Shown piece by piece: positions 1-64,000 of a stretch of 64,000 nt of DNA. Below the pieces are notes generated by a model, which saw only the letters and a program-made list of their open reading frames with translations, had not been told where the DNA came from and made no database searches. Position 1 is the first letter of the stretch. Each line of letters opens with the position of its first letter. Origin of the DNA: Polynucleobacter sp. GWA2_45_21 (GTDB lineage: Bacteria > Pseudomonadota > Gammaproteobacteria > Burkholderiales > Burkholderiaceae). A program made the translations under genes and the position numbers. Location of the stretch: positions 1-64,000 of the forward strand of contig NZ_MHZG01000001.1 of the NCBI RefSeq assembly GCF_001830325.1. The letters are read 5' to 3'.

Positions 1-57
1 CAACACTCCTTGCGCTTACGCAGTTTGTAGTGTGTTGCATCGACGGGTTGAAATCAA

Positions 58-72
58 GGCCGAAAGCAGCCA
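58..72. repeat. short dispersed repeat, copy 1
   Basis: A 15-bp word beginning GGCCGAAAGC is repeated exactly at 22513-22527. Here it is followed by a diverged inverted segment (AAGCAG ... CTGCTT) that could fold. It lies downstream of the methyltransferase gene that ends at 92 on the minus strand. Positions 1-91 hold no gene I can support. Confidence 0.4.
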
Positions 73-91
73 ATCAAGAAAAGACTGCTTC

Positions 92-916
92 CTAGGTGCG
101 TCTCACCCTGAGGGTCTCAAACAAGCAAACTGCCGCAGCGGTAGATACGTTAAGCGATTCCACTCTCGGATCAATTGGAATAGATACGCCTTTAGCTTGA
201 GACATGAGATCTTCAGAAACACCTTGTCCTTCACTTCCCATCACCCAAGCAACTGGATGCATTAATACCTTAGGCATATTGAACAGATCAAGCTCACCAT
301 CAGCAGTAGCGGCTAGTAAAGGCGCCGTTACAGCGCTCAGGACTTGCGGGGTTGACCAACCCTCATACAGGTCTAGCAAACGATGGGCGCCCATACCAGC
401 ACGCAATACCTTGCTTGACCACAGATGGGCACAACCCGTTAATGCGATTACTTGAGTAAAGCCAGCTGCTGCAGCTGTGCGTAAGATAGAGCCCACATTA
501 CCCGCATCCTGAATACGATCCAAAATAATCACATCCCCAGAAATCGTCGCAACTGATTTTTGGGGATTTAATGCGGACTCCGGGAGATCTAGTAAGCCCG
601 CAATCTGCGGAGCATTGACCAAATCACTCAGCAAATCCCATAGACCTTTATCCAACTGATAAACACGAGTATCAGGACAAATTTCTACATGGTCATATAC
701 AGCTTGAGCAATCTCTGGGTTTTGCAAACCCAATTCAGATGTAATTAAGGTCTTGAGTCCTGGATTGCCTACCCAGGTTTGCACTAAATGAATCCCTTCT
801 AGCAAAGCCTGACCGCAAGCAAACCTTGCCTTCTGACCTTTGGGGCCAGTGGCTTGTAATTGACGTATCTCCTTAAACAAGGAGTTGTCTTTTGAGCTGA
901 TAAATTCCATTTTCAT
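92..916 (-). CDS. SpoU/TrmH-family RNA 2'-O-methyltransferase
   Basis: This 274-aa protein belongs to the SPOUT superfamily of SAM-dependent ribose methyltransferases acting on rRNA or tRNA. All three family motifs are visible: motif 1 around DRIQDAGNVGSILRTA, motif 2 VMGSEGQG, and motif 3 IPIDPRVESLNVSTAAA near the C-terminus, the knotted SAM site. The N-terminal 100 residues match the substrate-binding domain of RlmB/TsnR-like enzymes. It is the last gene of the lpx cluster, 11 bp after rnhB. The start is ATG at 916, with a second ATG two codons later. The family is certain; the target nucleotide cannot be read from sequence, so no symbol is given. Confidence 0.9.
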   Translation of the reverse strand: MKMEFISSKDNSLFKEIRQLQATGPKGQKARFACGQALLEGIHLVQTWVGNPGLKTLITSELGLQNPEIAQAVYDHVEICPDTRVYQLDKGLWDLLSDLVNAPQIAGLLDLPESALNPQKSVATISGDVIILDRIQDAGNVGSILRTAAAAGFTQVIALTGCAHLWSSKVLRAGMGAHRLLDLYEGWSTPQVLSAVTAPLLAATADGELDLFNMPKVLMHPVAWVMGSEGQGVSEDLMSQAKGVSIPIDPRVESLNVSTAAAVCLFETLRVRRT

Positions 917-927
917 AATTGGGATTA

Positions 928-1512
928 TCAGCTATGCAGGGCCAAGACATTGCGAACAGGAGAAAAGCTCCGACGATGCTGATCACAGGCACCAAACTCT
1001 TTAAGAGCGGCAAAGTGCGCTTCTGTCGGATAGCCCATATGCTGAGCAAATCCATACTGTGGGTGAAGCTCATGCAAAGCCATCATTTGACGATCACGCG
1101 TCACCTTAGCCAGGATCGATGCCGCTGAAATCGCCGGCTCCTTTGCATCACCCTTCACAATAGCTTCAGCTGAGATCGGAAGCTCAGGACAGCGATTGCC
1201 ATCAATTAAGGCTTTATCTGGCCAGCCGCCCAAACGTGTGGTGAGATCTTCGATTGCACGGCGCATTGCGAGCATCGTTGCTTGCAAAATATTGATCTCA
1301 TCAATCTCAGCTGGACTCGCTTCGCCAATCCCCCAGGCTTTTGCCTTGAGCTGAATTTGCTCAAACAAAAACTCGCGTCTCGCTGCTGATAACTTCTTAG
1401 AATCTTTTAATCCAGCAATGGGGTTTTCAGGGTCGAGAACGACAGCACCAGCGACAACCGCCCCCGCTAATGGGCCACGCCCTGCCTCATCAACACCGCA
1501 TACCCAAATCAT
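928..1512 (-). CDS. rnhB: ribonuclease HII
   Basis: Ribonuclease HII removes misincorporated ribonucleotides and RNA from RNA:DNA hybrids in a Mg/Mn-dependent reaction. The protein of about 194 aa starts [17 protein letters not shown], carrying the catalytic Asp8-Glu9 pair. It also has KDSKKLS and ALIDGNRCP, the usual RNase HII blocks. The ATG at 1512 is preferred because the family normally begins just before this motif; a GTG at 1518 overlapping the lpxB stop (GTGA) is possible and would add two residues. The position after lpxB is a common proteobacterial arrangement. Confidence 0.93.
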
Positions 1513-1514
1513 GC

Positions 1515-2768
1515 TCACACAGTGGTCCGATTTTTACTGGCAGTAATTGTTTGTGCCACAGCCTGAGCAACCAATAAGCCCGTTGGCCTACGCAAGGTCT
1601 CATGCATTTCTGCAAAACGGGTTTTTAGTTGAGTAACTTTGCTAGGATTATTTAACCAAGCCAATAAAGCATCAGCCAATTTACTTGGAGTCGCATCATC
1701 TTGCAGAAGCTCAGGGACAACGAACTCGCCACAGAGGATATTCGGCAAACCTACATAGGGTAAGTAACCTTGTCGCTTCATGATCTGTGCGGTTAACCAA
1801 GGCACTTTATAGGAAATCACCATCGGCTTTTTCCAGAGCGCCGCCTGCAATGTTGCGGTACCACTGGCAATCAACACAACATCAGCAGCTTCTAGGACTG
1901 TATCCGCCTCACCATCAATTAAATGGATCTGAAGGTCTGGGTATTTATCAAGGGAAGTTTTAAGTAAAGCTTCTAGCGGTGCACTTAAGCGCGGTGTAGC
2001 AACCGGAATGACAAAATGAATCGCTTGCCCCGGCATGCGCTTCGTAAGCTCGGCCATCGTCTCAAAAAATACTGGCGCGATGAGCTCAATCTCGGAACTG
2101 CGACTACCCGGTAGAACGGAAACCACAATGCCATTTAATGCATTGGGTGCGAGGCTCAAGGTCTTTTCTATCTTTTGCCTGGCTGTCGTTGGATTTGGCT
2201 CTAGTGGAATCTCACTTGCTAGCGGATGCCCAACATAAGTAGCACTAATGCCAGCACGTTCATAAATCTCAGTTTCAAAGGGAAAGATGCAGAGCATACG
2301 CTCTACCGCTTGTTTAATCTTCGTAATACGCCCCGCTCTCCAGGCCCAAATAGATGGCGATACGAAGTGCAAGGTTGGAATGCCTGCCTTACGCAAAGCC
2401 AACTCAACACCCAAATTGAAGTCCGGCGCATCAATACCCAAATACACATCAGGGCGACCTTCACCAGTGAGATTGCTAATGAGTTCCTTACGTAGTTTTA
2501 GAATGGCAGGCAGTTGCTTGATAGCCTCAACATAACCACGAACACTCAGGGTCTCCATTGGCCAATCCGAGCGCAGACCCTCCGCCTGCATACGAGGGCC
2601 ACCAATACCATAGACCTCTAGACCGGAAGTATCAGGGATCTGCTTTAGCGCACTCAATACTGGCGCTGCCAGCAAGTCACCCGAGGGCTCTCCGGCAACA
2701 CAAGCAAGTTTGGACACTCGATTGACTCTATCGAATAATGCCGCGCGTGGAGGCGGCAATAAAGTCAT
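1515..2768 (-). CDS. lpxB: lipid-A-disaccharide synthase
   Basis: LpxB is the membrane-associated GT19 glycosyltransferase that joins UDP-2,3-diacylglucosamine and lipid X into the lipid A disaccharide. The [11 protein letters not shown] block near the N-terminus, the IWAWRAGRI segment and the C-terminal [11 protein letters not shown] nucleotide-sugar region are typical. The ATG start gives 417 aa but overlaps lpxA by 41 nt. A GTG at codon 18 (2717), immediately before SKLACVAGE, would give about 400 aa, closer to the family norm, and remove the overlap. Neither start has a clear ribosome binding site, so the N-terminus is uncertain although the identity is secure. Confidence 0.93.
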
Positions 2769-3525
2769 GAAACTCGGTCAGCTTTTCTGCTGTAGCGGCA
2801 TCAGATGCACTAGCTTGCGCCATCTTCTGAATCTCTACCTTAGCCTCTTCGAAGCTGAGGCCGTCCTTGTAAAGAACTTTATATGCCTGACGCAGCGCAG
2901 AAATCGTTTCACTGGAGAAGCCCCGGCGCTTGAGGCCTTCAACGTTAATCCCATGTGGAGAAGCTTTGTCTCCGGCCGCAATCACAAATGGTGGAATGTC
3001 TTGCACTAATGCAGAGGCGCCACCCAGCATAGCGTGTTGACCGATGCGGACAAATTGATGCACACCAGACATGCCACCCATAATCGCCCAGTCACTCACC
3101 TTCACATGACCAGCAATTTGTGCGTTACTCGAGAAAATCGTGTGGTTACCAATTTGGCAGTCATGCGCAATGTGCACATATGCCATGATCCAGTTGTCAT
3201 CACCGATGCGAGTAATGCCTTCATCCTGAGATGTACCAGTATGGATAGTCGTGAACTCACGAATCGTATTGCGGTCACCAATAATGAGTTGTGTTGGCTC
3301 GCCACGGTATTTCATATCCTGAGGGGCGCCGCCAATAGCCGCAAAATGTGCAAAGTTATTCTCTTTACCGATCGTGGTGTAACCCTCAATCACCGTATGG
3401 GAGCCAATCTTGCTACCAGCACCAATTTTGACGTTTGGCCCGATAACAGAATATGGACCAATCTCTACGTCGCTAGCGATCTCAGCCTTACTATCAACTA
3501 CAGCGGATGCATGAATCCGAGTCAT
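2728..3525 (-). CDS. lpxA: UDP-N-acetylglucosamine O-acyltransferase
   Basis: LpxA catalyses the first lipid A step, moving a 3-hydroxyacyl chain from ACP to UDP-GlcNAc in the cytosol. The 265-aa protein shows left-handed beta-helix hexapeptide repeats over roughly residues 5-190, the HIAHD motif with the catalytic histidine at about 121, and a helical C-terminal domain. The reading frame stays open further upstream, but ATG at 3525 ([10 protein letters not shown]) is chosen because it overlaps the fabZ stop as TAATG and fits the family start. Translational coupling with fabZ is likely. Confidence 0.95.
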
Positions 3526-3974
3526 TACGCACCTTTCGTACGAACAGCACAAGTGATATTGGCTTCAGCAGCAAGCTCACCATCAACCGTAGCTTGCACT
3601 TGAAACTTATAGATGCCAGCACGCTCGCGCTCTAACTTGGCTGTCATGATTAATTGATCACCAGGCAATACCGGCTTCTTAAAGCGGGCACCATCAATAC
3701 CAGCGAAATAGTAAATAGCATTTTCTTCACGCACTTCAGAAAAGGTGAGGAGCGCAGCAGTTTGTGCCAGCGCCTCAATAATTAAAACGCCCGGCATGAC
3801 TGGAAAATCTGGAAAGTGTCCCTGAAAAAATGGCTCGTTCATGGTGACATTCTTAAGCGCAGTAATACTTTGGCGAGGCTCAATCTCCAACACGCGATCA
3901 ACCAATAAAAAAGGATAGCGGTGTGGTAACAACTTCAAAATTTGATTGATGTCGATAGCGATGGGTTTGCTCAT
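3525..3974 (-). CDS. fabZ: 3-hydroxyacyl-ACP dehydratase FabZ
   Basis: FabZ dehydrates 3-hydroxyacyl-ACP in fatty acid elongation and sets the partition of 3-hydroxyacyl chains between membrane lipid and lipid A. The 149-aa hot-dog-fold protein has [13 protein letters not shown] near the N-terminus. The active-site stretch [12 protein letters not shown] carries His53, and the catalytic acid is Glu67 in LIIEALAQ. Its place between lpxD and lpxA is the standard cluster order. Length and start match the family. Confidence 0.96.
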
Positions 3975-4023
3975 GTATTTACCTACTGGATAAAGTTTCT
4001 ATTTTTTTAATATGGTGACGAAA

Positions 4024-5079
4024 TTATTTAGATTTATCTAATAATCGTAAGCGTTGACGTATTTTATCGAGGCCACGCAAAATAGCTGCATTTTTCTCCC
4101 ATGCGCCATGAAGCATTGAAGGGTAAACGCCCGTGAAGTGCTGGCCCGGCTCTGTGATAGAACGAATAATGGAGGTATTTCCAGAAACAGTAGTTTTATC
4201 AGCAATGGTGAGATGACCTGCAAAGTTGGCGGCACCACCAATGATGCAGAAGTTACCAATTTTGGTACTACCAGAGATAGCAGCACAACCTGCAATGACG
4301 CAACAGTTGCCCACCACTACGTTATGAGCAATCTGAACTTGGTTATCAATCTTCGTTCCATTGCCTATGATGGTATTACTCATGGCGCCACGATCGATGG
4401 TAGTTGACGCACCAATTTCAACATCATTACCAATCACTACAGCACCAGTTTGAGGGATCTTGACCCACTCAGCACTACTTGCAGAAAAATCAGGGGCAAA
4501 ACCAAAACCATCCGCGCCGATCACAGCACCACTATGAATAATGCAGCGTTCGCCTATGGTGGTTTCTGAATAAATAGATACATTGGGGTAGATCAAGGCG
4601 TCGCTAGCAATACTGGAATTGCTAGCGATAGAAGTATTGCCCAACAAGACCACCCGCTCGCCCAATTTCACGCCAGGACCGATTTGGACAAACGGACCAA
4701 TGTGACATGAAGCAGGAATAGTTACAGAAGAATCAATGGCAGCGCTAGGGTGCACTCCAGGCGCATAAACAGGAGCCAAGGTCTTGGCAAAGCACTGCGC
4801 CATTCTGGCAAAAGTAGCGTACGGATTCTTGGAAACAAAATAGACGCGCCCTACTGAGCCACTCCCAGGATTTGCCTGAAGAAAATCCGCATCCGCTTGA
4901 TTAACAATCAAGCCACCAGCAGCACTATCACTAGCCTGTTGACGATATAGCGGATTTGAGAGAAAGGAGATCTGACTAGATTGAGCTCGCTCGAGCGGAG
5001 CGAGACCCTGAAGCGCGAGGGAGCCATCCCCCACCAAGCTTACTTGAAACTGTTCGGCCAGCTCGATGGCGGTGGGCAT
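4024..5079 (-). CDS. lpxD: UDP-3-O-acylglucosamine N-acyltransferase
   Basis: LpxD adds the second 3-hydroxyacyl chain to UDP-3-O-acylglucosamine in lipid A synthesis. The 351-aa protein has the N-terminal uridine-binding domain (about residues 1-110) followed by a long hexapeptide-repeat beta-helix, with the QIAHN motif carrying the catalytic histidine near residue 252. The C-terminus is the amphipathic helix typical of the family. It starts 5 bp after the ompH stop, so the two are probably cotranscribed. The 49 bp to fabZ contain nothing recognisable. Confidence 0.96.
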
Positions 5080-5084
5080 AAAAC

Positions 5085-5612
5085 TTACTTGAGACTATTC
5101 AAAGCCTTGATGACATCATCAGTTACATCAACCTTAGGATTGGCATAGGCTGGATCTTGAATAATGACATCAATTTTTCTTTGGTCAGCAATTTGCTTGA
5201 GGGCTTGGTTTGCTTTTTCAGCAATCTTGGCACGCTCTTCAAAGTTGCGCTGATTTAGATCTTCTGTGTACTCTCGTTGCTTGCGCTGCAGTTCACGATC
5301 TTGGTCAGCCAACTCGCGCTGACGACGAACACGATCCGCTTCGGACATCACTGCTGAATCACGATCTAATTTTTCTGCTGCAGCCTTAATTCTTTCGGCG
5401 CTACTACGAATCTCATTCTGGCGCTTTGTAAATTCATTTTGCAACTTAGTCTGACTGGCTTTAGCCATATCCGATTCGTTGAATACTTTTTCAACGTTCA
5501 CAGCCGCAACGCGAGTGCCGGCATCTTGCGCAAATGCCTGCGGCAAAGCGATTAGTGAAGAAACAGCAATTAAGCTGTATTGAATCCATTTTGAAGAATG
5601 ATGAAGATTCAT
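5085..5612 (-). CDS. ompH: OmpH/Skp-family periplasmic chaperone
   Basis: This Skp-type chaperone holds unfolded outer-membrane proteins in the periplasm before delivery to BAM. The 175-aa protein has a signal peptide ending near ALPQAFAQ, then [13 protein letters not shown] and a long charged coiled-coil (roughly residues 50-140) forming the tentacles of the trimer. The start at 5612 is chosen over an upstream in-frame ATG at 5630 because an AAGGAAAG ribosome binding site sits 4 nt before it. Location directly after bamA supports the role. Confidence 0.93.
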
Positions 5613-5630
5613 AAAACTTTCCTTAAGCAA

Positions 5631-7979
5631 TTAAAACGCTGTACCAACTTGGAACTGCAAACGCTGGATATTATCCGTTGGTAACGACTTGATTGGAATA
5701 CCATAACTGAATTTTAGCGGGCCCAGTGGTGATATCCATGATAAACCTAAGCCATAAGAATATCGCAAGACGAGATTGATGTTTTCGTTATAAACGTTAC
5801 CGCCGTCTACGAAACCAAATACGCGCAAGGTTTTATCAACGCCAGACCCAGGAACTGGGACGGTGTACTCGACGTTACTCACAATTTTGGACTGACCGCC
5901 GGTAGGTTGATTCAGACCGGTATAGGTATTCACGTAGGTAGGCCCAAGTGATCCTGGAGCGTAGCCTCGAACAGAGCCAATACCACCCACATAGTAGTTT
6001 TTGGTAATCGGGAATGGGTACTTACCGTATGCTTCACCGTAGCCAACCTCTCCGTTAAAGGACAGGATATTACCCTTTGAGAAAGAGTGATATTTTTGAT
6101 ATTGACCAAACAGGCGGTAGAACATCATGTTTCCAACCGGTGTACCCACTTCAGCATTAAGCTGCTGCAAAGAACCTGTTGATGGAATCAGCGCGCTATC
6201 TCGACCATCACGTGACCAGCCAATTGTGATTGGAACGTTGTATGTATTCAGTGTTGCAGGATAGCCTGGGGCTGCAATGCCATAGTCCTGCATGTAATTC
6301 AAATATGGTGTTGGCGTGTTAATACTGGACTGGATTTGGAATACCTCAAATCCAGTACCGAAGAAGACTCGATCCACCTCGGTATAAGGAACACCAAACT
6401 TAATATTGCTACCAACAGATTTGATTTGGTAATCAGGGTCACCGGTGTAGTACAGCGGCTTGGATGAGCGGTAGTACAAATCGGTGAAGCGGCTAATACC
6501 ATCCTCAGTGAAGTAAGGGTCATAGTTTGATAAAGCCAAACTTTGATTAATCTTACCGAGGGAGAAATTCAATCCCACTGCAGTACCGGTACCGAAAGCA
6601 TTCTCTTGATTTATACCAGCGGAAAGAATCAACTTCTCGGTAGATGAGAAACCGGCACCCAAAGTAATTGCACCAGTTGGCTTCTCGGTAACTTTCACGT
6701 TCACATCAACCTGATCCGCAGATCCTGGAACATCTTGCGTAGATACATCAGTCTCTGTGAAATAACCCAAGCGACCCAAACGCTTTTTAGACAGGTCAAT
6801 CTTTTCGCTATCGAACCAAGAACTTTCAAACTGGCGCATCTCGCGACGAATCACCAGGTCACGAGTCTTTGCATTACCGGTAACGTTGACTTGGCGAACG
6901 TATACGCGACGGCCCGGATCAACTACTAAAGTCAAGTCCACTTCACTTAATTCGCGACGAATGTCTGGCTGTGGATTAATGGTTGCAAACGCATAACCAT
7001 ATGAGCCTAGAATTTCTGCAATGGCTTTAGTGCTCTCGGTCAACTTAGCGGATGAGAAGGTATCACCTGGCTTGAGACTGACAAGCTGAATCAACTCGGC
7101 CTCTTTGCCCAACAATTCACCAGCTAGACGAACATTTTTGACTGTGAACTTATTGCCTTCACGAATACTAATCGTGAGATAGATACCTTTTTTATCAGGG
7201 GTAATAGAAACCTGAGTTGACTCAATCACAAACTCAAGGTAACCGCGATTGAGATAGTAAGAGCGAATATTCTCTAAGTCAGCTGTGAGTTTTTGCTTGG
7301 AATATAAATTGTCTTTGCTATACCAAGAGAGCCAGCCACCAGTTTTCAACTGCATCTGACTCTTGAGGGTGCTCTCACTGAACACATTATTACCAATGAA
7401 GTTGATCTCTTGGATCTTGGCTACAGGGCCTTCATCGACATTGAAGTAAATCGCTACTTGATTGCGCTCTATTGGGGTTACGGTTGCAACTACCTCGGCA
7501 GCATACATACCCTTGCCAACATACTGTCGCTTCAGTTCTTGCTCTGCTTTGTCAATCAAGGCTTTGTCATAGAAGCGAGCTTCAGCAACCCCGACAGCTT
7601 TGAGCGACTTCCGAACAACCTCTACATCAAACTCCTTCATGCCCGTAAACTCAATCCGAGAGATGGTAGGACGCTCTTCAACGATCACAATCAAGACGTT
7701 ACCCTGAGCCTGAATTTGCACGTCTCGGAAAAAGCCAGTGCTGTATAGCGCCTTAATGGCCTCAGCACTCTTCTCTTCAGAGAAGGTTTCGCCCACCTGA
7801 ACTGGCAGATAACTAAATACAGTCCCAGGCTCTACTCGCTGCAAACCCTCAATTCGAATGTCTTTAATAACGAAGGTGTCAGCTGCTTGTGCGTTTACAC
7901 AAAAACCTGCCGCAATAATGAGAACGACTTGAGCAATAAATCGAGTTGCGGTGCGAAAAGAAGAGGTCAAAAAATTCAA
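5631..7979 (-). CDS. bamA: outer membrane protein assembly factor BamA
   Basis: BamA is the core of the BAM complex that inserts beta-barrel proteins into the outer membrane. The 782-aa protein has a signal peptide (cleavage near residue 32, VNAQA), five POTRA domains up to about residue 430, and a C-terminal Omp85 barrel ending in phenylalanine. The barrel includes the GSVRGY motif of the family. The only plausible start is a TTG at 7979 whose last two bases overlap the rseP stop (TTGA), implying coupled re-initiation and weak independent initiation. No ribosome binding site is visible. Confidence 0.95.
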   Translation of the reverse strand: MNFLTSSFRTATRFIAQVVLIIAAGFCVNAQAADTFVIKDIRIEGLQRVEPGTVFSYLPVQVGETFSEEKSAEAIKALYSTGFFRDVQIQAQGNVLIVIVEERPTISRIEFTGMKEFDVEVVRKSLKAVGVAEARFYDKALIDKAEQELKRQYVGKGMYAAEVVATVTPIERNQVAIYFNVDEGPVAKIQEINFIGNNVFSESTLKSQMQLKTGGWLSWYSKDNLYSKQKLTADLENIRSYYLNRGYLEFVIESTQVSITPDKKGIYLTISIREGNKFTVKNVRLAGELLGKEAELIQLVSLKPGDTFSSAKLTESTKAIAEILGSYGYAFATINPQPDIRRELSEVDLTLVVDPGRRVYVRQVNVTGNAKTRDLVIRREMRQFESSWFDSEKIDLSKKRLGRLGYFTETDVSTQDVPGSADQVDVNVKVTEKPTGAITLGAGFSSTEKLILSAGINQENAFGTGTAVGLNFSLGKINQSLALSNYDPYFTEDGISRFTDLYYRSSKPLYYTGDPDYQIKSVGSNIKFGVPYTEVDRVFFGTGFEVFQIQSSINTPTPYLNYMQDYGIAAPGYPATLNTYNVPITIGWSRDGRDSALIPSTGSLQQLNAEVGTPVGNMMFYRLFGQYQKYHSFSKGNILSFNGEVGYGEAYGKYPFPITKNYYVGGIGSVRGYAPGSLGPTYVNTYTGLNQPTGGQSKIVSNVEYTVPVPGSGVDKTLRVFGFVDGGNVYNENINLVLRYSYGLGLSWISPLGPLKFSYGIPIKSLPTDNIQRLQFQVGTAF

Positions 7980-9109
7980 GGTAAAAGGTAGCGTTGCAAA
8001 TCATTAAACAAGGCTAGTAAGGAAAGGCCTATCAGCAGCAAAAAACCCACTTTTTGGAGCTTTTCCTGCAGAGATATTGAAATTCGCTTACCAGCAACCA
8101 ACTCCCATGCATCATACAGGAGCTGACCCCCATCTAGCATTGGTAAGGGCACTAAATTCAAGAGTCCAATGCTGATACTCATGAGGGCCAAAAAGGCCAC
8201 AAATGGCTGCCAGCCCACCTGAGCAGACTTCCCGGCCATATCGGCAATACTCAGGGGTCCGCCAAGCTGTTTTAAGGTCGTTTTGCCGGTAAATAAACCC
8301 ACCATGAGCCTCGCCGAGACCTTGGTGATCAAATAGACCCGCTGACAAGCAAAGCCGAGGGCATCGATAGGCCCCAATTTGAGCTGATTCCACTCTGAAG
8401 GCGGGGTGATCTCGGGAAACAAGCCCAAAGCTTTAAGTGGGTCTGATTCTGGTGTAACTGGCGGTAAATCACCTTGTCTAAAGGATTTGATATGACGCCC
8501 ACCAGAAACATCCCGTATCTCCAGGGCGAAGCCCTGCTCCCCAGTTACGGCGTCTAAGAGCTGCCAACGGAGGGCATTCCAACTTGGGACGGGGTCAAAC
8601 TCCTCAAGAATTGGGGCACCGCTATAGTCAGATAGCAACGATTGCCAACCAATCACTTGATCGCCTGCTGCTACCCCTAGTTTGGCAGCAATCGATTGCT
8701 CAGGGGGAGCCTGAAGTTTTGCCGGCAACTGAGGTACGCCTGTGACGTAAATGATCGAAAATAAAATGACTGCCAAGAGGAAATTAGCAAATGGTCCGGC
8801 AGCCACAATGACAGATCGTTGCCAAAGCGGCTTTACATCAAAGGATTGGGAGCGATCCTCTGCTGAAATACTTTGCTGACCATCGCGGCCATCCAATAAT
8901 TTGACATAGCCACCTAAAGGGATTGAAGCTACAACCCACTCCGTACCGCTCCTGGCGCGAAAAGTAAATAATGGCTTGCCAAAACCCAAGGCAAAACGAA
9001 GTACTTTGACACCGCATAAACGGGCTGCTAAAAAATGACCATACTCATGAAAGCTAACCAGTACACCTAAGGTGACTAAGAATGAAGCAAGGGTGATTAA
9101 AGCCTGCAC
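7976..9109 (-). CDS. rseP: RIP metalloprotease RseP
   Basis: RseP is a site-2 intramembrane zinc protease that cleaves anti-sigma factors (RseA in the sigma-E response) and signal-peptide remnants. The 377-aa protein has the zinc motif HEYGH (His21, Glu22, His25), the membrane-embedded MLDGG motif (Asp326) and hydrophobic segments at both ends. It is clearly shorter than the roughly 450-aa E. coli enzyme. The shortfall lies in the central periplasmic part, so one PDZ domain is probably reduced or missing. The start is GTG. The dxr-rseP-bamA order is conserved in proteobacteria. Confidence 0.93.
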   Translation of the reverse strand: MQALITLASFLVTLGVLVSFHEYGHFLAARLCGVKVLRFALGFGKPLFTFRARSGTEWVVASIPLGGYVKLLDGRDGQQSISAEDRSQSFDVKPLWQRSVIVAAGPFANFLLAVILFSIIYVTGVPQLPAKLQAPPEQSIAAKLGVAAGDQVIGWQSLLSDYSGAPILEEFDPVPSWNALRWQLLDAVTGEQGFALEIRDVSGGRHIKSFRQGDLPPVTPESDPLKALGLFPEITPPSEWNQLKLGPIDALGFACQRVYLITKVSARLMVGLFTGKTTLKQLGGPLSIADMAGKSAQVGWQPFVAFLALMSISIGLLNLVPLPMLDGGQLLYDAWELVAGKRISISLQEKLQKVGFLLLIGLSLLALFNDLQRYLLP

Positions 9110-9120
9110 AAATCGCCGAT

Positions 9121-10311
9121 CTATCTTTTGAGATCGCGAATGAAATCATTCGCAGTGCGACGAGCCAGAGCATCAGCCTCGAGAATCTTTTCGAGAGAAC
9201 TGGCATCAACCGAAGGTAAGGTACTTAAGCAGTGCTCCACTACATTGGGAATGCTTAAGTATGGCAAGCCATCATCCAAGAAAGCGGCCACAGCAACTTC
9301 GTTCGCAGCATTCAATACAGCAGGAGTGGTACCCCCAGCTTTTGCCGCAGCAAAGGCCAAACTAAGACAGGGAAATTGAGCAAAATTGGGTTCAGTGAAG
9401 CTGAGGCCACTCAAATCAGTGAGATTCAAGGGGGCAACACCAGCATCGATGCGTTCAGGCCAGGCAAGGCCATAAGCAATTGGAGTCCGCATATCAGGCT
9501 GACCCATTTGCGCCAGCACCGAGCCATCTCGATAACGCACCATCGAGTGCACTACGCTCTGCGGATGAATCAATACCTTAATCTTTTCTAGCGGCAAGCC
9601 AAACAACCAATAAGCTTCGATAACCTCCAAGCCTTTATTCATCATGGTTGCTGAATCAACTGAAATTTTTCTACCCATCACCCAGTTTGGGTGTGCACAA
9701 GCTTGCTCAGGTGTAATGCCGGATAAATCTGCAAGCGGTCTGTCTCTGAATGGTCCACCAGAGGCAGTTAACCAAAGCTCTTCAACACCTAAATGCGCAG
9801 ATGGATTTTTTGTAAAGCGATCGGGCAGACATTGAAAGATCGCGTTGTGCTCACTGTCAATGGGAAGCAACTCTCCACCGCCAGCCTGCATGGCCTGCAT
9901 AAATAAGTTACCTGACATCACTAGCGCTTCTTTATTAGCCAACAACACCCGCTTACCTGCTTTTGCCGCAGCCAGGGCCGGTACTAGGCCAGCCGCACCC
10001 ACAATCGCTGCCATAACGGTATCGCACCCCGATTCGGTGATGGCGCTTACTAATGCCTCAGGCCCGTAAAGAACTTGAGTTGCGATCTTTTTTGCTTGCA
10101 GGAGTTGAGCCAGCTTGGCTGCGCCCTCAGCGTCAGCCACTACTGCGATAGTCGGTTTGAACTCAATACATTGCTCGGCTAAACGTTCAATCTGTTTAGC
10201 AGCGGTCAAAGCGACCACCTTGAAGCGATCTGGATGAGCACGAATAACGTCTAAGGTATTAACGCCAATCGATCCCGTAGATCCTAAGATAGCAATCTGT
10301 TTAAGGGGCAT
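9121..10311 (-). CDS. dxr: 1-deoxy-D-xylulose 5-phosphate reductoisomerase
   Basis: Dxr converts DXP to 2-C-methyl-D-erythritol 4-phosphate with NADPH, the committed step of the non-mevalonate isoprenoid pathway. It feeds the undecaprenyl synthesis of the nearby uppS product. The 396-aa protein has [13 protein letters not shown] (NADPH loop) at the N-terminus, LANKEALVM, the metal-binding [12 protein letters not shown] and [11 protein letters not shown]. The ATG at 10311 overlaps the cdsA stop as TGATG; a TTG one codon earlier is less likely. Confidence 0.96.
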
Positions 10312-11138
10312 CAAATCAATCCAGCTAGTAATGCGGCAATTGGCATTGTTGGGATGAGGGCATCAACCCGATCTAAAACGCCGCCATGGCCAGGCAATAA
10401 ATGACTGCTGTCTTTGACGCCAGCTAAGCGCTTCAACTGAGATTCAAACAAATCACCAAAGATGCTGAACGCCGCTAATACGGTAACCATCAAGAACATG
10501 GGCACCCAACCAAATCGAATAGCCCAAGCACCAAACAAGGTATCACCTAGAGGCAAATAGACCACACATAAAAATGCATAGAGATAGCAAAGAACTAGGC
10601 CGCCTAGGGCTCCCTCAATCGACTTTCCAGGACTGATATTCACAGCCAACTTATGTTTACCAAAAGCCTTGCCAACAAAATATGCGCCAATATCGGCAAC
10701 CCAGACCAAAGCCATAGCGCTTAATAAAAAGACTAGGCCTAGCTCACGTAAAAAGACCAGAGCAAACCAAGTAGCTGGAAGAATAATTAAACCCAGAATG
10801 CTATAGAAAGGTTTGAATTTCTGGAGCGAGAGGTTCATCCCCTTTGCCAAAATAAATGGTGCCAGAAAGAACCAAAACAGGACTGCCATCATGAGCAGAG
10901 AGAACTGCCATGAAATCGCCTGAGTAGCCAGCAAAAACAAAATGATGGCCAAACAAAAGGCAGCATAGAGCCATGCCGCCTTTTTTGCCTCAGGGGCAAT
11001 CATGCGACTCCATTCCCAAGCAGCAACAACTAGCGCAACAAGAAAAAATCCGCCTAAGTAGATTGGTGGCAGTAAAAATAAGATGGGCAATAGCACTGCC
11101 ATCAAGATGGTGGCAGTAATGATTCGGGTTTTTAGCAT
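10311..11138 (-). CDS. cdsA: phosphatidate cytidylyltransferase
   Basis: CdsA makes CDP-diacylglycerol from phosphatidate and CTP, the branch point of phospholipid synthesis. The 275-aa integral membrane protein has about eight hydrophobic segments and the C-terminal family signature [21 protein letters not shown], with the KR, KD and HGG residues that bind metal and nucleotide. It sits between uppS and dxr, as is usual in this cluster, and is coupled to dxr by a one-base stop/start overlap. Confidence 0.95.
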
Positions 11139-11154
11139 AAGAGAATAAGAGTGC

Positions 11155-11928
11155 TTAGACTGCGTCGCTCAAGGGCGCGGAAGCCAGTTGAGCACTAGTG
11201 CGTCCAAAACGACGCTCGCGCTGACTAAACCAGTCAAACGCTTTGTGTAATTCAGCCTCATCAAAATCAGGCCAAAGGATATCCGTGAAATACAACTCGG
11301 TATAGGCCAGTTGCCATAGCAAGAAGTTGCTGACCCTTTGCTCGCCACCAGTACGAATAAACAAATCTGGTTCTGGAGCATACGCCATGGATAAATGGGG
11401 TTGTAATAACTCCTCTGATACTTGCTCCGGCTTTAAGCCAGGATTAGCAGCCAAACATTGACGCATCGCCTGCAAAATATCCCAACGACCACCATAGTTA
11501 GCTGCAATCGTAAAAGTTAAACTTTTGCAGCCAGCAGTTTTTTCTTCAGAGAACTGCACCATCTCCTGGATCGCAGAATCAAATCGACTGAGATCGCCAA
11601 TGAGGCGTAAGGCAATATCGTTTTCAGCCAGCCGAGAGACTTCACTTTTTAATGACTTGAGGAACAGCTTCATTAAAAAACCGACCTCTTCTGGTGGCCG
11701 GCGCCAATTTTCAGAGCTAAATGCAAATACAGTGAGGTATTCAACGCCGAGACGCCGGCACTCTTGAACAATCTTTCGTACTGCGCCCAATCCTTCGGAG
11801 TGCCCCGCTACCCTCGGCATGAAACGCTTGCTGGCCCAGCGCCCGTTACCATCCATGATGATGGCAACATGGCGAGGAATAGCGCTCACCTCGGGAACAA
11901 CCAAGGTAGAACTAGTGTGCTGGGTCAT
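11155..11928 (-). CDS. uppS: isoprenyl (undecaprenyl) diphosphate synthase
   Basis: This cis-prenyltransferase builds undecaprenyl diphosphate, the lipid carrier for peptidoglycan and O-antigen. The 257-aa protein has the catalytic block [10 protein letters not shown] (Asp26), the [11 protein letters not shown] loop and the C-terminal [15 protein letters not shown] segment that binds isopentenyl diphosphate. It has about 20 extra N-terminal residues compared with minimal homologues. It lies 30 bp after frr and 16 bp before cdsA, clearly one transcription unit. Confidence 0.95.
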
Positions 11929-11958
11929 GAAGCGAATGATAAAAAATGAATCTGACGA

Positions 11959-12519
11959 TTAAACCGTCATGATCTCTTTTTCTTTTTCAGAAACGATTTT
12001 ATCGATTTCAACAACGGTACGATCTGTCATCTTCTGAATCTCATCAGTTGCACGACGCTCATCATCCTCAGAAATTTCTTTATCTTTAGTGAGGCGCTTG
12101 AGGTGCTCATTGGCATCACGACGTAAATTACGTACGGCGATTTTGGCATCTTCACCCTCGTTCTTGACCACCTTAGTTAAGTCGCGACGACGCTCTTCTG
12201 TCAATGCCGGCATTGGTACACGAATCACTGTACCTTGGGAGGCTGGATTGAGACCTAAATCAGAATCACGAATCGCCTTCTCAATTGCGCCAACCATCGT
12301 CTTTTCAAATGGTTGAACGTTAATTGTTCTAGCGTCAGCCAAACCTAAGCTAGCCACTTGGCTCAGCGGTGTTGGGTTACCGTAGTAATCTACTTGAATG
12401 TGCTCCAAGATTCCTGGGTTTGCACGGCCAGAACGAATTTTTGCCAAATTGGATTTCAAAGCCTCAAGAGACTTCTGCATCTTTTGATCGGTAGTGGATT
12501 TAATTTCTGCTGCGGACAT
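11959..12519 (-). CDS. frr: ribosome recycling factor
   Basis: RRF splits post-termination ribosomes together with EF-G. The 186-aa protein has the all-helical family pattern with [12 protein letters not shown] near the N-terminus, the [13 protein letters not shown]-like block in the middle, and the charged C-terminal helix. The ATG at 12519 is preferred over a TTG one codon upstream because a perfect AGGAGG lies 4 nt before it. It is 11 bp downstream of pyrH. Confidence 0.97.
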
Positions 12520-12530
12520 CAAGCCTCCTA

Positions 12531-13241
12531 TTAAACGTGTACTAAAGTGCCTTCAGATTCACCCTGGACCACGCGCATCAATGCGCCTGGCTTGAGAATT
12601 GAAAACACTTTGATGGGTAATTTGCGATCACGACACAATGCAAAAGCAGTTGCATCCATCACTTGCAAGTTTTTGATGATGGCCTCATCAAAAGTAATTG
12701 TCTTGTAAAGAGTAGCTGTTGGATCCTTCATTGGATCGGCACTGTAAATACCATCTACCTTAGTGGCCTTCAGAACAATCTCTGCCGCCATCTCAGCACC
12801 ACGCAAGGCCGCAGCTGTATCAGTAGTAAAGAATGGGTTTCCTGTACCTGCAGCAAAAATCACTACCTTGCCTTCAGTCAAAGCACGAATTGCACGAGGA
12901 CGAATGTAAGGCTCAACCACTTGATCCATTCTGAGAGCAGATTGCACTCGCGCTTCGACACCTTTTTGGCGCAAAGCATCTTGCAGTGCAAGTGAGTTCA
13001 TCATGGTGGCCAGCATTCCCATGTAGTCAGCAGTTGCACGATCCATACCGGCTGCACCACCTGCTACACCGCGGAAAATATTTCCGCCGCCGATCACGAT
13101 AGCCAACTGAACACCGCTATTCACTACATCGGCAATTTCTTTCACCATGGAATCGATGGTGACTGGATTGATGCCAAAAGCATCATCCCCCATGAGGGCT
13201 TCACCAGAAAGTTTTAAGAGAACACGTTTGTAGGCTGGCAT
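12531..13241 (-). CDS. pyrH: UMP kinase
   Basis: PyrH phosphorylates UMP to UDP and is allosterically controlled by GTP and UTP. The 236-aa amino-acid-kinase-fold protein begins [17 protein letters not shown] (phosphate-binding Lys and Gly), has [11 protein letters not shown] and [16 protein letters not shown] (acceptor site), and ends in the usual beta-strand. It is the first gene after the tsf terminator, so a promoter in 13242-13345 probably drives the long downstream run. A GGAAAA ribosome binding site precedes the ATG. Confidence 0.97.
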
Positions 13242-13349
13242 CGTTTTATTTTCCGTAATTTGCCAAGCAATTTACTTGCTTAGCTTATTGATCTTTAAGT
13301 ACTTTTTAATAACTTGCCCAAATTATAAAGGGCTTGGCACAGATCAAAC

Positions 13350-13386
13350 AAAAGGGCATAGAAACCAAGATTTCTATGCCCTTTTG
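13350..13386 (-). terminator. rho-independent terminator of rpsB-tsf
   Basis: A perfect inverted repeat with arms AAAGGGCATAGAAA and TTTCTATGCCCTTT and a 6-nt loop lies 44 nt after the tsf stop, with a short T-run on the minus strand. It is nearly symmetrical and separates rpsB-tsf from pyrH. Confidence 0.9.
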
Positions 13387-13430
13387 GGTATTACAGCCTT
13401 ACTGGGCAAGCCCAGCAGTTTTGGAGCTAA

Positions 13431-14309
13431 TTAAGCGCCTTTAGCAGCGGCAACCTGAGCAGCAACTTCAGCCGCAAAGTCGTCTTGACGCTTCTCAATG
13501 CCCTCACCCACAACAAACATGGTGAAACCCTTGATTGTTGTGTTAGCGGCCTTGAGCATTTGCTCAACAGTTTGCTTGTCGTTTTTAACGAAAGTTTGGT
13601 TCAATAAAGAAACCTCTTTGAGGTACTTCTGAATAGAACCTTCAACCATCTTCTCAACGATTTCTGGCGGTTTGCCAGATTCAGCAGCTTTTTGAACAGC
13701 AACACTACGCTCAACAGCAATTGCTTCAGCAGGAACATCAGCCATCGACAAAGCCACTGGCTTCATTGCAGCAATATGCATTGCCACGTCTTTAGCTGCA
13801 GTCTCGTCACCTTCAAACTCAACCATCACACCAATACGTGTGCCGTGAAGGTAAGAAACCAACTTGTTGCTACCAGCAAAACGCTTGAAGCGACGTGGCA
13901 TGATGTTCTCGCCGATCTTACCGATCAAGGCGCTACGAACTTCATCAACAGTTTGACCATTCATTGGCAATGCAAGTAATGCAGCAACGTCAGCTGGATT
14001 CTTTTCAGAAATCAGATTTGCGCAGGCCTGTGTGAATGCCAAGAAATCATCATTCTTGGAAACGAAGTCAGTTTCGCAGTTCACTTCCAACAAAGTACCA
14101 GTGGTGCCATTGATTGCAGAAGCAACAATGCCTTCAGCAGTAACGCGGGATGCCGCTTTACCAGCTTTGCTACCAAGCTTTACACGCAGAATTTCTTCTG
14201 CACGAGCCATGTCACCATCAGCTTCAGTCAATGCTTTTTTGCACTCCATCATCGGAGCATCAGTCTTGGCACGTAACTCGCCAACCATTGCAGCGGTAAT
14301 AGCAGCCAT
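13431..14309 (-). CDS. tsf: translation elongation factor Ts
   Basis: EF-Ts is the nucleotide exchange factor for EF-Tu. The 292-aa protein has the N-terminal UBA-like domain with [18 protein letters not shown] and the core motif [11 protein letters not shown], followed by two alpha/beta subdomains and the coiled-coil insertion. The start codon overlaps the rpsB stop as TAATG, so translation is coupled to rpsB. Length matches betaproteobacterial EF-Ts. Confidence 0.98.
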
Positions 14310-15058
14310 TATTCAGCTTTCCCTTCTTCAACAAACTCTTCTTCGCCTTCTTTAACGGCAGTCAAGATTTCTTGAACAGAATTAGCTTTACCTTCGAGAA
14401 TTGCATCAGCAATACCGCGAGCGTAGAGAAGAACAGCTTTGCTTGAGTCATCGTTACCAGGGATGATGTAATCAACACCTTCTGGTGAGTGGTTAGTATC
14501 AACCACAGCGATAACAGGAATACCAAGCTTGTTAGCTTCGGTGATAGCAATCTTGTGGTAACCAACGTCCACTACGAAAATTGCATCAGGAACGCCGTTC
14601 AAATCTTGAATACCGCCAAGCGCTTTTTGTAACTTGTCGAGATCGCGATCGTTAGTCAAAGCTTCTTTCTTAGAAAGCTTTTCCCAATCGCCAGCTTCTT
14701 TAGCAACTGCCATATCCTTCAAACGCTTAAGGGAACCTTTAACAGTTTTGAAGTTAGTGAGCGTACCGCCCAACCAACGGCTGTCGATGTAAGGCATACC
14801 AGCACGAGCAGCTTCTTCAGCAATGATCTCGCGTGACTGACGCTTAGTACCAACAAATAAGATAGTTCCACGATTAGCAGCAACTTGTTTTGCAAATTTC
14901 AGGGCGTCCTGAAACATTGGCAATGTTTTTTCTAAGTTGATGATGTGAATTTTGTTGCGATGGCCGAAAATGTAAGGGGCCATTCTTGGGGACCAGAAAC
15001 GGGTTTGGTGACCAAAATGGCAACCGGCTTCCAGCATTTGACGCATAGTTACTGACAT
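14309..15058 (-). CDS. rpsB: 30S ribosomal protein S2
   Basis: S2 binds the 30S head-body junction and is needed for S1 docking. The 249-aa protein begins with the family block [18 protein letters not shown], has FVGTKRQ and [16 protein letters not shown], and the [13 protein letters not shown] segment, ending in an acidic tail. A good AGGAG ribosome binding site precedes the ATG. It heads the rpsB-tsf operon. Confidence 0.98.
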
Positions 15059-15195
15059 AACTTCTCCTAAGGGTTAGTTTCTAAGATTGAGTCCTAGCTG
15101 CGCTAAAAAACGCCACCCTGGAAGGCTCAACCCGCGATTTCAGATCTAAATTGACCTGAGAACGAAATTATAGCTTAAATATCAATCACCTAGAC
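15059..15195 (-). promoter_or_regulatory. rpsB promoter and leader
   Basis: A perfect TATAAT lies at 15172-15167 on the minus strand, giving a leader of about 100 nt before rpsB. No good -35 hexamer is seen at the usual spacing. S2 operons in proteobacteria are commonly autoregulated through the leader; I could not identify a defined S2-binding fold here. Confidence 0.5.
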
Positions 15196-15314
15196 CCCTC
15201 CCACCTCACTCAAGCAATCTCAAGCCCCGTGTAAATACCTTGAAATGGACTATTTGCCCAATTTTTGAGCATTACAGATCTACCAAAAACTGCCAAGTCG
15301 TTGATAATCAAGGC

Positions 15315-16151
15315 ATGAATAGTGTATTTACCGCCGAAAAAGACATCCAAGGGATGCGCGAGGCTGGCCGCCTAGCCAGTGAAGTTCTTGACCACGTAGC
15401 CCCGCACGTTAAAGCTGGCGTGAGTACAGCTGAATTGGATCGTATTTGCCACGAGTACATGCGCGATGTCCAAAAGACCATTCCAGCCCCTCTAAATTAC
15501 CAGCCGCCAGGCTACCCACCCTTTCCGGCATCTATCTGCACTTCAGTCAATGATGTGATTTGCCATGGCATTCCTGGCGAGAAGATTTTAAAAACTGGTG
15601 ATGTTGTGAATCTCGATATCACCGTCATTACGCCCGATGGTTACTACGGCGATACCAGCCGTATGTTTATGGTTGGTGAAGTTTCCGTATTGGCGAAACG
15701 TCTCACTCAAATTACTTTTGAATGCATGTGGCTTGGCATTGCTCAGGTAAAACCAGGTGCATCACTAGGTGACATTGGTCACGTCATTCAGCAACATGCT
15801 GAAAATGCTGGCTACTCTGTTGTGCGTGAGTATTGTGGCCACGGTATTGGCAAGGTGTTTCATCAAGACCCGCAGATTCTTCACTACGGCAAACCAGGTA
15901 CTGGCGAAAAACTGAAAGAAGGCATGACCTTCACTATTGAACCGATGATTAATGCTGGCAAGCGCGATATTCGTACCATGCCCGATCAGTGGACAGTGAA
16001 GACTAAGGATCGCAGCCTCTCCGCCCAATGGGAGCACACGCTTTTGGTAACAGCTACGGGTGTTGAGGTGCTCACTTGGTCAGAGGGTAGCAATCCCGCT
16101 CCTGATTGCGTGAAAAGTCTTTCATTTAGACCAAGCTTAGCCAACGCTTAA
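15315..16151 (+). CDS. map: methionine aminopeptidase, type I
   Basis: Map removes the N-terminal methionine from nascent proteins using two metal ions. The 278-aa pita-bread-fold protein has the metal ligands in VVNLDITVITPDGYYGDTSRMF (two Asp), the CGHGIGKVFH block (His), TFTIEPMI (Glu) and AQWEHTLLVT (Glu). The frame is open further upstream, but the ATG at 15315 (MNSVFTAEKD) fits the family start. It is divergent from rpsB, a common arrangement, and is followed 22 bp later by glnD. Confidence 0.95.
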   Translation: MNSVFTAEKDIQGMREAGRLASEVLDHVAPHVKAGVSTAELDRICHEYMRDVQKTIPAPLNYQPPGYPPFPASICTSVNDVICHGIPGEKILKTGDVVNLDITVITPDGYYGDTSRMFMVGEVSVLAKRLTQITFECMWLGIAQVKPGASLGDIGHVIQQHAENAGYSVVREYCGHGIGKVFHQDPQILHYGKPGTGEKLKEGMTFTIEPMINAGKRDIRTMPDQWTVKTKDRSLSAQWEHTLLVTATGVEVLTWSEGSNPAPDCVKSLSFRPSLANA

Positions 16152-16173
16152 TTAATCATTTAGTTCAAACGCA

Positions 16174-18777
16174 ATGGGTCAACCTCTCACAGCGATGAAA
16201 CCTATTGCAGACGTTGCTAGCTTAAGAGCCGCTCGAGAGTTGGTCTATGCTGATTTTCGCGAGCATCAAGTTGTTGGGCGATTAACCAAGCAATTGAGTA
16301 AGCTCAGTGATGAACTCCTCATTAGCTTATGGAACTCCTGTGATTTAAATGCAGATGCTGCTCTGGTAGCGGTAGGTGGGTTCGGTAGAGGTGCACTGTT
16401 CCCCTACTCCGATATTGATATTCTGATTCTGCTGCCTGAGGATAAGAAATTCTTCGAAGAAGTATTAGCCACCAAGATTGAAAAGTTTGTAGCGCAATGC
16501 TGGGATACTGGCCTAGAGATTGGTTCCTCAGTAAGAACAGTCGCCGAATGCGTCTCGGAGGCAGAGCAAGACATCACCGTTCGTACCTCCCTGCTAGAGT
16601 CACGACTCATTTGCGGTAAGAAAGCCCTCTTCAAGGAATTTGAATCTGTTTATGAAAAGACTTTAGATCCCAAGCCCTTCTTTCAGGCAAAGCTAGCAGA
16701 GCAAATTCAACGTCACTACAAATACCAAGATACCCCCTACTCACTTGAGCCCAATTGCAAAGAGAGTCCCGGTGGCTTACGTGACCTACAGGTCATCTCT
16801 TGGGTCAGTAAAGCAGCGCACCTAGGCAATACGTTTAAAGATCTTAGCCTTACTGGATTGGTAACTCAACGTGAGTTAACTGAGCTCAATCGCAACCAGC
16901 GTTTTTTAGAGACCCTGCGTGCTAACTTGCACCTGCTTGCAAAGCGTAGGCAAGACGTATTGGCGTTTGACCTACAAGCTCCACTTGCCGCAGCGATGGG
17001 GATTAAAGAAGAGTCTTCCAGACTAGCCAGTGAAGCCATCATGCGTCGCTACTATTGGGCAGCTAAAGCAGTTAACCAATTAAATGATGTGCTGCTGCAA
17101 AATATTGAAGCGCTTCTCTTCCCCCAAGAGTCCAAAACAACTCATGCAATTGCTGGTGAAGGTAATGAGTGCTTTATTGAACGTCAAGGTGTCTTGGATA
17201 TCAGCGACCCCGAACTATTTCAGAAGCATCCAGAGAAAATTCTGAGAACCTTCTTGGTATTTGCTCAAACAGCAAACGTCAAGAGCTTGTCTGCAACGAT
17301 CTTTAGAGCGCTATACAACGCCCGCCAGAAGATGGATAGTAAATGGCGAAAAGATCCAGTCAACCGCGCACTATTTATTGAGATTCTAAAAGAGCCAGAA
17401 GGAGTGAGCCGGGCCTTCCAGCTCATGAATCGCACCAGTGTTCTCGGCCGCTATTTGCCCGCCTTTAGAAAAATTGTTGGTCAGATGCAGCATGACTTGT
17501 TTCACGTTTACACAGTCGACCAACACATCTTGATGGTGCTGCGTAATGTACGTCGCTTTATGGTGGTTGAACATACCCATGAGTTCCCCTTCTGCAGCAG
17601 CCTAATTGCCCATTTTGAAAAACCTTGGCTATTGGTGATTGCCGCTCTCTTTCATGACATTGCCAAAGGACGTGGCGGCGATCACTCTGAACTTGGCAAA
17701 GCAGATATGCGCAAGTTCGCAAAAGATCATGGCTTGGATAAAGCGGATACCGAGTTATTGGTATGGTTGGTTGCGGAACACTTGAATATGAGTCAAGTAG
17801 CTCAGAAGCAAGACATCACCGATCCAGAGGTTGTCCAAGCCTTTGCTAAAAAGGTGGGTGATGAACGTCACCTTACCGCGCTATATCTGTTAACGGTTGC
17901 CGATGTCCGCGGAACTAGCCCTAAAGTCTGGAATGCCTGGAAAGGCAAACTATTAGAGGATCTGTATCGCGTTACCTTACGTGTATTGGGTGGCGCAAAA
18001 CCAGATGCATCTTCCGAGCTCGCTCAGCATCAAGAAGAATCCCGTGCCAAGTTGCGCCTCTATGCAATTGAGGACTCTGCCTACGAGAATTTATGGAAGC
18101 AATTAGATGTTGCATTCTTTTTACGTCAAGATGCGGCGGATATCGCCTGGCTTACACGCCATCTCTACAACAAGGTGGATAGTGAAATTCCGGTTGTACG
18201 GGCTCGCCTCTCTCCAGTTGGAGAAGGCTTACAAATTGCTGTCTACGTCAAAGACCAAGAAGATCTCTTCGCCAGAATTTGTGCTTACTTTGAGCGTCAT
18301 GGCTTCTCGATTTGGGATGCCCGCATTCACACAACAAAGCATGGCTATGCACTGGATACATTCCAAATCTCAGGCAGTAATTTGGTAGATGAAGGCGGTA
18401 GTTACCGCGATCTCATACAGTTAGTGGAATATGAACTGACAGCCGCACTGCAAAACAATGATCCACTGCCCTCACCCAGCATGGGAAGGCTTTCAAGACA
18501 GTCTCGCACCTTCCCTATCCAGCCACGCGTTCATATGATTCCAGATGAACGTGGTCATTACTACGCACTGTCTCTATCGGCAAGCGATCGCACCGGCCTA
18601 CTGTATGCAATATCCAGAGTCTTAGCTAAACACCAAGTCTCATTACATACCGCACGCATCAACACATTGGGCGAGCGAGTGGAAGACGTATTCCTATTGG
18701 ATGCAGCTAACTTGAGCAAGAACCCTAAACTGCAGATCTTGCTGGAGACGGATTTATTAGAGGCGCTAGGGGCTTAA
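16174..18777 (+). CDS. glnD: bifunctional [protein-PII] uridylyltransferase/uridylyl-removing enzyme
   Basis: GlnD senses glutamine and uridylylates or de-uridylylates PII proteins, setting nitrogen regulation. The 867-aa protein has the nucleotidyltransferase motif [17 protein letters not shown] (about residues 67-84), the GlnD linker domain, an HD hydrolase domain with [12 protein letters not shown] (His494-Asp495), and two C-terminal ACT domains (about residues 680-760 and 790-865). The order and length match the family. The first ATG is used; a second ATG seven codons later is an alternative. Confidence 0.96.
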
Positions 18778-18870
18778 TCGGCAATATCTCCAATGCTTAT
18801 TTACAAGCAGTGCTTAACATAGATTGCTGCCGGAATGTTCGCCAACGGCCCGAAGCAGACTTTAATGCCT

Positions 18871-19302
18871 TTATTTCATATGGGCACAACAGATGTCTAG
18901 CCAGACCTTCAATCTAGCTAACTCATAGGCATAGTGAAATCTCTTCTTGAACTCAGCTCGCTTTTGGCATTGCCTACCAACCTCAATGCACCTCTCTAAT
19001 GTCCATGTTGCAGGAACAGAGGGCTTTCTACGAAACCCTTTGATGTGCGTAGTGCATTTGGTAAGCCAACCCCGTTTTATAGCCTTGCTGTAACTGATCG
19101 GGCTTTCCCTTTCCCACTGCTCTCTTGTGGAAAAGTGCGACGCCTCTGTAATGCAACGCCCAAGCGTCCAATAACTCTCTTCAACAACTGATTGATTCAA
19201 ACACCAGCTTCTCACTGGTATCGTCGTTCTGAATTGTTTATAGGGGATACTTGGAAAATTTGAGCTTGCATTAATGTCTCCTACCAATTTATTAATCTGC
19301 AT
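18871..19302 (-). CDS. small protein with two tandem about 45-aa repeats
   Basis: This 143-aa protein contains two copies of a roughly 45-residue unit, near residues 43-88 and 98-143. They follow the same pattern: WTL-x-RCI, a helix, S/F..., YSKAIKRGWL or YELARLKVWL, then CCAHMK or CTTHIK. Comparable units, ending in GWLD-x-x-x-H, occur as repeats in nuclease-associated and phage-borne proteins and may bind DNA; that is a family impression from memory. The ATG overlaps the end of the binding-protein gene by 11 nt and has a GGAG site 4 nt upstream, so translation is probably coupled. Function unknown. Confidence 0.6.
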   Translation of the reverse strand: MQINKLVGDINASSNFPSIPYKQFRTTIPVRSWCLNQSVVEESYWTLGRCITEASHFSTREQWERESPISYSKAIKRGWLTKCTTHIKGFRRKPSVPATWTLERCIEVGRQCQKRAEFKKRFHYAYELARLKVWLDICCAHMK

Positions 19303-20269
19303 AAGCTCCAGCCGATTGGATTACTTTGCCCCAACGATCAACTTCAGCTTCTACGAATTTTTTGTGACCTGTAGGCGTATTGCGATCATCCTTAATGACT
19401 GAAATTCCTAGAGCTTCTTCACGCTTAATAAATTCTGGGTCTTTCAAGGCTACTTTTAAAGCAGAATTTAGCTTTGCAATGATTTCTGGTGGCGTGCCCT
19501 TTGGTGCATATAAGCCGTGCCAAACTTGAACGTTGAAATCCTTCAAGCCAGACTCGGATAAGGTTGGTACATTTTTTAGTGCGGGAATTGTTGCTCTCTT
19601 AGTACTTGTTACTCCAAATACCTTAACCTTACCGCCCTCAATTTGGGGCACTGAATTAGTCGCCTGCTCGCACATAATGTCTACTTGACCAGCCATCAGA
19701 TCTGCCATTGCGGGCGCAGTACCCTTATACGGAACAGTTGTTAAATCCGCCTTTAATGCCTGCTGAATCATCAACCCACATAAGTGTGACGCAGAACCAA
19801 TACCAGCGTTTGCCATATTTAATTTACCACCGCTTGATTCAATGTATTTTCTCAGTTCGGCGAAATTTTTAGCGTCAACTGTTGGCTTTGTAATTAAAGT
19901 AGATGGAGCTTCATTTACTAAGCCTAAAAACTCAAAATCATCAGGTACTTTGTAGCTCAATTTTCGATATAGAGCTGGGGCTGTCGCCATGCCAATGTGA
20001 TGAACCAATAAGGTATAGCCATCAGGCTTTGCATTGGCTACCTTGGCTGCGCCAATAGTTCCACCCGCCCCACCAGTGTTATCAACAACAATGGTTTCTT
20101 TAAGTGGCTTGCGAAGAGCCTCGGCTAAATCACGAGCAATCTTATCGGATGGCCCACCGGCTGCGAAAGGAACAACGATCGTAATAGGTCTATCAGGATA
20201 ATCGGCTAGCGCAAATGGTGTTGAACTAGCAATACCTACCGCTATAAGAACTTTAGTTAATAGCTTCAT
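19292..20269 (-). CDS. Bug-family (tripartite tricarboxylate transporter) solute-binding protein
   Basis: Bug proteins are periplasmic receptors for carboxylates, expanded in Burkholderiales and often without a dedicated transporter. The 325-aa protein has a signal peptide cleaved near ALADYPDRP, then PITIVVPFAAGGPSDKIAR and the NTGGAGGTIGA ligand loop, and PYKGTAPAMADLMAGQVD, all family hallmarks. A strong AGGAG site lies 7 nt before the ATG. It follows the tartrate dehydratase-like gene by 26 bp, which suggests that it may bind tartrate or a related diacid; this is an inference. Confidence 0.92.
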   Translation of the reverse strand: MKLLTKVLIAVGIASSTPFALADYPDRPITIVVPFAAGGPSDKIARDLAEALRKPLKETIVVDNTGGAGGTIGAAKVANAKPDGYTLLVHHIGMATAPALYRKLSYKVPDDFEFLGLVNEAPSTLITKPTVDAKNFAELRKYIESSGGKLNMANAGIGSASHLCGLMIQQALKADLTTVPYKGTAPAMADLMAGQVDIMCEQATNSVPQIEGGKVKVFGVTSTKRATIPALKNVPTLSESGLKDFNVQVWHGLYAPKGTPPEIIAKLNSALKVALKDPEFIKREEALGISVIKDDRNTPTGHKKFVEAEVDRWGKVIQSAGAYAD

Positions 20270-20295
20270 CTTTATCTCCTCAGATAATTAATGTT

Positions 20296-21462
20296 TTAAG
20301 CAGACAACTCACGCATTACTTTGATCAAATCCGCTTTGCCCTCAAATCCAATACCAGGCAAATCAGGCATCGTGATGTAACTGTTTTCCACCTTCACGCC
20401 ATCAGGGAAACCGCCAAACGGTTGGAATAAGTCGGGATAGCTCTCATTACCGCCCAAGCCCAAACCAGCAGCGATGTTCAATGACATTTGATGACCGCCA
20501 TGTGGAATGCAACGCTTAGCTGACCAGCCATGCTCTTTAAGCATCTCTAGCGTACGCAGATATTCAACCAAGCCATAGCTCAATGCACAGTCAAACTGAA
20601 GGTAGTCGCGGTCTGGGCGCATACCACCGTAACGAATGAGGTTGCGAGCATCTTGCATGGAGAACAAGTCTTCACCAGTTGCCATTGGGTTCTTGTAGTA
20701 GCTGCGTAGTGATGCTTGGAGCTCGTAATCCAAGGGATCTCCTGGCTCTTCGTACCAGAACAAGTCGTATTGCGACAATGCTTTTGCGTACTCAATCGCA
20801 GTATCACGATCAAAACGACCATTAGCATCTACGCACAACTTCTGACCATCGCCCAATACACTCAAGATTGAGTCAATGCGACGCAAGTCTTCATCTAATG
20901 ATGCGCCACCAATCTTTTTCTTAACCACTGTGTAACCACGATCAATATAGCTACGCATTTCATCTTTTAGCTTCCCATGGTCTTGACCTGGATAGTAGTA
21001 ACCACCAGCAGCGTATACAAAGATCTTACGATCTGGTTTTCCATCTCCATAACGGTCAGATAACAATTGGAACAATGGCTTGCCTTCAATCTTGGCAACT
21101 GCATCCCAAATAGCCATATCAATAGTTCCCATAGCTACAGAACGCTCGCCGTGACCGCCTGGCTTTTCGTTGGTAAACATCGTCGCCCAAATCTTGTGTG
21201 GGTCAAGATTCTTACCAGTGCTATCAAGTAAAGACTCAGGATCAGCTTCCATGATGCGGGGAATAAAGCGCTCACGCATCAAAGTACCCTGACCATAACG
21301 GCCATTTGAGTTAAAGCCATAACCCACTACTGGTTTGCCATCACGGATCACATCGGTCATCACAGCCACAAGACTCAAAGTCATCTTGCTAAAGTCAATG
21401 TAAGCATTTCGGATAGGCGAACTAATTGGCAGTGTTATTTCTCTAATTTCGGTGATTCTCAT
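20296..21462 (-). CDS. tarD: D(-)-tartrate dehydratase-like enolase-superfamily protein
   Basis: Members of this group dehydrate D-tartrate to oxaloacetate. The 388-aa protein has the mandelate-racemase-type fold: capping domain at both ends and a barrel with the lysine motif VVKKKIGGA, metal ligands in VDANGRFD, WYEEPGDP and MATGEDLF, and the catalytic histidine in CIPHGGHQMSLN. From memory it resembles Bradyrhizobium TarD along its whole length. ATG at 21462 is chosen because GGAGAAGAC lies directly upstream; the frame extends upstream to 21486. The LysR gene is divergent and probably controls it. Confidence 0.85.
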   Translation of the reverse strand: MRITEIREITLPISSPIRNAYIDFSKMTLSLVAVMTDVIRDGKPVVGYGFNSNGRYGQGTLMRERFIPRIMEADPESLLDSTGKNLDPHKIWATMFTNEKPGGHGERSVAMGTIDMAIWDAVAKIEGKPLFQLLSDRYGDGKPDRKIFVYAAGGYYYPGQDHGKLKDEMRSYIDRGYTVVKKKIGGASLDEDLRRIDSILSVLGDGQKLCVDANGRFDRDTAIEYAKALSQYDLFWYEEPGDPLDYELQASLRSYYKNPMATGEDLFSMQDARNLIRYGGMRPDRDYLQFDCALSYGLVEYLRTLEMLKEHGWSAKRCIPHGGHQMSLNIAAGLGLGGNESYPDLFQPFGGFPDGVKVENSYITMPDLPGIGFEGKADLIKVMRELSA

Positions 21463-21545
21463 GTCTTCTCCAGTAGTTATGAACAACGATGGAAGAATCT
21501 TAGGGCCAACTATTTTCTAGCGCCAATGCTGTTTTTCTCGTATCC

Positions 21546-21562
21546 TATGCTTTGAAAGCATA
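21546..21562. promoter_or_regulatory. perfect palindrome before the LysR gene
   Basis: TATGCTTT-G-AAAGCATA is a perfect inverted repeat with 8-nt arms, matching the T-N11-A form of LysR operators. It ends only 3 nt before the LysR start codon and lies 84 nt upstream of the divergent dehydratase start, a placement suited to control of both genes. Confidence 0.65.
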
Positions 21563-21565
21563 ACT

Positions 21566-22489
21566 ATGAAGACAATGAACTTTACGTGGCTAGAGGACTT
21601 CCTAGCCCTAGCCAGCAGCGGTAACTTCTCACGGGCAGCTGAAGAGCGGCACATGACGCAGCCCGCCTTTAGTAGGCGGATACGGGCTTTGGAAGAATGG
21701 ATCGGGGCAGATTTGTTTAATCGCTCTACTCAGCCAGCGACGCTGACCGATACGGGCACTTGGTTTGAGTCCGTTGCCAAAGACATGATAACTAGAGCAG
21801 CAAGAATACCGGGTGAAGCTAGAGCCTTTAATGAGGCGAATTCAAATGCCTTGCGTATTGCCTCGACACACGCGCTGTCATTTACATTCATGCCTAGCTG
21901 GTTAAGAGGTCTTGAATCAAAGATCACTATTGGGCAGGTTCAATTAGTTTCGGATGTAATGCAGCGATGTGAAGCTCTATTGCTTGAGAGCCAAGTTCAG
22001 TTTCTACTAACCCATTCAAATTCTAATGTTGAGGGCGAGCTTGATAAAGAAAAGTACCCATTTGCAGTCGTTGGCAAAGACACGTTGATTCCTGTCTCAG
22101 CACCAAATAAGGCTGGTAATCCCCAGTTCACTTTAGATAAAGCTACGGCTAAGAACCCAATTATGTTGTTGAGCTACAGCCAAGAGTCTGGCATCGGAAG
22201 AATTGTTAATGAGATGCATAACAAGCTCACAGACTCACTACCAACCCAGAACATATTTACCGCCCATCTAGCTTCTGTTCTGCGAACAATGGCCTTAGAC
22301 GCACGTGGTATTGCATGGCTTCCAGAGACATTGATTGCTGAAGATATTGCAAACGGCAAGCTGGTTGAAGCAGCGCCGCATAACTGGTGCATTGAGATGG
22401 AGATAAGACTCTATCGCGACAAGGCGACCATTAGCAAGGCAGGCGAGGCATTTTGGGAAGCAATCAAACCCACTAAACAAAGCAAATAG
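21566..22489 (+). CDS. LysR-family transcriptional regulator
   Basis: The 307-aa protein has an N-terminal winged helix-turn-helix (residues about 5-65: FLALASSGNFSRAAEERHMTQPAFSRRIRALEEWIGADLF) and a C-terminal periplasmic-binding-like effector domain. It is divergently transcribed from the tartrate dehydratase/Bug gene pair with a palindrome in the shared region, so it is the likely local regulator. The effector may be tartrate or a related acid; this is inferred only from neighbours. Confidence 0.92.
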   Translation: MKTMNFTWLEDFLALASSGNFSRAAEERHMTQPAFSRRIRALEEWIGADLFNRSTQPATLTDTGTWFESVAKDMITRAARIPGEARAFNEANSNALRIASTHALSFTFMPSWLRGLESKITIGQVQLVSDVMQRCEALLLESQVQFLLTHSNSNVEGELDKEKYPFAVVGKDTLIPVSAPNKAGNPQFTLDKATAKNPIMLLSYSQESGIGRIVNEMHNKLTDSLPTQNIFTAHLASVLRTMALDARGIAWLPETLIAEDIANGKLVEAAPHNWCIEMEIRLYRDKATISKAGEAFWEAIKPTKQSK

Positions 22490-22502
22490 CCAAGCTACTA
22501 GA

Positions 22503-22527
22503 GGCTGCTCATGGCCGAAAGCAGCCA
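22503..22527. repeat. intergenic hairpin containing dispersed repeat, copy 2
   Basis: GGCTGCT and AGCAGCC pair around a 10-nt loop between the convergent LysR and ligA genes. The right half contains the 15-bp word also found at 58-72. It may act as a bidirectional transcription stop, although no T-run follows. Confidence 0.5.
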
Positions 22528-22544
22528 TTAAGATTGACGGGTAT

Positions 22545-24569
<2,025 letters not shown>

Positions 24570-25640
24570 TTAGCTAAAGAGTCTGCCAGCGGTAGAAGAG
24601 CCAGCTGGAACGCCACCCTTCTCAAGATTGGCATACAAAATATCAAGATGCTGGCGAATACTGATCACTGCAGCTTCAGTCAGATTAATGCCGTTGTCAT
24701 CTACCAAGCGACCGTGGGCAGCCTGGGCAATCTCAATACCTTCACCCAACATACGCTCAAAAGCACGCTCATCATGGGATACCAAAGGTACTTCCAGCAA
24801 TAGAGTTACTTGTTTGACCGGTGCATTAGGATCAATTTCTGCACTAGTAAAGATAAGTGTGCCATTACTAAAGAACTCATAAGCACGACCATTTCGAGAA
24901 AGTCTAAAGCCACGCTTGCGCATCAAGGCATCAAAGTTGGCGCCAGGCGTTGGTTCATCGAACAATACATTGATACTCAATTGAATATCACTCTCAGCAG
25001 CCATAGCATCAAGCTCTTTTGCGCTCTCAAGCATAGTGTTCACACTCGGCATATCAATCTGGGAACCCAAGGTTTCTGCAAGCGCTTGAGCGCGTGAACA
25101 GAAATCAGATAACTCCAAAACGCCAATTGGGCCTCGACGATTTGCTAACTGAATTGCTAATTGCAACTCAGAATAAGACGCTTCTGGGCGTAAAGCTTCC
25201 CAATCTTCAGCGGCATCGACATCTGCATTTAAGCCTTCGCACATCCAACGAGCTGTTGAGCTAGATGGCTCATCAGTCCATGACTTCATTTCATCAAGAA
25301 TTTCAGCACCGCTAATACCCTCGTCGAAACGCAGAGTGATAACGCAATCGATCCGAGGATCAATTGAAAAAGTTTCTGGGGCGGATACAACTGGGAGGTT
25401 TATCTCACCAAAAGAAGGTTCGGAACGCTCTCCAGCCTCAGCAAAGCCCTGGCCAAAAGAAGGCTCTTTGGCAAAACGATCATCAGCAGAGTATTCGCCA
25501 GCTGCTTTTGCCTTACGGCGTGCGCGAGCGTACTTAAGATTAAGAATGGCTACTGCTATGAGAATCAGTAGGCCAATAACAGCTAAAGCGAGCTGCAAGT
25601 CAGACAAACCTAACATTGTCATGAATTGCTCTAGATCCAC
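24570..25640 (-). CDS. zipA: cell division protein ZipA-like
   Basis: ZipA anchors FtsZ polymers to the membrane. The 356-aa protein has one N-terminal transmembrane helix (about residues 15-32, LALAVIGLLILIAVAIL), a basic then acidic linker, and a C-terminal ZipA_C-type FtsZ-binding domain (roughly residues 215-350). The zipA-ligA adjacency downstream of smc is conserved in beta- and gammaproteobacteria. A GTG start at 25640 abuts the smc stop; an internal ATG at codon 8 (25619) is also possible. Confidence 0.82.
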   Translation of the reverse strand: MDLEQFMTMLGLSDLQLALAVIGLLILIAVAILNLKYARARRKAKAAGEYSADDRFAKEPSFGQGFAEAGERSEPSFGEINLPVVSAPETFSIDPRIDCVITLRFDEGISGAEILDEMKSWTDEPSSSTARWMCEGLNADVDAAEDWEALRPEASYSELQLAIQLANRRGPIGVLELSDFCSRAQALAETLGSQIDMPSVNTMLESAKELDAMAAESDIQLSINVLFDEPTPGANFDALMRKRGFRLSRNGRAYEFFSNGTLIFTSAEIDPNAPVKQVTLLLEVPLVSHDERAFERMLGEGIEIAQAAHGRLVDDNGINLTEAAVISIRQHLDILYANLEKGGVPAGSSTAGRLFS

Positions 25641-28600
25641 TTAAGCTGCCTCCACCATAGATACCGCAGAAGAAATATCCACCGCCACAATACGAGATAC
25701 ACCCTGCTCTTGCATGGTGACACCAATCAACTGATGCGCAATTTCCATAGTGATCTTGTTATGTGAGATGAACACAAATTGAGTCTTATTAGACATTTTG
25801 GCAACCATCTGCGCATAACGCAAGGTATTCGCATCATCCAAAGGTGCATCAACCTCATCGAGCAAACAGAACGGTGCAGGATTGAGGAGGAATAAGGAGA
25901 AGACTAAGGCAATCGCGGTCAAGGCCTTTTCACCACCAGAAAGTAAGTAGATAGAGCTATTCTTCTTGCCTGGAGGTTGAGCCATCACTTGCACGCCAGC
26001 GTCGAGAATCTCTTCACCTGTCATTACCAACTCAGCATGACCACCACCGAATAACTCAGGGAATAGTTTTCCGAAATGGGTATTGACCTGATCAAAGGTG
26101 CCCTGCAAGAGATCACGGGTTTCCGCATCGATCTTGGCAATCGCATCCGTCAAAGTCTGCATTGCTTCGTTCAAGTCAGCAGACTGCGCATCCAAGAACT
26201 GCTTGCGCTCACGTGAGCTAGATAACTCATCCAAGGCAGCCATATTGACTGGGCCCAAAGATTGAATCTCTGAGTTGAGGCGATTGACCTCGGTTTGTAA
26301 GGCACCCACTTTGAGATCAGGACTAAAGCTAGCTTCTAATGCAGTGAGGTCTGCTTCAGCATCTGACAGTAAGGTTGCAAACTGTTCAAAGTTCAAACGG
26401 GCAGCCTGTTCACGCAACTGTAAATCGACCACTTTGTCACGCATTGGCTGAAGGCTACGCTCAATCTGTAAACGCACTTCATCCGCTTCGCGCAATTGAT
26501 GCAATAACGCATCTTGTTCTGTACGTGCATTTGCTAATGCGGCTTCGCGAGCACTGCGAGCCAATAGGAGGCCCTGTAATTTATCTTGCGCCTCTTCATC
26601 ACTTAGTGTTTCAAGCTCTTGCTCTGAAGTGGCCTGCTTATCCTGAATCTCCATAATCTGCACGCGCGCAGTACTTTGATCACGTTGCAAATCTGCAATA
26701 CGCTGCTGCAAGGAACGGGTAGCAAATGCCGCCTCTTGAGCTGACATCTCGGATGAGCGCAAAGCTTCACGTAGACGATCACGCTCTTGAGTAGCTAACT
26801 CGAGTTTTTCTTGGGCAATAGCCAGGTTTTCTTGCAAGCCTTGCTTAGATTCCTCTGACTGAGCAAGCTCTTCAGCCGATTGCTCTTGAGTCTGAATTAA
26901 TTGCTCCATTTGTTGGCGCAACTCACTTAACTCACCCTGAATTTGTTCAGCGCGTTGGCTGTACTTTTCTTCAGCTTGAGTTAACTGCATTCTTTCTACT
27001 TCAAAGCCGTGCACTTCTTGTACGGCTTGCTCAGCAGCAATGCGGGTTTGCTCAGCAGCTTGGTGTGCAGCCTGATAGTTGGCAACACATTGATCCAACT
27101 CACCTTGCAATTCACTTTGAATTAACTTCTGTGCGCGTAATTGCTTCTCGAGACCTTCCATCTCTTGAGCACGCGCCAACATACCAGCCTGCTCGGAGTC
27201 GGCTGCATACAACTGCACGCCCACACGACTGACCAAATGACCTTGTTGGGTAACAAAAGCACCGCCAGCAGGTAACTTCTCGCGACGATGCAGAGCATCT
27301 TCCAAGCTATTGGCAATATAGATGTTATCTAACCACTCTTGCAATACAGCGGCAACACCTGGCGCACCTGCGCTCTGAACACGAGTCAACAAAGGTGTGA
27401 AATCCGCTGGCACATTAGTATGCGCAGGAGAAATATCTTCTGTTAACAAAATTGCTAAACGGCTGGGAGGGGCATCATTTGCTAGAGCCAAAGTTTCTTG
27501 AACGCTCTTCGCTGTAACGGCAGCCAAGCGCTCACGCAATACAGACTCTAGGGCAGCTTCCCAACCACTCTCTACTTTGAGCTCTTGCCACAAACGCTTG
27601 CTCTCTTTTAAGCCTTTGCTCTCAAGCCATGGGCCGATTTTGCCTTGGGCTTGAACGCTGGCTTGCAATGCAGTTAATGCAGTGAGCTTTGCTTCGGTTT
27701 GAGCCAACTCTTGGTTAGCCGACTGAATTTGTTGTTGCGCAGTGTTGCGAGCCTCATCCGCAGCTGGAACGCGTTGTTGCGCTTCGCCTGCTTTTTGTCT
27801 TGCTTCGTCGACTTTGCGCTGTGCCATTGCATGGCGATCGATTGCCATTTGCAATGCTTCAGCATCAGGTCTGCGCATACCTGCAAGCTCAGCCTCAAGA
27901 CGGGTATCGCGCCCTTTGAGCTCTTCTACTTGAGTAGTAATAGCTTTAACACGCTCACCTAAACTCGCCAAGCGCTGATCAATCGTTGCTAAGTTCTCAC
28001 GGGCATCATTGAGTTCACGTGCATGAATTTGATAAGCCTCTTCGCGGGCCGGCATTTGCTCTTGCAAGCCAGATAAATCCGCTACTAATGTTTGCTCTTT
28101 TTCAGCAGCTAAGCTGAGCTCTTGCTCAGCAGTACGTTGTGCTTGGGCAGCATCTGTTTCTTGTACAGTCCAACGCTGCAGTTGGGCTTGTAAATCTTGA
28201 GATTGCTGTTGCAAACGCTGACGTGCTTCTTGCACGTAACGAATCTGTGACTCTACTTGACTGACATCAGCATTGGTTTGATACAAATCACCTTGCGCTT
28301 CAGAAACCTTATCTTGCAATGCGTATTGTTGTGTGCGCATCGTCTCAAGCTCAGTTTCAGCATGACGCATTTTTGCGGTCTGCTCTTCTAAGCCTACTTG
28401 AGTGTCACGAATACCATTGGCATGACGTTCTTGCTCTTTACCAGCCTCAGTCTGACGAACAAACCAGAGCAACTGTTGCTGCGACTTCATCTCTGTGGAC
28501 AGTTCAGCATGGCGCTCAGCAACAGTCGCCTGCTTCTCTAAGCGAGTTACCTGCTGATCGAGCTCGCGCAGAATGTCTTCTACGCGCACTAAGTTTTCTT

Positions 28601-29162
28601 TTGTGTCTTCTAGACGTGAAGCAGTCTCTTTGCGACGCTCTTTGTATTTTGAAACGCCGGCAGCTTCTTCCAAGAACACACGTAACTCTTCTGGCTTGGC
28701 TTCCAAGATGCGGTTGATGGTGCCCTGCCCAATGATGGCATAGCCTCTTGGACCCATACCCGTACCCAAGAAAATATCTTGAATATCTTTGCGACGAACA
28801 ACTTGATTGTTCACGTAATAGCTAGAATTACCATCTCGCGTCAGAACACGTTTAATACCCAATTCTGTAAAAGCACTCCACTGACCTTGAGCGCGCCCTT
28901 CTGAATTATCAAAAATGAGCTCCACACTGGCACGGCCAGATGGTTTACGTAAACCAGAACCATTAAAAATAACGTCCTGCATCGATTCGCCACGCAACTC
29001 ACTAGCGCGAGACTCACCCAAAACCCAACGAACAGCGTCAATAATGTTCGACTTTCCGCAGCCGTTAGGGCCCACAACACCGATCAATTGACCTGGCATT
29101 TCAAAGTGGGTTGGATCGACGAATGACTTAAAGCCGGAAAGTTTGATGGATTTCAGTTGCAC
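25641..29162 (-). CDS. smc: chromosome segregation protein SMC
   Basis: SMC forms the condensin ring that organises and segregates the chromosome. The 1173-aa protein has the N-terminal Walker A GPNGCGKSNIIDAVRW, two very long coiled coils rich in Gln, Glu and Ala, a hinge around residues 510-650, and a C-terminal ABC signature LLSGGEKAL with Walker B PFCLLDEVDAPLD. The start is GTG at 29162 with no obvious ribosome binding site. The coiled-coil composition accounts for many spurious open frames on the opposite strand. Confidence 0.97.
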   Translation of the reverse strand: MQLKSIKLSGFKSFVDPTHFEMPGQLIGVVGPNGCGKSNIIDAVRWVLGESRASELRGESMQDVIFNGSGLRKPSGRASVELIFDNSEGRAQGQWSAFTELGIKRVLTRDGNSSYYVNNQVVRRKDIQDIFLGTGMGPRGYAIIGQGTINRILEAKPEELRVFLEEAAGVSKYKERRKETASRLEDTKENLVRVEDILRELDQQVTRLEKQATVAERHAELSTEMKSQQQLLWFVRQTEAGKEQERHANGIRDTQVGLEEQTAKMRHAETELETMRTQQYALQDKVSEAQGDLYQTNADVSQVESQIRYVQEARQRLQQQSQDLQAQLQRWTVQETDAAQAQRTAEQELSLAAEKEQTLVADLSGLQEQMPAREEAYQIHARELNDARENLATIDQRLASLGERVKAITTQVEELKGRDTRLEAELAGMRRPDAEALQMAIDRHAMAQRKVDEARQKAGEAQQRVPAADEARNTAQQQIQSANQELAQTEAKLTALTALQASVQAQGKIGPWLESKGLKESKRLWQELKVESGWEAALESVLRERLAAVTAKSVQETLALANDAPPSRLAILLTEDISPAHTNVPADFTPLLTRVQSAGAPGVAAVLQEWLDNIYIANSLEDALHRREKLPAGGAFVTQQGHLVSRVGVQLYAADSEQAGMLARAQEMEGLEKQLRAQKLIQSELQGELDQCVANYQAAHQAAEQTRIAAEQAVQEVHGFEVERMQLTQAEEKYSQRAEQIQGELSELRQQMEQLIQTQEQSAEELAQSEESKQGLQENLAIAQEKLELATQERDRLREALRSSEMSAQEAAFATRSLQQRIADLQRDQSTARVQIMEIQDKQATSEQELETLSDEEAQDKLQGLLLARSAREAALANARTEQDALLHQLREADEVRLQIERSLQPMRDKVVDLQLREQAARLNFEQFATLLSDAEADLTALEASFSPDLKVGALQTEVNRLNSEIQSLGPVNMAALDELSSSRERKQFLDAQSADLNEAMQTLTDAIAKIDAETRDLLQGTFDQVNTHFGKLFPELFGGGHAELVMTGEEILDAGVQVMAQPPGKKNSSIYLLSGGEKALTAIALVFSLFLLNPAPFCLLDEVDAPLDDANTLRYAQMVAKMSNKTQFVFISHNKITMEIAHQLIGVTMQEQGVSRIVAVDISSAVSMVEAA

Positions 29163-29273
29163 GGCGTACTTTGCAGGGAAAAAAGGGGTTCAAATAAGGG
29201 GGTAAAAATTATTACTAAAGTGGGAAGATGATAGCAAGCTTAGGGCTCCTCACACGGGTTTTTGCCCCACCGA

Positions 29274-29279
29274 TATAAT
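29274..29279 (+). promoter_or_regulatory. -10 element for dapD
   Basis: A perfect TATAAT lies 58 nt before dapD in the smc-dapD divergent region. No convincing -35 sits at 16-18 nt. A small GGGG-CAAAA-CCCC hairpin lies in the leader at about 29296-29308. Confidence 0.45.
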
Positions 29280-29336
29280 GATTAATCTACTTCCAGGGGC
29301 AAAACCCCTTAACAATCTGATAGTTAACCGAAAAGC

Positions 29337-30164
29337 ATGAGCCAATCACCACAAAGCATCATCGAACAAGCCTGGGAAAACCGCGCAAACCTCTCTCCTG
29401 AAGCCGTTTCCGGGGAAATCCGCAACGCCGTGAACGCTGTTCTCGAAGGCCTAAATACAGGCAGCATTCGTGTGGCTGAACGCCGTAGCGTCGGCAAATG
29501 GGAAGTAAACCAGTGGGTAAAGAAGGCAGTTTTGCTATCTTTCCGCCTGGAAGACAACAAACCCATGGGTGCTGGTGGCTATACCCAGTTCTACGACAAG
29601 GTGCCAAGCAAGTTTGAGCACTACACGGCAGAAGACTTCGCCAATGGCGGATTCCGCGTAGTTCCCCCTGCAATGGCTCGCCGCGGCTCATTTATTGGCA
29701 AAAACGCTGTTTTAATGCCTTCCTACGTCAATATTGGCGCTTATGTCGGTGAAGGCACCATGGTTGATACCTGGGCAACGGTAGGCTCATGCGCCCAAAT
29801 CGGTAAAAACGTTCACCTTTCTGGTGGCGTTGGCATTGGTGGTGTTTTAGAGCCAATCCAAGCTGGCCCAGTCATTATTGAAGATAACTGCTTTATCGGC
29901 GCCCGCTCTGAGGTCGTTGAAGGTGTCGTTATTGAAGAAAACGCCGTGCTTTCTATGGGTGTTTATATTGGTCAAAGCACCAAGATCTACGACCGCGAAA
30001 CTGGTGAAATTCATTATGGCCGTGTGCCAGCAGGCTCTGTTGTGGTCCCAGGCTCACTTCCATCAGCTTGCGGCAAGTACAGCCTGTACGCTGCGATCAT
30101 TGTGAAGAAGGTCGATGCCCAAACTAGAGCAAAGACCGCCATTAACGAACTCTTGCGTGATTAA
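29337..30164 (+). CDS. dapD: 2,3,4,5-tetrahydropyridine-2,6-dicarboxylate N-succinyltransferase
   Basis: DapD transfers succinyl from succinyl-CoA to tetrahydrodipicolinate in the succinylase branch of lysine and diaminopimelate synthesis. The 275-aa protein has an N-terminal helical domain, then the left-handed beta-helix (about residues 105-240) with [26 protein letters not shown], the substrate loop ARSEVVEG and the C-terminal tail. It is followed 9 bp later by dapE, the desuccinylase of the same pathway. Confidence 0.97.
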
Positions 30165-30173
30165 GTTAGATCT

Positions 30174-31325
30174 ATGAGCGCTACCCTCGAGTTAACTGAA
30201 GCCCTCATCTCCTGCCGCTCGGTCACTCCAGCGGACGGTGGCTGTCAGGAGCTCATTGCCCATCGGCTTCAAGCAATTGGTTTTCATACAGAAAGCGTTA
30301 TCAGTGGTCCCGAGAATTTCCAGGTCACTAATCTTTGGGCAATCAAAAAAGGTACATCAGGCGATCAAGGTGAAGTCTTAATGTTTGCTGGCCACACTGA
30401 TGTGGTGCCTACTGGCCCATTGGAAAAGTGGACTAATGATCCATTTACCCCAACCATTCGAGATGGCATGCTCTACGGTCGTGGCGCTGCGGACATGAAG
30501 ACCTCGTTAGCTGCCTTTGTGGTCGCCACAGAAGAATTTGTCATTACCCACCCCAATCACAAAGGCTCGATTGCCTTTTTAATTACCAGTGATGAAGAAG
30601 GTCCAGCGAACGATGGCACCGTCATCATGTGTGAGCGCTTGCAAAAGCATGGTCAGCGTTTAGATTACTGCGTGATTGGTGAACCAACTTCTGTTGATCA
30701 ACTAGGCGACATGATTAAAAATGGTCGTCGAGGCTCACTCTCAGGCAAGCTTCGAATCAAGGGTATTCAGGCGCATATTGCCTACCCTCACCTTGGCAAA
30801 AATCCCATTCATATCTCCTCACCTGCGATTCAGGCACTAGTTGAGACTGAGTGGGACAAGGGTAATGAATATTTCCAGCCAACCAGCTTTCAGATTTCCA
30901 ATATTCATGCGGGCACTGGTGCGAACAACGTCATTCCAGGCGAGTTGGTAGTGGATTTCAACTTCCGCTTCTCCACTGAGAGCAAACCAGAAGAGTTGCG
31001 TAGCCGCCTAGAAGCAATTCTTAGCGCCGCTGGTCTTGAGTTTGAAGTTGATTGGGTCTTAGGCGGCAGTCCATTTATCACTGGTGATGGCGCCCTTGCT
31101 GGCGCTCTACGCAAAGCCATCAAATCCGAAACCAAAATCGATACTGAACTCTCTACCACTGGCGGCACGAGTGATGGCCGCTTCATTGCAAAGATTTGCA
31201 AAGAGGTTGTTGAGTTTGGCCCGATTAATGCGACGAGCCACAAAATTGATGAGTGTGTGAATGTGGATGATGTTGTGCCACTCAAAAATATCTTCCGCAA
31301 GACTCTCGAGCAACTCGTTGCTTAA
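30174..31325 (+). CDS. dapE: succinyl-diaminopimelate desuccinylase
   Basis: DapE hydrolyses N-succinyl-L,L-diaminopimelate, providing diaminopimelate for peptidoglycan and lysine. The 383-aa M20 dizinc enzyme has [12 protein letters not shown] (His74, Asp76), [10 protein letters not shown], the catalytic Glu pair in TSDEEGPA, and the C-terminal metal histidine in [10 protein letters not shown] lid/dimerisation domain occupies roughly residues 185-295. Same transcription unit as dapD. Confidence 0.97.
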
Positions 31326-31361
31326 ACATATTCAGCTAATTACTTCCGACATCAATTCCTA

Positions 31362-32258
31362 ATGGATCCTGCGCCCCAGCAATCTCTATCTCTTGATCAA
31401 TGCATTGATCAAATTGCACAACGACTAGAAGCGGCAGATTTACATTACGGTCATGGCGCCATCGATGCGCAAAGTGAAGCTCTGTGGATTGTCAGCAAAC
31501 AACTAGATCTCAGCCCTGCTGATGCACTCGATCACTTAGAGCAGATCATGACTGCCGAGCAAATTGCTAGCGGTTTTGAGGTTGCACAAACTCGCATCTC
31601 TACACGCAAGCCCTTGGCGTATATCTTGGGTGAGGCCTGGTTGATGGGTGTGCCATTTTTCTCTAGCGAGCAGAGCATTGTTCCCCGCTCATGGATTGCA
31701 GAACTTATCGTAGATGGCTCACTAGAGCCTTGGTTGCCTGCCGATGGCAAAGCGCTCGATCTTTGCACTGGCAATGGCTCTCTAGCGATTTTGCTGGCTT
31801 TATCCTGCCCAGATATTCATGTCAGTGCTTGTGACATTAGCTTGCCTGCATTAGCAGTGGCATCTCGCAACCTGGATCGCCATGGTCTCACCTCTCAAGT
31901 AGAACTTTTTGAAGGTGATCTCTGGGATGCGCTACCAGAGCCCCACGAAGATAATCTTTTTGACCTGATCATTTGCAACCCGCCTTACGTCAACGCCAAT
32001 TCCATGAACGCCCTACCCGCTGAATATCATGCAGAGCCTGCCCTCGCATTAGCAGGCGGTGATGACGGCATGGATCTCATTCGCAAGATTATTGCTGGTG
32101 CTCCCGACTACTTATCTGAGCGTGGTGCCATTCTGATTGAGATTGGCAATGAGTATGAGCACTTTAAAAAGGCATTCCCACAGATCCCTGTCATTTGGAT
32201 GGAAGTGTCTGCAGGCGATGAGCAAGTCCTACTCATTCAAGCGGAAGACTTGCGTTAA
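31362..32258 (+). CDS. prmB: 50S ribosomal protein L3 N5-glutamine methyltransferase
   Basis: PrmB methylates a glutamine of ribosomal protein L3. The 298-aa SAM-dependent enzyme has an N-terminal helical domain, the PrmB-specific block AYILGEAWLMGVPFFSSEQSIVPRSWIAELI, SAM motif I ALDLCTGNGSLAI and the catalytic NPPY (IICNPPYVN). The EAW and VPR residues point to PrmB rather than PrmC. It is convergent with radA across 12 bp with no terminator between them. Confidence 0.93.
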   Translation: MDPAPQQSLSLDQCIDQIAQRLEAADLHYGHGAIDAQSEALWIVSKQLDLSPADALDHLEQIMTAEQIASGFEVAQTRISTRKPLAYILGEAWLMGVPFFSSEQSIVPRSWIAELIVDGSLEPWLPADGKALDLCTGNGSLAILLALSCPDIHVSACDISLPALAVASRNLDRHGLTSQVELFEGDLWDALPEPHEDNLFDLIICNPPYVNANSMNALPAEYHAEPALALAGGDDGMDLIRKIIAGAPDYLSERGAILIEIGNEYEHFKKAFPQIPVIWMEVSAGDEQVLLIQAEDLR

Positions 32259-32270
32259 CTTATTGATGTC

Positions 32271-33635
32271 TTAGCTGAGTTCTGCAGCCGCAGAGATAGC
32301 TTGATCAATTCGCTCTACTGGTATCACCCTTAATCCCGGAATCTTTGTCTTTGGCATATTGGCCTTGGGAATAATTGCCACCGTGAAGCCAAGCTTAGCT
32401 GCTTCTTTCAGGCGCTCCTGGCCCCGTGGGCAAGGACGAATCTCTCCAGCCAAACCAACCTCACCAAAAACAATTAACTCTTTAGGCAAGGCTTTATTCC
32501 GAATCGAAGATTGGATTGCCAATAACACTGCCAAGTCAGCCGCTGGCTCGGAGATCTTCACGCCACCCACTGCGTTTAAGAAGACGTCTTGATCAAAGCA
32601 CGCTACACCAGCATGACGATGCAAGACTGCCAAGAGCATTGCAAGGCGAGCTTGCTCCAAACCAACTGCTAAGCGACGTGGATTGGGAATATGCGCCGTA
32701 TCTACTAAAGCCTGAATTTCTACCAAGAGTGGGCGACTACCCTCTTGCGTTACCAATACACAGGCGCCGGGCACCATCTCCGCATGTTGGGATAGAAAAA
32801 TGGCAGAAGGATTAGCGACGCCACGCAAACCTTTTTCAGTCATAGCAAAGACGCCGAGCTCATTGACTGCACCAAAACGGTTTTTAATCGAGCGAACCAA
32901 TCTAAATGAAGAGTGCGTATCACCCTCAAAGTAGAGAACTGTATCAACAATGTGCTCGAGCACACGGGGACCAGCTAAGTGACCATCTTTTGTCACATGC
33001 CCTACCATCAGGACACAGATGCCACTGGATTTAGCAGCTCTCGTCAGTTGCGCAGCACACTCACGCACTTGCGCAACAGAACCTGGAGCTGAACTCAATA
33101 CTTCTGAGTACAGGGTTTGAATAGAGTCCACCACTAAGACCTGAGGCTTCACCGTATCCATAATGGATAAGAGTTTTTCCAGCTGAATCTCTGCCAGCAC
33201 TTCTAATTGAGGGGCATCCAATGCGATCCGTTTTGCACGTAATGCGATTTGCGCAGCCGATTCTTCACCGCTACTGTAAAGAACATTCATGCCAGCAGCA
33301 CTCATCTCTGCAAGCGCCTGTAGCAGTAAGGTGGATTTACCGATACCTGGATCACCGCCTAACAAAACAACCCCACCAGGAACTAATCCGCCACCCAACA
33401 CACGATCAAACTCTTCGACACCAGTACTAAAGCGCGGGAGATCTTCGGCCGAAATGGCAGAAAGTTTTTGGCGAGGAAGTGACTGGGCCAAACCCTGAAA
33501 GCGGGTATTGGAGCTCGCCTCAGGCAAACCTTCTTCCAGCGTATTCCATGCCTGGCATGAAGGGCATTGCCCTTGCCACTTAGCAGAGGTTCCACCACAT
33601 GACTGACAGATATAGATTGTTTTAATCTTGGCCAA
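32271..33635 (-). CDS. radA: DNA repair protein RadA
   Basis: RadA promotes branch migration in recombination. The 454-aa protein has an N-terminal four-cysteine zinc finger (CQSCGG ... CPSCQ), a RecA-like ATPase with Walker A GGDPGIGKSTLLL, the RadA-specific KNRFG motif in SIKNRFGAVNE, and a C-terminal Lon-protease-like domain without the catalytic serine context. The start is TTG at 33635, giving MAKIKTIYICQSCGG, which fits the family exactly. Confidence 0.96.
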   Translation of the reverse strand: MAKIKTIYICQSCGGTSAKWQGQCPSCQAWNTLEEGLPEASSNTRFQGLAQSLPRQKLSAISAEDLPRFSTGVEEFDRVLGGGLVPGGVVLLGGDPGIGKSTLLLQALAEMSAAGMNVLYSSGEESAAQIALRAKRIALDAPQLEVLAEIQLEKLLSIMDTVKPQVLVVDSIQTLYSEVLSSAPGSVAQVRECAAQLTRAAKSSGICVLMVGHVTKDGHLAGPRVLEHIVDTVLYFEGDTHSSFRLVRSIKNRFGAVNELGVFAMTEKGLRGVANPSAIFLSQHAEMVPGACVLVTQEGSRPLLVEIQALVDTAHIPNPRRLAVGLEQARLAMLLAVLHRHAGVACFDQDVFLNAVGGVKISEPAADLAVLLAIQSSIRNKALPKELIVFGEVGLAGEIRPCPRGQERLKEAAKLGFTVAIIPKANMPKTKIPGLRVIPVERIDQAISAAAELS

Positions 33636-33680
33636 AGTATTACCTAGTAATTAATAAGTGAGTGCAGCAGTAAAAATCAA

Positions 33681-34190
33681 TTAATCGAGCTGTGTGCCCG
33701 CTTTATTCTCTTGAGCACGCTTAGGTGCATCTTTGCGACGTTGCTCAACATCTGCCGCACGAGCAGCTGCTGCCTTTTGCTTCTCTTCAAATTCTTTCTG
33801 ATTGGCTGCACGCTCAGCCGCTTTTTCAGCAGAGGCACGTTCAGCGATCTTAGCGGCATCGCGCTGATCCTTAATGCTGGCACGCAACTTACGCTGGACT
33901 TTATGCAACTCGACTTCTTGTGCGCGAATCGGATCAATCTCTTTGCGGTACTGGGCACGAGAATCTTTCAAGCAACTGTTCACCCAATACTTTTGATAGC
34001 ACTCAGAGTTGGTTTTTTCCCAGCGGTACTTAGCCCAATCGCGTTGTAACTCCAGCTCACGTTCAATTTTGTCGAGCTGCTCAAGCTGAGCTTCTTCGGC
34101 AGGAGTAGCCAGCACTAAAGTGCTGAAGGAGCACACCAGCAGGAACGCTCCTGATGAAATAAGCGAGCGCAAGTTGACAGGCTTTATCAA
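33681..34190 (-). CDS. secreted charged coiled-coil protein of unknown function
   Basis: The 169-aa protein has a signal peptide (residues about 1-28, ending in TLVLA), then a highly charged helical region rich in Ala, Glu, Lys and Arg (about residues 100-165), with two cysteines near residues 63 and 72. The only start is a TTG whose bases overlap the kup stop (TTGA), so expression probably depends on kup translation. No domain is recognised. A periplasmic role is inferred from the signal peptide. Confidence 0.75.
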
Positions 34191-36127
34191 ATTTCCACCT
34201 TTGCGCCCAGCTCAACTATGCGATTAGCAGGAATCTTGAAGAAGTCGGATTGGCGACCAGCATTTTGATACATCCAACAGAACAGGCGTTCACGCCATAT
34301 TGCCATTCCCGGAATTGCTGATGGAACGATCGTATCGCGCGACAAGAAGAATGAAGTGTTCATTAAATCAAACTTCATACCGAAAGTCTTCTCAATCAAA
34401 TCAATGATGGAGCCCATATCTGGAGTTTCTTTAAAACCATAGATAGCGCGTACTACATGGATGTTGCCACCAAGATCCTTCATAGTGATGCGCTCTTCAT
34501 CGCTGACATAAGGTACATCCCAAATGCTGACCTTCAAGAAGAAAACTCGCTCATGTAGAACGTGGTTATGTTTAAGGTTGTGCAAGAAAGAAACTGGCAG
34601 GTAATCAACATGCGCCGTGAGGAATACAGCAGTACCCTCTACACGATGTGGTGGGTGCTTGAGCAAGGATTCAATGAAACTACCCAGCTGAATACCCTCT
34701 TCCATAGCGCGCTTACGCAAAATCTGACGGCCCCTGAACCAAGTAATGAGACAGGTAAAGCACAATAAACCGAGCGCTAATGGATACCAACCACCATCTT
34801 TAATCTTAATTAAATTGGCAGTCCAGAATGCAAGGTCAACTACGAAGAAGGCGATCGTGACTAAGCTCACCAAAATGATGTTCATCTTCCACTCACGGAA
34901 CATCACTACAGCTAGCAGAATGGTTGTAATCAGCATGGTTGTAGTCACTGAAATACCGTATGCCGCTGCCAGATTCATAGAACCTTTAAAGGAAACAACC
35001 GTTGCAACCACCATGAAGAGTAGGGCCCAGTTCACAATCGGAATATAAATCTGTCCTTGCTCAGAATCGGATGTGTGCAAGATATTCATACGCGGCATAA
35101 AACCAAGCAAGATAGCCTGACTTACCAGCGAGTAAGCGCCAGAGATAACGGCCTGCGAAGCAATCACAGTAGCAACAGTAGCTAAACCCACTGTTGGCCA
35201 CAAAGCCCAATCTGGAACCATTAAATAGAACGGGTTTTTAATCGCCTCTGGGTTAGATAGAACTAAAGCACCTTGACCTAAATAATTAATTAACAAGCTA
35301 GGTAGCACTACGAGTAACCAGGCGTAACGCACTGGGGTACGCCCAAAGTGACCCATATCTAAGTACAGTGCCTCAACACCAGTCACAACCAATACAACTG
35401 CACCCATCACAATATAAGCAGTGGTTGGATGGTCGATGATGAAACGCACGGCAAACGCAGGATTAAATGCCTCAATGATCTGAGGTGCTTCCCCGATATT
35501 AATAATACCCAATACAGCGAGAGTTAAAAACCATACCAAGGTAACCGGTCCAAATAACTTACCTACGGCTGCAGTGCCTTGCTTCTGTATCAGGAACAAG
35601 GCAACCAAAATTACCAATGAAATCGGAATAATGAATTTATGCAAAGCGGGTGCGGCAATCTCAATACCCTCTACTGCAGATAAAACAGAAATTGCCGGCG
35701 TGATAACAGACTCACCTAACAGCATGCATGCACCAAACATGCCGATAATCATGAAGAAGAAGTAACTTTTTGATTTGCTATCAAAGGAGCGTAGGGCAAG
35801 AGCCATCAGCGAGAGAACGCCACCCTCCCCCTTGTTATCTGCTCGCATAACGAACAAGACATACTTCACTGTCACGACCAAAATCAGGGCCCAGATCATC
35901 ATGGAGATCACACCAAAGAGTGCCTCTGGTGTGAATGCAATACCATGCTGTGGATCAAAACATTCTTTCAGCGCATAGAGCGGACTGGTACCAATGTCAC
36001 CGAAGACAACTCCAATCGCCGCAAGCATCATGACGCCGAGGCTTTTTTTATGCTCGCCGCCTGTTCCATGAACCTCAACTGGGTTCAAAAGTGTGGAGCT
36101 AGAAAACTCTGGATTGCTAATGGACAT
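34187..36127 (-). CDS. kup: Kup-family potassium uptake protein
   Basis: Kup is a proton-coupled K+ importer of the inner membrane. The 646-aa protein starts its membrane domain with [28 protein letters not shown], the family signature, has about twelve transmembrane segments to residue 450, and a cytosolic C-terminal domain. The [13 protein letters not shown] motif (transport pathway) is intact. The 3' end overlaps the downstream secreted-protein gene by 4 nt. Confidence 0.96.
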
Positions 36128-36283
36128 CTCAAAACCTTAAGGTGATGTTGCACGGCAATATGTTACTCCTTATGCAGGTTGACTCAGGGAGGATATTGAC
36201 CCCTCAAAACCGCTTATTTAAGCTCTATTTACAGGTATATCTCGACAGAGAGCCCTAAAAAATGGTAGAATTTCAGCTTCAGA

Positions 36284-36360
<77 letters not shown>

Positions 36361-36368
36361 GTATTCAT

Positions 36369-36404
36369 AAGGCTTTCAGGTTAATCGACTTGAAAGCCTT
36401 TTTA
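36369..36404 (+). terminator. rho-independent terminator after tRNA-fMet
   Basis: AAGGCTTTCA and TGAAAGCCTT form a 10-bp stem with a 12-nt loop, followed by TTTA. It starts 8 nt after the tRNA CCA end. Confidence 0.85.
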
Positions 36405-36497
36405 CTTTTCTTGGCCCTCGTAGACGCATCGTAGACAAATAATGGCAAAGGGACCCCCTCAATTTACGTAAAGAACGTTTTTGAGAGGTTTACAGTC

Positions 36498-36523
36498 GTT
36501 CAGCTCGCTACAGCGAGACGAAC
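36498..36523. promoter_or_regulatory. nested palindrome upstream of hsdR
   Basis: GTTC-AG-CTCGCT-AC-AGCGAG-AC-GAAC is a symmetrical site with a 6-bp inner and a 4-bp outer arm, 40 nt before the hsdR start. It could be an operator or a leader hairpin. No separate control (C) protein gene is adjacent. The rest of 36405-36563 holds only a short direct repeat (CGTAGAC twice, near 36420-36436). Confidence 0.45.
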
Positions 36524-36563
36524 TACTTACAATGAAAGTAATTAAATTGATAACAAATTCAAC

Positions 36564-38690
36564 ATGTCAAATGAAGCATTTGCCAGAGCAAAAATTGATG
36601 ACCTTCTAAAGGATGTTGGCTGGAACATTACCGATGGAATTAGCGTAAGGTTTGAACATCCGCTTGATGGAACCATGAGGGCGGATTATGTTTTGAATGA
36701 TCGTCACGGGAGGCCATTAGCCGTCATTGAGGCAAAGAAGGCCTCAATCAACCCTGCTCAAGCAGCAGATCAGGCACTTGCTTATGCGAAAGTATTAAAT
36801 ATTCCCTTGATCTTTTTGACAAATGGTGAAGAAATTCGTTTTTGGGATTATAAAAACGAGGCTCATCCAAGATTAGTAAAGACTTTCTTTAGTCAGCCTG
36901 ACTTGGAGAGACAGTCAGCGGCTAAAACTCTGAAAGTAGATCTATTAACTATTCCAATTGATTCCAAGATTGCTAGTCGTGATTATCAGCACGAATGTAT
37001 AGATGCCGTATGTAAGGAAATATCTTTAGGTCGCCGAAAGATGTTGATTGAGATGGCTACCGGCACAGGCAAGACTAGAACTGCTGGAGCTTTAATTAAG
37101 AGACTACTTCAAGCCAATCAAGCAACCAGAGTGTTATTTTTAGTTGATCGTATTACTCTTGCGAAACAAACCGAAGATGTGTTCGCTGAAGTATTAAGAG
37201 ACTACCCCGCCTATGTGTTGAGAGCTGGTCGAGTTGTTGAAGATCAAAAAGTGATCACAATTTCAACTCTACAGACAATGATCAATGAATATCACAAATT
37301 TTCATCAGGTTATTTTGATCTAGTAATAAGTGACGAGTGCCATAGATCAATCTATGGTCAGTGGAGCGGCGTTCTTAAGCACTTCGATGGAATTCAAATC
37401 GGTTTAACGGCTACGCCTTGTATTGCTAGCGATGAAGTAGAAACAGATGATGACAAGTTTGTTAAAGATACCCTTCGCTTTTTTGAGGTGACTGAGCCAA
37501 CTTATAAGTATCAAATGAAGCAAGCAATTGATGAGGGGTATCTGGTTCCTTATCACATCTATAAAGCAAAAACAGTAAAAACAGCAAGCGAGGAGGGCTT
37601 TCCAGTTAAGCGTAAAGAGTTAGATTGGTCAGCAATGGATGCTGAAACTTCAGCAACTTTTGAAGAGCTGTTTGAGGGAAAAAAAGAAATCATTGTAGAT
37701 CCAAGCGCCTTGGAAAGAAAATTCACTATCCCAGAGCGAAATCGCTCTATGGTTCGTGAATTCAGAAGGGTTCTCGAAGACGGATTTACATCAAAAGATG
37801 GCGTAAAAAGGTACCCTCTTGATGGTAAGACAATTGTTTTTGCTGTTAATAAGCGCCATGCTGAAACGCTTGCCCAAATGTTTGATCAAGAGTTTGCTGA
37901 TAAAAAGCCAAGTCCTGATGTTAGGTATGCTGATTTTGTTGTTTCTGATTCAGGCGCTGACGATACGATAGATGCCTATACAAAGATAAAGAGATTCAAG
38001 GATGAAGAGCTTCCAAAGATCCTTGTAAGTGTGAATATGCTTGACACAGGCTTTGATTGTCCTGAAGTTGTTAATTTAGTGATGGCCCGTTTTACTAAGA
38101 GCGCTATTCTTTATCAGCAAATGAGAGGTCGAGGCACTCGTAAGGCTGATCATATTCATAAATCACTCTTCACGATTTTTGATTTTGTGGGTGTTACGGA
38201 TTATCACAAGGATAATGAGGGCAAAACTGAAGGTGGTTATGTAGTGATTAGTAAGCCACCTGAGCAGCCACAAGGTAAAACAAGGAAGTTGCTCGTATTG
38301 GACGTAAATGATTACATTGATCCCTCTAGTAGAGAGTGGGTAACCTTAGACGATGAGGGTAACTATATTTTCACAACCGAACAACAGGTAAGGGCAAATA
38401 AACTTGGACTAAAGTTCGAGGCTTGGATTGGCGTTAATAGATTCAACAGTGATCAACTCAGATTACTGAAGATTATGGCTGAGCAGATTAAAGCTAATGT
38501 TGAAACAATTACAGAGTGGGATGAATATCTTTTTGTGAATCCTCCATTCTCCTCAATGGGCGGTATTCAGAGGGCGATACAAATCTTTGGCGGCAAAGCA
38601 GGACTTGACGCTATGATTAGAAGCCTTAATAAAACTCTCTTCGATAATATTGATACAGTCTACGCTGACAATCAGGCGCTAATAAATTAG
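36564..38690 (+). CDS. hsdR: type I restriction enzyme, HsdR subunit
   Basis: HsdR is the ATP-dependent translocase and endonuclease of a type I restriction system. The 708-aa protein has an N-terminal nuclease domain with the D...E-x-K motif (RADYVLN ... AVIEAKKA, around residue 52), Walker A MATGTGKTRTA (about residue 163), Walker B SDECHRS (about 256), LTATP, and the RecA-2 motif YQQMRGRGTRK. It is compact, like the EcoEI-type R subunit, not the longer EcoKI type. It precedes hsdM by 8 bp, so it heads an R-M-S operon. Confidence 0.93.
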   Translation: MSNEAFARAKIDDLLKDVGWNITDGISVRFEHPLDGTMRADYVLNDRHGRPLAVIEAKKASINPAQAADQALAYAKVLNIPLIFLTNGEEIRFWDYKNEAHPRLVKTFFSQPDLERQSAAKTLKVDLLTIPIDSKIASRDYQHECIDAVCKEISLGRRKMLIEMATGTGKTRTAGALIKRLLQANQATRVLFLVDRITLAKQTEDVFAEVLRDYPAYVLRAGRVVEDQKVITISTLQTMINEYHKFSSGYFDLVISDECHRSIYGQWSGVLKHFDGIQIGLTATPCIASDEVETDDDKFVKDTLRFFEVTEPTYKYQMKQAIDEGYLVPYHIYKAKTVKTASEEGFPVKRKELDWSAMDAETSATFEELFEGKKEIIVDPSALERKFTIPERNRSMVREFRRVLEDGFTSKDGVKRYPLDGKTIVFAVNKRHAETLAQMFDQEFADKKPSPDVRYADFVVSDSGADDTIDAYTKIKRFKDEELPKILVSVNMLDTGFDCPEVVNLVMARFTKSAILYQQMRGRGTRKADHIHKSLFTIFDFVGVTDYHKDNEGKTEGGYVVISKPPEQPQGKTRKLLVLDVNDYIDPSSREWVTLDDEGNYIFTTEQQVRANKLGLKFEAWIGVNRFNSDQLRLLKIMAEQIKANVETITEWDEYLFVNPPFSSMGGIQRAIQIFGGKAGLDAMIRSLNKTLFDNIDTVYADNQALIN

Positions 38691-38698
38691 GAATTGAT

Positions 38699-40321
38699 AT
38701 GGCTTTAACGCCTGAATTAAGAAAAGGTATCGATCAGATACGGAATTATTTATTTGGCGGTGGTTATCCCGACCCGATGAGCAATGCTGAGCAATTGTCA
38801 TTCTTATTCTTCTTCTATTTGATCGAAGGTCTTGATTACGATAACCAGTTAAGAGCAAAAGCAACCAAGCAAGAATATCAAAGTATTTTTTCTGGTGATT
38901 GGCAAGTTGTTAATCCACTCAACTCGCCAGATAAAAAGTCTCTAACTATACCCGCAGATCATCTTAGGTGGAGTGTGTGGGCAAAGGGGATGACTGGTGA
39001 ATTACTCGTTAGATTTGTCAGAGACGAAGTATTTGCTTTCTATTCATCAATAGCAGAAAAGTCAGCCATGAACTTTATGGATGGCGCTCGTTTAGGCGTT
39101 GATGAACCTACAGTCCTGACCCAAATTGTCGGGTTAATCGACAACCTAAGACTTGATCAGGCAGACGCTGATACAAAGGGTGACTTGTTTGAGTATGTTC
39201 TCAAGCAAATAAATCAGGCTGGAGAACTTGGGCAATTTAGAACTCCGCGCCATGTAATCCGATCAGTTGTAAAGATGGTTAATCCCAAAATCGGAGAAAC
39301 AATCTACGACCCTGCCGCTGGAACTGCGGGATTTCTTGTTGCCGCCTACAACTATATTCGCCTGGCTAACTCCTCTTTAAATGCCACTGAAGAAATAGAA
39401 ATGGATGGTAAGCCTGTTCTTCGGGGTTGGGGCGACAAGTTAAGTAAGGAGCAAAACTCAATTCTGGGCAATCAAACATTCTACGGAAACGATGTTGATC
39501 CAAAGATGGTTAGATTGGCGACAATGAATTTGACATTGAGGGGCCTGCCAAATGTACGAATTTTGAAAAGAAATGCTCTCACTACGAGCATGGATAAGAC
39601 AGAAAAAGCAGAGCTAGGTATACCGCTTAATGGTTATGATGTAGTACTTGCCAATCCGCCATTTAGCGGAAGCGTAGATAAAGATCGAATTGTTGATGAT
39701 GTAAAGATTGGTAATACCACTACAACTGAATTGTTGTTTATGAAGTACATACTCAACTGCCTTAAAAAAGGTGGTCGTTGTGGGGTCATTGTTCCGGAGG
39801 GTGTTTTATATGGCTCAACAAATGCTCATAAAGAATTGAGGCGCCAACTTTTAGAGACTAATTCATTGAAAGCCGTAATTAGTTTGCCAGGCGGTGTTTT
39901 TCAACCTTACGCTGGTGTGAAAACCTCTGTACTCCTATTTAATAAAGGTGGAACAACAACCAAAGTTATGTTCCTACAAATTGATAACGATGGTTATCGT
40001 TTGGATACTAATCATGATGTTGCTATAGAGGAAGATGATTTTCCTGAGGCTATGCGTGATTATCAACACCTTGATGATCGCTGGATGGAATGGCAAAAGC
40101 ATGATCAAAAATCTGAGTGGTCTAAAAAGTGGTGGTTCTCAGAAATCGAGAAAATCAAAGAAAAAGAGTACAAATTAGATGCTAGTTCTTATCGTCCTTT
40201 AACTCTTTCAAAAACAATTCATCGCTCTCCATTTGAGATTATTGATGAATTGAATCAGGTAGAGGATGAAATCAAGGTTGAGATAGTGCTCCTAAAAGAG
40301 TTACTTAAGAAAATAAGTTAA
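38699..40321 (+). CDS. hsdM: type I restriction enzyme, HsdM methyltransferase subunit
   Basis: HsdM is the adenine-N6 methyltransferase subunit. The 540-aa protein has the HsdM N-terminal helical domain (IRNYLFGGGYPDPMSNAEQLSFLFF), SAM motif I YDPAAGTAGFL and the catalytic NPPF (about residue 318), followed by a C-terminal helical part that contacts HsdS. A GGAA ribosome binding site precedes the ATG. The stop overlaps the hsdS start as TAATG. Confidence 0.95.
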   Translation: MALTPELRKGIDQIRNYLFGGGYPDPMSNAEQLSFLFFFYLIEGLDYDNQLRAKATKQEYQSIFSGDWQVVNPLNSPDKKSLTIPADHLRWSVWAKGMTGELLVRFVRDEVFAFYSSIAEKSAMNFMDGARLGVDEPTVLTQIVGLIDNLRLDQADADTKGDLFEYVLKQINQAGELGQFRTPRHVIRSVVKMVNPKIGETIYDPAAGTAGFLVAAYNYIRLANSSLNATEEIEMDGKPVLRGWGDKLSKEQNSILGNQTFYGNDVDPKMVRLATMNLTLRGLPNVRILKRNALTTSMDKTEKAELGIPLNGYDVVLANPPFSGSVDKDRIVDDVKIGNTTTTELLFMKYILNCLKKGGRCGVIVPEGVLYGSTNAHKELRRQLLETNSLKAVISLPGGVFQPYAGVKTSVLLFNKGGTTTKVMFLQIDNDGYRLDTNHDVAIEEDDFPEAMRDYQHLDDRWMEWQKHDQKSEWSKKWWFSEIEKIKEKEYKLDASSYRPLTLSKTIHRSPFEIIDELNQVEDEIKVEIVLLKELLKKIS

Positions 40322-41490
40322 TGATTGGCGACTTAAAAAATCTTGGCAGTATTGCTCATGTCTTTAATGGGAAAACACCTTCCAAATTAGAGCAGCGAAA
40401 GCAAGGGCATCCCGTATTAAAAATTAAGAATGTAAGTGAAAGTGGTATTTTTAGGGGAAATAATGAAAGTTTTGTTGACTCCTCTCTCGCCGATAAATAT
40501 AAAGATAGGTGGATCCAGGAAGGGGATATATTAATTCTTAACGCTGCCCATAATGCTGATTATGTTGGCAGTAAAGTATTTTTTGCGGATAAGAGTGTTG
40601 TAGGATTTCTACCAACTGGTGAGTGGCTCATTATCAGAGCAAACAAACAATGTATTAGCCCAGATTTTTTATTCTTTTGGACTATCAGCCCGAATACAAA
40701 AATTAAAATTCGTAAGGTTGTTAAAGGAATTCATCTCTATCCAAAAGATATTGCTGACTTGAAAGTTCTTATCCCCTCTTCTAAAGAAATTAATGAAGTC
40801 TTAGAAGTATTAGTATCAGCAAGAAAGATACAGGCGCTAAGACTATCCCTTATTGACTCTATGGCCGAACTTAAAAAGGCTATATTTTTCGAGATATTTG
40901 GAGATGTAGTCATAAATGATAAAAGATGGAATTTAGAAAAATTTTCCAATATCGGCGTATTGGATAGGGGAAGGTCTAGGCATAGGCCTCGTGATGCCGC
41001 TCATTTGTATGGCGGACAATACCCATTTATTCAAACGGGAGATGTTTCTAATTGTGGTGGCTTGCTAGATACATATACAAATACATATAGCGAGGCTGGG
41101 CTTGCTCAAAGTAAGTTATGGGATATTGATACTCTCTGTATTACTATTGCCGCAAACATTGCTAAGACGGGTATATTAAAAATTAAGGCCTGTTTTCCTG
41201 ATAGCGTTGTTGGCTTTACAGTTAATAAGTCAAAGGCAACCAATAGATATGTTCAGACTTGGTTGAGTTTTCTTCAACCAATTCTTGAGGCCAATGCTCC
41301 TCAAGCGGCACAAAAGAATATTAATCTTCAAATACTTAGAGATTTACCTATACCAGTTCCACCGCTTCATATTCAAAATTCATTTGATGAGAAAATAAGT
41401 CAAATAGAGGCCATAAAAGAAAAGCAAAATGTTGCTTTGAATAAATCAAAGGAAATCTTTCAATCTTTGCTGAGCAAATTCTTCCCTTAA
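40321..41490 (+). CDS. hsdS: type I restriction enzyme, HsdS specificity subunit
   Basis: HsdS reads the bipartite recognition sequence. The 389-aa protein has two target recognition domains (about residues 1-165 and 200-355), each followed by a conserved helix; the second ends in QKNINLQILRDLPIPVPPLHIQ, a classic HsdS boundary. The recognition sequence cannot be predicted from this alone. The gene is AT-rich and coupled to hsdM by a one-base stop/start overlap. The frame is intact, so the system is probably active. Confidence 0.93.
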   Translation: MIGDLKNLGSIAHVFNGKTPSKLEQRKQGHPVLKIKNVSESGIFRGNNESFVDSSLADKYKDRWIQEGDILILNAAHNADYVGSKVFFADKSVVGFLPTGEWLIIRANKQCISPDFLFFWTISPNTKIKIRKVVKGIHLYPKDIADLKVLIPSSKEINEVLEVLVSARKIQALRLSLIDSMAELKKAIFFEIFGDVVINDKRWNLEKFSNIGVLDRGRSRHRPRDAAHLYGGQYPFIQTGDVSNCGGLLDTYTNTYSEAGLAQSKLWDIDTLCITIAANIAKTGILKIKACFPDSVVGFTVNKSKATNRYVQTWLSFLQPILEANAPQAAQKNINLQILRDLPIPVPPLHIQNSFDEKISQIEAIKEKQNVALNKSKEIFQSLLSKFFP

Positions 41491-41503
41491 TTTGATTAAG
41501 CTC

Positions 41504-41677
41504 TTACCAGCCTTTAATTGTTGGTACCTGAGGGGCCTGTCTTGGTGTGCTAATAGCTGTATTTAGCTGTGAGTTTATCGGAGCAATTGAACTGCCTTGG
41601 TATTGACCTTGTGGAATATAGAAATTAGTCTGCCTATTGATTATCTGACCAATTAAGTTGACTGTAGTATTTCCAAA
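41504..41677 (-). pseudogene. 3' remnant of an unidentified protein gene
   Basis: Between hsdS and zorD, an open frame on the minus strand with no start codon encodes a protein-like tail of about 55 residues (NLIGQIINRQTNFYIPQG ... VPTIKGW, then stop). It overlaps the last 25 nt of zorD in another frame. It looks like the C-terminal end of a Gln/Asn/Pro-rich, possibly exported protein whose 5' part was lost when the Zorya operon was inserted. Being coding DNA at all is inferred from composition. Confidence 0.45.
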
Positions 41678-44600
41678 TCAAGAGCGCCTCTTAAAATTTG
41701 ATATTTACCCAAAAGCACAAGCAATTCATCCCTTTCCATTAACTTAATGCTTAAATTAATTGACTGCTCTCTCGCCGTTTGATTGAAATACTTATTGGTA
41801 ATAGCAAGCTTTTGAAAGCGCACAGCTGGATACCTAGCTTGATAGGCTGGACTTCCTGCTGAAATTTCTTTTACAGCGTCCCAACCAATCTCTTCTGATC
41901 CTGTATGTTTACATTGACAAAGAAGACCTAGTCCACCCTCTTTAAAAACAACAAGATCAACCCCGCCATCCCCCCTGGCCTTTTTAGTTACCTCGGCTCT
42001 TACTGCGTCCTGAGATAACAATAGTCTACAAAAGACTTCAAAACTGTTTCCATCAAGCCTATCTACATCGTCAATAGTTACATATTTCTGAGTGTTATTT
42101 GATCCTGCCGGGCCAGAGCCTGGCATCAGGCTTGAGATTGATATATCAGACCCTACTCCATCAAGAATATCTCCTGCCAGATCAGATTTAAAACTCATTA
42201 ACTTGTCTAGATTTTCCTCAAAAGTTACAAAGTCGTTCGCAATAATTGTTGGGCAATAAACTTTTACGTTTCTTGCTTGACCAATTCGATACGCCCTATC
42301 AGTTGCTTGCCCTTCTTTAGCTGGATTCCAGGTTCTTGAATAATGAATAACGTGATTTGCCTCCACAATATTTAAGCCAAAGCCGGCAGCAAGCGGGGAA
42401 AGAATGATTACCCCGAATCCAGGGCGCTGTTGAAACTCATCAATCACATCTTGCCGCTCATCGGTATCTCCGTTTATCACTAAAGGGGAAAATTTGAAAG
42501 TGTGGTGGATGAATTTCGCCAGCGCACGCTGTACTTCACGAATTTCTGTAAATACGATTGCCTTCTCCGAGCTCTCTTGAACATTTCTTAGTACTTCAAG
42601 AAGCCACTTCATTTTTGGAGAGTTAGCCTTATGCTGCTCATATCCATTTTTATCGACTTCAAAAGTTCTACTGGGTAAGCAATATGGTTCAGCACATACA
42701 GCTTTCATAAAATGTAAGCTAGCAAATGAGAGCGCCCCACGCCTCTTTGCGTCTTTTTCCATGGCAGCAATCTCAAGCTGCCTTAGGCCATCAGCATATA
42801 GACCCCTCTGATATTGAGAGATATTAATCCTAAGCCTTTCCCTGTCTTTACCCTCAAAGAAGTAAGAATCATTGGAGATATTCATCTTCTTAGGCAATTC
42901 AGAGGCAATTTCCTCCTTCATGCGCCTTAACATTTGCGGATCTATATAAGCCCTTAGTAATGCCTTCATTTCCGCGGCGGAGTCCCCCTTGGATTCGATC
43001 GGCTTACGGTACTTATCACTAAATTCCTGTAAAGAGCCCAATAAGCCAGGCTGTACGAAGTCAAATAAACACCAAAGGTCAGCTAGGGAATTTTCAACAG
43101 GAGTACCCGTACAGGCAATCCTAAATTTTGCTTTTTGCTTTTTAGCTGCTAATGTAACAAGAGCATTTGGAGTTTTTATCTTCTGAGCCTCATCACAGAT
43201 CATGTAAGTAAAATCTTGGCGAGCTAATGAGAATTCATAATCACGCAACACCTCATAAGTTGTCAAGACAACCTTGGCGTCGCCAAGCCATCCGGGCTTG
43301 AGTAGGCTATCAATTTTTTTATTAATCAATGCCTCAGCTATTTGCCCCTTTGGCTGCCTTCTAATATCTAAATTCCGACTATGAAGCAATAATATTTCAG
43401 GGAAATTGTCAAAAAACTTTGCCGCTTCATTAGTCCAGTTTTTCATTAATGCTATCGGAGCAACTACCAATGAAGGCGGATCATTAGCTTTATATTGGTA
43501 ATGTGCTGACAGTAGCGTTAGCAATTGAAGTGTTTTCCCCAAGCCCATATCATCGGCAAGAATCGCCCCTCTAGTGAGGGTGGGCGACCTGGAGTACAGG
43601 AACTGTAACCAAGCCACCCCTTTTAATTGGTGAGACTTAAGTGAAATACCAGGCTTTAAATTTGACGGTAGGGTTGGAATAAAGCCCGACGAGACCGCTA
43701 AAGCTTTGGCACGTCCTTCGGCCTCTTCCGTTTCCGTATGCCTCATTTGAGAAACGTTATCTTTGAGGAGCAGAGTCTCCTTCAAAATCTTTGGCTTTTT
43801 TGGAGGTCCAGGGGGTTTTGGGGGCGTTTCCCCACCACCGCCGCCACCACTTCCGCCGCCGCCAGGTCCATCGGGTGGAATATCAATTGGAGGCTGAGGT
43901 GGTACATCAATTGGGGGTTGCGGTGGAATGTCAACCTCAACCCCTACTTTTAATAGGGTCTGTAGCTCGGCTAACAATTGCTTTGCTGCCTCCAAATTAA
44001 GCGGAAAAGGTAAACGACCATCAATAACAATATCTTCTCTAGCTAATTCTGCGAGCTTAATTTTGTCTTCAAAATTAGATAGCCATTCACCATCCAGTTG
44101 AATGTAAGTCTCAATCCCGTTTGGGGGTAGGCTAACCTTTAATAAAGGTACTAAGTTCTCTGGAATCCATGGGCCCTTGTTGATCGGAGCTATGTATGGA
44201 GAATAAATTGGCTTTGCTTGGCCTATTCCTTCAATTTGATCGCCATAGTTTTCAAGACAGTAGACATCCTCAAAACGAATGAATGAATTAGCTTGATTAT
44301 TCCAAACGGACAGAATTCCTTTGGCATTTTCAAGCTGTGTATAGGTATCACCATCTATATCAATGGTGTGAGTTCGCCACACAAAATATTGTTTTTCGTT
44401 GGCAATTGCCTCATCCATCGCCCCAACTAAGGCAGTCAAATCGCCTATAGATGCTACTACTTCACGCTGAGATTGTGAGGTAAAGTCATCAAAGGTTTTT
44501 GATACAACCGCTATTACCTCGCTAAGCAACCCCTCTTCATTTTGATAGGCCTTTATGAACAATGAAGTTGGAACAATTCCTGCTTCTTGTTTGGCAATTT

Positions 44601-45603
44601 CAATTTGTTTTTCTTTGAGGACTGTATGAGCAAACTCACCCAGCACAGCAAAGGGATTTCTAACGAAGGCTTGAGCTTTAGCTCCGGTGGCTCTTCTTGA
44701 AGGAAACTCTCTCTTAATTACTGCCAGGACCTCCCTTACTGGTTCAGACAGAATAAGTTGTAAGCGCCCACCAGGTGTTGAGAAATCAACATCTTTTGGA
44801 ATTGAATCAGAACTCCACCTATCAAATGCCTGAAGCCATTCTTGAGGTGCACCTTCAAATCCCGGTTCGATAGTTACGACTTCAACCCCAACATAGTCAC
44901 CTTTAGAAAAATAAATATCTAAGGTATCTTTAGTAATAACAACTGTTTCTTTTAAATACTTAGAGAGCGAAGCATTGGCTGATGATGCTAAAGGCCTCAT
45001 CTCACCCCATTTTGACTCATTGGTTAGCTGATTTTTTTCGGAATCATTAATTAAAGAGAAGTCGTCAATCTTCTTAATCAAAAGCCACTCTTGAGGTGGC
45101 ATTAACCAAGTTTCATTACCCCTCTGACAATAGGCACCTACTCTAGTTATTTGGCTGAGTCTTTGATTTCTATCTTCAACGCCATTGATAATGATTTTGA
45201 ATTTTTTATCTGAAACCGTCCCTAGCTCGCTAATTTTCCATATAGACGTTTTAATCTGGGGAATATTGAGCAAAAAATAACTATCCCGATGATCATCGCT
45301 ATGGTTTATGTAGTAACAATCCTCCCAGTAAACATTAAACTTACCGTTTTCAAAAGAGGCTAAACCCTCATCAACGAGCTGGGCAAGGTATAGGGCCTGC
45401 TGTCCTCCACTTTCAAGCTCAAGAGCCCATTCCATCAAATGCTGCTGGGTAACAACCGAATTTAATCCGGAATAAACGTAAACAAATCCAGAGGCACTCA
45501 CTGATGGAGATACCAAATCGCTTGAAAGCAAATCAAAATCACTTTTTGACTTTAATTTTGAATTCACTGTGGGCGAATTAAACAATCTGGAAAGCCAATT
45601 CAT
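41653..45603 (-). CDS. zorD: Zorya type I ZorD: SNF2-type helicase with C-terminal Mrr-like nuclease domain
   Basis: ZorD is the DNA-processing effector of the type I Zorya anti-phage system. The 1316-aa protein has an N-terminal region of unknown fold (1-550), a Pro/Gly-rich linker (about 556-603), a SNF2 ATPase with ADDMGLGKTLQLL (about 681), DEAQ (about 802) and TDRAYRIGQ. At the C-terminus is an Mrr-like domain with GDGGVDLVVF and LCQCKH (about 1205-1235). The start at 45603 is chosen since it forms ATGA with the zorC stop; an ATG four codons upstream exists. Last gene of the operon. Confidence 0.92.
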   Translation of the reverse strand: MNWLSRLFNSPTVNSKLKSKSDFDLLSSDLVSPSVSASGFVYVYSGLNSVVTQQHLMEWALELESGGQQALYLAQLVDEGLASFENGKFNVYWEDCYYINHSDDHRDSYFLLNIPQIKTSIWKISELGTVSDKKFKIIINGVEDRNQRLSQITRVGAYCQRGNETWLMPPQEWLLIKKIDDFSLINDSEKNQLTNESKWGEMRPLASSANASLSKYLKETVVITKDTLDIYFSKGDYVGVEVVTIEPGFEGAPQEWLQAFDRWSSDSIPKDVDFSTPGGRLQLILSEPVREVLAVIKREFPSRRATGAKAQAFVRNPFAVLGEFAHTVLKEKQIEIAKQEAGIVPTSLFIKAYQNEEGLLSEVIAVVSKTFDDFTSQSQREVVASIGDLTALVGAMDEAIANEKQYFVWRTHTIDIDGDTYTQLENAKGILSVWNNQANSFIRFEDVYCLENYGDQIEGIGQAKPIYSPYIAPINKGPWIPENLVPLLKVSLPPNGIETYIQLDGEWLSNFEDKIKLAELAREDIVIDGRLPFPLNLEAAKQLLAELQTLLKVGVEVDIPPQPPIDVPPQPPIDIPPDGPGGGGSGGGGGGETPPKPPGPPKKPKILKETLLLKDNVSQMRHTETEEAEGRAKALAVSSGFIPTLPSNLKPGISLKSHQLKGVAWLQFLYSRSPTLTRGAILADDMGLGKTLQLLTLLSAHYQYKANDPPSLVVAPIALMKNWTNEAAKFFDNFPEILLLHSRNLDIRRQPKGQIAEALINKKIDSLLKPGWLGDAKVVLTTYEVLRDYEFSLARQDFTYMICDEAQKIKTPNALVTLAAKKQKAKFRIACTGTPVENSLADLWCLFDFVQPGLLGSLQEFSDKYRKPIESKGDSAAEMKALLRAYIDPQMLRRMKEEIASELPKKMNISNDSYFFEGKDRERLRINISQYQRGLYADGLRQLEIAAMEKDAKRRGALSFASLHFMKAVCAEPYCLPSRTFEVDKNGYEQHKANSPKMKWLLEVLRNVQESSEKAIVFTEIREVQRALAKFIHHTFKFSPLVINGDTDERQDVIDEFQQRPGFGVIILSPLAAGFGLNIVEANHVIHYSRTWNPAKEGQATDRAYRIGQARNVKVYCPTIIANDFVTFEENLDKLMSFKSDLAGDILDGVGSDISISSLMPGSGPAGSNNTQKYVTIDDVDRLDGNSFEVFCRLLLSQDAVRAEVTKKARGDGGVDLVVFKEGGLGLLCQCKHTGSEEIGWDAVKEISAGSPAYQARYPAVRFQKLAITNKYFNQTAREQSINLSIKLMERDELLVLLGKYQILRGALDLEILQST

Positions 45604-47402
45604 CGTAGGATCCACCCAATTCCATCAGTAAATTTCAAACCAAAGAAACCAAGCTTTTCGGCAACGGGTCCTTTATCTCGCATATATTTGACTATAAACC
45701 TTGCACTCTCTTCTTGATATTCGACACCATTTTCTCTGGCCAATTGAATTGCTTTTGCCTTAGCCTCAAAATACTTAAATAGAACTGGTGGATTTGGCGT
45801 TTCAGCCCCACCCTTGATAGCAACTTCAACATCTATGTTTGTAGGAACAAATGTAGGTATTTCAAGCTCCGCGTCTTTAACGCTAAACTTAATTTCCTCT
45901 GGAGCGGCCGAGTATCCACCCGTAAAGTAATCTCGAACATTAATTGTTTGATTTAAATTTGATGCTCCCGTGATGCGAACCGATGAAGGCGTAATGCCAT
46001 ATTCTTTGCGCAATTTTGCTGGCGCTCTATGAGCATCTGTCCAACCAGGAGTATGGGCAAAGTCCATACCCCCCGTCCTATATTTCTCTTTCAAACCTTT
46101 TCTTGAAGTGCTTGAATAATGATATTTGTCAGTAATATTGAATTGATTCTCACCATGCCTATAAACATAACATCCGCCACCAATACTAAAATCCACGATC
46201 AAGCAATTTCCAATCGTCATTAAAAAGGCATCATTTCCTGGATTTTGATCTTCGCGCAACTGGGAATAAGCATGCCCATCCCTTTTAAAGACCTTCTTAT
46301 AGTCCGCCCTACTTTCTACGAGCCCCCGAGAAGTCGGACCCAAAGCTAGCCTTGAAGATTTGACTTGAGGGATAAATTTCAACCAGAAATTTAATCTTTC
46401 ATCGTCAGCATGACCCCGCTCTTTAAGCAACTTGAAGAATAGACGTAAATTGGTTTCATGAACCCAATTAAGAACCATTGCTAGAGCTGGCTTACTAACA
46501 AATTTCCACTTTGATCCAGCTAATTCATGCCCCTCAGGACTAGCCCATAAATCTAACGCATACTCTTTCAGCATTTCATTAACGCTTGTATCCGAACAAA
46601 TCGCATACCTATCCAAAACAGCGCATAAACCTTTATCTCGATAAATTTTGTGTTTATCAAACAATTTCAGTAATTTAGGGATCGCCTTTTTAAAGCCAAA
46701 TTCATCAAAATTTAATACGTTTTGAAGGCATGTAACAAAGAGCCTCTCCCAGAACCAACTATTTGAGGAAATTTGAAGATCTCCAGAGATCCTTAGCACC
46801 AAGTCTTCATGCCCGTCAAACCACTGCTTAGCAAACTGATCACAGGGATTTTTACCCAATAGCTCGATGTTTTCATCTATCGCCTTCATCCAAGAAAGCC
46901 TTAACTCTGTAGAACCTAAAACTGAGCTCCATGTAGAGATCAAAAAGCGTCTAATGTCCTCAAGGGATCCTTCAAACTGTTGTCGATTTGGTGAGTTATT
47001 AGGACTTAATTCAAAATAAGCCCCCATTACACCGCGCCAAGTAATCAACATGTCTCTACCGGAAGTACATTTAGCAGAATAGTTATCAAGTAGCGCTTTA
47101 AGTTTGCCCTCATTATTAAAAAGGGTGCTTTCCAGCGTTGATCCAACAGGTTTAGCTAAGGCAAATGCAATTAAATCAATGTCTACTTCATCTAATTGAG
47201 CCTCTCCAGACAAAAAACGGGAGGCTGCTTTAAGAGCAAGAGCCTCAGGAGGGCTACCGGCATTTTTGAATTTCTTTTTTATTTCTTCAAAGACTAGTTC
47301 AAGTGAATTTAACTGCTCTTTTTGTTGAAAAAGCTCTTTCCGAGGCGCTAAAGCACCTGTAATTTGATTAAGAGATTGTCTTAGACGATCTAATTCCAAC
47401 AT
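45600..47402 (-). CDS. zorC: Zorya type I ZorC (EH_signature-type protein)
   Basis: ZorC is the type I-specific partner, thought to work with ZorD on invading DNA once the ZorAB motor is triggered. The 600-aa protein is soluble, with a helical N-terminal two thirds (EH_signature-like region) and a C-terminal beta-containing part. It has no recognisable enzymatic motif. The assignment rests on length, composition and its position between ZorB and ZorD. The ATG overlaps the zorB end by 13 nt and the stop overlaps zorD, so all four genes are translationally linked. Confidence 0.88.
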   Translation of the reverse strand: MLELDRLRQSLNQITGALAPRKELFQQKEQLNSLELVFEEIKKKFKNAGSPPEALALKAASRFLSGEAQLDEVDIDLIAFALAKPVGSTLESTLFNNEGKLKALLDNYSAKCTSGRDMLITWRGVMGAYFELSPNNSPNRQQFEGSLEDIRRFLISTWSSVLGSTELRLSWMKAIDENIELLGKNPCDQFAKQWFDGHEDLVLRISGDLQISSNSWFWERLFVTCLQNVLNFDEFGFKKAIPKLLKLFDKHKIYRDKGLCAVLDRYAICSDTSVNEMLKEYALDLWASPEGHELAGSKWKFVSKPALAMVLNWVHETNLRLFFKLLKERGHADDERLNFWLKFIPQVKSSRLALGPTSRGLVESRADYKKVFKRDGHAYSQLREDQNPGNDAFLMTIGNCLIVDFSIGGGCYVYRHGENQFNITDKYHYSSTSRKGLKEKYRTGGMDFAHTPGWTDAHRAPAKLRKEYGITPSSVRITGASNLNQTINVRDYFTGGYSAAPEEIKFSVKDAELEIPTFVPTNIDVEVAIKGGAETPNPPVLFKYFEAKAKAIQLARENGVEYQEESARFIVKYMRDKGPVAEKLGFFGLKFTDGIGWILR

Positions 47403-48124
47403 TTACCAAACTTCTTATCTGACAAATCAACGCGCTTAGGATTTTCACTATTAAATTTTGCCTCTTCGCCAACTTGCCAGAACTCAAGCTTAAGAACTAC
47501 AACTCGATTTTCTGCTTTTGAGGGTTTGAAGGAATTAAAAGAGAATCCGCCTACTAAAAATAAGTCTCTAATCTCATTTTGAACAGCCTGAGAAATTGGA
47601 ATAGACGACCCTAATTCAGGCGAGAGTGAGCACACCACCTGCTGACTACGCCTTAAAGATAGATCTAAGTTGAAGAGATAGTCCCCATCGGTATCGGTAT
47701 AGCCCTCTACGACAACTCGCCTGAAGTACTGCTTACAAGCAGAAGATTTAACAGCGCTCAATATAGAAGGGATATATTTCCTTAAAAAATTAACTCCTTC
47801 TGGACTGATATTGGACTGTCCGGACTGGAAATTAACAATCGATCCTAGATTAATACGAATCGCATCAACGGAGTTGTAATCAAGCTTAGCTTCAGGAAAC
47901 AAATTTTTTGCCTCACCCCTCAACTCATCAAAGCACTGACCAACAGCCTTTGTTCGCTCGAAAGACTCCTTTGTTGAATATTTCTTTTCCAGTGAAACAA
48001 TAGTGACCGCCATAACAACTAAAAATAAAGTCATACAAGCAGTCATCAAATCAGAGAAGGAAATCCAGAAGGGCTTTTCAGCCTCATCTTTTCTTGACCT
48101 TTTAGGCGAGCGACCAAACAACAT
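47390..48124 (-). CDS. zorB: Zorya ZorB (MotB-like, OmpA-type peptidoglycan-binding)
   Basis: ZorB is the stator partner of ZorA and carries the ion-translocating aspartate. The 244-aa protein has a basic N-terminus and a single transmembrane helix (about residues 22-44, FWISFSDLMTACMTLFLVVM) with Asp25 in the MotB-equivalent position. Its C-terminal OmpA-like domain includes VVVEGYTDTDGDYLFNLDLSLRRSQ (about 137-161), which binds peptidoglycan. No flagellar genes are nearby, so MotB itself is excluded by context. TAATG overlap with zorA. Confidence 0.93.
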   Translation of the reverse strand: MLFGRSPKRSRKDEAEKPFWISFSDLMTACMTLFLVVMAVTIVSLEKKYSTKESFERTKAVGQCFDELRGEAKNLFPEAKLDYNSVDAIRINLGSIVNFQSGQSNISPEGVNFLRKYIPSILSAVKSSACKQYFRRVVVEGYTDTDGDYLFNLDLSLRRSQQVVCSLSPELGSSIPISQAVQNEIRDLFLVGGFSFNSFKPSKAENRVVVLKLEFWQVGEEAKFNSENPKRVDLSDKKFGKCWN

Positions 48125-50043
48125 TAATTATTTTCCTTGCGTAATTTCAGCACGGAAGCCACCATTACCTCAACAGCACTACTCAATGAACTTGCTGCGG
48201 AACTGAGAATCTGAACATTTTCTTTGTTCATTTTTTCAACGGAAGACAGCATTTCAGCATTAAATGTTTCAAATGAATCCTTGAGTACTGAATTGATCTT
48301 ATCGAGATACTGTGTGCTAGATGCCTCAGCTGTTCTCATGGTGCCTATGACACGCTCCATTTCACCAACAATCTTCTCACCTACGCCGGCCTCTCTTCTC
48401 GCAATTTCTACGAGTCCAGTAAGCTCAAGAACATACTTCTCATTTTCACGTTTTGACTGCTGGTAGCCATCAAATAGCTCCCTAACCATTGAGCTGGTTG
48501 ACTGAAGTGTTGAAGCCGCTTCTTCCATTTTTGTAGTAATACCCTTGCTTTGCTCAAGAACATTATTAACAGCATCACCGGCATTTGTGAATTTATCAGC
48601 CGCAATTTTCATATTCAATGCACCATCATTCATTCCAGAAATGGCGCTTGTGGAAACGCGTTGGATCTCGCTAATATTTTGTTCAGTCTTAATTGTGGAA
48701 TTTTTTATATCTTCAATTAACTTAGAAACATTTTCTGATAATCCACCGTAAAGAGCTTTGGTAGAGTCTGTCAAGTTTTTGGTTCTGTCTCTATCTTGGT
48801 CGATCTGAGCTCCGCGCTCAGTCGAGATACTTCTAATTGCCGCCTCTAATTCAGATAAAACTTTTTTCATAGTTTCATCCATGGCATTTTTAGTTTCGCC
48901 CTGTTGTTGAATAATTAATTCCTTCAACTCGTTAATAAACGCCCTTAACTGCTCATTCATTCTTTCTTGGGCCTGTGCAGCCCGCTCCATAGACTCCTCT
49001 AGCTTTTTAGACATTTGGTTTGTTGCATCCTCTCCAGCGGTAGAGATGTCGCGAACCAAGCCAGTTAGCGCTGTTTGAACGGATACCATAGCATCGGAGG
49101 AACGTTGAATTGCCTCATTAACCCCCTGTATCTGAGAACCAAACGTTTGATCCATTTTCTCCATGAAGCCAGCTATCAAGTTTTCCAGAAGACTTGAAAC
49201 TGCCTGACCTTGCCCGCTTGAAAAGTCTTGCACTACGCCGCCAATTTTTTCCAGAGGGGCTTTCAGTGCCTCACCAATAGAGCCACTAATTTGAACTGAT
49301 TGTTTATTCATCAATTCCTCAAGATCTCTAATCAGAGCATCTTTAAGGCTTGCTGCATGTGTAGCGGAACTTTCAGAGGCTTTTACAAGGCGAGCGAGAT
49401 AGTCCTCTCCAACTCCAGCTGCATAGATACTATCGAGTGATTTATTTAACTCTTCTACTTGCTGATAGCACTGGTTTAATACTCGTTTTTCGAAAAAAGT
49501 AATGAGAATTGCAAAGAAAATCGCAAATCCTGAACCAATAAATGCCGAGGTTACTTCGCCAAGCAATAAATTTAAAGTGTCACTAGCAGCTTCAGAATTA
49601 AATTTACCAAGACCCCACACTAACCCGCTGAAGGTTCCAATAATTCCAACGCCCGTCAAAATCCCTGGCAAGTGCTTATAAAAGTCTGCGTTGACATAGG
49701 TGTCAACAATTGACTCCTTATTGAAATACATTTCTGAGCTAGAGGTAGCTCGAATGCTGCTCTTCTCACCATCCTCGCTTGTCATTACATGAAGGCTTTG
49801 GCGATACTCTCGCCATAAATTGAGAAACGGTTTTTCACGAAATAAGTCTGCTAGCTCCTCCGGTATAACTGCACCAAAGTCTCTTAAAGATAGTTCAGCT
49901 AATAGTGCATTTATTTCTATCAACCGAGCTTTTAGTTGGTTGGCTGGGATTTGATAATGTTTATAGTAAAGATAAGATGGGCCCAAAACAAATATTGAAA
50001 CAATACCCAAAATTACGGGGTTTAAATGCGAAAGAAAATTCAT
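48124..50043 (-). CDS. zorA: Zorya ZorA (MotA/ExbB-like motor with long coiled-coil tail)
   Basis: ZorA forms the pentameric proton-driven membrane motor that senses phage-induced envelope damage. The 639-aa protein has transmembrane helices at about 8-26, 125-145 and 164-185. The second and third form the MotA/TolQ/ExbB core (GILTGVGIIGTFSGLVWGL; EVTSAFIGSGFAIFFAILI). A cytoplasmic coiled-coil tail of about 440 residues then follows, the part thought to transmit the signal to ZorC/ZorD. AAGGA precedes the ATG. First gene of the operon. Confidence 0.94.
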   Translation of the reverse strand: MNFLSHLNPVILGIVSIFVLGPSYLYYKHYQIPANQLKARLIEINALLAELSLRDFGAVIPEELADLFREKPFLNLWREYRQSLHVMTSEDGEKSSIRATSSSEMYFNKESIVDTYVNADFYKHLPGILTGVGIIGTFSGLVWGLGKFNSEAASDTLNLLLGEVTSAFIGSGFAIFFAILITFFEKRVLNQCYQQVEELNKSLDSIYAAGVGEDYLARLVKASESSATHAASLKDALIRDLEELMNKQSVQISGSIGEALKAPLEKIGGVVQDFSSGQGQAVSSLLENLIAGFMEKMDQTFGSQIQGVNEAIQRSSDAMVSVQTALTGLVRDISTAGEDATNQMSKKLEESMERAAQAQERMNEQLRAFINELKELIIQQQGETKNAMDETMKKVLSELEAAIRSISTERGAQIDQDRDRTKNLTDSTKALYGGLSENVSKLIEDIKNSTIKTEQNISEIQRVSTSAISGMNDGALNMKIAADKFTNAGDAVNNVLEQSKGITTKMEEAASTLQSTSSMVRELFDGYQQSKRENEKYVLELTGLVEIARREAGVGEKIVGEMERVIGTMRTAEASSTQYLDKINSVLKDSFETFNAEMLSSVEKMNKENVQILSSAASSLSSAVEVMVASVLKLRKENN

Positions 50044-50066
50044 TTTTTCCTTAATTACCTATTTAC

Positions 50067-50231
50067 TTAAATCATTATTAATTTTATTGACACCCGTCTA
50101 GATACTACCCTTTTGGCAGGCTCAATTAGTGAGCTCTTACTATTGTTCAGTAGACCCATAATCTTGCAGTCCACGTCATAAACACGGTCATAAAACACTT
50201 CCCCACAACTTTCTTTTTTAACTTTTCTCAT
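50067..50231 (-). CDS. possible 54-aa ORF upstream of zorA
   Basis: ATG at 50231 opens a 54-codon basic frame (MRKVKKESCGEVFYDRVYDV ...) ending 23 bp before zorA. It has no ribosome binding site, and the WYL-type inverted repeat at 50119-50136 lies inside it, so it is more likely leader DNA than a gene. Listed only because it is in the right place for an accessory peptide. Confidence 0.2.
   Translation of the reverse strand: MRKVKKESCGEVFYDRVYDVDCKIMGLLNNSKSSLIEPAKRVVSRRVSIKLIMI
50119..50136. promoter_or_regulatory. candidate WYL-regulator operator upstream of zorA
   Basis: GGCTCA-ATTAG-TGAGCTC has the same GCTCA-N5-TGAGC geometry as the sites at 53438-53456 and 54518-54537. It lies about 80 nt before zorA and 140 nt before the divergent MerR gene. 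Confidence 0.55.
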
Positions 50232-50245
50232 AGTAACAGTAATTA

Positions 50246-50267
50246 TTTACAGTTACAGTGTTAATAT
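50246..50267 (+). promoter_or_regulatory. conserved MerR promoter element, copy 1
   Basis: TTTACA ... AGTGTTAATAT, 22 nt, ends exactly 6 nt before the MerR ATG and matches 59158-59179 at about 19 of 22 positions with no gap. The TAATAT looks like a -10, which would place transcription start at or next to the ATG (leaderless mRNA); no ribosome binding site is present. An imperfect dyad (GTAACAGTAA ... TTACAGTTAC) sits just upstream at 50233-50255. Confidence 0.55.
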
Positions 50268-50273
50268 ATTTCT

Positions 50274-50681
50274 ATGGAAGAAAAAAAATACACTTTTGAA
50301 GAACTCTGCACCCTAACCGGCGTCAGCTCAAGAACCCTGCGCTATTACATCCAAATTGCTCTGGTAGATAAGCCTATAGGACAAACCCGGGGGGCTCACT
50401 ATTTGAGCCTTCACATTGAGAAGATCCTTCGTATCAAGCAATTAACTGAAGCGGGTATATCACTTGAGCGAATACGTGAAGTGCTTTCTGGCTCGCCAAT
50501 GCCGCTACCTGAGCGGGCTAAAAAGCCGGGAGACATTTCGGTACGCACTCACCTATGGGTAGGAGAAGGTATTGAAATAGAAGTCTCGGCTGAAACAGCG
50601 GGTTTGAGCCCAGAGCAATTACGTCAATTTTTAAAGGGCGTGATGCAGGTATACGAACAAGTCAAAAAGGATGCGCAATGA
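50274..50681 (+). CDS. MerR-family transcriptional regulator, module 1
   Basis: The 135-aa protein has the MerR winged helix-turn-helix at residues about 7-75 (FEELCTLTGVSSRTLRYYIQIALVDKP ... AGISLERIREVLSG). A short C-terminal part follows (THLWVGEGIEIEVSAETAGLSPEQLRQFL, then a helix). No cysteines suited to metal binding are in the C-terminal half, so it is not a metal sensor of the classic kind. Its stop overlaps the start of the VIT/vWA gene (ATGA), indicating coupled expression. A close paralogue lies at 59186-59593. Confidence 0.88.
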   Translation: MEEKKYTFEELCTLTGVSSRTLRYYIQIALVDKPIGQTRGAHYLSLHIEKILRIKQLTEAGISLERIREVLSGSPMPLPERAKKPGDISVRTHLWVGEGIEIEVSAETAGLSPEQLRQFLKGVMQVYEQVKKDAQ

Positions 50682-53005
50682 TCGTCATTGAAAAGGTAAA
50701 AAACGTATTTTCTAGCGATAAAAAGAAGTTGGTCCTGCAATCATCCTGCGCAACTGGTGTAGCCAATGGTTTATTGCTCGATTTGACCATACGCCAGCAC
50801 TATAAAAACAACACCAACAAAACTTTGGAGGTTGTTTACTCATTTCCCATGGCTTGGGGTGCCACATTCATGGGAATGCAGGCAGAGATTGGTGGCCAAC
50901 GCTTGGTCGGCACTGTGATTGAAAAAGCCAATGCAACCGAACAGTATGAAAAAGCGATAGCTGATGGCGATGCCCCCATCATGATTGAAAAGAATTCTGA
51001 TGGTCTATATACCGCTAACCTCGGAAACCTTGAACCCAATGAAGATGTAGTCATTGAATACATCTACTCGCAACTTCTCAAGTACGAGCAAGGCTCGATG
51101 CGCATCAGCATTCCTACGGTCATCGCTCCGCGCTATGGCGATGCTAAAAAGGGTGGTATTGAAGATCGCCATAGTGTTGAGGCTGATTTCTTAACTGAAT
51201 ACCCATTCACCCTATCTCTGCAATTAACCGGTGGCCTAGAAAAAGCCGTCGTTGAATGTCCATCGCATCAAGTGCAAGTGGCTAAACAAGATAAAAGCTT
51301 ATTAGTCTCGATTGAACGTGAAGCTTTTTTAGATCGCGACTTTATCCTCAATTTAACTGGCCTACAAAATCAATCTTTTTATATTGTCACACCAGATAAA
51401 CAACTCGGACCCGATGGTTGCACTGTCTTAGCAAGTTTTTGCCCACCAACCATCGACAATCAAAAAGATAGCTCACTAGATCTGAAGATCTTGGTTGATT
51501 GTTCAGGCTCCATGGAGGGTGATAGCATTCAATCGGCAAAACGCGCCCTGCATCACGTATTGAGCCACTTAACTGCAGAAGATCGATTTAGTTACTCTAA
51601 GTTTGGCAATCATACCAACCACCTATTTTCTAAAGTTAAGCCAGCCGACCAATTTCATATTTCTGCCGCCTCTTTATTGATAGAGAACACAAATGCCGAT
51701 ATGGGTGGCACTGAAGTAGAAGCGGCATTGCAATCGACTTTCGATCTAATGGGTGCCCAAGGTACGGCAGATGTTCTTCTCATTACCGATGGTGAAGTTT
51801 GGTGTACAAATGAAACCATTGCCGCAGCCAAAGAAAGTGGGCATCGCATCTTTGCCGTAGGAGTAGGCTCCGCGCCAGCGGATACCCTTCTAAAAGAATT
51901 GGCTGAAATGTCCGGCGGCGCATGTGAGCTAATCTCGCCCAAAGAAGATATTGAGAAAGCGATCGTGCGCATGTTCCACCGGATTCGCCAGCCTAGAGCA
52001 TGCAATATTGAAATTGACTGGGGTCACCCAGAACAACCAGAATGGACTGTTGGTACCAATACCGCCATCTTTAGTGAGAATACAACTCATGTATTTGCTG
52101 GGTTTAAATCCGCCCCATCAAAGCCAGCCTTGCTAAGTTACCAATTTGGCAATAGCTCACAACGCACAGGCATTGGGGCTTCTCAGATCACACACTCTAA
52201 ATCTCATAACCTACCTCGTTTGGCAGCGGCGCAAAGAATCAAAACTGCGCCCGAAGGAGATCAAATTGCTTTGGCCCTTAGCTATCAACTCATTACAGAG
52301 AAGACCAATTGTTTATTGGTTCATATTCGCGCCGAAGACCAAAAGGCAACTGAATTGCCGGAGCTGATGACCATAGCGCAGATGCAAGCGACTGGATGGG
52401 GCGGCGCGGGTTCAGTCCTAGATGGATCACCTCATATTCTATTTAGCAAGAGCAAATCATTTACCTCCAAATGCGCTACGCTTAATCTCTCTAGCGCCAC
52501 CTATGCTTCGTTTGACATGCCAAGGGTATTTAGATCAAGCCCAATCACAGGGGATTCACCCATCTCATTACAAGAATCTATAAGTGGAAATCCAGATTAT
52601 TACGACATCCCGGCATTCCTCAGAAAGCAGGCAGCCGAGTCAGAACAGGCCGCTCCAAAAATCAAATATCTTGATCCTACTGATGTTATTGAGATAGCGA
52701 ATACCATTATTTTGAGCAAGACACTTTTTGCCAATTTTGTTAAAACAATGGATCAGTCCTTGTTTGATGCTGAAGTATCAGAAGTGTTTAATAGTTGCTT
52801 GAAGTTTTTATCCAAAGAGCAATTGTGGACCACCGCTCTAGCGTGGTTACTCCTCCATCTAGAGGAGTCTGGCAATTGGAATGAGAATACTAAGAGCGCT
52901 ATTCAAGAACTTACCAACGAGATGGATGCTATTGAGTTAAGTAAAGCATTGCGAGTTTTCAATACCAAAATGAACAACATTGGTATGCATGAATGGCTCT
53001 CTTAA
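50678..53005 (+). CDS. VIT and von Willebrand A domain protein, module 1
   Basis: The 775-aa protein has an N-terminal VIT domain (about residues 15-140; family marks such as YSFPMAWGATFMGM and YTANLGNLEPNEDVVIEYIY). A vWA domain follows (about 265-435) with an intact MIDAS: DCSGSM from Asp272, GGTEVE, and LLITDGE. The C-terminal 300 residues are unassigned. There is no signal peptide or transmembrane helix, so it is probably cytosolic, unlike many VIT/vWA proteins. It is coupled to the MerR gene. Role unknown; metal-dependent adhesion-type protein binding is the family expectation. Confidence 0.88.
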   Translation: MIVIEKVKNVFSSDKKKLVLQSSCATGVANGLLLDLTIRQHYKNNTNKTLEVVYSFPMAWGATFMGMQAEIGGQRLVGTVIEKANATEQYEKAIADGDAPIMIEKNSDGLYTANLGNLEPNEDVVIEYIYSQLLKYEQGSMRISIPTVIAPRYGDAKKGGIEDRHSVEADFLTEYPFTLSLQLTGGLEKAVVECPSHQVQVAKQDKSLLVSIEREAFLDRDFILNLTGLQNQSFYIVTPDKQLGPDGCTVLASFCPPTIDNQKDSSLDLKILVDCSGSMEGDSIQSAKRALHHVLSHLTAEDRFSYSKFGNHTNHLFSKVKPADQFHISAASLLIENTNADMGGTEVEAALQSTFDLMGAQGTADVLLITDGEVWCTNETIAAAKESGHRIFAVGVGSAPADTLLKELAEMSGGACELISPKEDIEKAIVRMFHRIRQPRACNIEIDWGHPEQPEWTVGTNTAIFSENTTHVFAGFKSAPSKPALLSYQFGNSSQRTGIGASQITHSKSHNLPRLAAAQRIKTAPEGDQIALALSYQLITEKTNCLLVHIRAEDQKATELPELMTIAQMQATGWGGAGSVLDGSPHILFSKSKSFTSKCATLNLSSATYASFDMPRVFRSSPITGDSPISLQESISGNPDYYDIPAFLRKQAAESEQAAPKIKYLDPTDVIEIANTIILSKTLFANFVKTMDQSLFDAEVSEVFNSCLKFLSKEQLWTTALAWLLLHLEESGNWNENTKSAIQELTNEMDAIELSKALRVFNTKMNNIGMHEWLS

Positions 53006-53010
53006 CTATA

Positions 53011-53073
53011 ATGAACAATAAATTTTTGTTGCTTGTAGTTGTTGCGTCGCAGTGGGTTGCTTGTTTTGAATAG
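53011..53073 (+). pseudogene. truncated signal-peptide or lipoprotein leader
   Basis: Five bases after the VIT/vWA stop, ATG opens a 20-codon frame MNNKFLLLVVVASQWVACFE followed by a stop. It reads as a signal peptide with a lipobox-like VAC and nothing behind it. In module 2 an intact secreted-protein gene occupies the same place (61917), so this may be its decayed counterpart. Confidence 0.4.
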
Positions 53074-53101
53074 TTAGTGCGGCCCAGTGGATTGGGTACG
53101 T

Positions 53102-53404
53102 TCATCTGCGAACATAAGAAAGGATATATGCCTTTCTCTTACTAACCTCACCAGTCAAAGCAATCCCAGCACCCTCATGCACCAACGCCATTGGCTCTTG
53201 CATCATTGCCTTATCCGACAAATAAGGATTTCCATTGGAGTCACGCAACCTGAATTTAGGTAATCCCAAGATCTTGGCGCAATCTACAAAAGCGCCAACC
53301 ATAAAAAATGGGTTAATCCGATGCCTATAGTGATCGTGAACTTGGATCTGCAAAGGTAGCAATATGGTTATCAAAATTACCCCAAAAATCATTATTTTTT
53401 CCAT
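53102..53404 (-). CDS. small membrane-anchored or secreted protein
   Basis: The 100-aa protein begins with a hydrophobic segment (MIFGVILITILLPLQIQV, residues 5-22), then a soluble part with two regions rich in charged and Gly residues and a single Cys. No domain is recognised. It is convergent with the VIT/vWA gene and divergent from the WYL regulator, sharing the intergenic region that carries the AGCTCA-N5-TGAGCT repeat, so it may be under the same control. No ribosome binding site is visible. Confidence 0.55.
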   Translation of the reverse strand: MEKIMIFGVILITILLPLQIQVHDHYRHRINPFFMVGAFVDCAKILGLPKFRLRDSNGNPYLSDKAMMQEPMALVHEGAGIALTGEVSKRKAYILSYVRR

Positions 53405-53437
53405 TTTTTAATATTTATTTAAATTGTGATGTGCCAC

Positions 53438-53456
53438 TAGCTCAATAAATGAGCTA
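53438..53456. promoter_or_regulatory. candidate operator of WYL regulator 1
   Basis: TAGCTCA-ATAAA-TGAGCTA is a perfect inverted repeat with 7-nt arms and a 5-nt spacer. It lies 52 nt upstream of the WYL gene and 33 nt upstream of the divergent small gene. The same site with spacer TTTTT occurs before the repeat-protein gene. Confidence 0.7.
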
Positions 53457-53508
53457 TAAATATTCATGTGTATTAGGTCAATATATTTATATTGTTAGAA
53501 AGCTGAAA

Positions 53509-54477
53509 ATGAGCACCATAGAGCGTCTGCATAAGATCAAATACATGATCCAGGTTCGCAAATGCGTACCTCGCCAAGATTTTCTTGATGAACTCGAAAT
53601 CTCTCCCGCGACCTTTAAACGCGACTTGGAATATCTGCGCGATCGCATGAATGCCTCAATCATCTATGACCGATCTGATGGAGGTTATAAATTTGAAAAA
53701 CCCAATGCTGGAGAAAAATTCGAATTGCCAGGCCTATGGTTTTCTGAAAAAGAAGCCACCGCCCTAGCCCTCATGCAACATCTACTCTCATCCCAAGATA
53801 AGGGTGGTCTTATTGGTCCCCATATTGAGCCCTTAATGTCAATCATTGACGGGATCTTAGGCCAGTCATCCGCCACCTCTAAAGAGTTGCGTAAAAGGAT
53901 TAGGGTCTTTGGAATGGCCTCACGCAAAAGCGCGATTGAAAACTTTGAAGAAATTGGTAGCGCTCTACTCAAACGTGAGCGCCTACATATTGCGTATTAC
54001 TCCAAGGGCACCAATCAAACCACAGAACGCGAGATCTCTCCTCAGCGCCTCATTCATTATCGGGATAATTGGTACCTAGATGCCTACTGCCATCTACGTA
54101 ATGAGCTACGTAGCTTTGCAGTTGATGGAATTAAATCAGCCGCATTAACCAACAAAAAGGCGGATGATATTTCCGAAAAAGAGCTTCACGAAAACTTTGC
54201 CGAAAGTTATGGCATCTTCTCCGGAAAGGCAACCCAAAGAGCAAAGCTGCGGTTTTCCCCGGAGCGCGCCCGCTGGGTTTCTGGAGAGCAGTGGCATGGG
54301 CAACAAACTGGCAAATTTGACGACAAAGGCTTTTACATCCTGGAGTTTGATTACAACCAAGATCCCGAGCTAGTCATGGATATTTTGAAACATGGCTCTG
54401 AAGTTGAGATTTTGGCACCAGCAAGCCTTAAAACCAAGGTGGTTAATGAACTCAAAAAGGCGCTGTCTAAATATTAG
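53509..54477 (+). CDS. WYL-domain transcriptional regulator 1
   Basis: The 322-aa protein has an N-terminal helix-turn-helix (about residues 5-65, FLDELEISPATFKRDLEYLRDRM), a WYL domain (about 150-220, with QRLIHYRDNWYLDAYCH) and a C-terminal WCX-type domain. Such proteins (BrxR, CapW, PafBC types) bind nucleic acid or nucleotide ligands and often control defence loci. The start at 53509 matches that of the paralogue at 57919; the frame is open further upstream. An inverted repeat in its promoter is probably its own operator. Confidence 0.9.
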   Translation: MSTIERLHKIKYMIQVRKCVPRQDFLDELEISPATFKRDLEYLRDRMNASIIYDRSDGGYKFEKPNAGEKFELPGLWFSEKEATALALMQHLLSSQDKGGLIGPHIEPLMSIIDGILGQSSATSKELRKRIRVFGMASRKSAIENFEEIGSALLKRERLHIAYYSKGTNQTTEREISPQRLIHYRDNWYLDAYCHLRNELRSFAVDGIKSAALTNKKADDISEKELHENFAESYGIFSGKATQRAKLRFSPERARWVSGEQWHGQQTGKFDDKGFYILEFDYNQDPELVMDILKHGSEVEILAPASLKTKVVNELKKALSKY

Positions 54478-54517
54478 ACTGCATGGACTAAATATATTTT
54501 CTATTAGCCGATGATCC

Positions 54518-54537
54518 TAGCTCATTTTTTGAGCTTA
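54518..54537. promoter_or_regulatory. candidate WYL operator before the repeat-protein gene
   Basis: TAGCTCA-TTTTT-TGAGCTTA repeats the site at 53438-53456 with one arm mismatch and the same 5-nt spacer, including the extra C before it. It lies 36 nt before the ATG of the secreted repeat protein. Confidence 0.65.
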
Positions 54538-54573
54538 AGACACCCTAAGATGGAGTCATAGCACATAGGAGAA

Positions 54574-54885
54574 GTGATGAAAAAATTAATTGCAATGGCA
54601 CTTATTGGATTGACATTGAATAGTTTTGCTCAGACTATCAACTGGAATAGCAGCCCACTGAATTATCAAAATAGCGAACTAAACTATAACAACAGTCCTT
54701 TAAATTATCAAAACAGTCCGCTCAATTACCAAAACAGTTCATTAAATTACAACTCAAGCAATGGGGTTTATGACAATAGTGGCAATCGGATTGGTTATGA
54801 AGTTCAATCACCGCAGGGCGTAACCAATATTTTTGATAACAACGGCAATCGGATTGGCTACTCACCAAGCCAAAGGTCAAAATAA
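54574..54885 (+). CDS. small secreted Asn-rich repeat protein
   Basis: The 103-aa protein has a signal peptide (residues 1-19, ending SFAQ), then five tandem heptad-like units of the type NSPLNYQ (about residues 25-60), then two copies of DN-x-GNRIGY (about 68-76 and 89-97). It is rich in Asn, Tyr, Ser and Gly and lacks cysteine. A good AGGAG site precedes the ATG. Similar repeat proteins occur in other freshwater betaproteobacteria as far as I recall. Function is unknown; a surface or periplasmic role is inferred. It follows a candidate WYL operator. Confidence 0.8.
   Translation: MMKKLIAMALIGLTLNSFAQTINWNSSPLNYQNSELNYNNSPLNYQNSPLNYQNSSLNYNSSNGVYDNSGNRIGYEVQSPQGVTNIFDNNGNRIGYSPSQRSK
54640..54761 (+). 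repeat. tandem 21-bp coding repeats
   Basis: Imperfect 21-bp units encode NSPLNYQ-like heptads in frame. Units differ mainly at third positions, which suggests selection on the protein sequence and not recent slippage. Confidence 0.75.
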
Positions 54886-55047
54886 AATATAGACAATATT
54901 AGATCACGATAAATCTATTTCGTATAAGCCTAACTGCGTATTGATTGCCCATTAAAACCTAAGTTTTCTGAGATTACTCAATTATAGGAATTAGCAAATA
55001 TCGCTCTATAGGGATCAACATCAGTATGTTAATTTGAGTATTAGCCA

Positions 55048-56787
55048 TTAAAGATCAAAACTTCTTACCTGACCATTTTTAACGCTTTGATCCATGAAAT
55101 GATTAATCAAGTCCGCAAGACGTTGGCGGCGATACTCTAAGAACTTACCAAAATTGCCAATCTCACGCATTTCAAATCCTAGTGGTATGGCTTGCTTTAA
55201 TAGCACATCACCACCCTGGGTATCCACAATTTCCTGGAAGTAGATATTAGGTGCTTTATTAGAAATATTACGATTGGCTTTGCCGCTAATAAAAGCCATA
55301 TTGGAGATCTCATTAATATCAGCGCCATCAAAACCAGCTTTCTGGAGCAAAGATTTCGGAAAAATATGGTGATACTCAATTAAATGGCTATGACCCTGAT
55401 GAAACAGGGAGAGCCCCAGGCCTGTATTCCAATCTACTGCATTGGAATATTTCAGCGCCAGATAACTTAACGAGAATAAGAAACTGCGCTGTCCGCGTCC
55501 AGCCAAATCCCGAGGTTCAACATTAATACGTCCAAAGCGTTGCTCAAGCATTTGCACCAAATCACCAAAATTTCCGCCATCAAGTAATACGCGTAAATCC
55601 GCATCCAAGCTAGATTCACTTGATCCTGAGAAATGCCCTTTAATACCGCCAGCAAAGAGCCATTGGAGCATCTGACTTGAGTCACTAGGGGCTAACTTAT
55701 AGTCCTTCAGATCCCCATATACTGCAATCGGGATTAAATAATATGGCGATGCAAGCAAAGACATGCCTTCAATACCGGCATTTTGCTTGAGAAAATTAAT
55801 AGCGTAATCGATTCCGTTCTTGGTTTTCTCCCAACTACTCTGAAGCTTTGCCAGGGGGATCGTACTTACCGTTCTAAAGCGAGATTGTCCGGTAGCAAAA
55901 ACTACCAATAACCGAACTAACAATCCCGTATCGATATAAAAATTGCTTTGCTCTTCGCAAGTATTTGAAAAATCCTCAAAGATAGTGAGCGACCCAGGCC
56001 ACTTAGCGGTAATTTGCGCTAAAGCCAAATCTGAGCCCTTGAGCTTGGCACCTAATGAGTTCACCCGCACGAAGATTTCTGCCACCTCCTCATAAGAGAG
56101 GTTGCGCGGCAAGATTTCCATGGTGTAAAGGTAATCTTTGATAGCTCGCAGGCGATTTAAACGATTCAAATAGACCGCAAACTGTGGATCATTTGGTGAA
56201 CTCACTAAATCCTTGACCAGCTCCCAATCATTTTGGCTAGCAAAGACTTTAGAAACACTCACCCAATTTGGGCGATTTAATATTTGACTAGATGCAACCG
56301 CAAAGACGCGGCCATTTAATCTCTGCAAAACATTCTCACCACGATCATCATCCGATCCCTCGTCGACTTCCGTGCCCTCCTCATTACCATTAGCATCATC
56401 TTCCACCTCGAGAAGATCTATAGGAGGCCCTTCAGGATGATTTAAGTTAAAAGCAATATCAATAGGCCTTTGGCGATTGCGGACCTCAATAGGCTTTCCT
56501 GAAAGCACCGCAGTCAAAGATGTTAAACGCTGCTGACCGTCAAGCAATAGTTTCTGAGTGGCAAACGCATTGGGCTTTTGCTGAACTTGTAAATCTCTGG
56601 GCTGCTGCTCAGCATCAGTTTCCCAAACAAGAATTGTCCCCGATGGGTAGCCACGATATAGAGAATCCAATAAGTCCCGCACTCGAGTAGATGTCCAAAC
56701 ATAGCGACGCTGCATCTCAGGGAGTCGCAATTCGCCACACTCAATCATTTGCACCAAATCTAAAACACGGGTTTCCTGTTTTGGCAT
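55048..56787 (-). CDS. DUF262/HNH protein, GmrSD-like
   Basis: The 579-aa protein has an N-terminal DUF262 (ParB-like NTPase) domain with MQRRYVW near residue 26 and LLDGQQRLTSL near residue 80. A helical middle follows, then a C-terminal HNH/DUF1524-like nuclease motif EYHHIFPKSLL (about 470) continued by NMAFISGKANRNISNK. This layout matches modification-dependent (type IV) GmrSD-type enzymes and related single-chain defence nucleases. An acidic low-complexity patch lies at about 125-150. A WYL gene lies 151 bp upstream on the same strand and may regulate it. Confidence 0.85.
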   Translation of the reverse strand: MPKQETRVLDLVQMIECGELRLPEMQRRYVWTSTRVRDLLDSLYRGYPSGTILVWETDAEQQPRDLQVQQKPNAFATQKLLLDGQQRLTSLTAVLSGKPIEVRNRQRPIDIAFNLNHPEGPPIDLLEVEDDANGNEEGTEVDEGSDDDRGENVLQRLNGRVFAVASSQILNRPNWVSVSKVFASQNDWELVKDLVSSPNDPQFAVYLNRLNRLRAIKDYLYTMEILPRNLSYEEVAEIFVRVNSLGAKLKGSDLALAQITAKWPGSLTIFEDFSNTCEEQSNFYIDTGLLVRLLVVFATGQSRFRTVSTIPLAKLQSSWEKTKNGIDYAINFLKQNAGIEGMSLLASPYYLIPIAVYGDLKDYKLAPSDSSQMLQWLFAGGIKGHFSGSSESSLDADLRVLLDGGNFGDLVQMLEQRFGRINVEPRDLAGRGQRSFLFSLSYLALKYSNAVDWNTGLGLSLFHQGHSHLIEYHHIFPKSLLQKAGFDGADINEISNMAFISGKANRNISNKAPNIYFQEIVDTQGGDVLLKQAIPLGFEMREIGNFGKFLEYRRQRLADLINHFMDQSVKNGQVRSFDL

Positions 56788-56885
56788 TCCTCAGTCCTTT
56801 GTAAAATCTAAATAGTAATAATAACTATACGCTGATTAGCATTAACTTCTTAATATTAATACGATCCAATAGACTTCAAGCTCCA

Positions 56886-56903
56886 AGCCCATTTTTGAGG
56901 GCT
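56886..56903. promoter_or_regulatory. inverted repeat between WYL regulator 2 and the DUF262 gene
   Basis: AGCCC-ATTTTTGA-GGGCT has 5-nt arms and resembles in layout the TAGCTCA-TTTTT-TGAGCT site at 54518. It could be an operator for the DUF262 gene or a weak transcription stop of the WYL gene; no T-run follows on the minus strand. Confidence 0.3.
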
Positions 56904-56938
56904 ATGATCGTGATTGCAGGCAACCAAAAAGTAGATTA

Positions 56939-57919
56939 TTAATTTTGATAAACAGCTACCGCCTTCACCAATACCTCAGATACATGATTTCTTAGGGCTG
57001 GAGGATCCACCACCTCGACATCGGCACCTTGGCGCAGAATATCCAAAGTCAACTCCCTCTCATCGCTATAAGGAATTTCTAATAGATAAGAGCCATCTTC
57101 CATCACTTCACCACGCTGCTTGGGATGCCATAACTCTTTAGAAACCCACCGGGCTCTAAAGGGCGTAAATTTGAGCCTAGCAATTTGATATTTTTTGCCA
57201 GCAAAGATCCCATAAGAAGATTCCAATTCGGACACCAAAACATTCTCATCAACCGATACAGCAGGCTTCTCCAGCCCCTTTATCATCTCAATGGCATCTA
57301 GTGAGAATGTTCGCAGATCATCGCGATCGTGACAAAAAGCATCTAAGTACCAGTTATCGCGGTAGTAAACCAATCTCTGGGGTGATACCTCGCGCTCACT
57401 GATGCTTTCGTTATATCTTTGCAAATAACGAATATGAATCCGTTTTCTTGCCAACAAAGCATTGGCAATTAATTCAAAATAGGCCGGGGATGTTCTACGT
57501 CTGGCTAAACCTACAATCTTAATTCTCTTGGCCACCTCTTTCAGAGAAAAACTACTTTCATCTAGCAACTTTTCTAAGCGACTGCGAATAGGATTAACCT
57601 GCGCATTCACCATGCCATTGGGTTCAATATTTTTTAATAACTCAATAACGGATAGCCAAGAATGAATCTCTGATTCATTTAACCAAAGTCCAGGTAGCGA
57701 AGTTAATGAATCAACGCCATCCTTCTTGCCATTAAGAACATACCCTTTAAGATCTGCATTCCACTCAATTGGCGCACCCAATCGATCTCGCAAATACTCT
57801 AGGTCTCGCCTAAAGGTCGCCCGAGAAACTTCAAGTACTTTCAAAAAGTGTTCAGCGGTAACTACTTGGCGCTCTCCTAACAATTTTTGAATCTTATAAA
57901 ACCGTTCCGTTCTATCCAT
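56939..57919 (-). CDS. WYL-domain transcriptional regulator 2
   Basis: The 326-aa protein is a paralogue of the one at 53509-54477: helix-turn-helix FLKVLEVSRATFRRDLEYLRDRLG (about residues 24-47), WYL domain with PQRLVYYRDNWYLDAFCH (about 185-205), and a C-terminal WCX region. It is transcribed ahead of the DUF262/HNH gene and divergently from the outer-membrane barrel gene. Regulation of a linked defence nuclease by a WYL protein is a recurring arrangement; here it is inferred from position. Confidence 0.9.
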   Translation of the reverse strand: MDRTERFYKIQKLLGERQVVTAEHFLKVLEVSRATFRRDLEYLRDRLGAPIEWNADLKGYVLNGKKDGVDSLTSLPGLWLNESEIHSWLSVIELLKNIEPNGMVNAQVNPIRSRLEKLLDESSFSLKEVAKRIKIVGLARRRTSPAYFELIANALLARKRIHIRYLQRYNESISEREVSPQRLVYYRDNWYLDAFCHDRDDLRTFSLDAIEMIKGLEKPAVSVDENVLVSELESSYGIFAGKKYQIARLKFTPFRARWVSKELWHPKQRGEVMEDGSYLLEIPYSDERELTLDILRQGADVEVVDPPALRNHVSEVLVKAVAVYQN

Positions 57920-57992
57920 TAATTTGCCTTACGTCCTCGTTATGAAATTTATTTAGATTTATTTCATTTTGAGTAGTCACAGTCTCATGGGG

Positions 57993-58005
57993 TGAGCCTG
58001 GCTCA
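57993..58005. promoter_or_regulatory. TGAGC/GCTCA inverted repeat in the WYL2-porin intergenic region
   Basis: TGAGCC-T-GGCTCA is a perfect 13-nt inverted repeat using the same GCTCA half-site as the WYL1 operators but in the opposite orientation. A further TGAG-N10-CTCA pair lies at 57970-57987. It is 40 nt before the barrel gene start. Confidence 0.4.
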
Positions 58006-58045
58006 AGTCAAAAATGAATTCTGTTTAATTTTTATAAGGATCGTT

Positions 58046-58735
58046 ATGAAAAAGCTGGGTATATATACAGTAGTTACTGCTTTGTTGACTGTTGGAACAA
58101 TTGCAAGCGCTAATGCACAATCAAAATTTGAAGGTGCATACGGCCAAATTGGTATTGGCTATGAAAACATCACGCCAACTTTTAACTCTAGTGGATTAAA
58201 TATTATTGGCGTTGGGGCGGCACCAATTAGCACAAACGTTTCAAGCCAAGGCAGTGTGATGGGCGTTGTCACTATTGGATATATGGCGCCAATTACCAAA
58301 GACTTTTTGCTGGGCATCGGCGCTGAATATAACCCGTTTAACTCACAGTCTGGCAATTACAACTACGGCGTAAGTAATGTGAGAGTAAATGGTACATATC
58401 AATCACAAAATCAATACAACATCTTCCTTTCACCAGCAACTCCAGTTGGCACAGATGGTTTACTCTACGGCAAAGTTGGCTACACAGGCGCTTCTGTAAA
58501 AGCTACCGAAGGTGGCGTTTCAAACACCCAAAACCTAACAGGCTACTCACTTGGACTTGGATATAAGCAAATCATTCAAGGTGGTCTATATGGCTTCGGT
58601 GAAGTGAATTACATGGGCTATGGCAATCACACCAACTCTTACAGTGGTGTTGCTGGTGGCTACACTTATAGCTATTCCTTGACCTCTAGCGCAAATGTAT
58701 TTAACGCGGTTGTTGGTATTGGTTACAAGTTTTAA
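58046..58735 (+). CDS. outer-membrane beta-barrel protein
   Basis: The 229-aa protein has a signal peptide (MKKLGIYTVV ... SANAQ, about 23 residues), alternating hydrophobic beta-strand pattern rich in Gly, Tyr and Asn, and ends in VVGIGYKF with the C-terminal aromatic of outer-membrane barrels. It probably forms an 8-strand barrel of the OmpA/OmpW type. ATG at 58046 is chosen for its AAGGA site; the frame continues upstream to 57992 through the inverted repeat. Substrate or partner unknown. Confidence 0.82.
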   Translation: MKKLGIYTVVTALLTVGTIASANAQSKFEGAYGQIGIGYENITPTFNSSGLNIIGVGAAPISTNVSSQGSVMGVVTIGYMAPITKDFLLGIGAEYNPFNSQSGNYNYGVSNVRVNGTYQSQNQYNIFLSPATPVGTDGLLYGKVGYTGASVKATEGGVSNTQNLTGYSLGLGYKQIIQGGLYGFGEVNYMGYGNHTNSYSGVAGGYTYSYSLTSSANVFNAVVGIGYKF

Positions 58736-58745
58736 ACAATAAGTT

Positions 58746-58769
58746 AAAGGGGGATGCAAATCCCCTTTT
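58746..58769 (+). terminator. terminator after the beta-barrel gene
   Basis: GGGGAT-GCAA-ATCCCC with flanking AAA and TTTT forms a compact hairpin 11 nt after the stop. Confidence 0.75.
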
Positions 58770-58811
58770 GAAAAATCACTCTTCATCATCCTCTTATCCA
58801 GTCTTGGATGA

Positions 58812-59167
58812 ACTGCATTATCCGGGCACTATTCAACATCCTTGGTGAGCCAAGAAAAGGATATGAACGCTGCCAAGGACGAAGGCGATAACCTATCGAT
58901 TACTAAGTCTCAAAAAGAGATCAAAGTGGATATGAGCTCATCAGATGCCATCTCTATATTGGGCTCACCCAATATGCTCGCTACCGAAGGGAAGCGACGT
59001 GAGTCTTGGGCATAGAAGTTATGGCCTCAAGCTCAGCCGATCGGTCATTTCTACGGTTTCTCGCAGATAGAAGTGCAACCGTGAGTCGAACCAAAAAAAT
59101 GCCACCCATTGTCATCAAGTGTGATGACAATGGTAATTTAATATATTTACAGTTATATTTACATTAA
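58812..59167 (+). pseudogene. decayed BamE/SmpA-like lipoprotein gene
   Basis: Two consecutive frame fragments read as one lipoprotein. The first (58812-59015) gives TALSGHYSTSLV, a lipobox with the Cys replaced by His. It continues to KEIKVDMSSSDAISILGSP and ends at a premature TAG. The second (59021-59167) ends in SATVSRTKKMPPIVIKCDDNGN. The M-S-S-x-D-x-I-x-x-LGSPN pattern and the IVIK-x-DDNGN tail are typical of BamE/SmpA-like small lipoproteins. There is no start codon with a signal peptide, and the 3' end runs into the second MerR promoter. It fills most of the 58770-59185 gap. Confidence 0.6.
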
Positions 59168-59179
59168 TAGTGTTAATAT
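59158..59179 (+). promoter_or_regulatory. conserved MerR promoter element, copy 2
   Basis: TTTACATTAATAGTGTTAATAT ends 6 nt before the second MerR ATG, the same distance as at 50246-50267. A second TTTACAGTT lies directly upstream at 59147-59155. Confidence 0.55.
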
Positions 59180-59185
59180 AACTAG

Positions 59186-59593
59186 ATGGAAACTCAAAAA
59201 CTCACCTTTGATGAACTTTGCGCCTTATCGGGCTTAAGTTCGCGCACTCTGCGTTACTACACCCAAATTGGCTTAATTGATAAGCCTATAGGGCAAACAA
59301 GAGCAGCTCACTACACCAGCCTTCATCTTGAAAAAGCCCTGCGCATCAAGCAATTAACTGAGTCAGGTATATCACTAGAGCGGATACGCGAAGTTTTATC
59401 CGGCGAGACTTTACCCCTCCCCGTTCGCACCAAAAAACCAGGGCAAATTGAAGTGAAAACCCATCTTTGGATCGCTGATGGTGTTGAACTCCAAGTCTCC
59501 CCAGAATCGGCAAATTTAAGCCCAGAAGCATTACGTGAATTTTTGCAAAGCGTGATGCACTCCTATGAGCAGATTACAAAGGATAAGAAATGA
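59186..59593 (+). CDS. MerR-family transcriptional regulator, module 2
   Basis: The 135-aa paralogue of the protein at 50274 has the same length and layout: MerR helix-turn-helix (FDELCALSGLSSRTLRYYTQIGLIDKP ... SGISLERIREVLSG) and the C-terminal THLWIADGVELQVSPESANLSPEALREFL segment. Both DNA and protein are close to copy 1. There is no ribosome binding site before the ATG. The stop overlaps the downstream VIT/vWA start as ATGA, as in module 1. Confidence 0.88.
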   Translation: METQKLTFDELCALSGLSSRTLRYYTQIGLIDKPIGQTRAAHYTSLHLEKALRIKQLTESGISLERIREVLSGETLPLPVRTKKPGQIEVKTHLWIADGVELQVSPESANLSPEALREFLQSVMHSYEQITKDKK

Positions 59594-61908
59594 TCGCCAT
59601 CCAAAATCAATCCCCATTACCGTTCAGCCGTAATCAATTGATGGCACTGCAATCAGTAAAAGCCACAGGGGTGGTCAAAGGCCTCATGTTGGAAATGACC
59701 ATTCGCCAGGAATATCAAAATTTCACACAAGACACTCTTGAGGCTTCCTATACCTTTCCCATGGGTTGGGGTGCTAGCTTTATGGATCTTCATGTAGAAA
59801 TTGCAGGCAAGCGACTGCGCGGCTTAGTCATCGAAAAGCAGGCGGCAATCACGGGATATGAAAAAGCCATTGCCGAGGGGGACACCCCCATCATGCTCGA
59901 GAAAAACTCCGAAGGCATCTACACCGCTAGCTTGGGTAACCTCAAGCCTGGCGAAACCGCAACCATTGAATATCGCTATGCGCAATTGCTACAAGTCGAA
60001 GAGGGATGCGCCAGAATTTGTTTGCCCACCACCATTGCACCACGGTACGGAAAAGAACGGTTTGGCGGCATTCAAGAGCATCAAAGCACCCAAGCAGATA
60101 TATTGGTGCAATACCCTCTTACCCTCTCATTGTGGCTTAGTGGGGGCACCGAAAAATGCACGATTGAGTCCCCCAGCCATCACATTAAAGTAACGCAAAA
60201 CACCTCTAGAACGCTGGTTGAATTAACTCGCAATGGATTTTTAGATCGCGACTTTATTCTTAACTTGAGCGGACTCAAAAACCAATCTTTTTGCATGGTT
60301 GCACCGGATACAAATAGGAAACCAGAGGCTTACACTGTACTAGCTAGCTTTAATCCCAATATTGATAGCAATGAGATTGCTGGACCCATTGCACTGAAGA
60401 TCCTGGTAGATTGCTCGGGCTCCATGAATGGCGATAGCATTGAATCTGCCAAGGAAGCATTGCATCAGGTTTTAATGAATCTTAATTCCGATGACCAACT
60501 TAGCTACTCCCAATTTGGCGATACAGTAAAGCATGCCTTTGAAAATCTGCAACTAGCCACCCCATTTAATATTGCTGCGTCATCCATCTTTATCAGCAAT
60601 ACCGAAGCCAATTTAGGCGGCACACAGATTGAACATGCCCTCCTTTCCACCTTCAAACTCAAAGCGAAGGACGCTCAGGCAGATATTTTGCTTATTACCG
60701 ATGGTGAAGTTTGGGATACAGCGAACATCATTGAGACTGCCAAGCAATCTGGGCAACGCATCTTTGCCATTGGCGTTGGCAACGCTCCTGCTGAAACGCT
60801 CTTACAAGAACTCGCTGAAGAGACTGGTGGCGCTTGCGAACTAGTGCCACCCAACGGGGATGTTCAGATGGGAATTACTCGCATGTTTCACCGCCTGCGC
60901 CAGCCTAGAGCACGCAATATTGAAATCGATTGGGGTCATGATGGAAAGCCTGAGTGGGTCAGCGGCATCAGTGCAGCTATATTTAATCTCAATACCAGTC
61001 ATGTATTTGCCGGCTTTAAATCGCCGCCCCAACGCCCTGCCACCCTATCTTTTCAGCTCGGAAGTAATCCTAAAAGATATTTGGCGCAGGCAAACACCTT
61101 AATGCAATCCGATTCAGATCTGATTCCTAGACTAGGAGCAGCACAAAGGCTTAGAATCATGTCTGATGAAGATCAAACTACCTTAGCCATCAATTACCAA
61201 TTGATCACTAGGCATACGAACTACCTACTCACATATATTCGCCCAGAAGAAGAAAAAGCCACTGGCTTACCAGAGCTCCAAAAAGTAGCTCAAATGCTAG
61301 CAGCGGGCTGGAGTGGTGCTGGAACTAGCAAAGACATGAGTGGGCCTCAAGTTCTATTTTCCAGGAGCAGACAATCATTTGATGCTAGTTACGATTTGCC
61401 CAGGGTCTTTAGAAGCACGGCAAACTCAAAAATAACAATTCAAGAGTGTGATGATGAATGCAATTCCTTAGAAGAGTTGGCGGCACCAGAAAAAGCAAGC
61501 AATCAAAGAACTCAAGGGCCACTCACACCCCATGAAATCATTGATCTTGCCAATCAGTGGATTCAAAATCCCGCAGATATTGGGCAATTTGTAGAAGCAA
61601 TCCAAGCGCAATTGATTGATGCGAATCTAACGTCCTTACTGAAACAATTTACTCCCATCCTATCTGATAAAGACGCCTGGACTGTCATTCTGTCTTGGTT
61701 ATTGATTGACTCGCGCACTAAAGGGAAGTGGAAACCAAAAACGAAAACAGCGATTGAGGCTTTGGCAAATACATTGCCCGCAAACCAACTCAAGACCTCA
61801 CTAGCAATTGTGAAACCCTATTTAAGCAGGCTATTGGATAACCATCCATCGCCTGAAACTGCGACCGTATGGAGCCTCCCCAACTGGCTACGCAAATTAG
61901 CTGATTAG
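59590..61908 (+). CDS. VIT and von Willebrand A domain protein, module 2
   Basis: The 772-aa paralogue of the product at 50678 has the VIT domain (about 15-140, with YTFPMGWGASFMDL and YTASLGNLKPGETATIEYRY) and the vWA domain with complete MIDAS (DCSGSM at residue 272 onward, GGTQIE, LLITDGE). The unassigned C-terminal region is more diverged (acidic ECDDECNSLEEL patch around 620). No signal peptide or membrane segment. The two copies keep the domain order and the exact MIDAS position, so both are probably functional. Followed 8 bp later by a secreted-protein gene. Confidence 0.88.
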   Translation: MIAIQNQSPLPFSRNQLMALQSVKATGVVKGLMLEMTIRQEYQNFTQDTLEASYTFPMGWGASFMDLHVEIAGKRLRGLVIEKQAAITGYEKAIAEGDTPIMLEKNSEGIYTASLGNLKPGETATIEYRYAQLLQVEEGCARICLPTTIAPRYGKERFGGIQEHQSTQADILVQYPLTLSLWLSGGTEKCTIESPSHHIKVTQNTSRTLVELTRNGFLDRDFILNLSGLKNQSFCMVAPDTNRKPEAYTVLASFNPNIDSNEIAGPIALKILVDCSGSMNGDSIESAKEALHQVLMNLNSDDQLSYSQFGDTVKHAFENLQLATPFNIAASSIFISNTEANLGGTQIEHALLSTFKLKAKDAQADILLITDGEVWDTANIIETAKQSGQRIFAIGVGNAPAETLLQELAEETGGACELVPPNGDVQMGITRMFHRLRQPRARNIEIDWGHDGKPEWVSGISAAIFNLNTSHVFAGFKSPPQRPATLSFQLGSNPKRYLAQANTLMQSDSDLIPRLGAAQRLRIMSDEDQTTLAINYQLITRHTNYLLTYIRPEEEKATGLPELQKVAQMLAAGWSGAGTSKDMSGPQVLFSRSRQSFDASYDLPRVFRSTANSKITIQECDDECNSLEELAAPEKASNQRTQGPLTPHEIIDLANQWIQNPADIGQFVEAIQAQLIDANLTSLLKQFTPILSDKDAWTVILSWLLIDSRTKGKWKPKTKTAIEALANTLPANQLKTSLAIVKPYLSRLLDNHPSPETATVWSLPNWLRKLAD

Positions 61909-61916
61909 GATCTGTT

Positions 61917-62498
61917 ATGAAAAATATTTTACGTCTATCCTTACTGACACTTTGCCTCACAACGGTCCCAGCGCTTGCCCAAAGTGACTTATGCGACTAC
62001 TACCAACCTCAGTGCGTCAAAAAGTTTGATCAATACACCGAGACAGCGAAACAATTGGATGTTCAGGTAAAAAACAAAGAGTTATCCAATCTTGAAGCAG
62101 CGCAAAAAGCAGTTGCATTATCAGATTCGCTTTATCCAAAAGATGTATTGCTGGCGAGTATCAATAAGCAAAATCTCGTGATGGCTCAATTTGCTGAGCG
62201 CTACCACCTCTCAGAGAGCCAAATGAGTGAACTCGATAACTCCGCAACAGATACATTTCGTCAAGCCCTATTAGAGCGATTCGCCGTCATGAAAGCAGCC
62301 AAGGAAGTCGGTCAGTTTTATAGTCAATATCAGGCGCCACAGCAATATCAACCGCCCCAACAAAATCCAGCCAATACTGCTGCAATAGCGACTTTGCTTA
62401 ATGGTATTGGCAAGGCTTTTACTAACTCATTTGGTCAATCGATTACCCCACCACCCCGTATCTGCAATTACTACGGCGGCACGAGTTACTGCTTTTAG
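61917..62498 (+). CDS. secreted Gln/Pro-rich protein of unknown function
   Basis: The 193-aa protein has a signal peptide (residues about 1-22, ending PALAQ), a Cys pair at DLCDYYQPQC, a helical middle, a Gln/Pro-rich stretch (about 140-155, QYQAPQQYQPPQQNP) and a Cys-containing end (PRICNYYGGTSYCF). The four cysteines in two pairs near the ends suggest disulfides in the periplasm or outside. AGGATCTGTT precedes the ATG. Its tight spacing after the VIT/vWA gene suggests cotranscription. No family recognised. Confidence 0.72.
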   Translation: MKNILRLSLLTLCLTTVPALAQSDLCDYYQPQCVKKFDQYTETAKQLDVQVKNKELSNLEAAQKAVALSDSLYPKDVLLASINKQNLVMAQFAERYHLSESQMSELDNSATDTFRQALLERFAVMKAAKEVGQFYSQYQAPQQYQPPQQNPANTAAIATLLNGIGKAFTNSFGQSITPPPRICNYYGGTSYCF

Positions 62499-62510
62499 GA
62501 GATTCCTACT

Positions 62511-63053
62511 GTGAATCCAGAGACAAAACACACGGTATGTCTTTCCTTCTGGAGAAGTCTGAAGGGTGGAGTTTGCACCTCTTACCGAGCTGATGCTGCC
62601 ATCATTGAAAATGAGGGCTGGCCTGAAATCACGAGTGCACTCTCAATTGAGGGGCTACTGTTTAAACCTACGGTACGAGACTACTATCTGCTCAGACGTC
62701 GACCCATCATCCATAAATTGTTTACAAACCACACCACCAATCTGCGTATTTATGGATCATCAAATTCTATATTTGAAATAGAGGATGAGGACTCCAGAAT
62801 ATTTCGCTTTGATCATGCCGGAAAGCAATTTGAGACCAGCATTATTTGGTCGATTGATGATTCATACACACTTTCAAGCATTCTTCATGATGTTCGTAAT
62901 GCAAACTTCGTCACTGCTTCTATTGAGCTTCTATGCAGCGATAGTTTCTTTGATTTATCTAATCCAAAGTTTGAAGAGGTTGATGAATACGGGCAAACTG
63001 AAGTTCATCAACATGAAATTAATATCAAGCGGATTAATTTGGTTTTTGAATAA
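62511..63053 (+). CDS. hypothetical protein
   Basis: A 180-aa soluble protein without recognised domain: an N-terminal part rich in Leu and Arg (RDYYLLRRRPIIHKLF), followed by alternating acidic and beta-prone stretches. GTG at 62511 is used, with AGGAG 9 nt upstream; a later ATG start is not obvious. It lies 12 bp after the secreted-protein gene and before a terminator, so it is probably the last gene of the module 2 operon. Confidence 0.6.
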   Translation: MNPETKHTVCLSFWRSLKGGVCTSYRADAAIIENEGWPEITSALSIEGLLFKPTVRDYYLLRRRPIIHKLFTNHTTNLRIYGSSNSIFEIEDEDSRIFRFDHAGKQFETSIIWSIDDSYTLSSILHDVRNANFVTASIELLCSDSFFDLSNPKFEEVDEYGQTEVHQHEINIKRINLVFE

Positions 63054-63080
63054 CCGCTGTTGATCAGCGTTATATTTTTT
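63046..63080 (+). terminator. terminator of the MerR-VIT/vWA module 2 operon
   Basis: TAAC-CGCTG-TTGAT-CAGCG-TTA with one bulged C, followed by TATATTTTTT. The stem overlaps the stop codon of the preceding gene. Confidence 0.8.
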
Positions 63081-63201
63081 ACTAGAGTGATACCTCTACG
63101 GTAAAATTTCCCTATTCTCACCAAAAGTGGGAATAGCCCTCGTACACGGCTGGAGCGAGACTTACTTCAATGTAAGCTTTCCAGATTGCCCTGCGGGGGC
63201 T
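63078..63201 (+). ncRNA. candidate promoter and structured leader or small RNA upstream of dinB
   Basis: TTTACT and TAAAAT spaced by 18 nt (63078-63107) could start a transcript at about 63114. Its first bases form a 10-bp hairpin (63112-63121 with 63127-63136, loop CAAAA). An alternative or following 8-bp outer stem, AGCCCTCG (63135-63142) with CGGGGGCT (63194-63201), encloses CTGGA/TCCAG and CTTAC/GTAAG stems. I do not recognise an Rfam family. The remaining 63202-63370 before dinB shows no clear element. Confidence 0.4.
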
Positions 63202-63370
63202 TCTTCAAAAGAATGCTGTCATTAAAGCTTCATTGCAGCATGCTACCCACGTTATTTCAACCTTGCTTTTAGAGGATTTAGGATTTGATCGTTAAATACA
63301 AAGGCAGGTATTTAAGCCGTTCACGGTAAGTCATCCAAAAACTGTTTAGCAGTGATTTATCCTTAACGCT

Positions 63371-64000
63371 ATGACTGACCCCAAGCCCTCACCCCCTCGG
63401 CGGATTGCCCATTTAGATATGGATGCTTTTTTTGCCTCCGTGGAGTTATTGCGCTATCCGCAGCTCAAGGATCTACCGGTAGTGATTGGTGGTAGTGGAC
63501 ATGCCACTACCGAAGAGCTCTTTGCGAAGATTCTTCAAAGCGAACCTGAGTGGGATGACTTTCGTCCTCACAAGATTCCCTTGCGGTTTTTTCCCAGACT
63601 ATCAAGTTATGTGGGCAGAGGAGTAATCACCACCGCAACCTATGCCGCCCGTCAGTTTGGCGTGGGTTCAGCTATGGGGCTCATGAAAGCGGCTAAGTTA
63701 TGCCCGGAAGCCATTTTGCTACCAGTCGATTTTGAGCGCTACCGGCATTACTCAAGACTAATGAAAGAGACCGTAGCCGAAATTGCCCCTGTTATAGAGG
63801 ATCGTGGTTTGGATGAAGTCTACATTGACTTTACAAATGTACCGGGGGTGCAGCGCAAAGGTGGTCATACTTTAGCTCGGGTCATTCAGATGACGGTGCT
63901 CAGTAATACCGGATTGACCTGTTCGATTGGCGTAGCCCCCAATAAGCTACTTGCCAAAATGGCCAGTGACATGCACAAACCCAATGGTATTTGTGTTTTA
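63371..64000 (+). CDS. dinB: DNA polymerase IV (partial, runs off the window)
   Basis: This Y-family translesion polymerase is cut by the window end after 210 codons. Visible are the first metal-binding motif HLDMDAFFASVE (about residues 14-25), a family-typical insertion before GRGVITTATYAARQFGVGSAMGLMKAAKLCP, the catalytic pair in RGLDEVYIDF (Asp148-Glu149), and SIGVAPNKLLAKMASDMHKPNG at the edge. The insertion of about 35 residues after VVIGG is common in betaproteobacterial DinB. The start ATG is at 63371; no LexA box was identified upstream. Confidence 0.93.
   Translation, partial: MTDPKPSPPRRIAHLDMDAFFASVELLRYPQLKDLPVVIGGSGHATTEELFAKILQSEPEWDDFRPHKIPLRFFPRLSSYVGRGVITTATYAARQFGVGSAMGLMKAAKLCPEAILLPVDFERYRHYSRLMKETVAEIAPVIEDRGLDEVYIDFTNVPGVQRKGGHTLARVIQMTVLSNTGLTCSIGVAPNKLLAKMASDMHKPNGICVL

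Follow-up and report, generated by a model that had tools for sequence, protein, structure and literature searches.

Does one WYL-domain regulator control both a Zorya defence operon and a small exported protein through a shared inverted repeat? This question is raised by a 64,000-nucleotide stretch of DNA (hereafter, the window) from Polynucleobacter sp. GWA2_45_21, in which the adjacent genes zorA, zorB, zorC, and zorD of a type I Zorya system, all on the - strand, are found together with a gene for a WYL regulator (WYL1) and a gene for a protein with NSPLNYQ repeats (Table 1). Defence-island regulation is poorly understood, and the available text of PMC10693628 describes the WYL regulators of phage defence identified by 2023 as repressors.

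The original prediction placed inverted repeats before WYL1, before the NSPLNYQ gene, and before zorA. All three are present: TAGCTCA-ATAAA-TGAGCTA on the WYL1 side (53438-53456), TAGCTCA-TTTTT-TGAGCTT before the NSPLNYQ gene (54518-54536, one position shorter than the predicted end at 54537), and GGCTCA-ATTAG-TGAGCTC on the zorA side (50119-50136). The list of sites was incomplete, as it lacked an exact copy of GCTCA-N5-TGAGC in a MerR-like gene and a one-mismatch copy before a second WYL gene, WYL2 (Table 1). The former resembles an internal promoter of the VIT/VWA gene and may be one, or may be a coincidence; its presence tracks the codons for AHY[LV]S. A scan of the window allowing up to one mismatch gave eight places against 3.04 expected, and eight were reached in 2 of 100 shuffles.

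Table 1. Genes, predicted operators, and candidate -10 elements of the locus, numbered from the first nucleotide of the window
Feature	Position	Strand	Evidence or remark
zorD	41653..45615	-	PADLOC ZorD1, E=0
zorC	45600..47402	-	PADLOC ZorC1 6.7e-89; Pfam EH_Signature
zorB	47390..48124	-	PADLOC ZorB1 1.9e-76
zorA (type I)	48124..50043	-	PADLOC ZorA1 2e-187
Candidate zorA -10, TAGTAT	50102..50107	-	spacer 12, not 11; G154 has TAATAT at the corresponding place
Predicted operator between zorA (start codon at 76 bp, -) and the MerR-like gene (139 bp, +)	50120..50134	.	exact motif
MerR-like regulator	50274..50681	+	Pfam MerR_1 8.5e-16
Exact motif within the MerR-like coding sequence, 269 bp before the VIT/VWA gene	50394..50408	+	window scan
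VIT/VWA protein	50678..53005	+	Pfam VIT 2.2e-22, VWA 1.3e-13
Small ORF, 100 aa, cluster c3	53102..53404	-	
-10 of the small ORF, CACAAT	53423..53428	-	canonical spacing 11
Predicted operator common to divergent WYL1 (+) and the small ORF (-)	53440..53454	.	PWM 35.1 on the - strand, best of the window
WYL1 regulator, WYL and WCX domains	53509..54477	+	PF13280 1.9e-21, PF25583 3e-16 (values from a longer ORF starting at 53449; start 53509 agrees with orthologues)
Predicted operator of the NSPLNYQ gene	54520..54534	+	PWM 32.5
-10 of the NSPLNYQ gene, TAAGAT	54546..54551	+	canonical spacing 11
NSPLNYQ repeat protein	54577..54885	+	signal-peptide-like N terminus (by eye); Pfam: no match
WYL2 regulator	56939..57919	-	42% identical to WYL1
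-10 of WYL2, CAAAAT	57966..57971	-	spacing 11
One-mismatch predicted operator, 63 bp before WYL2	57983..57997	-	GCTCACCCCATGAGA, PWM 29.2

In the whole genome (2,112,926 bases in 19 contigs), GCTCA-N5-TGAGC occurs exactly 10 times, against 3 times for a reversed control pattern. In this genome-wide scan, which had been suggested as a check for a concentration at this locus, four of the ten exact sites lie inside 4.4 kb here. With a background of 409 sites in 230.6 Mb, taken from 117 congeners that have no match to WYL1, the Poisson probability of four sites in 4415 bp is about 1.6e-10, for a region picked post hoc. Three further sites lie on another contig, C2, at 24525, 24787, and 27079. The last is 45 bp upstream of a WYL gene whose product is 67% identical to WYL1. 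Of the other two, one precedes a membrane-like ORF of 63 aa and the other an ORF resembling DnaB/RadA, as judged by eye. An association of the motif with WYL genes was first indicated by this independent cluster. Read by eye, the surrounding C2 sequence contains a type I restriction-like operon along with ORFs of terminase-like and ParB/methylase-like character, and the HsdM-like ORF there clusters with a Pfam-confirmed HsdM.

The repeat is real, occurs far above chance, and is conserved. Among 186 genomes of the genus, 69, including the genome studied here, have a match to WYL1 at E up to 1e-60, and the majority of these have a single such match. Exact sites number 7.29 per genome in the 59 genomes with a WYL protein at least 65% identical to WYL1 and 3.50 in the 117 without a match (p=5e-14), whereas the reversed control pattern gives 1.29 and 1.08 in the same groups. 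The difference is larger for the composite of site and -10 element (5.39 vs 1.07, p=1.5e-22; control, 0.24 vs 0.14). The ten genomes with only lower-identity matches have on average 4.9 sites (p=0.09) and 4.4 composites (p=0.0005).

We then compared 62 WYL loci (1,187,249 bases in all): the window, the C2 stretch, and 60 fetched regions, none longer than 20 kb. They contain 159 exact sites and 0 control sites, a density 75-fold above the WYL-less background, and a site lies within 400 bp before the WYL match in 48 of the 62. Conservation at orthologous loci, which had been proposed as a check, is borne out: of the 51 WYL genes with an identity to WYL1 of 65% or more, 45 are preceded by an exact site no more than 130 bp away. 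In five of the six exceptions (L051, L069, L073, L089, and L091), the site is 505-2127 bp upstream, and four of these sites precede a gene of the NSPLNYQ family (cluster c1); the sixth, L095, has sites at -2701 and -2438. Loci with a WYL below 65% identity were excluded from a ranking of all perfect palindromes with 5-bp arms and spacers of 2-11, in which GCTCA-N5-TGAGC was found in 45 of the 51 loci and the best other palindrome, shifted readings aside, in five. Four WYL proteins of the genus at 55-56% identity have no exact site within the fetched stretch. A scan of more distant relatives covered 72 of 80 loci, four of which (L148-L151, three named Polynucleobacter) are 73-94% identical; the remaining 68, at 38-53% identity, yielded four exact and three one-mismatch sites. 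The four exact ones (L157, L166, L167, and L176) belong to WYL proteins 46-51% identical to WYL1, in records not named Polynucleobacter.

For the promoter geometry, genes were called across the 62 loci by a simple script, giving 1474 ORFs, which were then clustered. Selecting exact sites that lie 20-130 bp upstream of a gene from any of 11 clusters and have complete flanks gave 132 rows, or 127 promoters once duplicates were removed. When these sites are oriented toward their targets, A is found at site position +27 in 125 and T at +31 in 117, so that both fit a -10 element at a spacer of 11 bp in 116 of the 127. TAnnnT lies exactly 11 bp after the site in 75 promoters, against at most 19 for any other spacing from 0 to 30. 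The -35 position (17-bp spacing) falls inside the palindrome, where the match to TTGACA is 0.65 of 6, and an extended -10 was not seen in the 127 promoters (TG at 6). As the exact search itself fixes the operator arms, what counts as independent evidence is limited to the -10, the flanking bases, and the count of palindromes made without selection. With targets left unselected, 129 of 146 sites in the 51 loci at or above 65% identity show A..T at the fixed -10 position on one side at least, and 52 show it on both sides, the chance rate being 0.092 per direction. In the window, the composite matrix ranks the promoters of the small ORF, the NSPLNYQ gene, and WYL2 as the top places of the 64 kb (Table 1), and the WYL1 side has a score of 15.6 on account of a degenerate -10. 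The conserved A is lost there (ATGTGT), whereas A and T are both kept in 36 of 42 WYL promoters.

A short inverted repeat could also be an RNA hairpin, a terminator, or a chance repeat. Such an origin is exceedingly improbable here, considering that 135 of the 146 island sites lie outside called ORFs and that their density is so far over the background; moreover, the fixed-distance -10 at 129 of them places the palindrome upstream of the expected transcription start, which argues against a hairpin.

The link between GCTCA-N5-TGAGC and this WYL subfamily is, on comparative grounds, a strong one, and the repeat is very probably the landing site, that is, the predicted operator, of the WYL regulator. 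The labelling of genomes as lacking WYL is imperfect: a search of 20 genomes without a WYL1 match found no WYL domain of any kind, while a profile search of 15 genomes (7 overlapping the 20) found one C-terminal WYL fragment at a contig end in G180. Sites adjoin umuC in G003, G014, G055, G071, and G091, where the profile search found no WYL. These umuC-adjacent sites face a conserved ORF of 43-47 aa. In genomes that are WYL-less by profile search, the site is also kept before c4 genes (G055, G071, and G091) and before a c1 gene (G153). Because of these sites, and because the -10 geometry in genomes without a WYL1 match (0.153 per direction) is above the chance rate, the motif might belong to another, core regulator, with WYL genes merely some of its targets. 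This is quite improbable, since composites per genome follow WYL presence, sites cluster around WYL genes, and the site also precedes the 46-51% identical WYL relatives in other groups. The sites persisting in WYL-less genomes may be relics of a lost regulator or may serve a second binder.

If the WYL regulator binds the site, its probable effect is activation. Activation is favoured because a -10 element at a fixed distance of 11 bp and the absence of a -35 element correspond to the published geometry of DriD, whose site lies at a constant distance from the -10 and overlaps a very poor -35 (available text of PMC12340889, a preprint). The original prediction had implied a repressor of the BrxR/CapW type. 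Under this alternative, the WYL protein would cover the -35 region and block the polymerase until freed by a phage signal. The repressors described for phage-defence loci, the overlap of the site with the core promoter, and the site at the WYL gene's own promoter all agree with repression. However, a repressed promoter needs a -35 or an extended -10 of its own, and neither is seen here; base-exact spacing is not required for repression; and, in the available text, the BrxR site lies downstream of the -10 (PMC9122601) and the CapW site over it (PMC9122588), whereas the present site lies upstream and replaces the -35. We therefore regard repression as unlikely and activation as the likely mode, judging from this promoter architecture.

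The genome encodes three WYL proteins of the WYL1 family (WYL1, WYL2, and the C2 paralogue). WYL1 carries a WYL domain and a C-terminal WCX domain in Pfam; for the N terminus, Pfam lists no helix-turn-helix (HTH) family in WYL1, and HTH_11/DeoR below threshold in WYL2. The family shares a conserved S-x-ATFKRDL-like stretch. By eye, recognition-helix residues gave no clear split by motif presence. The single-stranded DNA (ssDNA) contact residues R181, Y196, R204, and R208 of PafB match R174, Y189, R197, and R201 here at a constant offset; among 39 sequences, R174 and Y189 are invariant and R197 and R201 at least 90% conserved, although ligand residues alone do not tell activators from repressors. 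Given its place in the ranking of the window, WYL2 may share or relay the control.

To define the regulon, we counted sites whose end falls in the interval from 130 bp upstream to 70 bp downstream of a called gene start. The predicted site before the exported protein recurs in most of its family: in the fetched WYL islands, 33 of the 48 genes of the NSPLNYQ family have an exact copy. Relatives of this protein occur in 60 of the 186 genomes; 47 of these are among the 69 genomes that match WYL1 and 13 among the other 117; thus the family goes with WYL and is not strictly tied to it. The small-ORF family c3 has an exact site at 19 of 21 island copies and a one-mismatch site at the other two. Exact sites were also found at 17/20 c4, 12/12 c10, 8/9 c16, 7/7 c30 (DUF4407), and 4/10 c13 (HD domain) genes; in the WYL cluster, 48 of the 66 members have one. 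Pfam gave no match for the representatives of c1, c3, c4, c10, and c16. The regulon is best read as a local one that probably covers the WYL gene, the NSPLNYQ family, further small proteins, and defence genes nearby.

Whether Zorya belongs to it can be judged from the other zorA genes of the genus. Of 12 genomes with a zorA match among the 186, two (G136 and the WYL-bearing G057) contain fragments lacking the 5' end. Ten zorA genes have an intact 5' end. An exact site lies 76-88 bp upstream of each of the five in genomes with a WYL1 match (the window, G154, G067, G004, and G151), whereas the five in other genomes have no site within 700 bp, even if one mismatch is allowed. In this contrast (Fisher p=0.008, uncorrected for relatedness), the zorA lineage is confounded with WYL presence (50-100% vs 45-48% identity), and, as G180 is one of the site-less genomes and holds the WYL fragment, the clean contrast is 5/5 vs 0/4. 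In G151, the zorA and WYL genes are on different contigs. The spacing at zorA is irregular: the best -10 has a spacer of 12 in the window and G154 and of 20-22 in G004, G067, and G151, and only G004 of the five has a -10, the weaker AAATCT, at spacer 11. As zorA is off the fixed spacing, its control is likely but less sure. The WYL regulon might thus be real with Zorya outside it, the site at 50120 serving the MerR side, being a relic, or being idle for zorA. The broken rule in four of the five cases would fit this, as would the site in G067, which has a canonical -10 toward a divergent c16 gene. Against it, the site is held within a narrow distance in all five WYL-bearing genomes despite diverged upstream DNA; it can serve only zorA in G154 and G004, where there is no divergent start within 300 bp; and the MerR direction in the window has no canonical -10 (TTCAGT). 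We consider the exclusion of Zorya rather unlikely, and the sequence comparison makes membership of the operon in the WYL regulon likely. The proposed joint control of Zorya and an exported protein has thus gained comparative support at zorA, but a regulon of those two members was too narrow.

Other defence genes carry the site as well; the following are individual examples and not a rate over the defence genes of the islands. A composite site lies 23 bp before a type II C5 methyltransferase gene (L063), 89 bp before a type I HsdM gene (L091), 127 bp before a type III methyltransferase gene (L082), and 144 bp before the gene of a weakly matching MmeI-like methyltransferase (L089). Some large genes have a site yet lack the canonical -10, for example methyltransferase genes in L060 and L064. 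Beside the same MerR gene, HmaA replaces Zorya in G044, with a composite aimed at it from 253 bp, and a PDC-S37/Hhe-like gene is in the place of Zorya in G011, with a composite at 278 bp.

We propose the following model, which we consider reasonably probable as a whole. GCTCA-N5-TGAGC would be the operator of a WYL-WCX subfamily of Polynucleobacter and a few relatives. A WYL dimer, inferred from the palindrome, would occupy the place of the -35, with 11 bp between it and a downstream -10 of the TAnnnT type, and would activate the sigma70 RNA polymerase as reported for DriD, a single palindrome often driving two divergent genes. The predicted targets form a local island regulon: the WYL gene, small exported or membrane-like proteins including those of the NSPLNYQ type, and the adjacent defence cargo, which is Zorya here and Hma or type I, II, or III DNA methyltransferases elsewhere. 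The conserved WYL residues suggest a single-stranded nucleic acid as the signal, so that phage attack or DNA damage would switch the island on. More tentatively, and at slightly less than even odds, GCTCA-N5-TGAGC-N11-TAnnnT may be a portable promoter that puts incoming defence systems, such as Zorya, Hma, or type I/II/III modification genes, under one ssDNA-sensing WYL activator together with a conserved set of small exported and membrane-like proteins.

If the model is true, a defence island would be switched on by an activator instead of being freed from a repressor, the base-exact promoter code of a WYL activator would allow a testable prediction of regulated defence genes, and uncharacterised exported repeat proteins would be tied to phage defence. 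In the literature searched, with subscription journals mostly outside its range, we found no earlier description of the GCTCA-N5-TGAGC site, nor of Zorya being controlled by a WYL protein.

Several known systems share parts of this arrangement; the comparisons follow the available text of each source. RptR is likewise a single regulator governing a defence island, but it is a small repressor, not named as a WYL protein, that acts on direct repeats containing TAGCTA (PMC12255303). In Vibrio cholerae VPI-2, a WYL gene (VC1772) and Zorya are in one island; unlike here, VC1772 precedes ddmDE, its role is under investigation, and an operator or Zorya control is not described in that part of the review (PMC12409362). 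BrxR and CapW, of BREX and CBASS, resemble the present regulator in their location beside defence systems, their palindromic operators, and, in BrxR, the 5-bp spacer; they differ in repressing and in the placement of their sites relative to the -10, as described above (PMC9122601, PMC9122588). PafBC and SiwR, mycobacterial WYL activators, both act via the -26 region upstream of the -10 (PMC11804915, PMC10693628). The proximal half-site here is near -26 by our own count, and the PafB ssDNA-contact residues align; however, PafBC is a heterodimer and SiwR is described with one adjacent operon, and the text of these two sources reports no control of defence systems by either. The Caulobacter activator DriD, of a homodimeric type that is activated by ssDNA and contacts RNA polymerase, is also a WYL-WCX protein with a palindrome at a constant distance from the -10 and a poor -35, although the sequence match to it (8tp8) is weak (E 2.5e-5). 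DriD is reported to target DNA-damage genes, and its site is ATACGAC-N7-GTCGTAT (PMC12340889), whereas the regulator studied here would act through GCTCA-N5-TGAGC on the regulon of a local anti-phage island.

The WYL paralogue on C2, another contig of the genome, has terminase-like and ParB/methylase-like genes around it, as well as genes resembling those of type I restriction (stretch L015). These neighbors suggest that L015 is a phage-derived or satellite element carrying its own copy of the regulon. In another genome of the genus, zorA-C-like genes, a WYL gene, two genes of the NSPLNYQ type (c1), and a tyrosine-recombinase-like ORF share a single contig (L135, on G154:C27), which suggests that this gene set is mobile.

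Coordinates of the features discussed
Feature	Sequence	Positions	Basis
Tyrosine-recombinase-like ORF	L135	14151-15494	by eye
WYL paralogue surroundings (L015)	C2	16001-35000
MerR-like gene and long ORF, first pair	window	50274-53005
MerR-like gene and long ORF, second pair	window	59186-61908
MerR gene, third copy	C2	187745
Composite site adjoining umuC (L017)	contig C11	183657-183671
Gene with GmrSD_N domain	window	55048-56787
c11 gene	L060	3869-5764

In G021 and G042, whose WYL proteins are 55-57% identical to WYL1 of the window, the stretch fetched around the WYL gene was without the site; composite sites (predicted operator plus -10 box) occur elsewhere in these genomes, 11 and 8 times, respectively. 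The composite site adjoining umuC points toward a conserved small ORF (43-47 aa, MELLNNFNG-like). Both are also present in relatives (L264, L235, L242, L267, L259, and L230), including in genomes in which no WYL gene was found. The predicted operator is likewise retained before the c4 genes of L278 (G071), L273 (G091), and L271 (G055), from genomes with no WYL gene found.

Two MerR-like genes in the window each have a long ORF directly after them. The long ORF of the first pair is VIT/VWA; that of the second groups with it by ORF clustering. The DUF3857/transglutaminase-like gene (cluster c11, 12 loci) adjoins the small ORF of cluster c3 in L053 and L060. The gene adjoining WYL2, with the GmrSD_N domain, matches HEC-05 in PADLOC.
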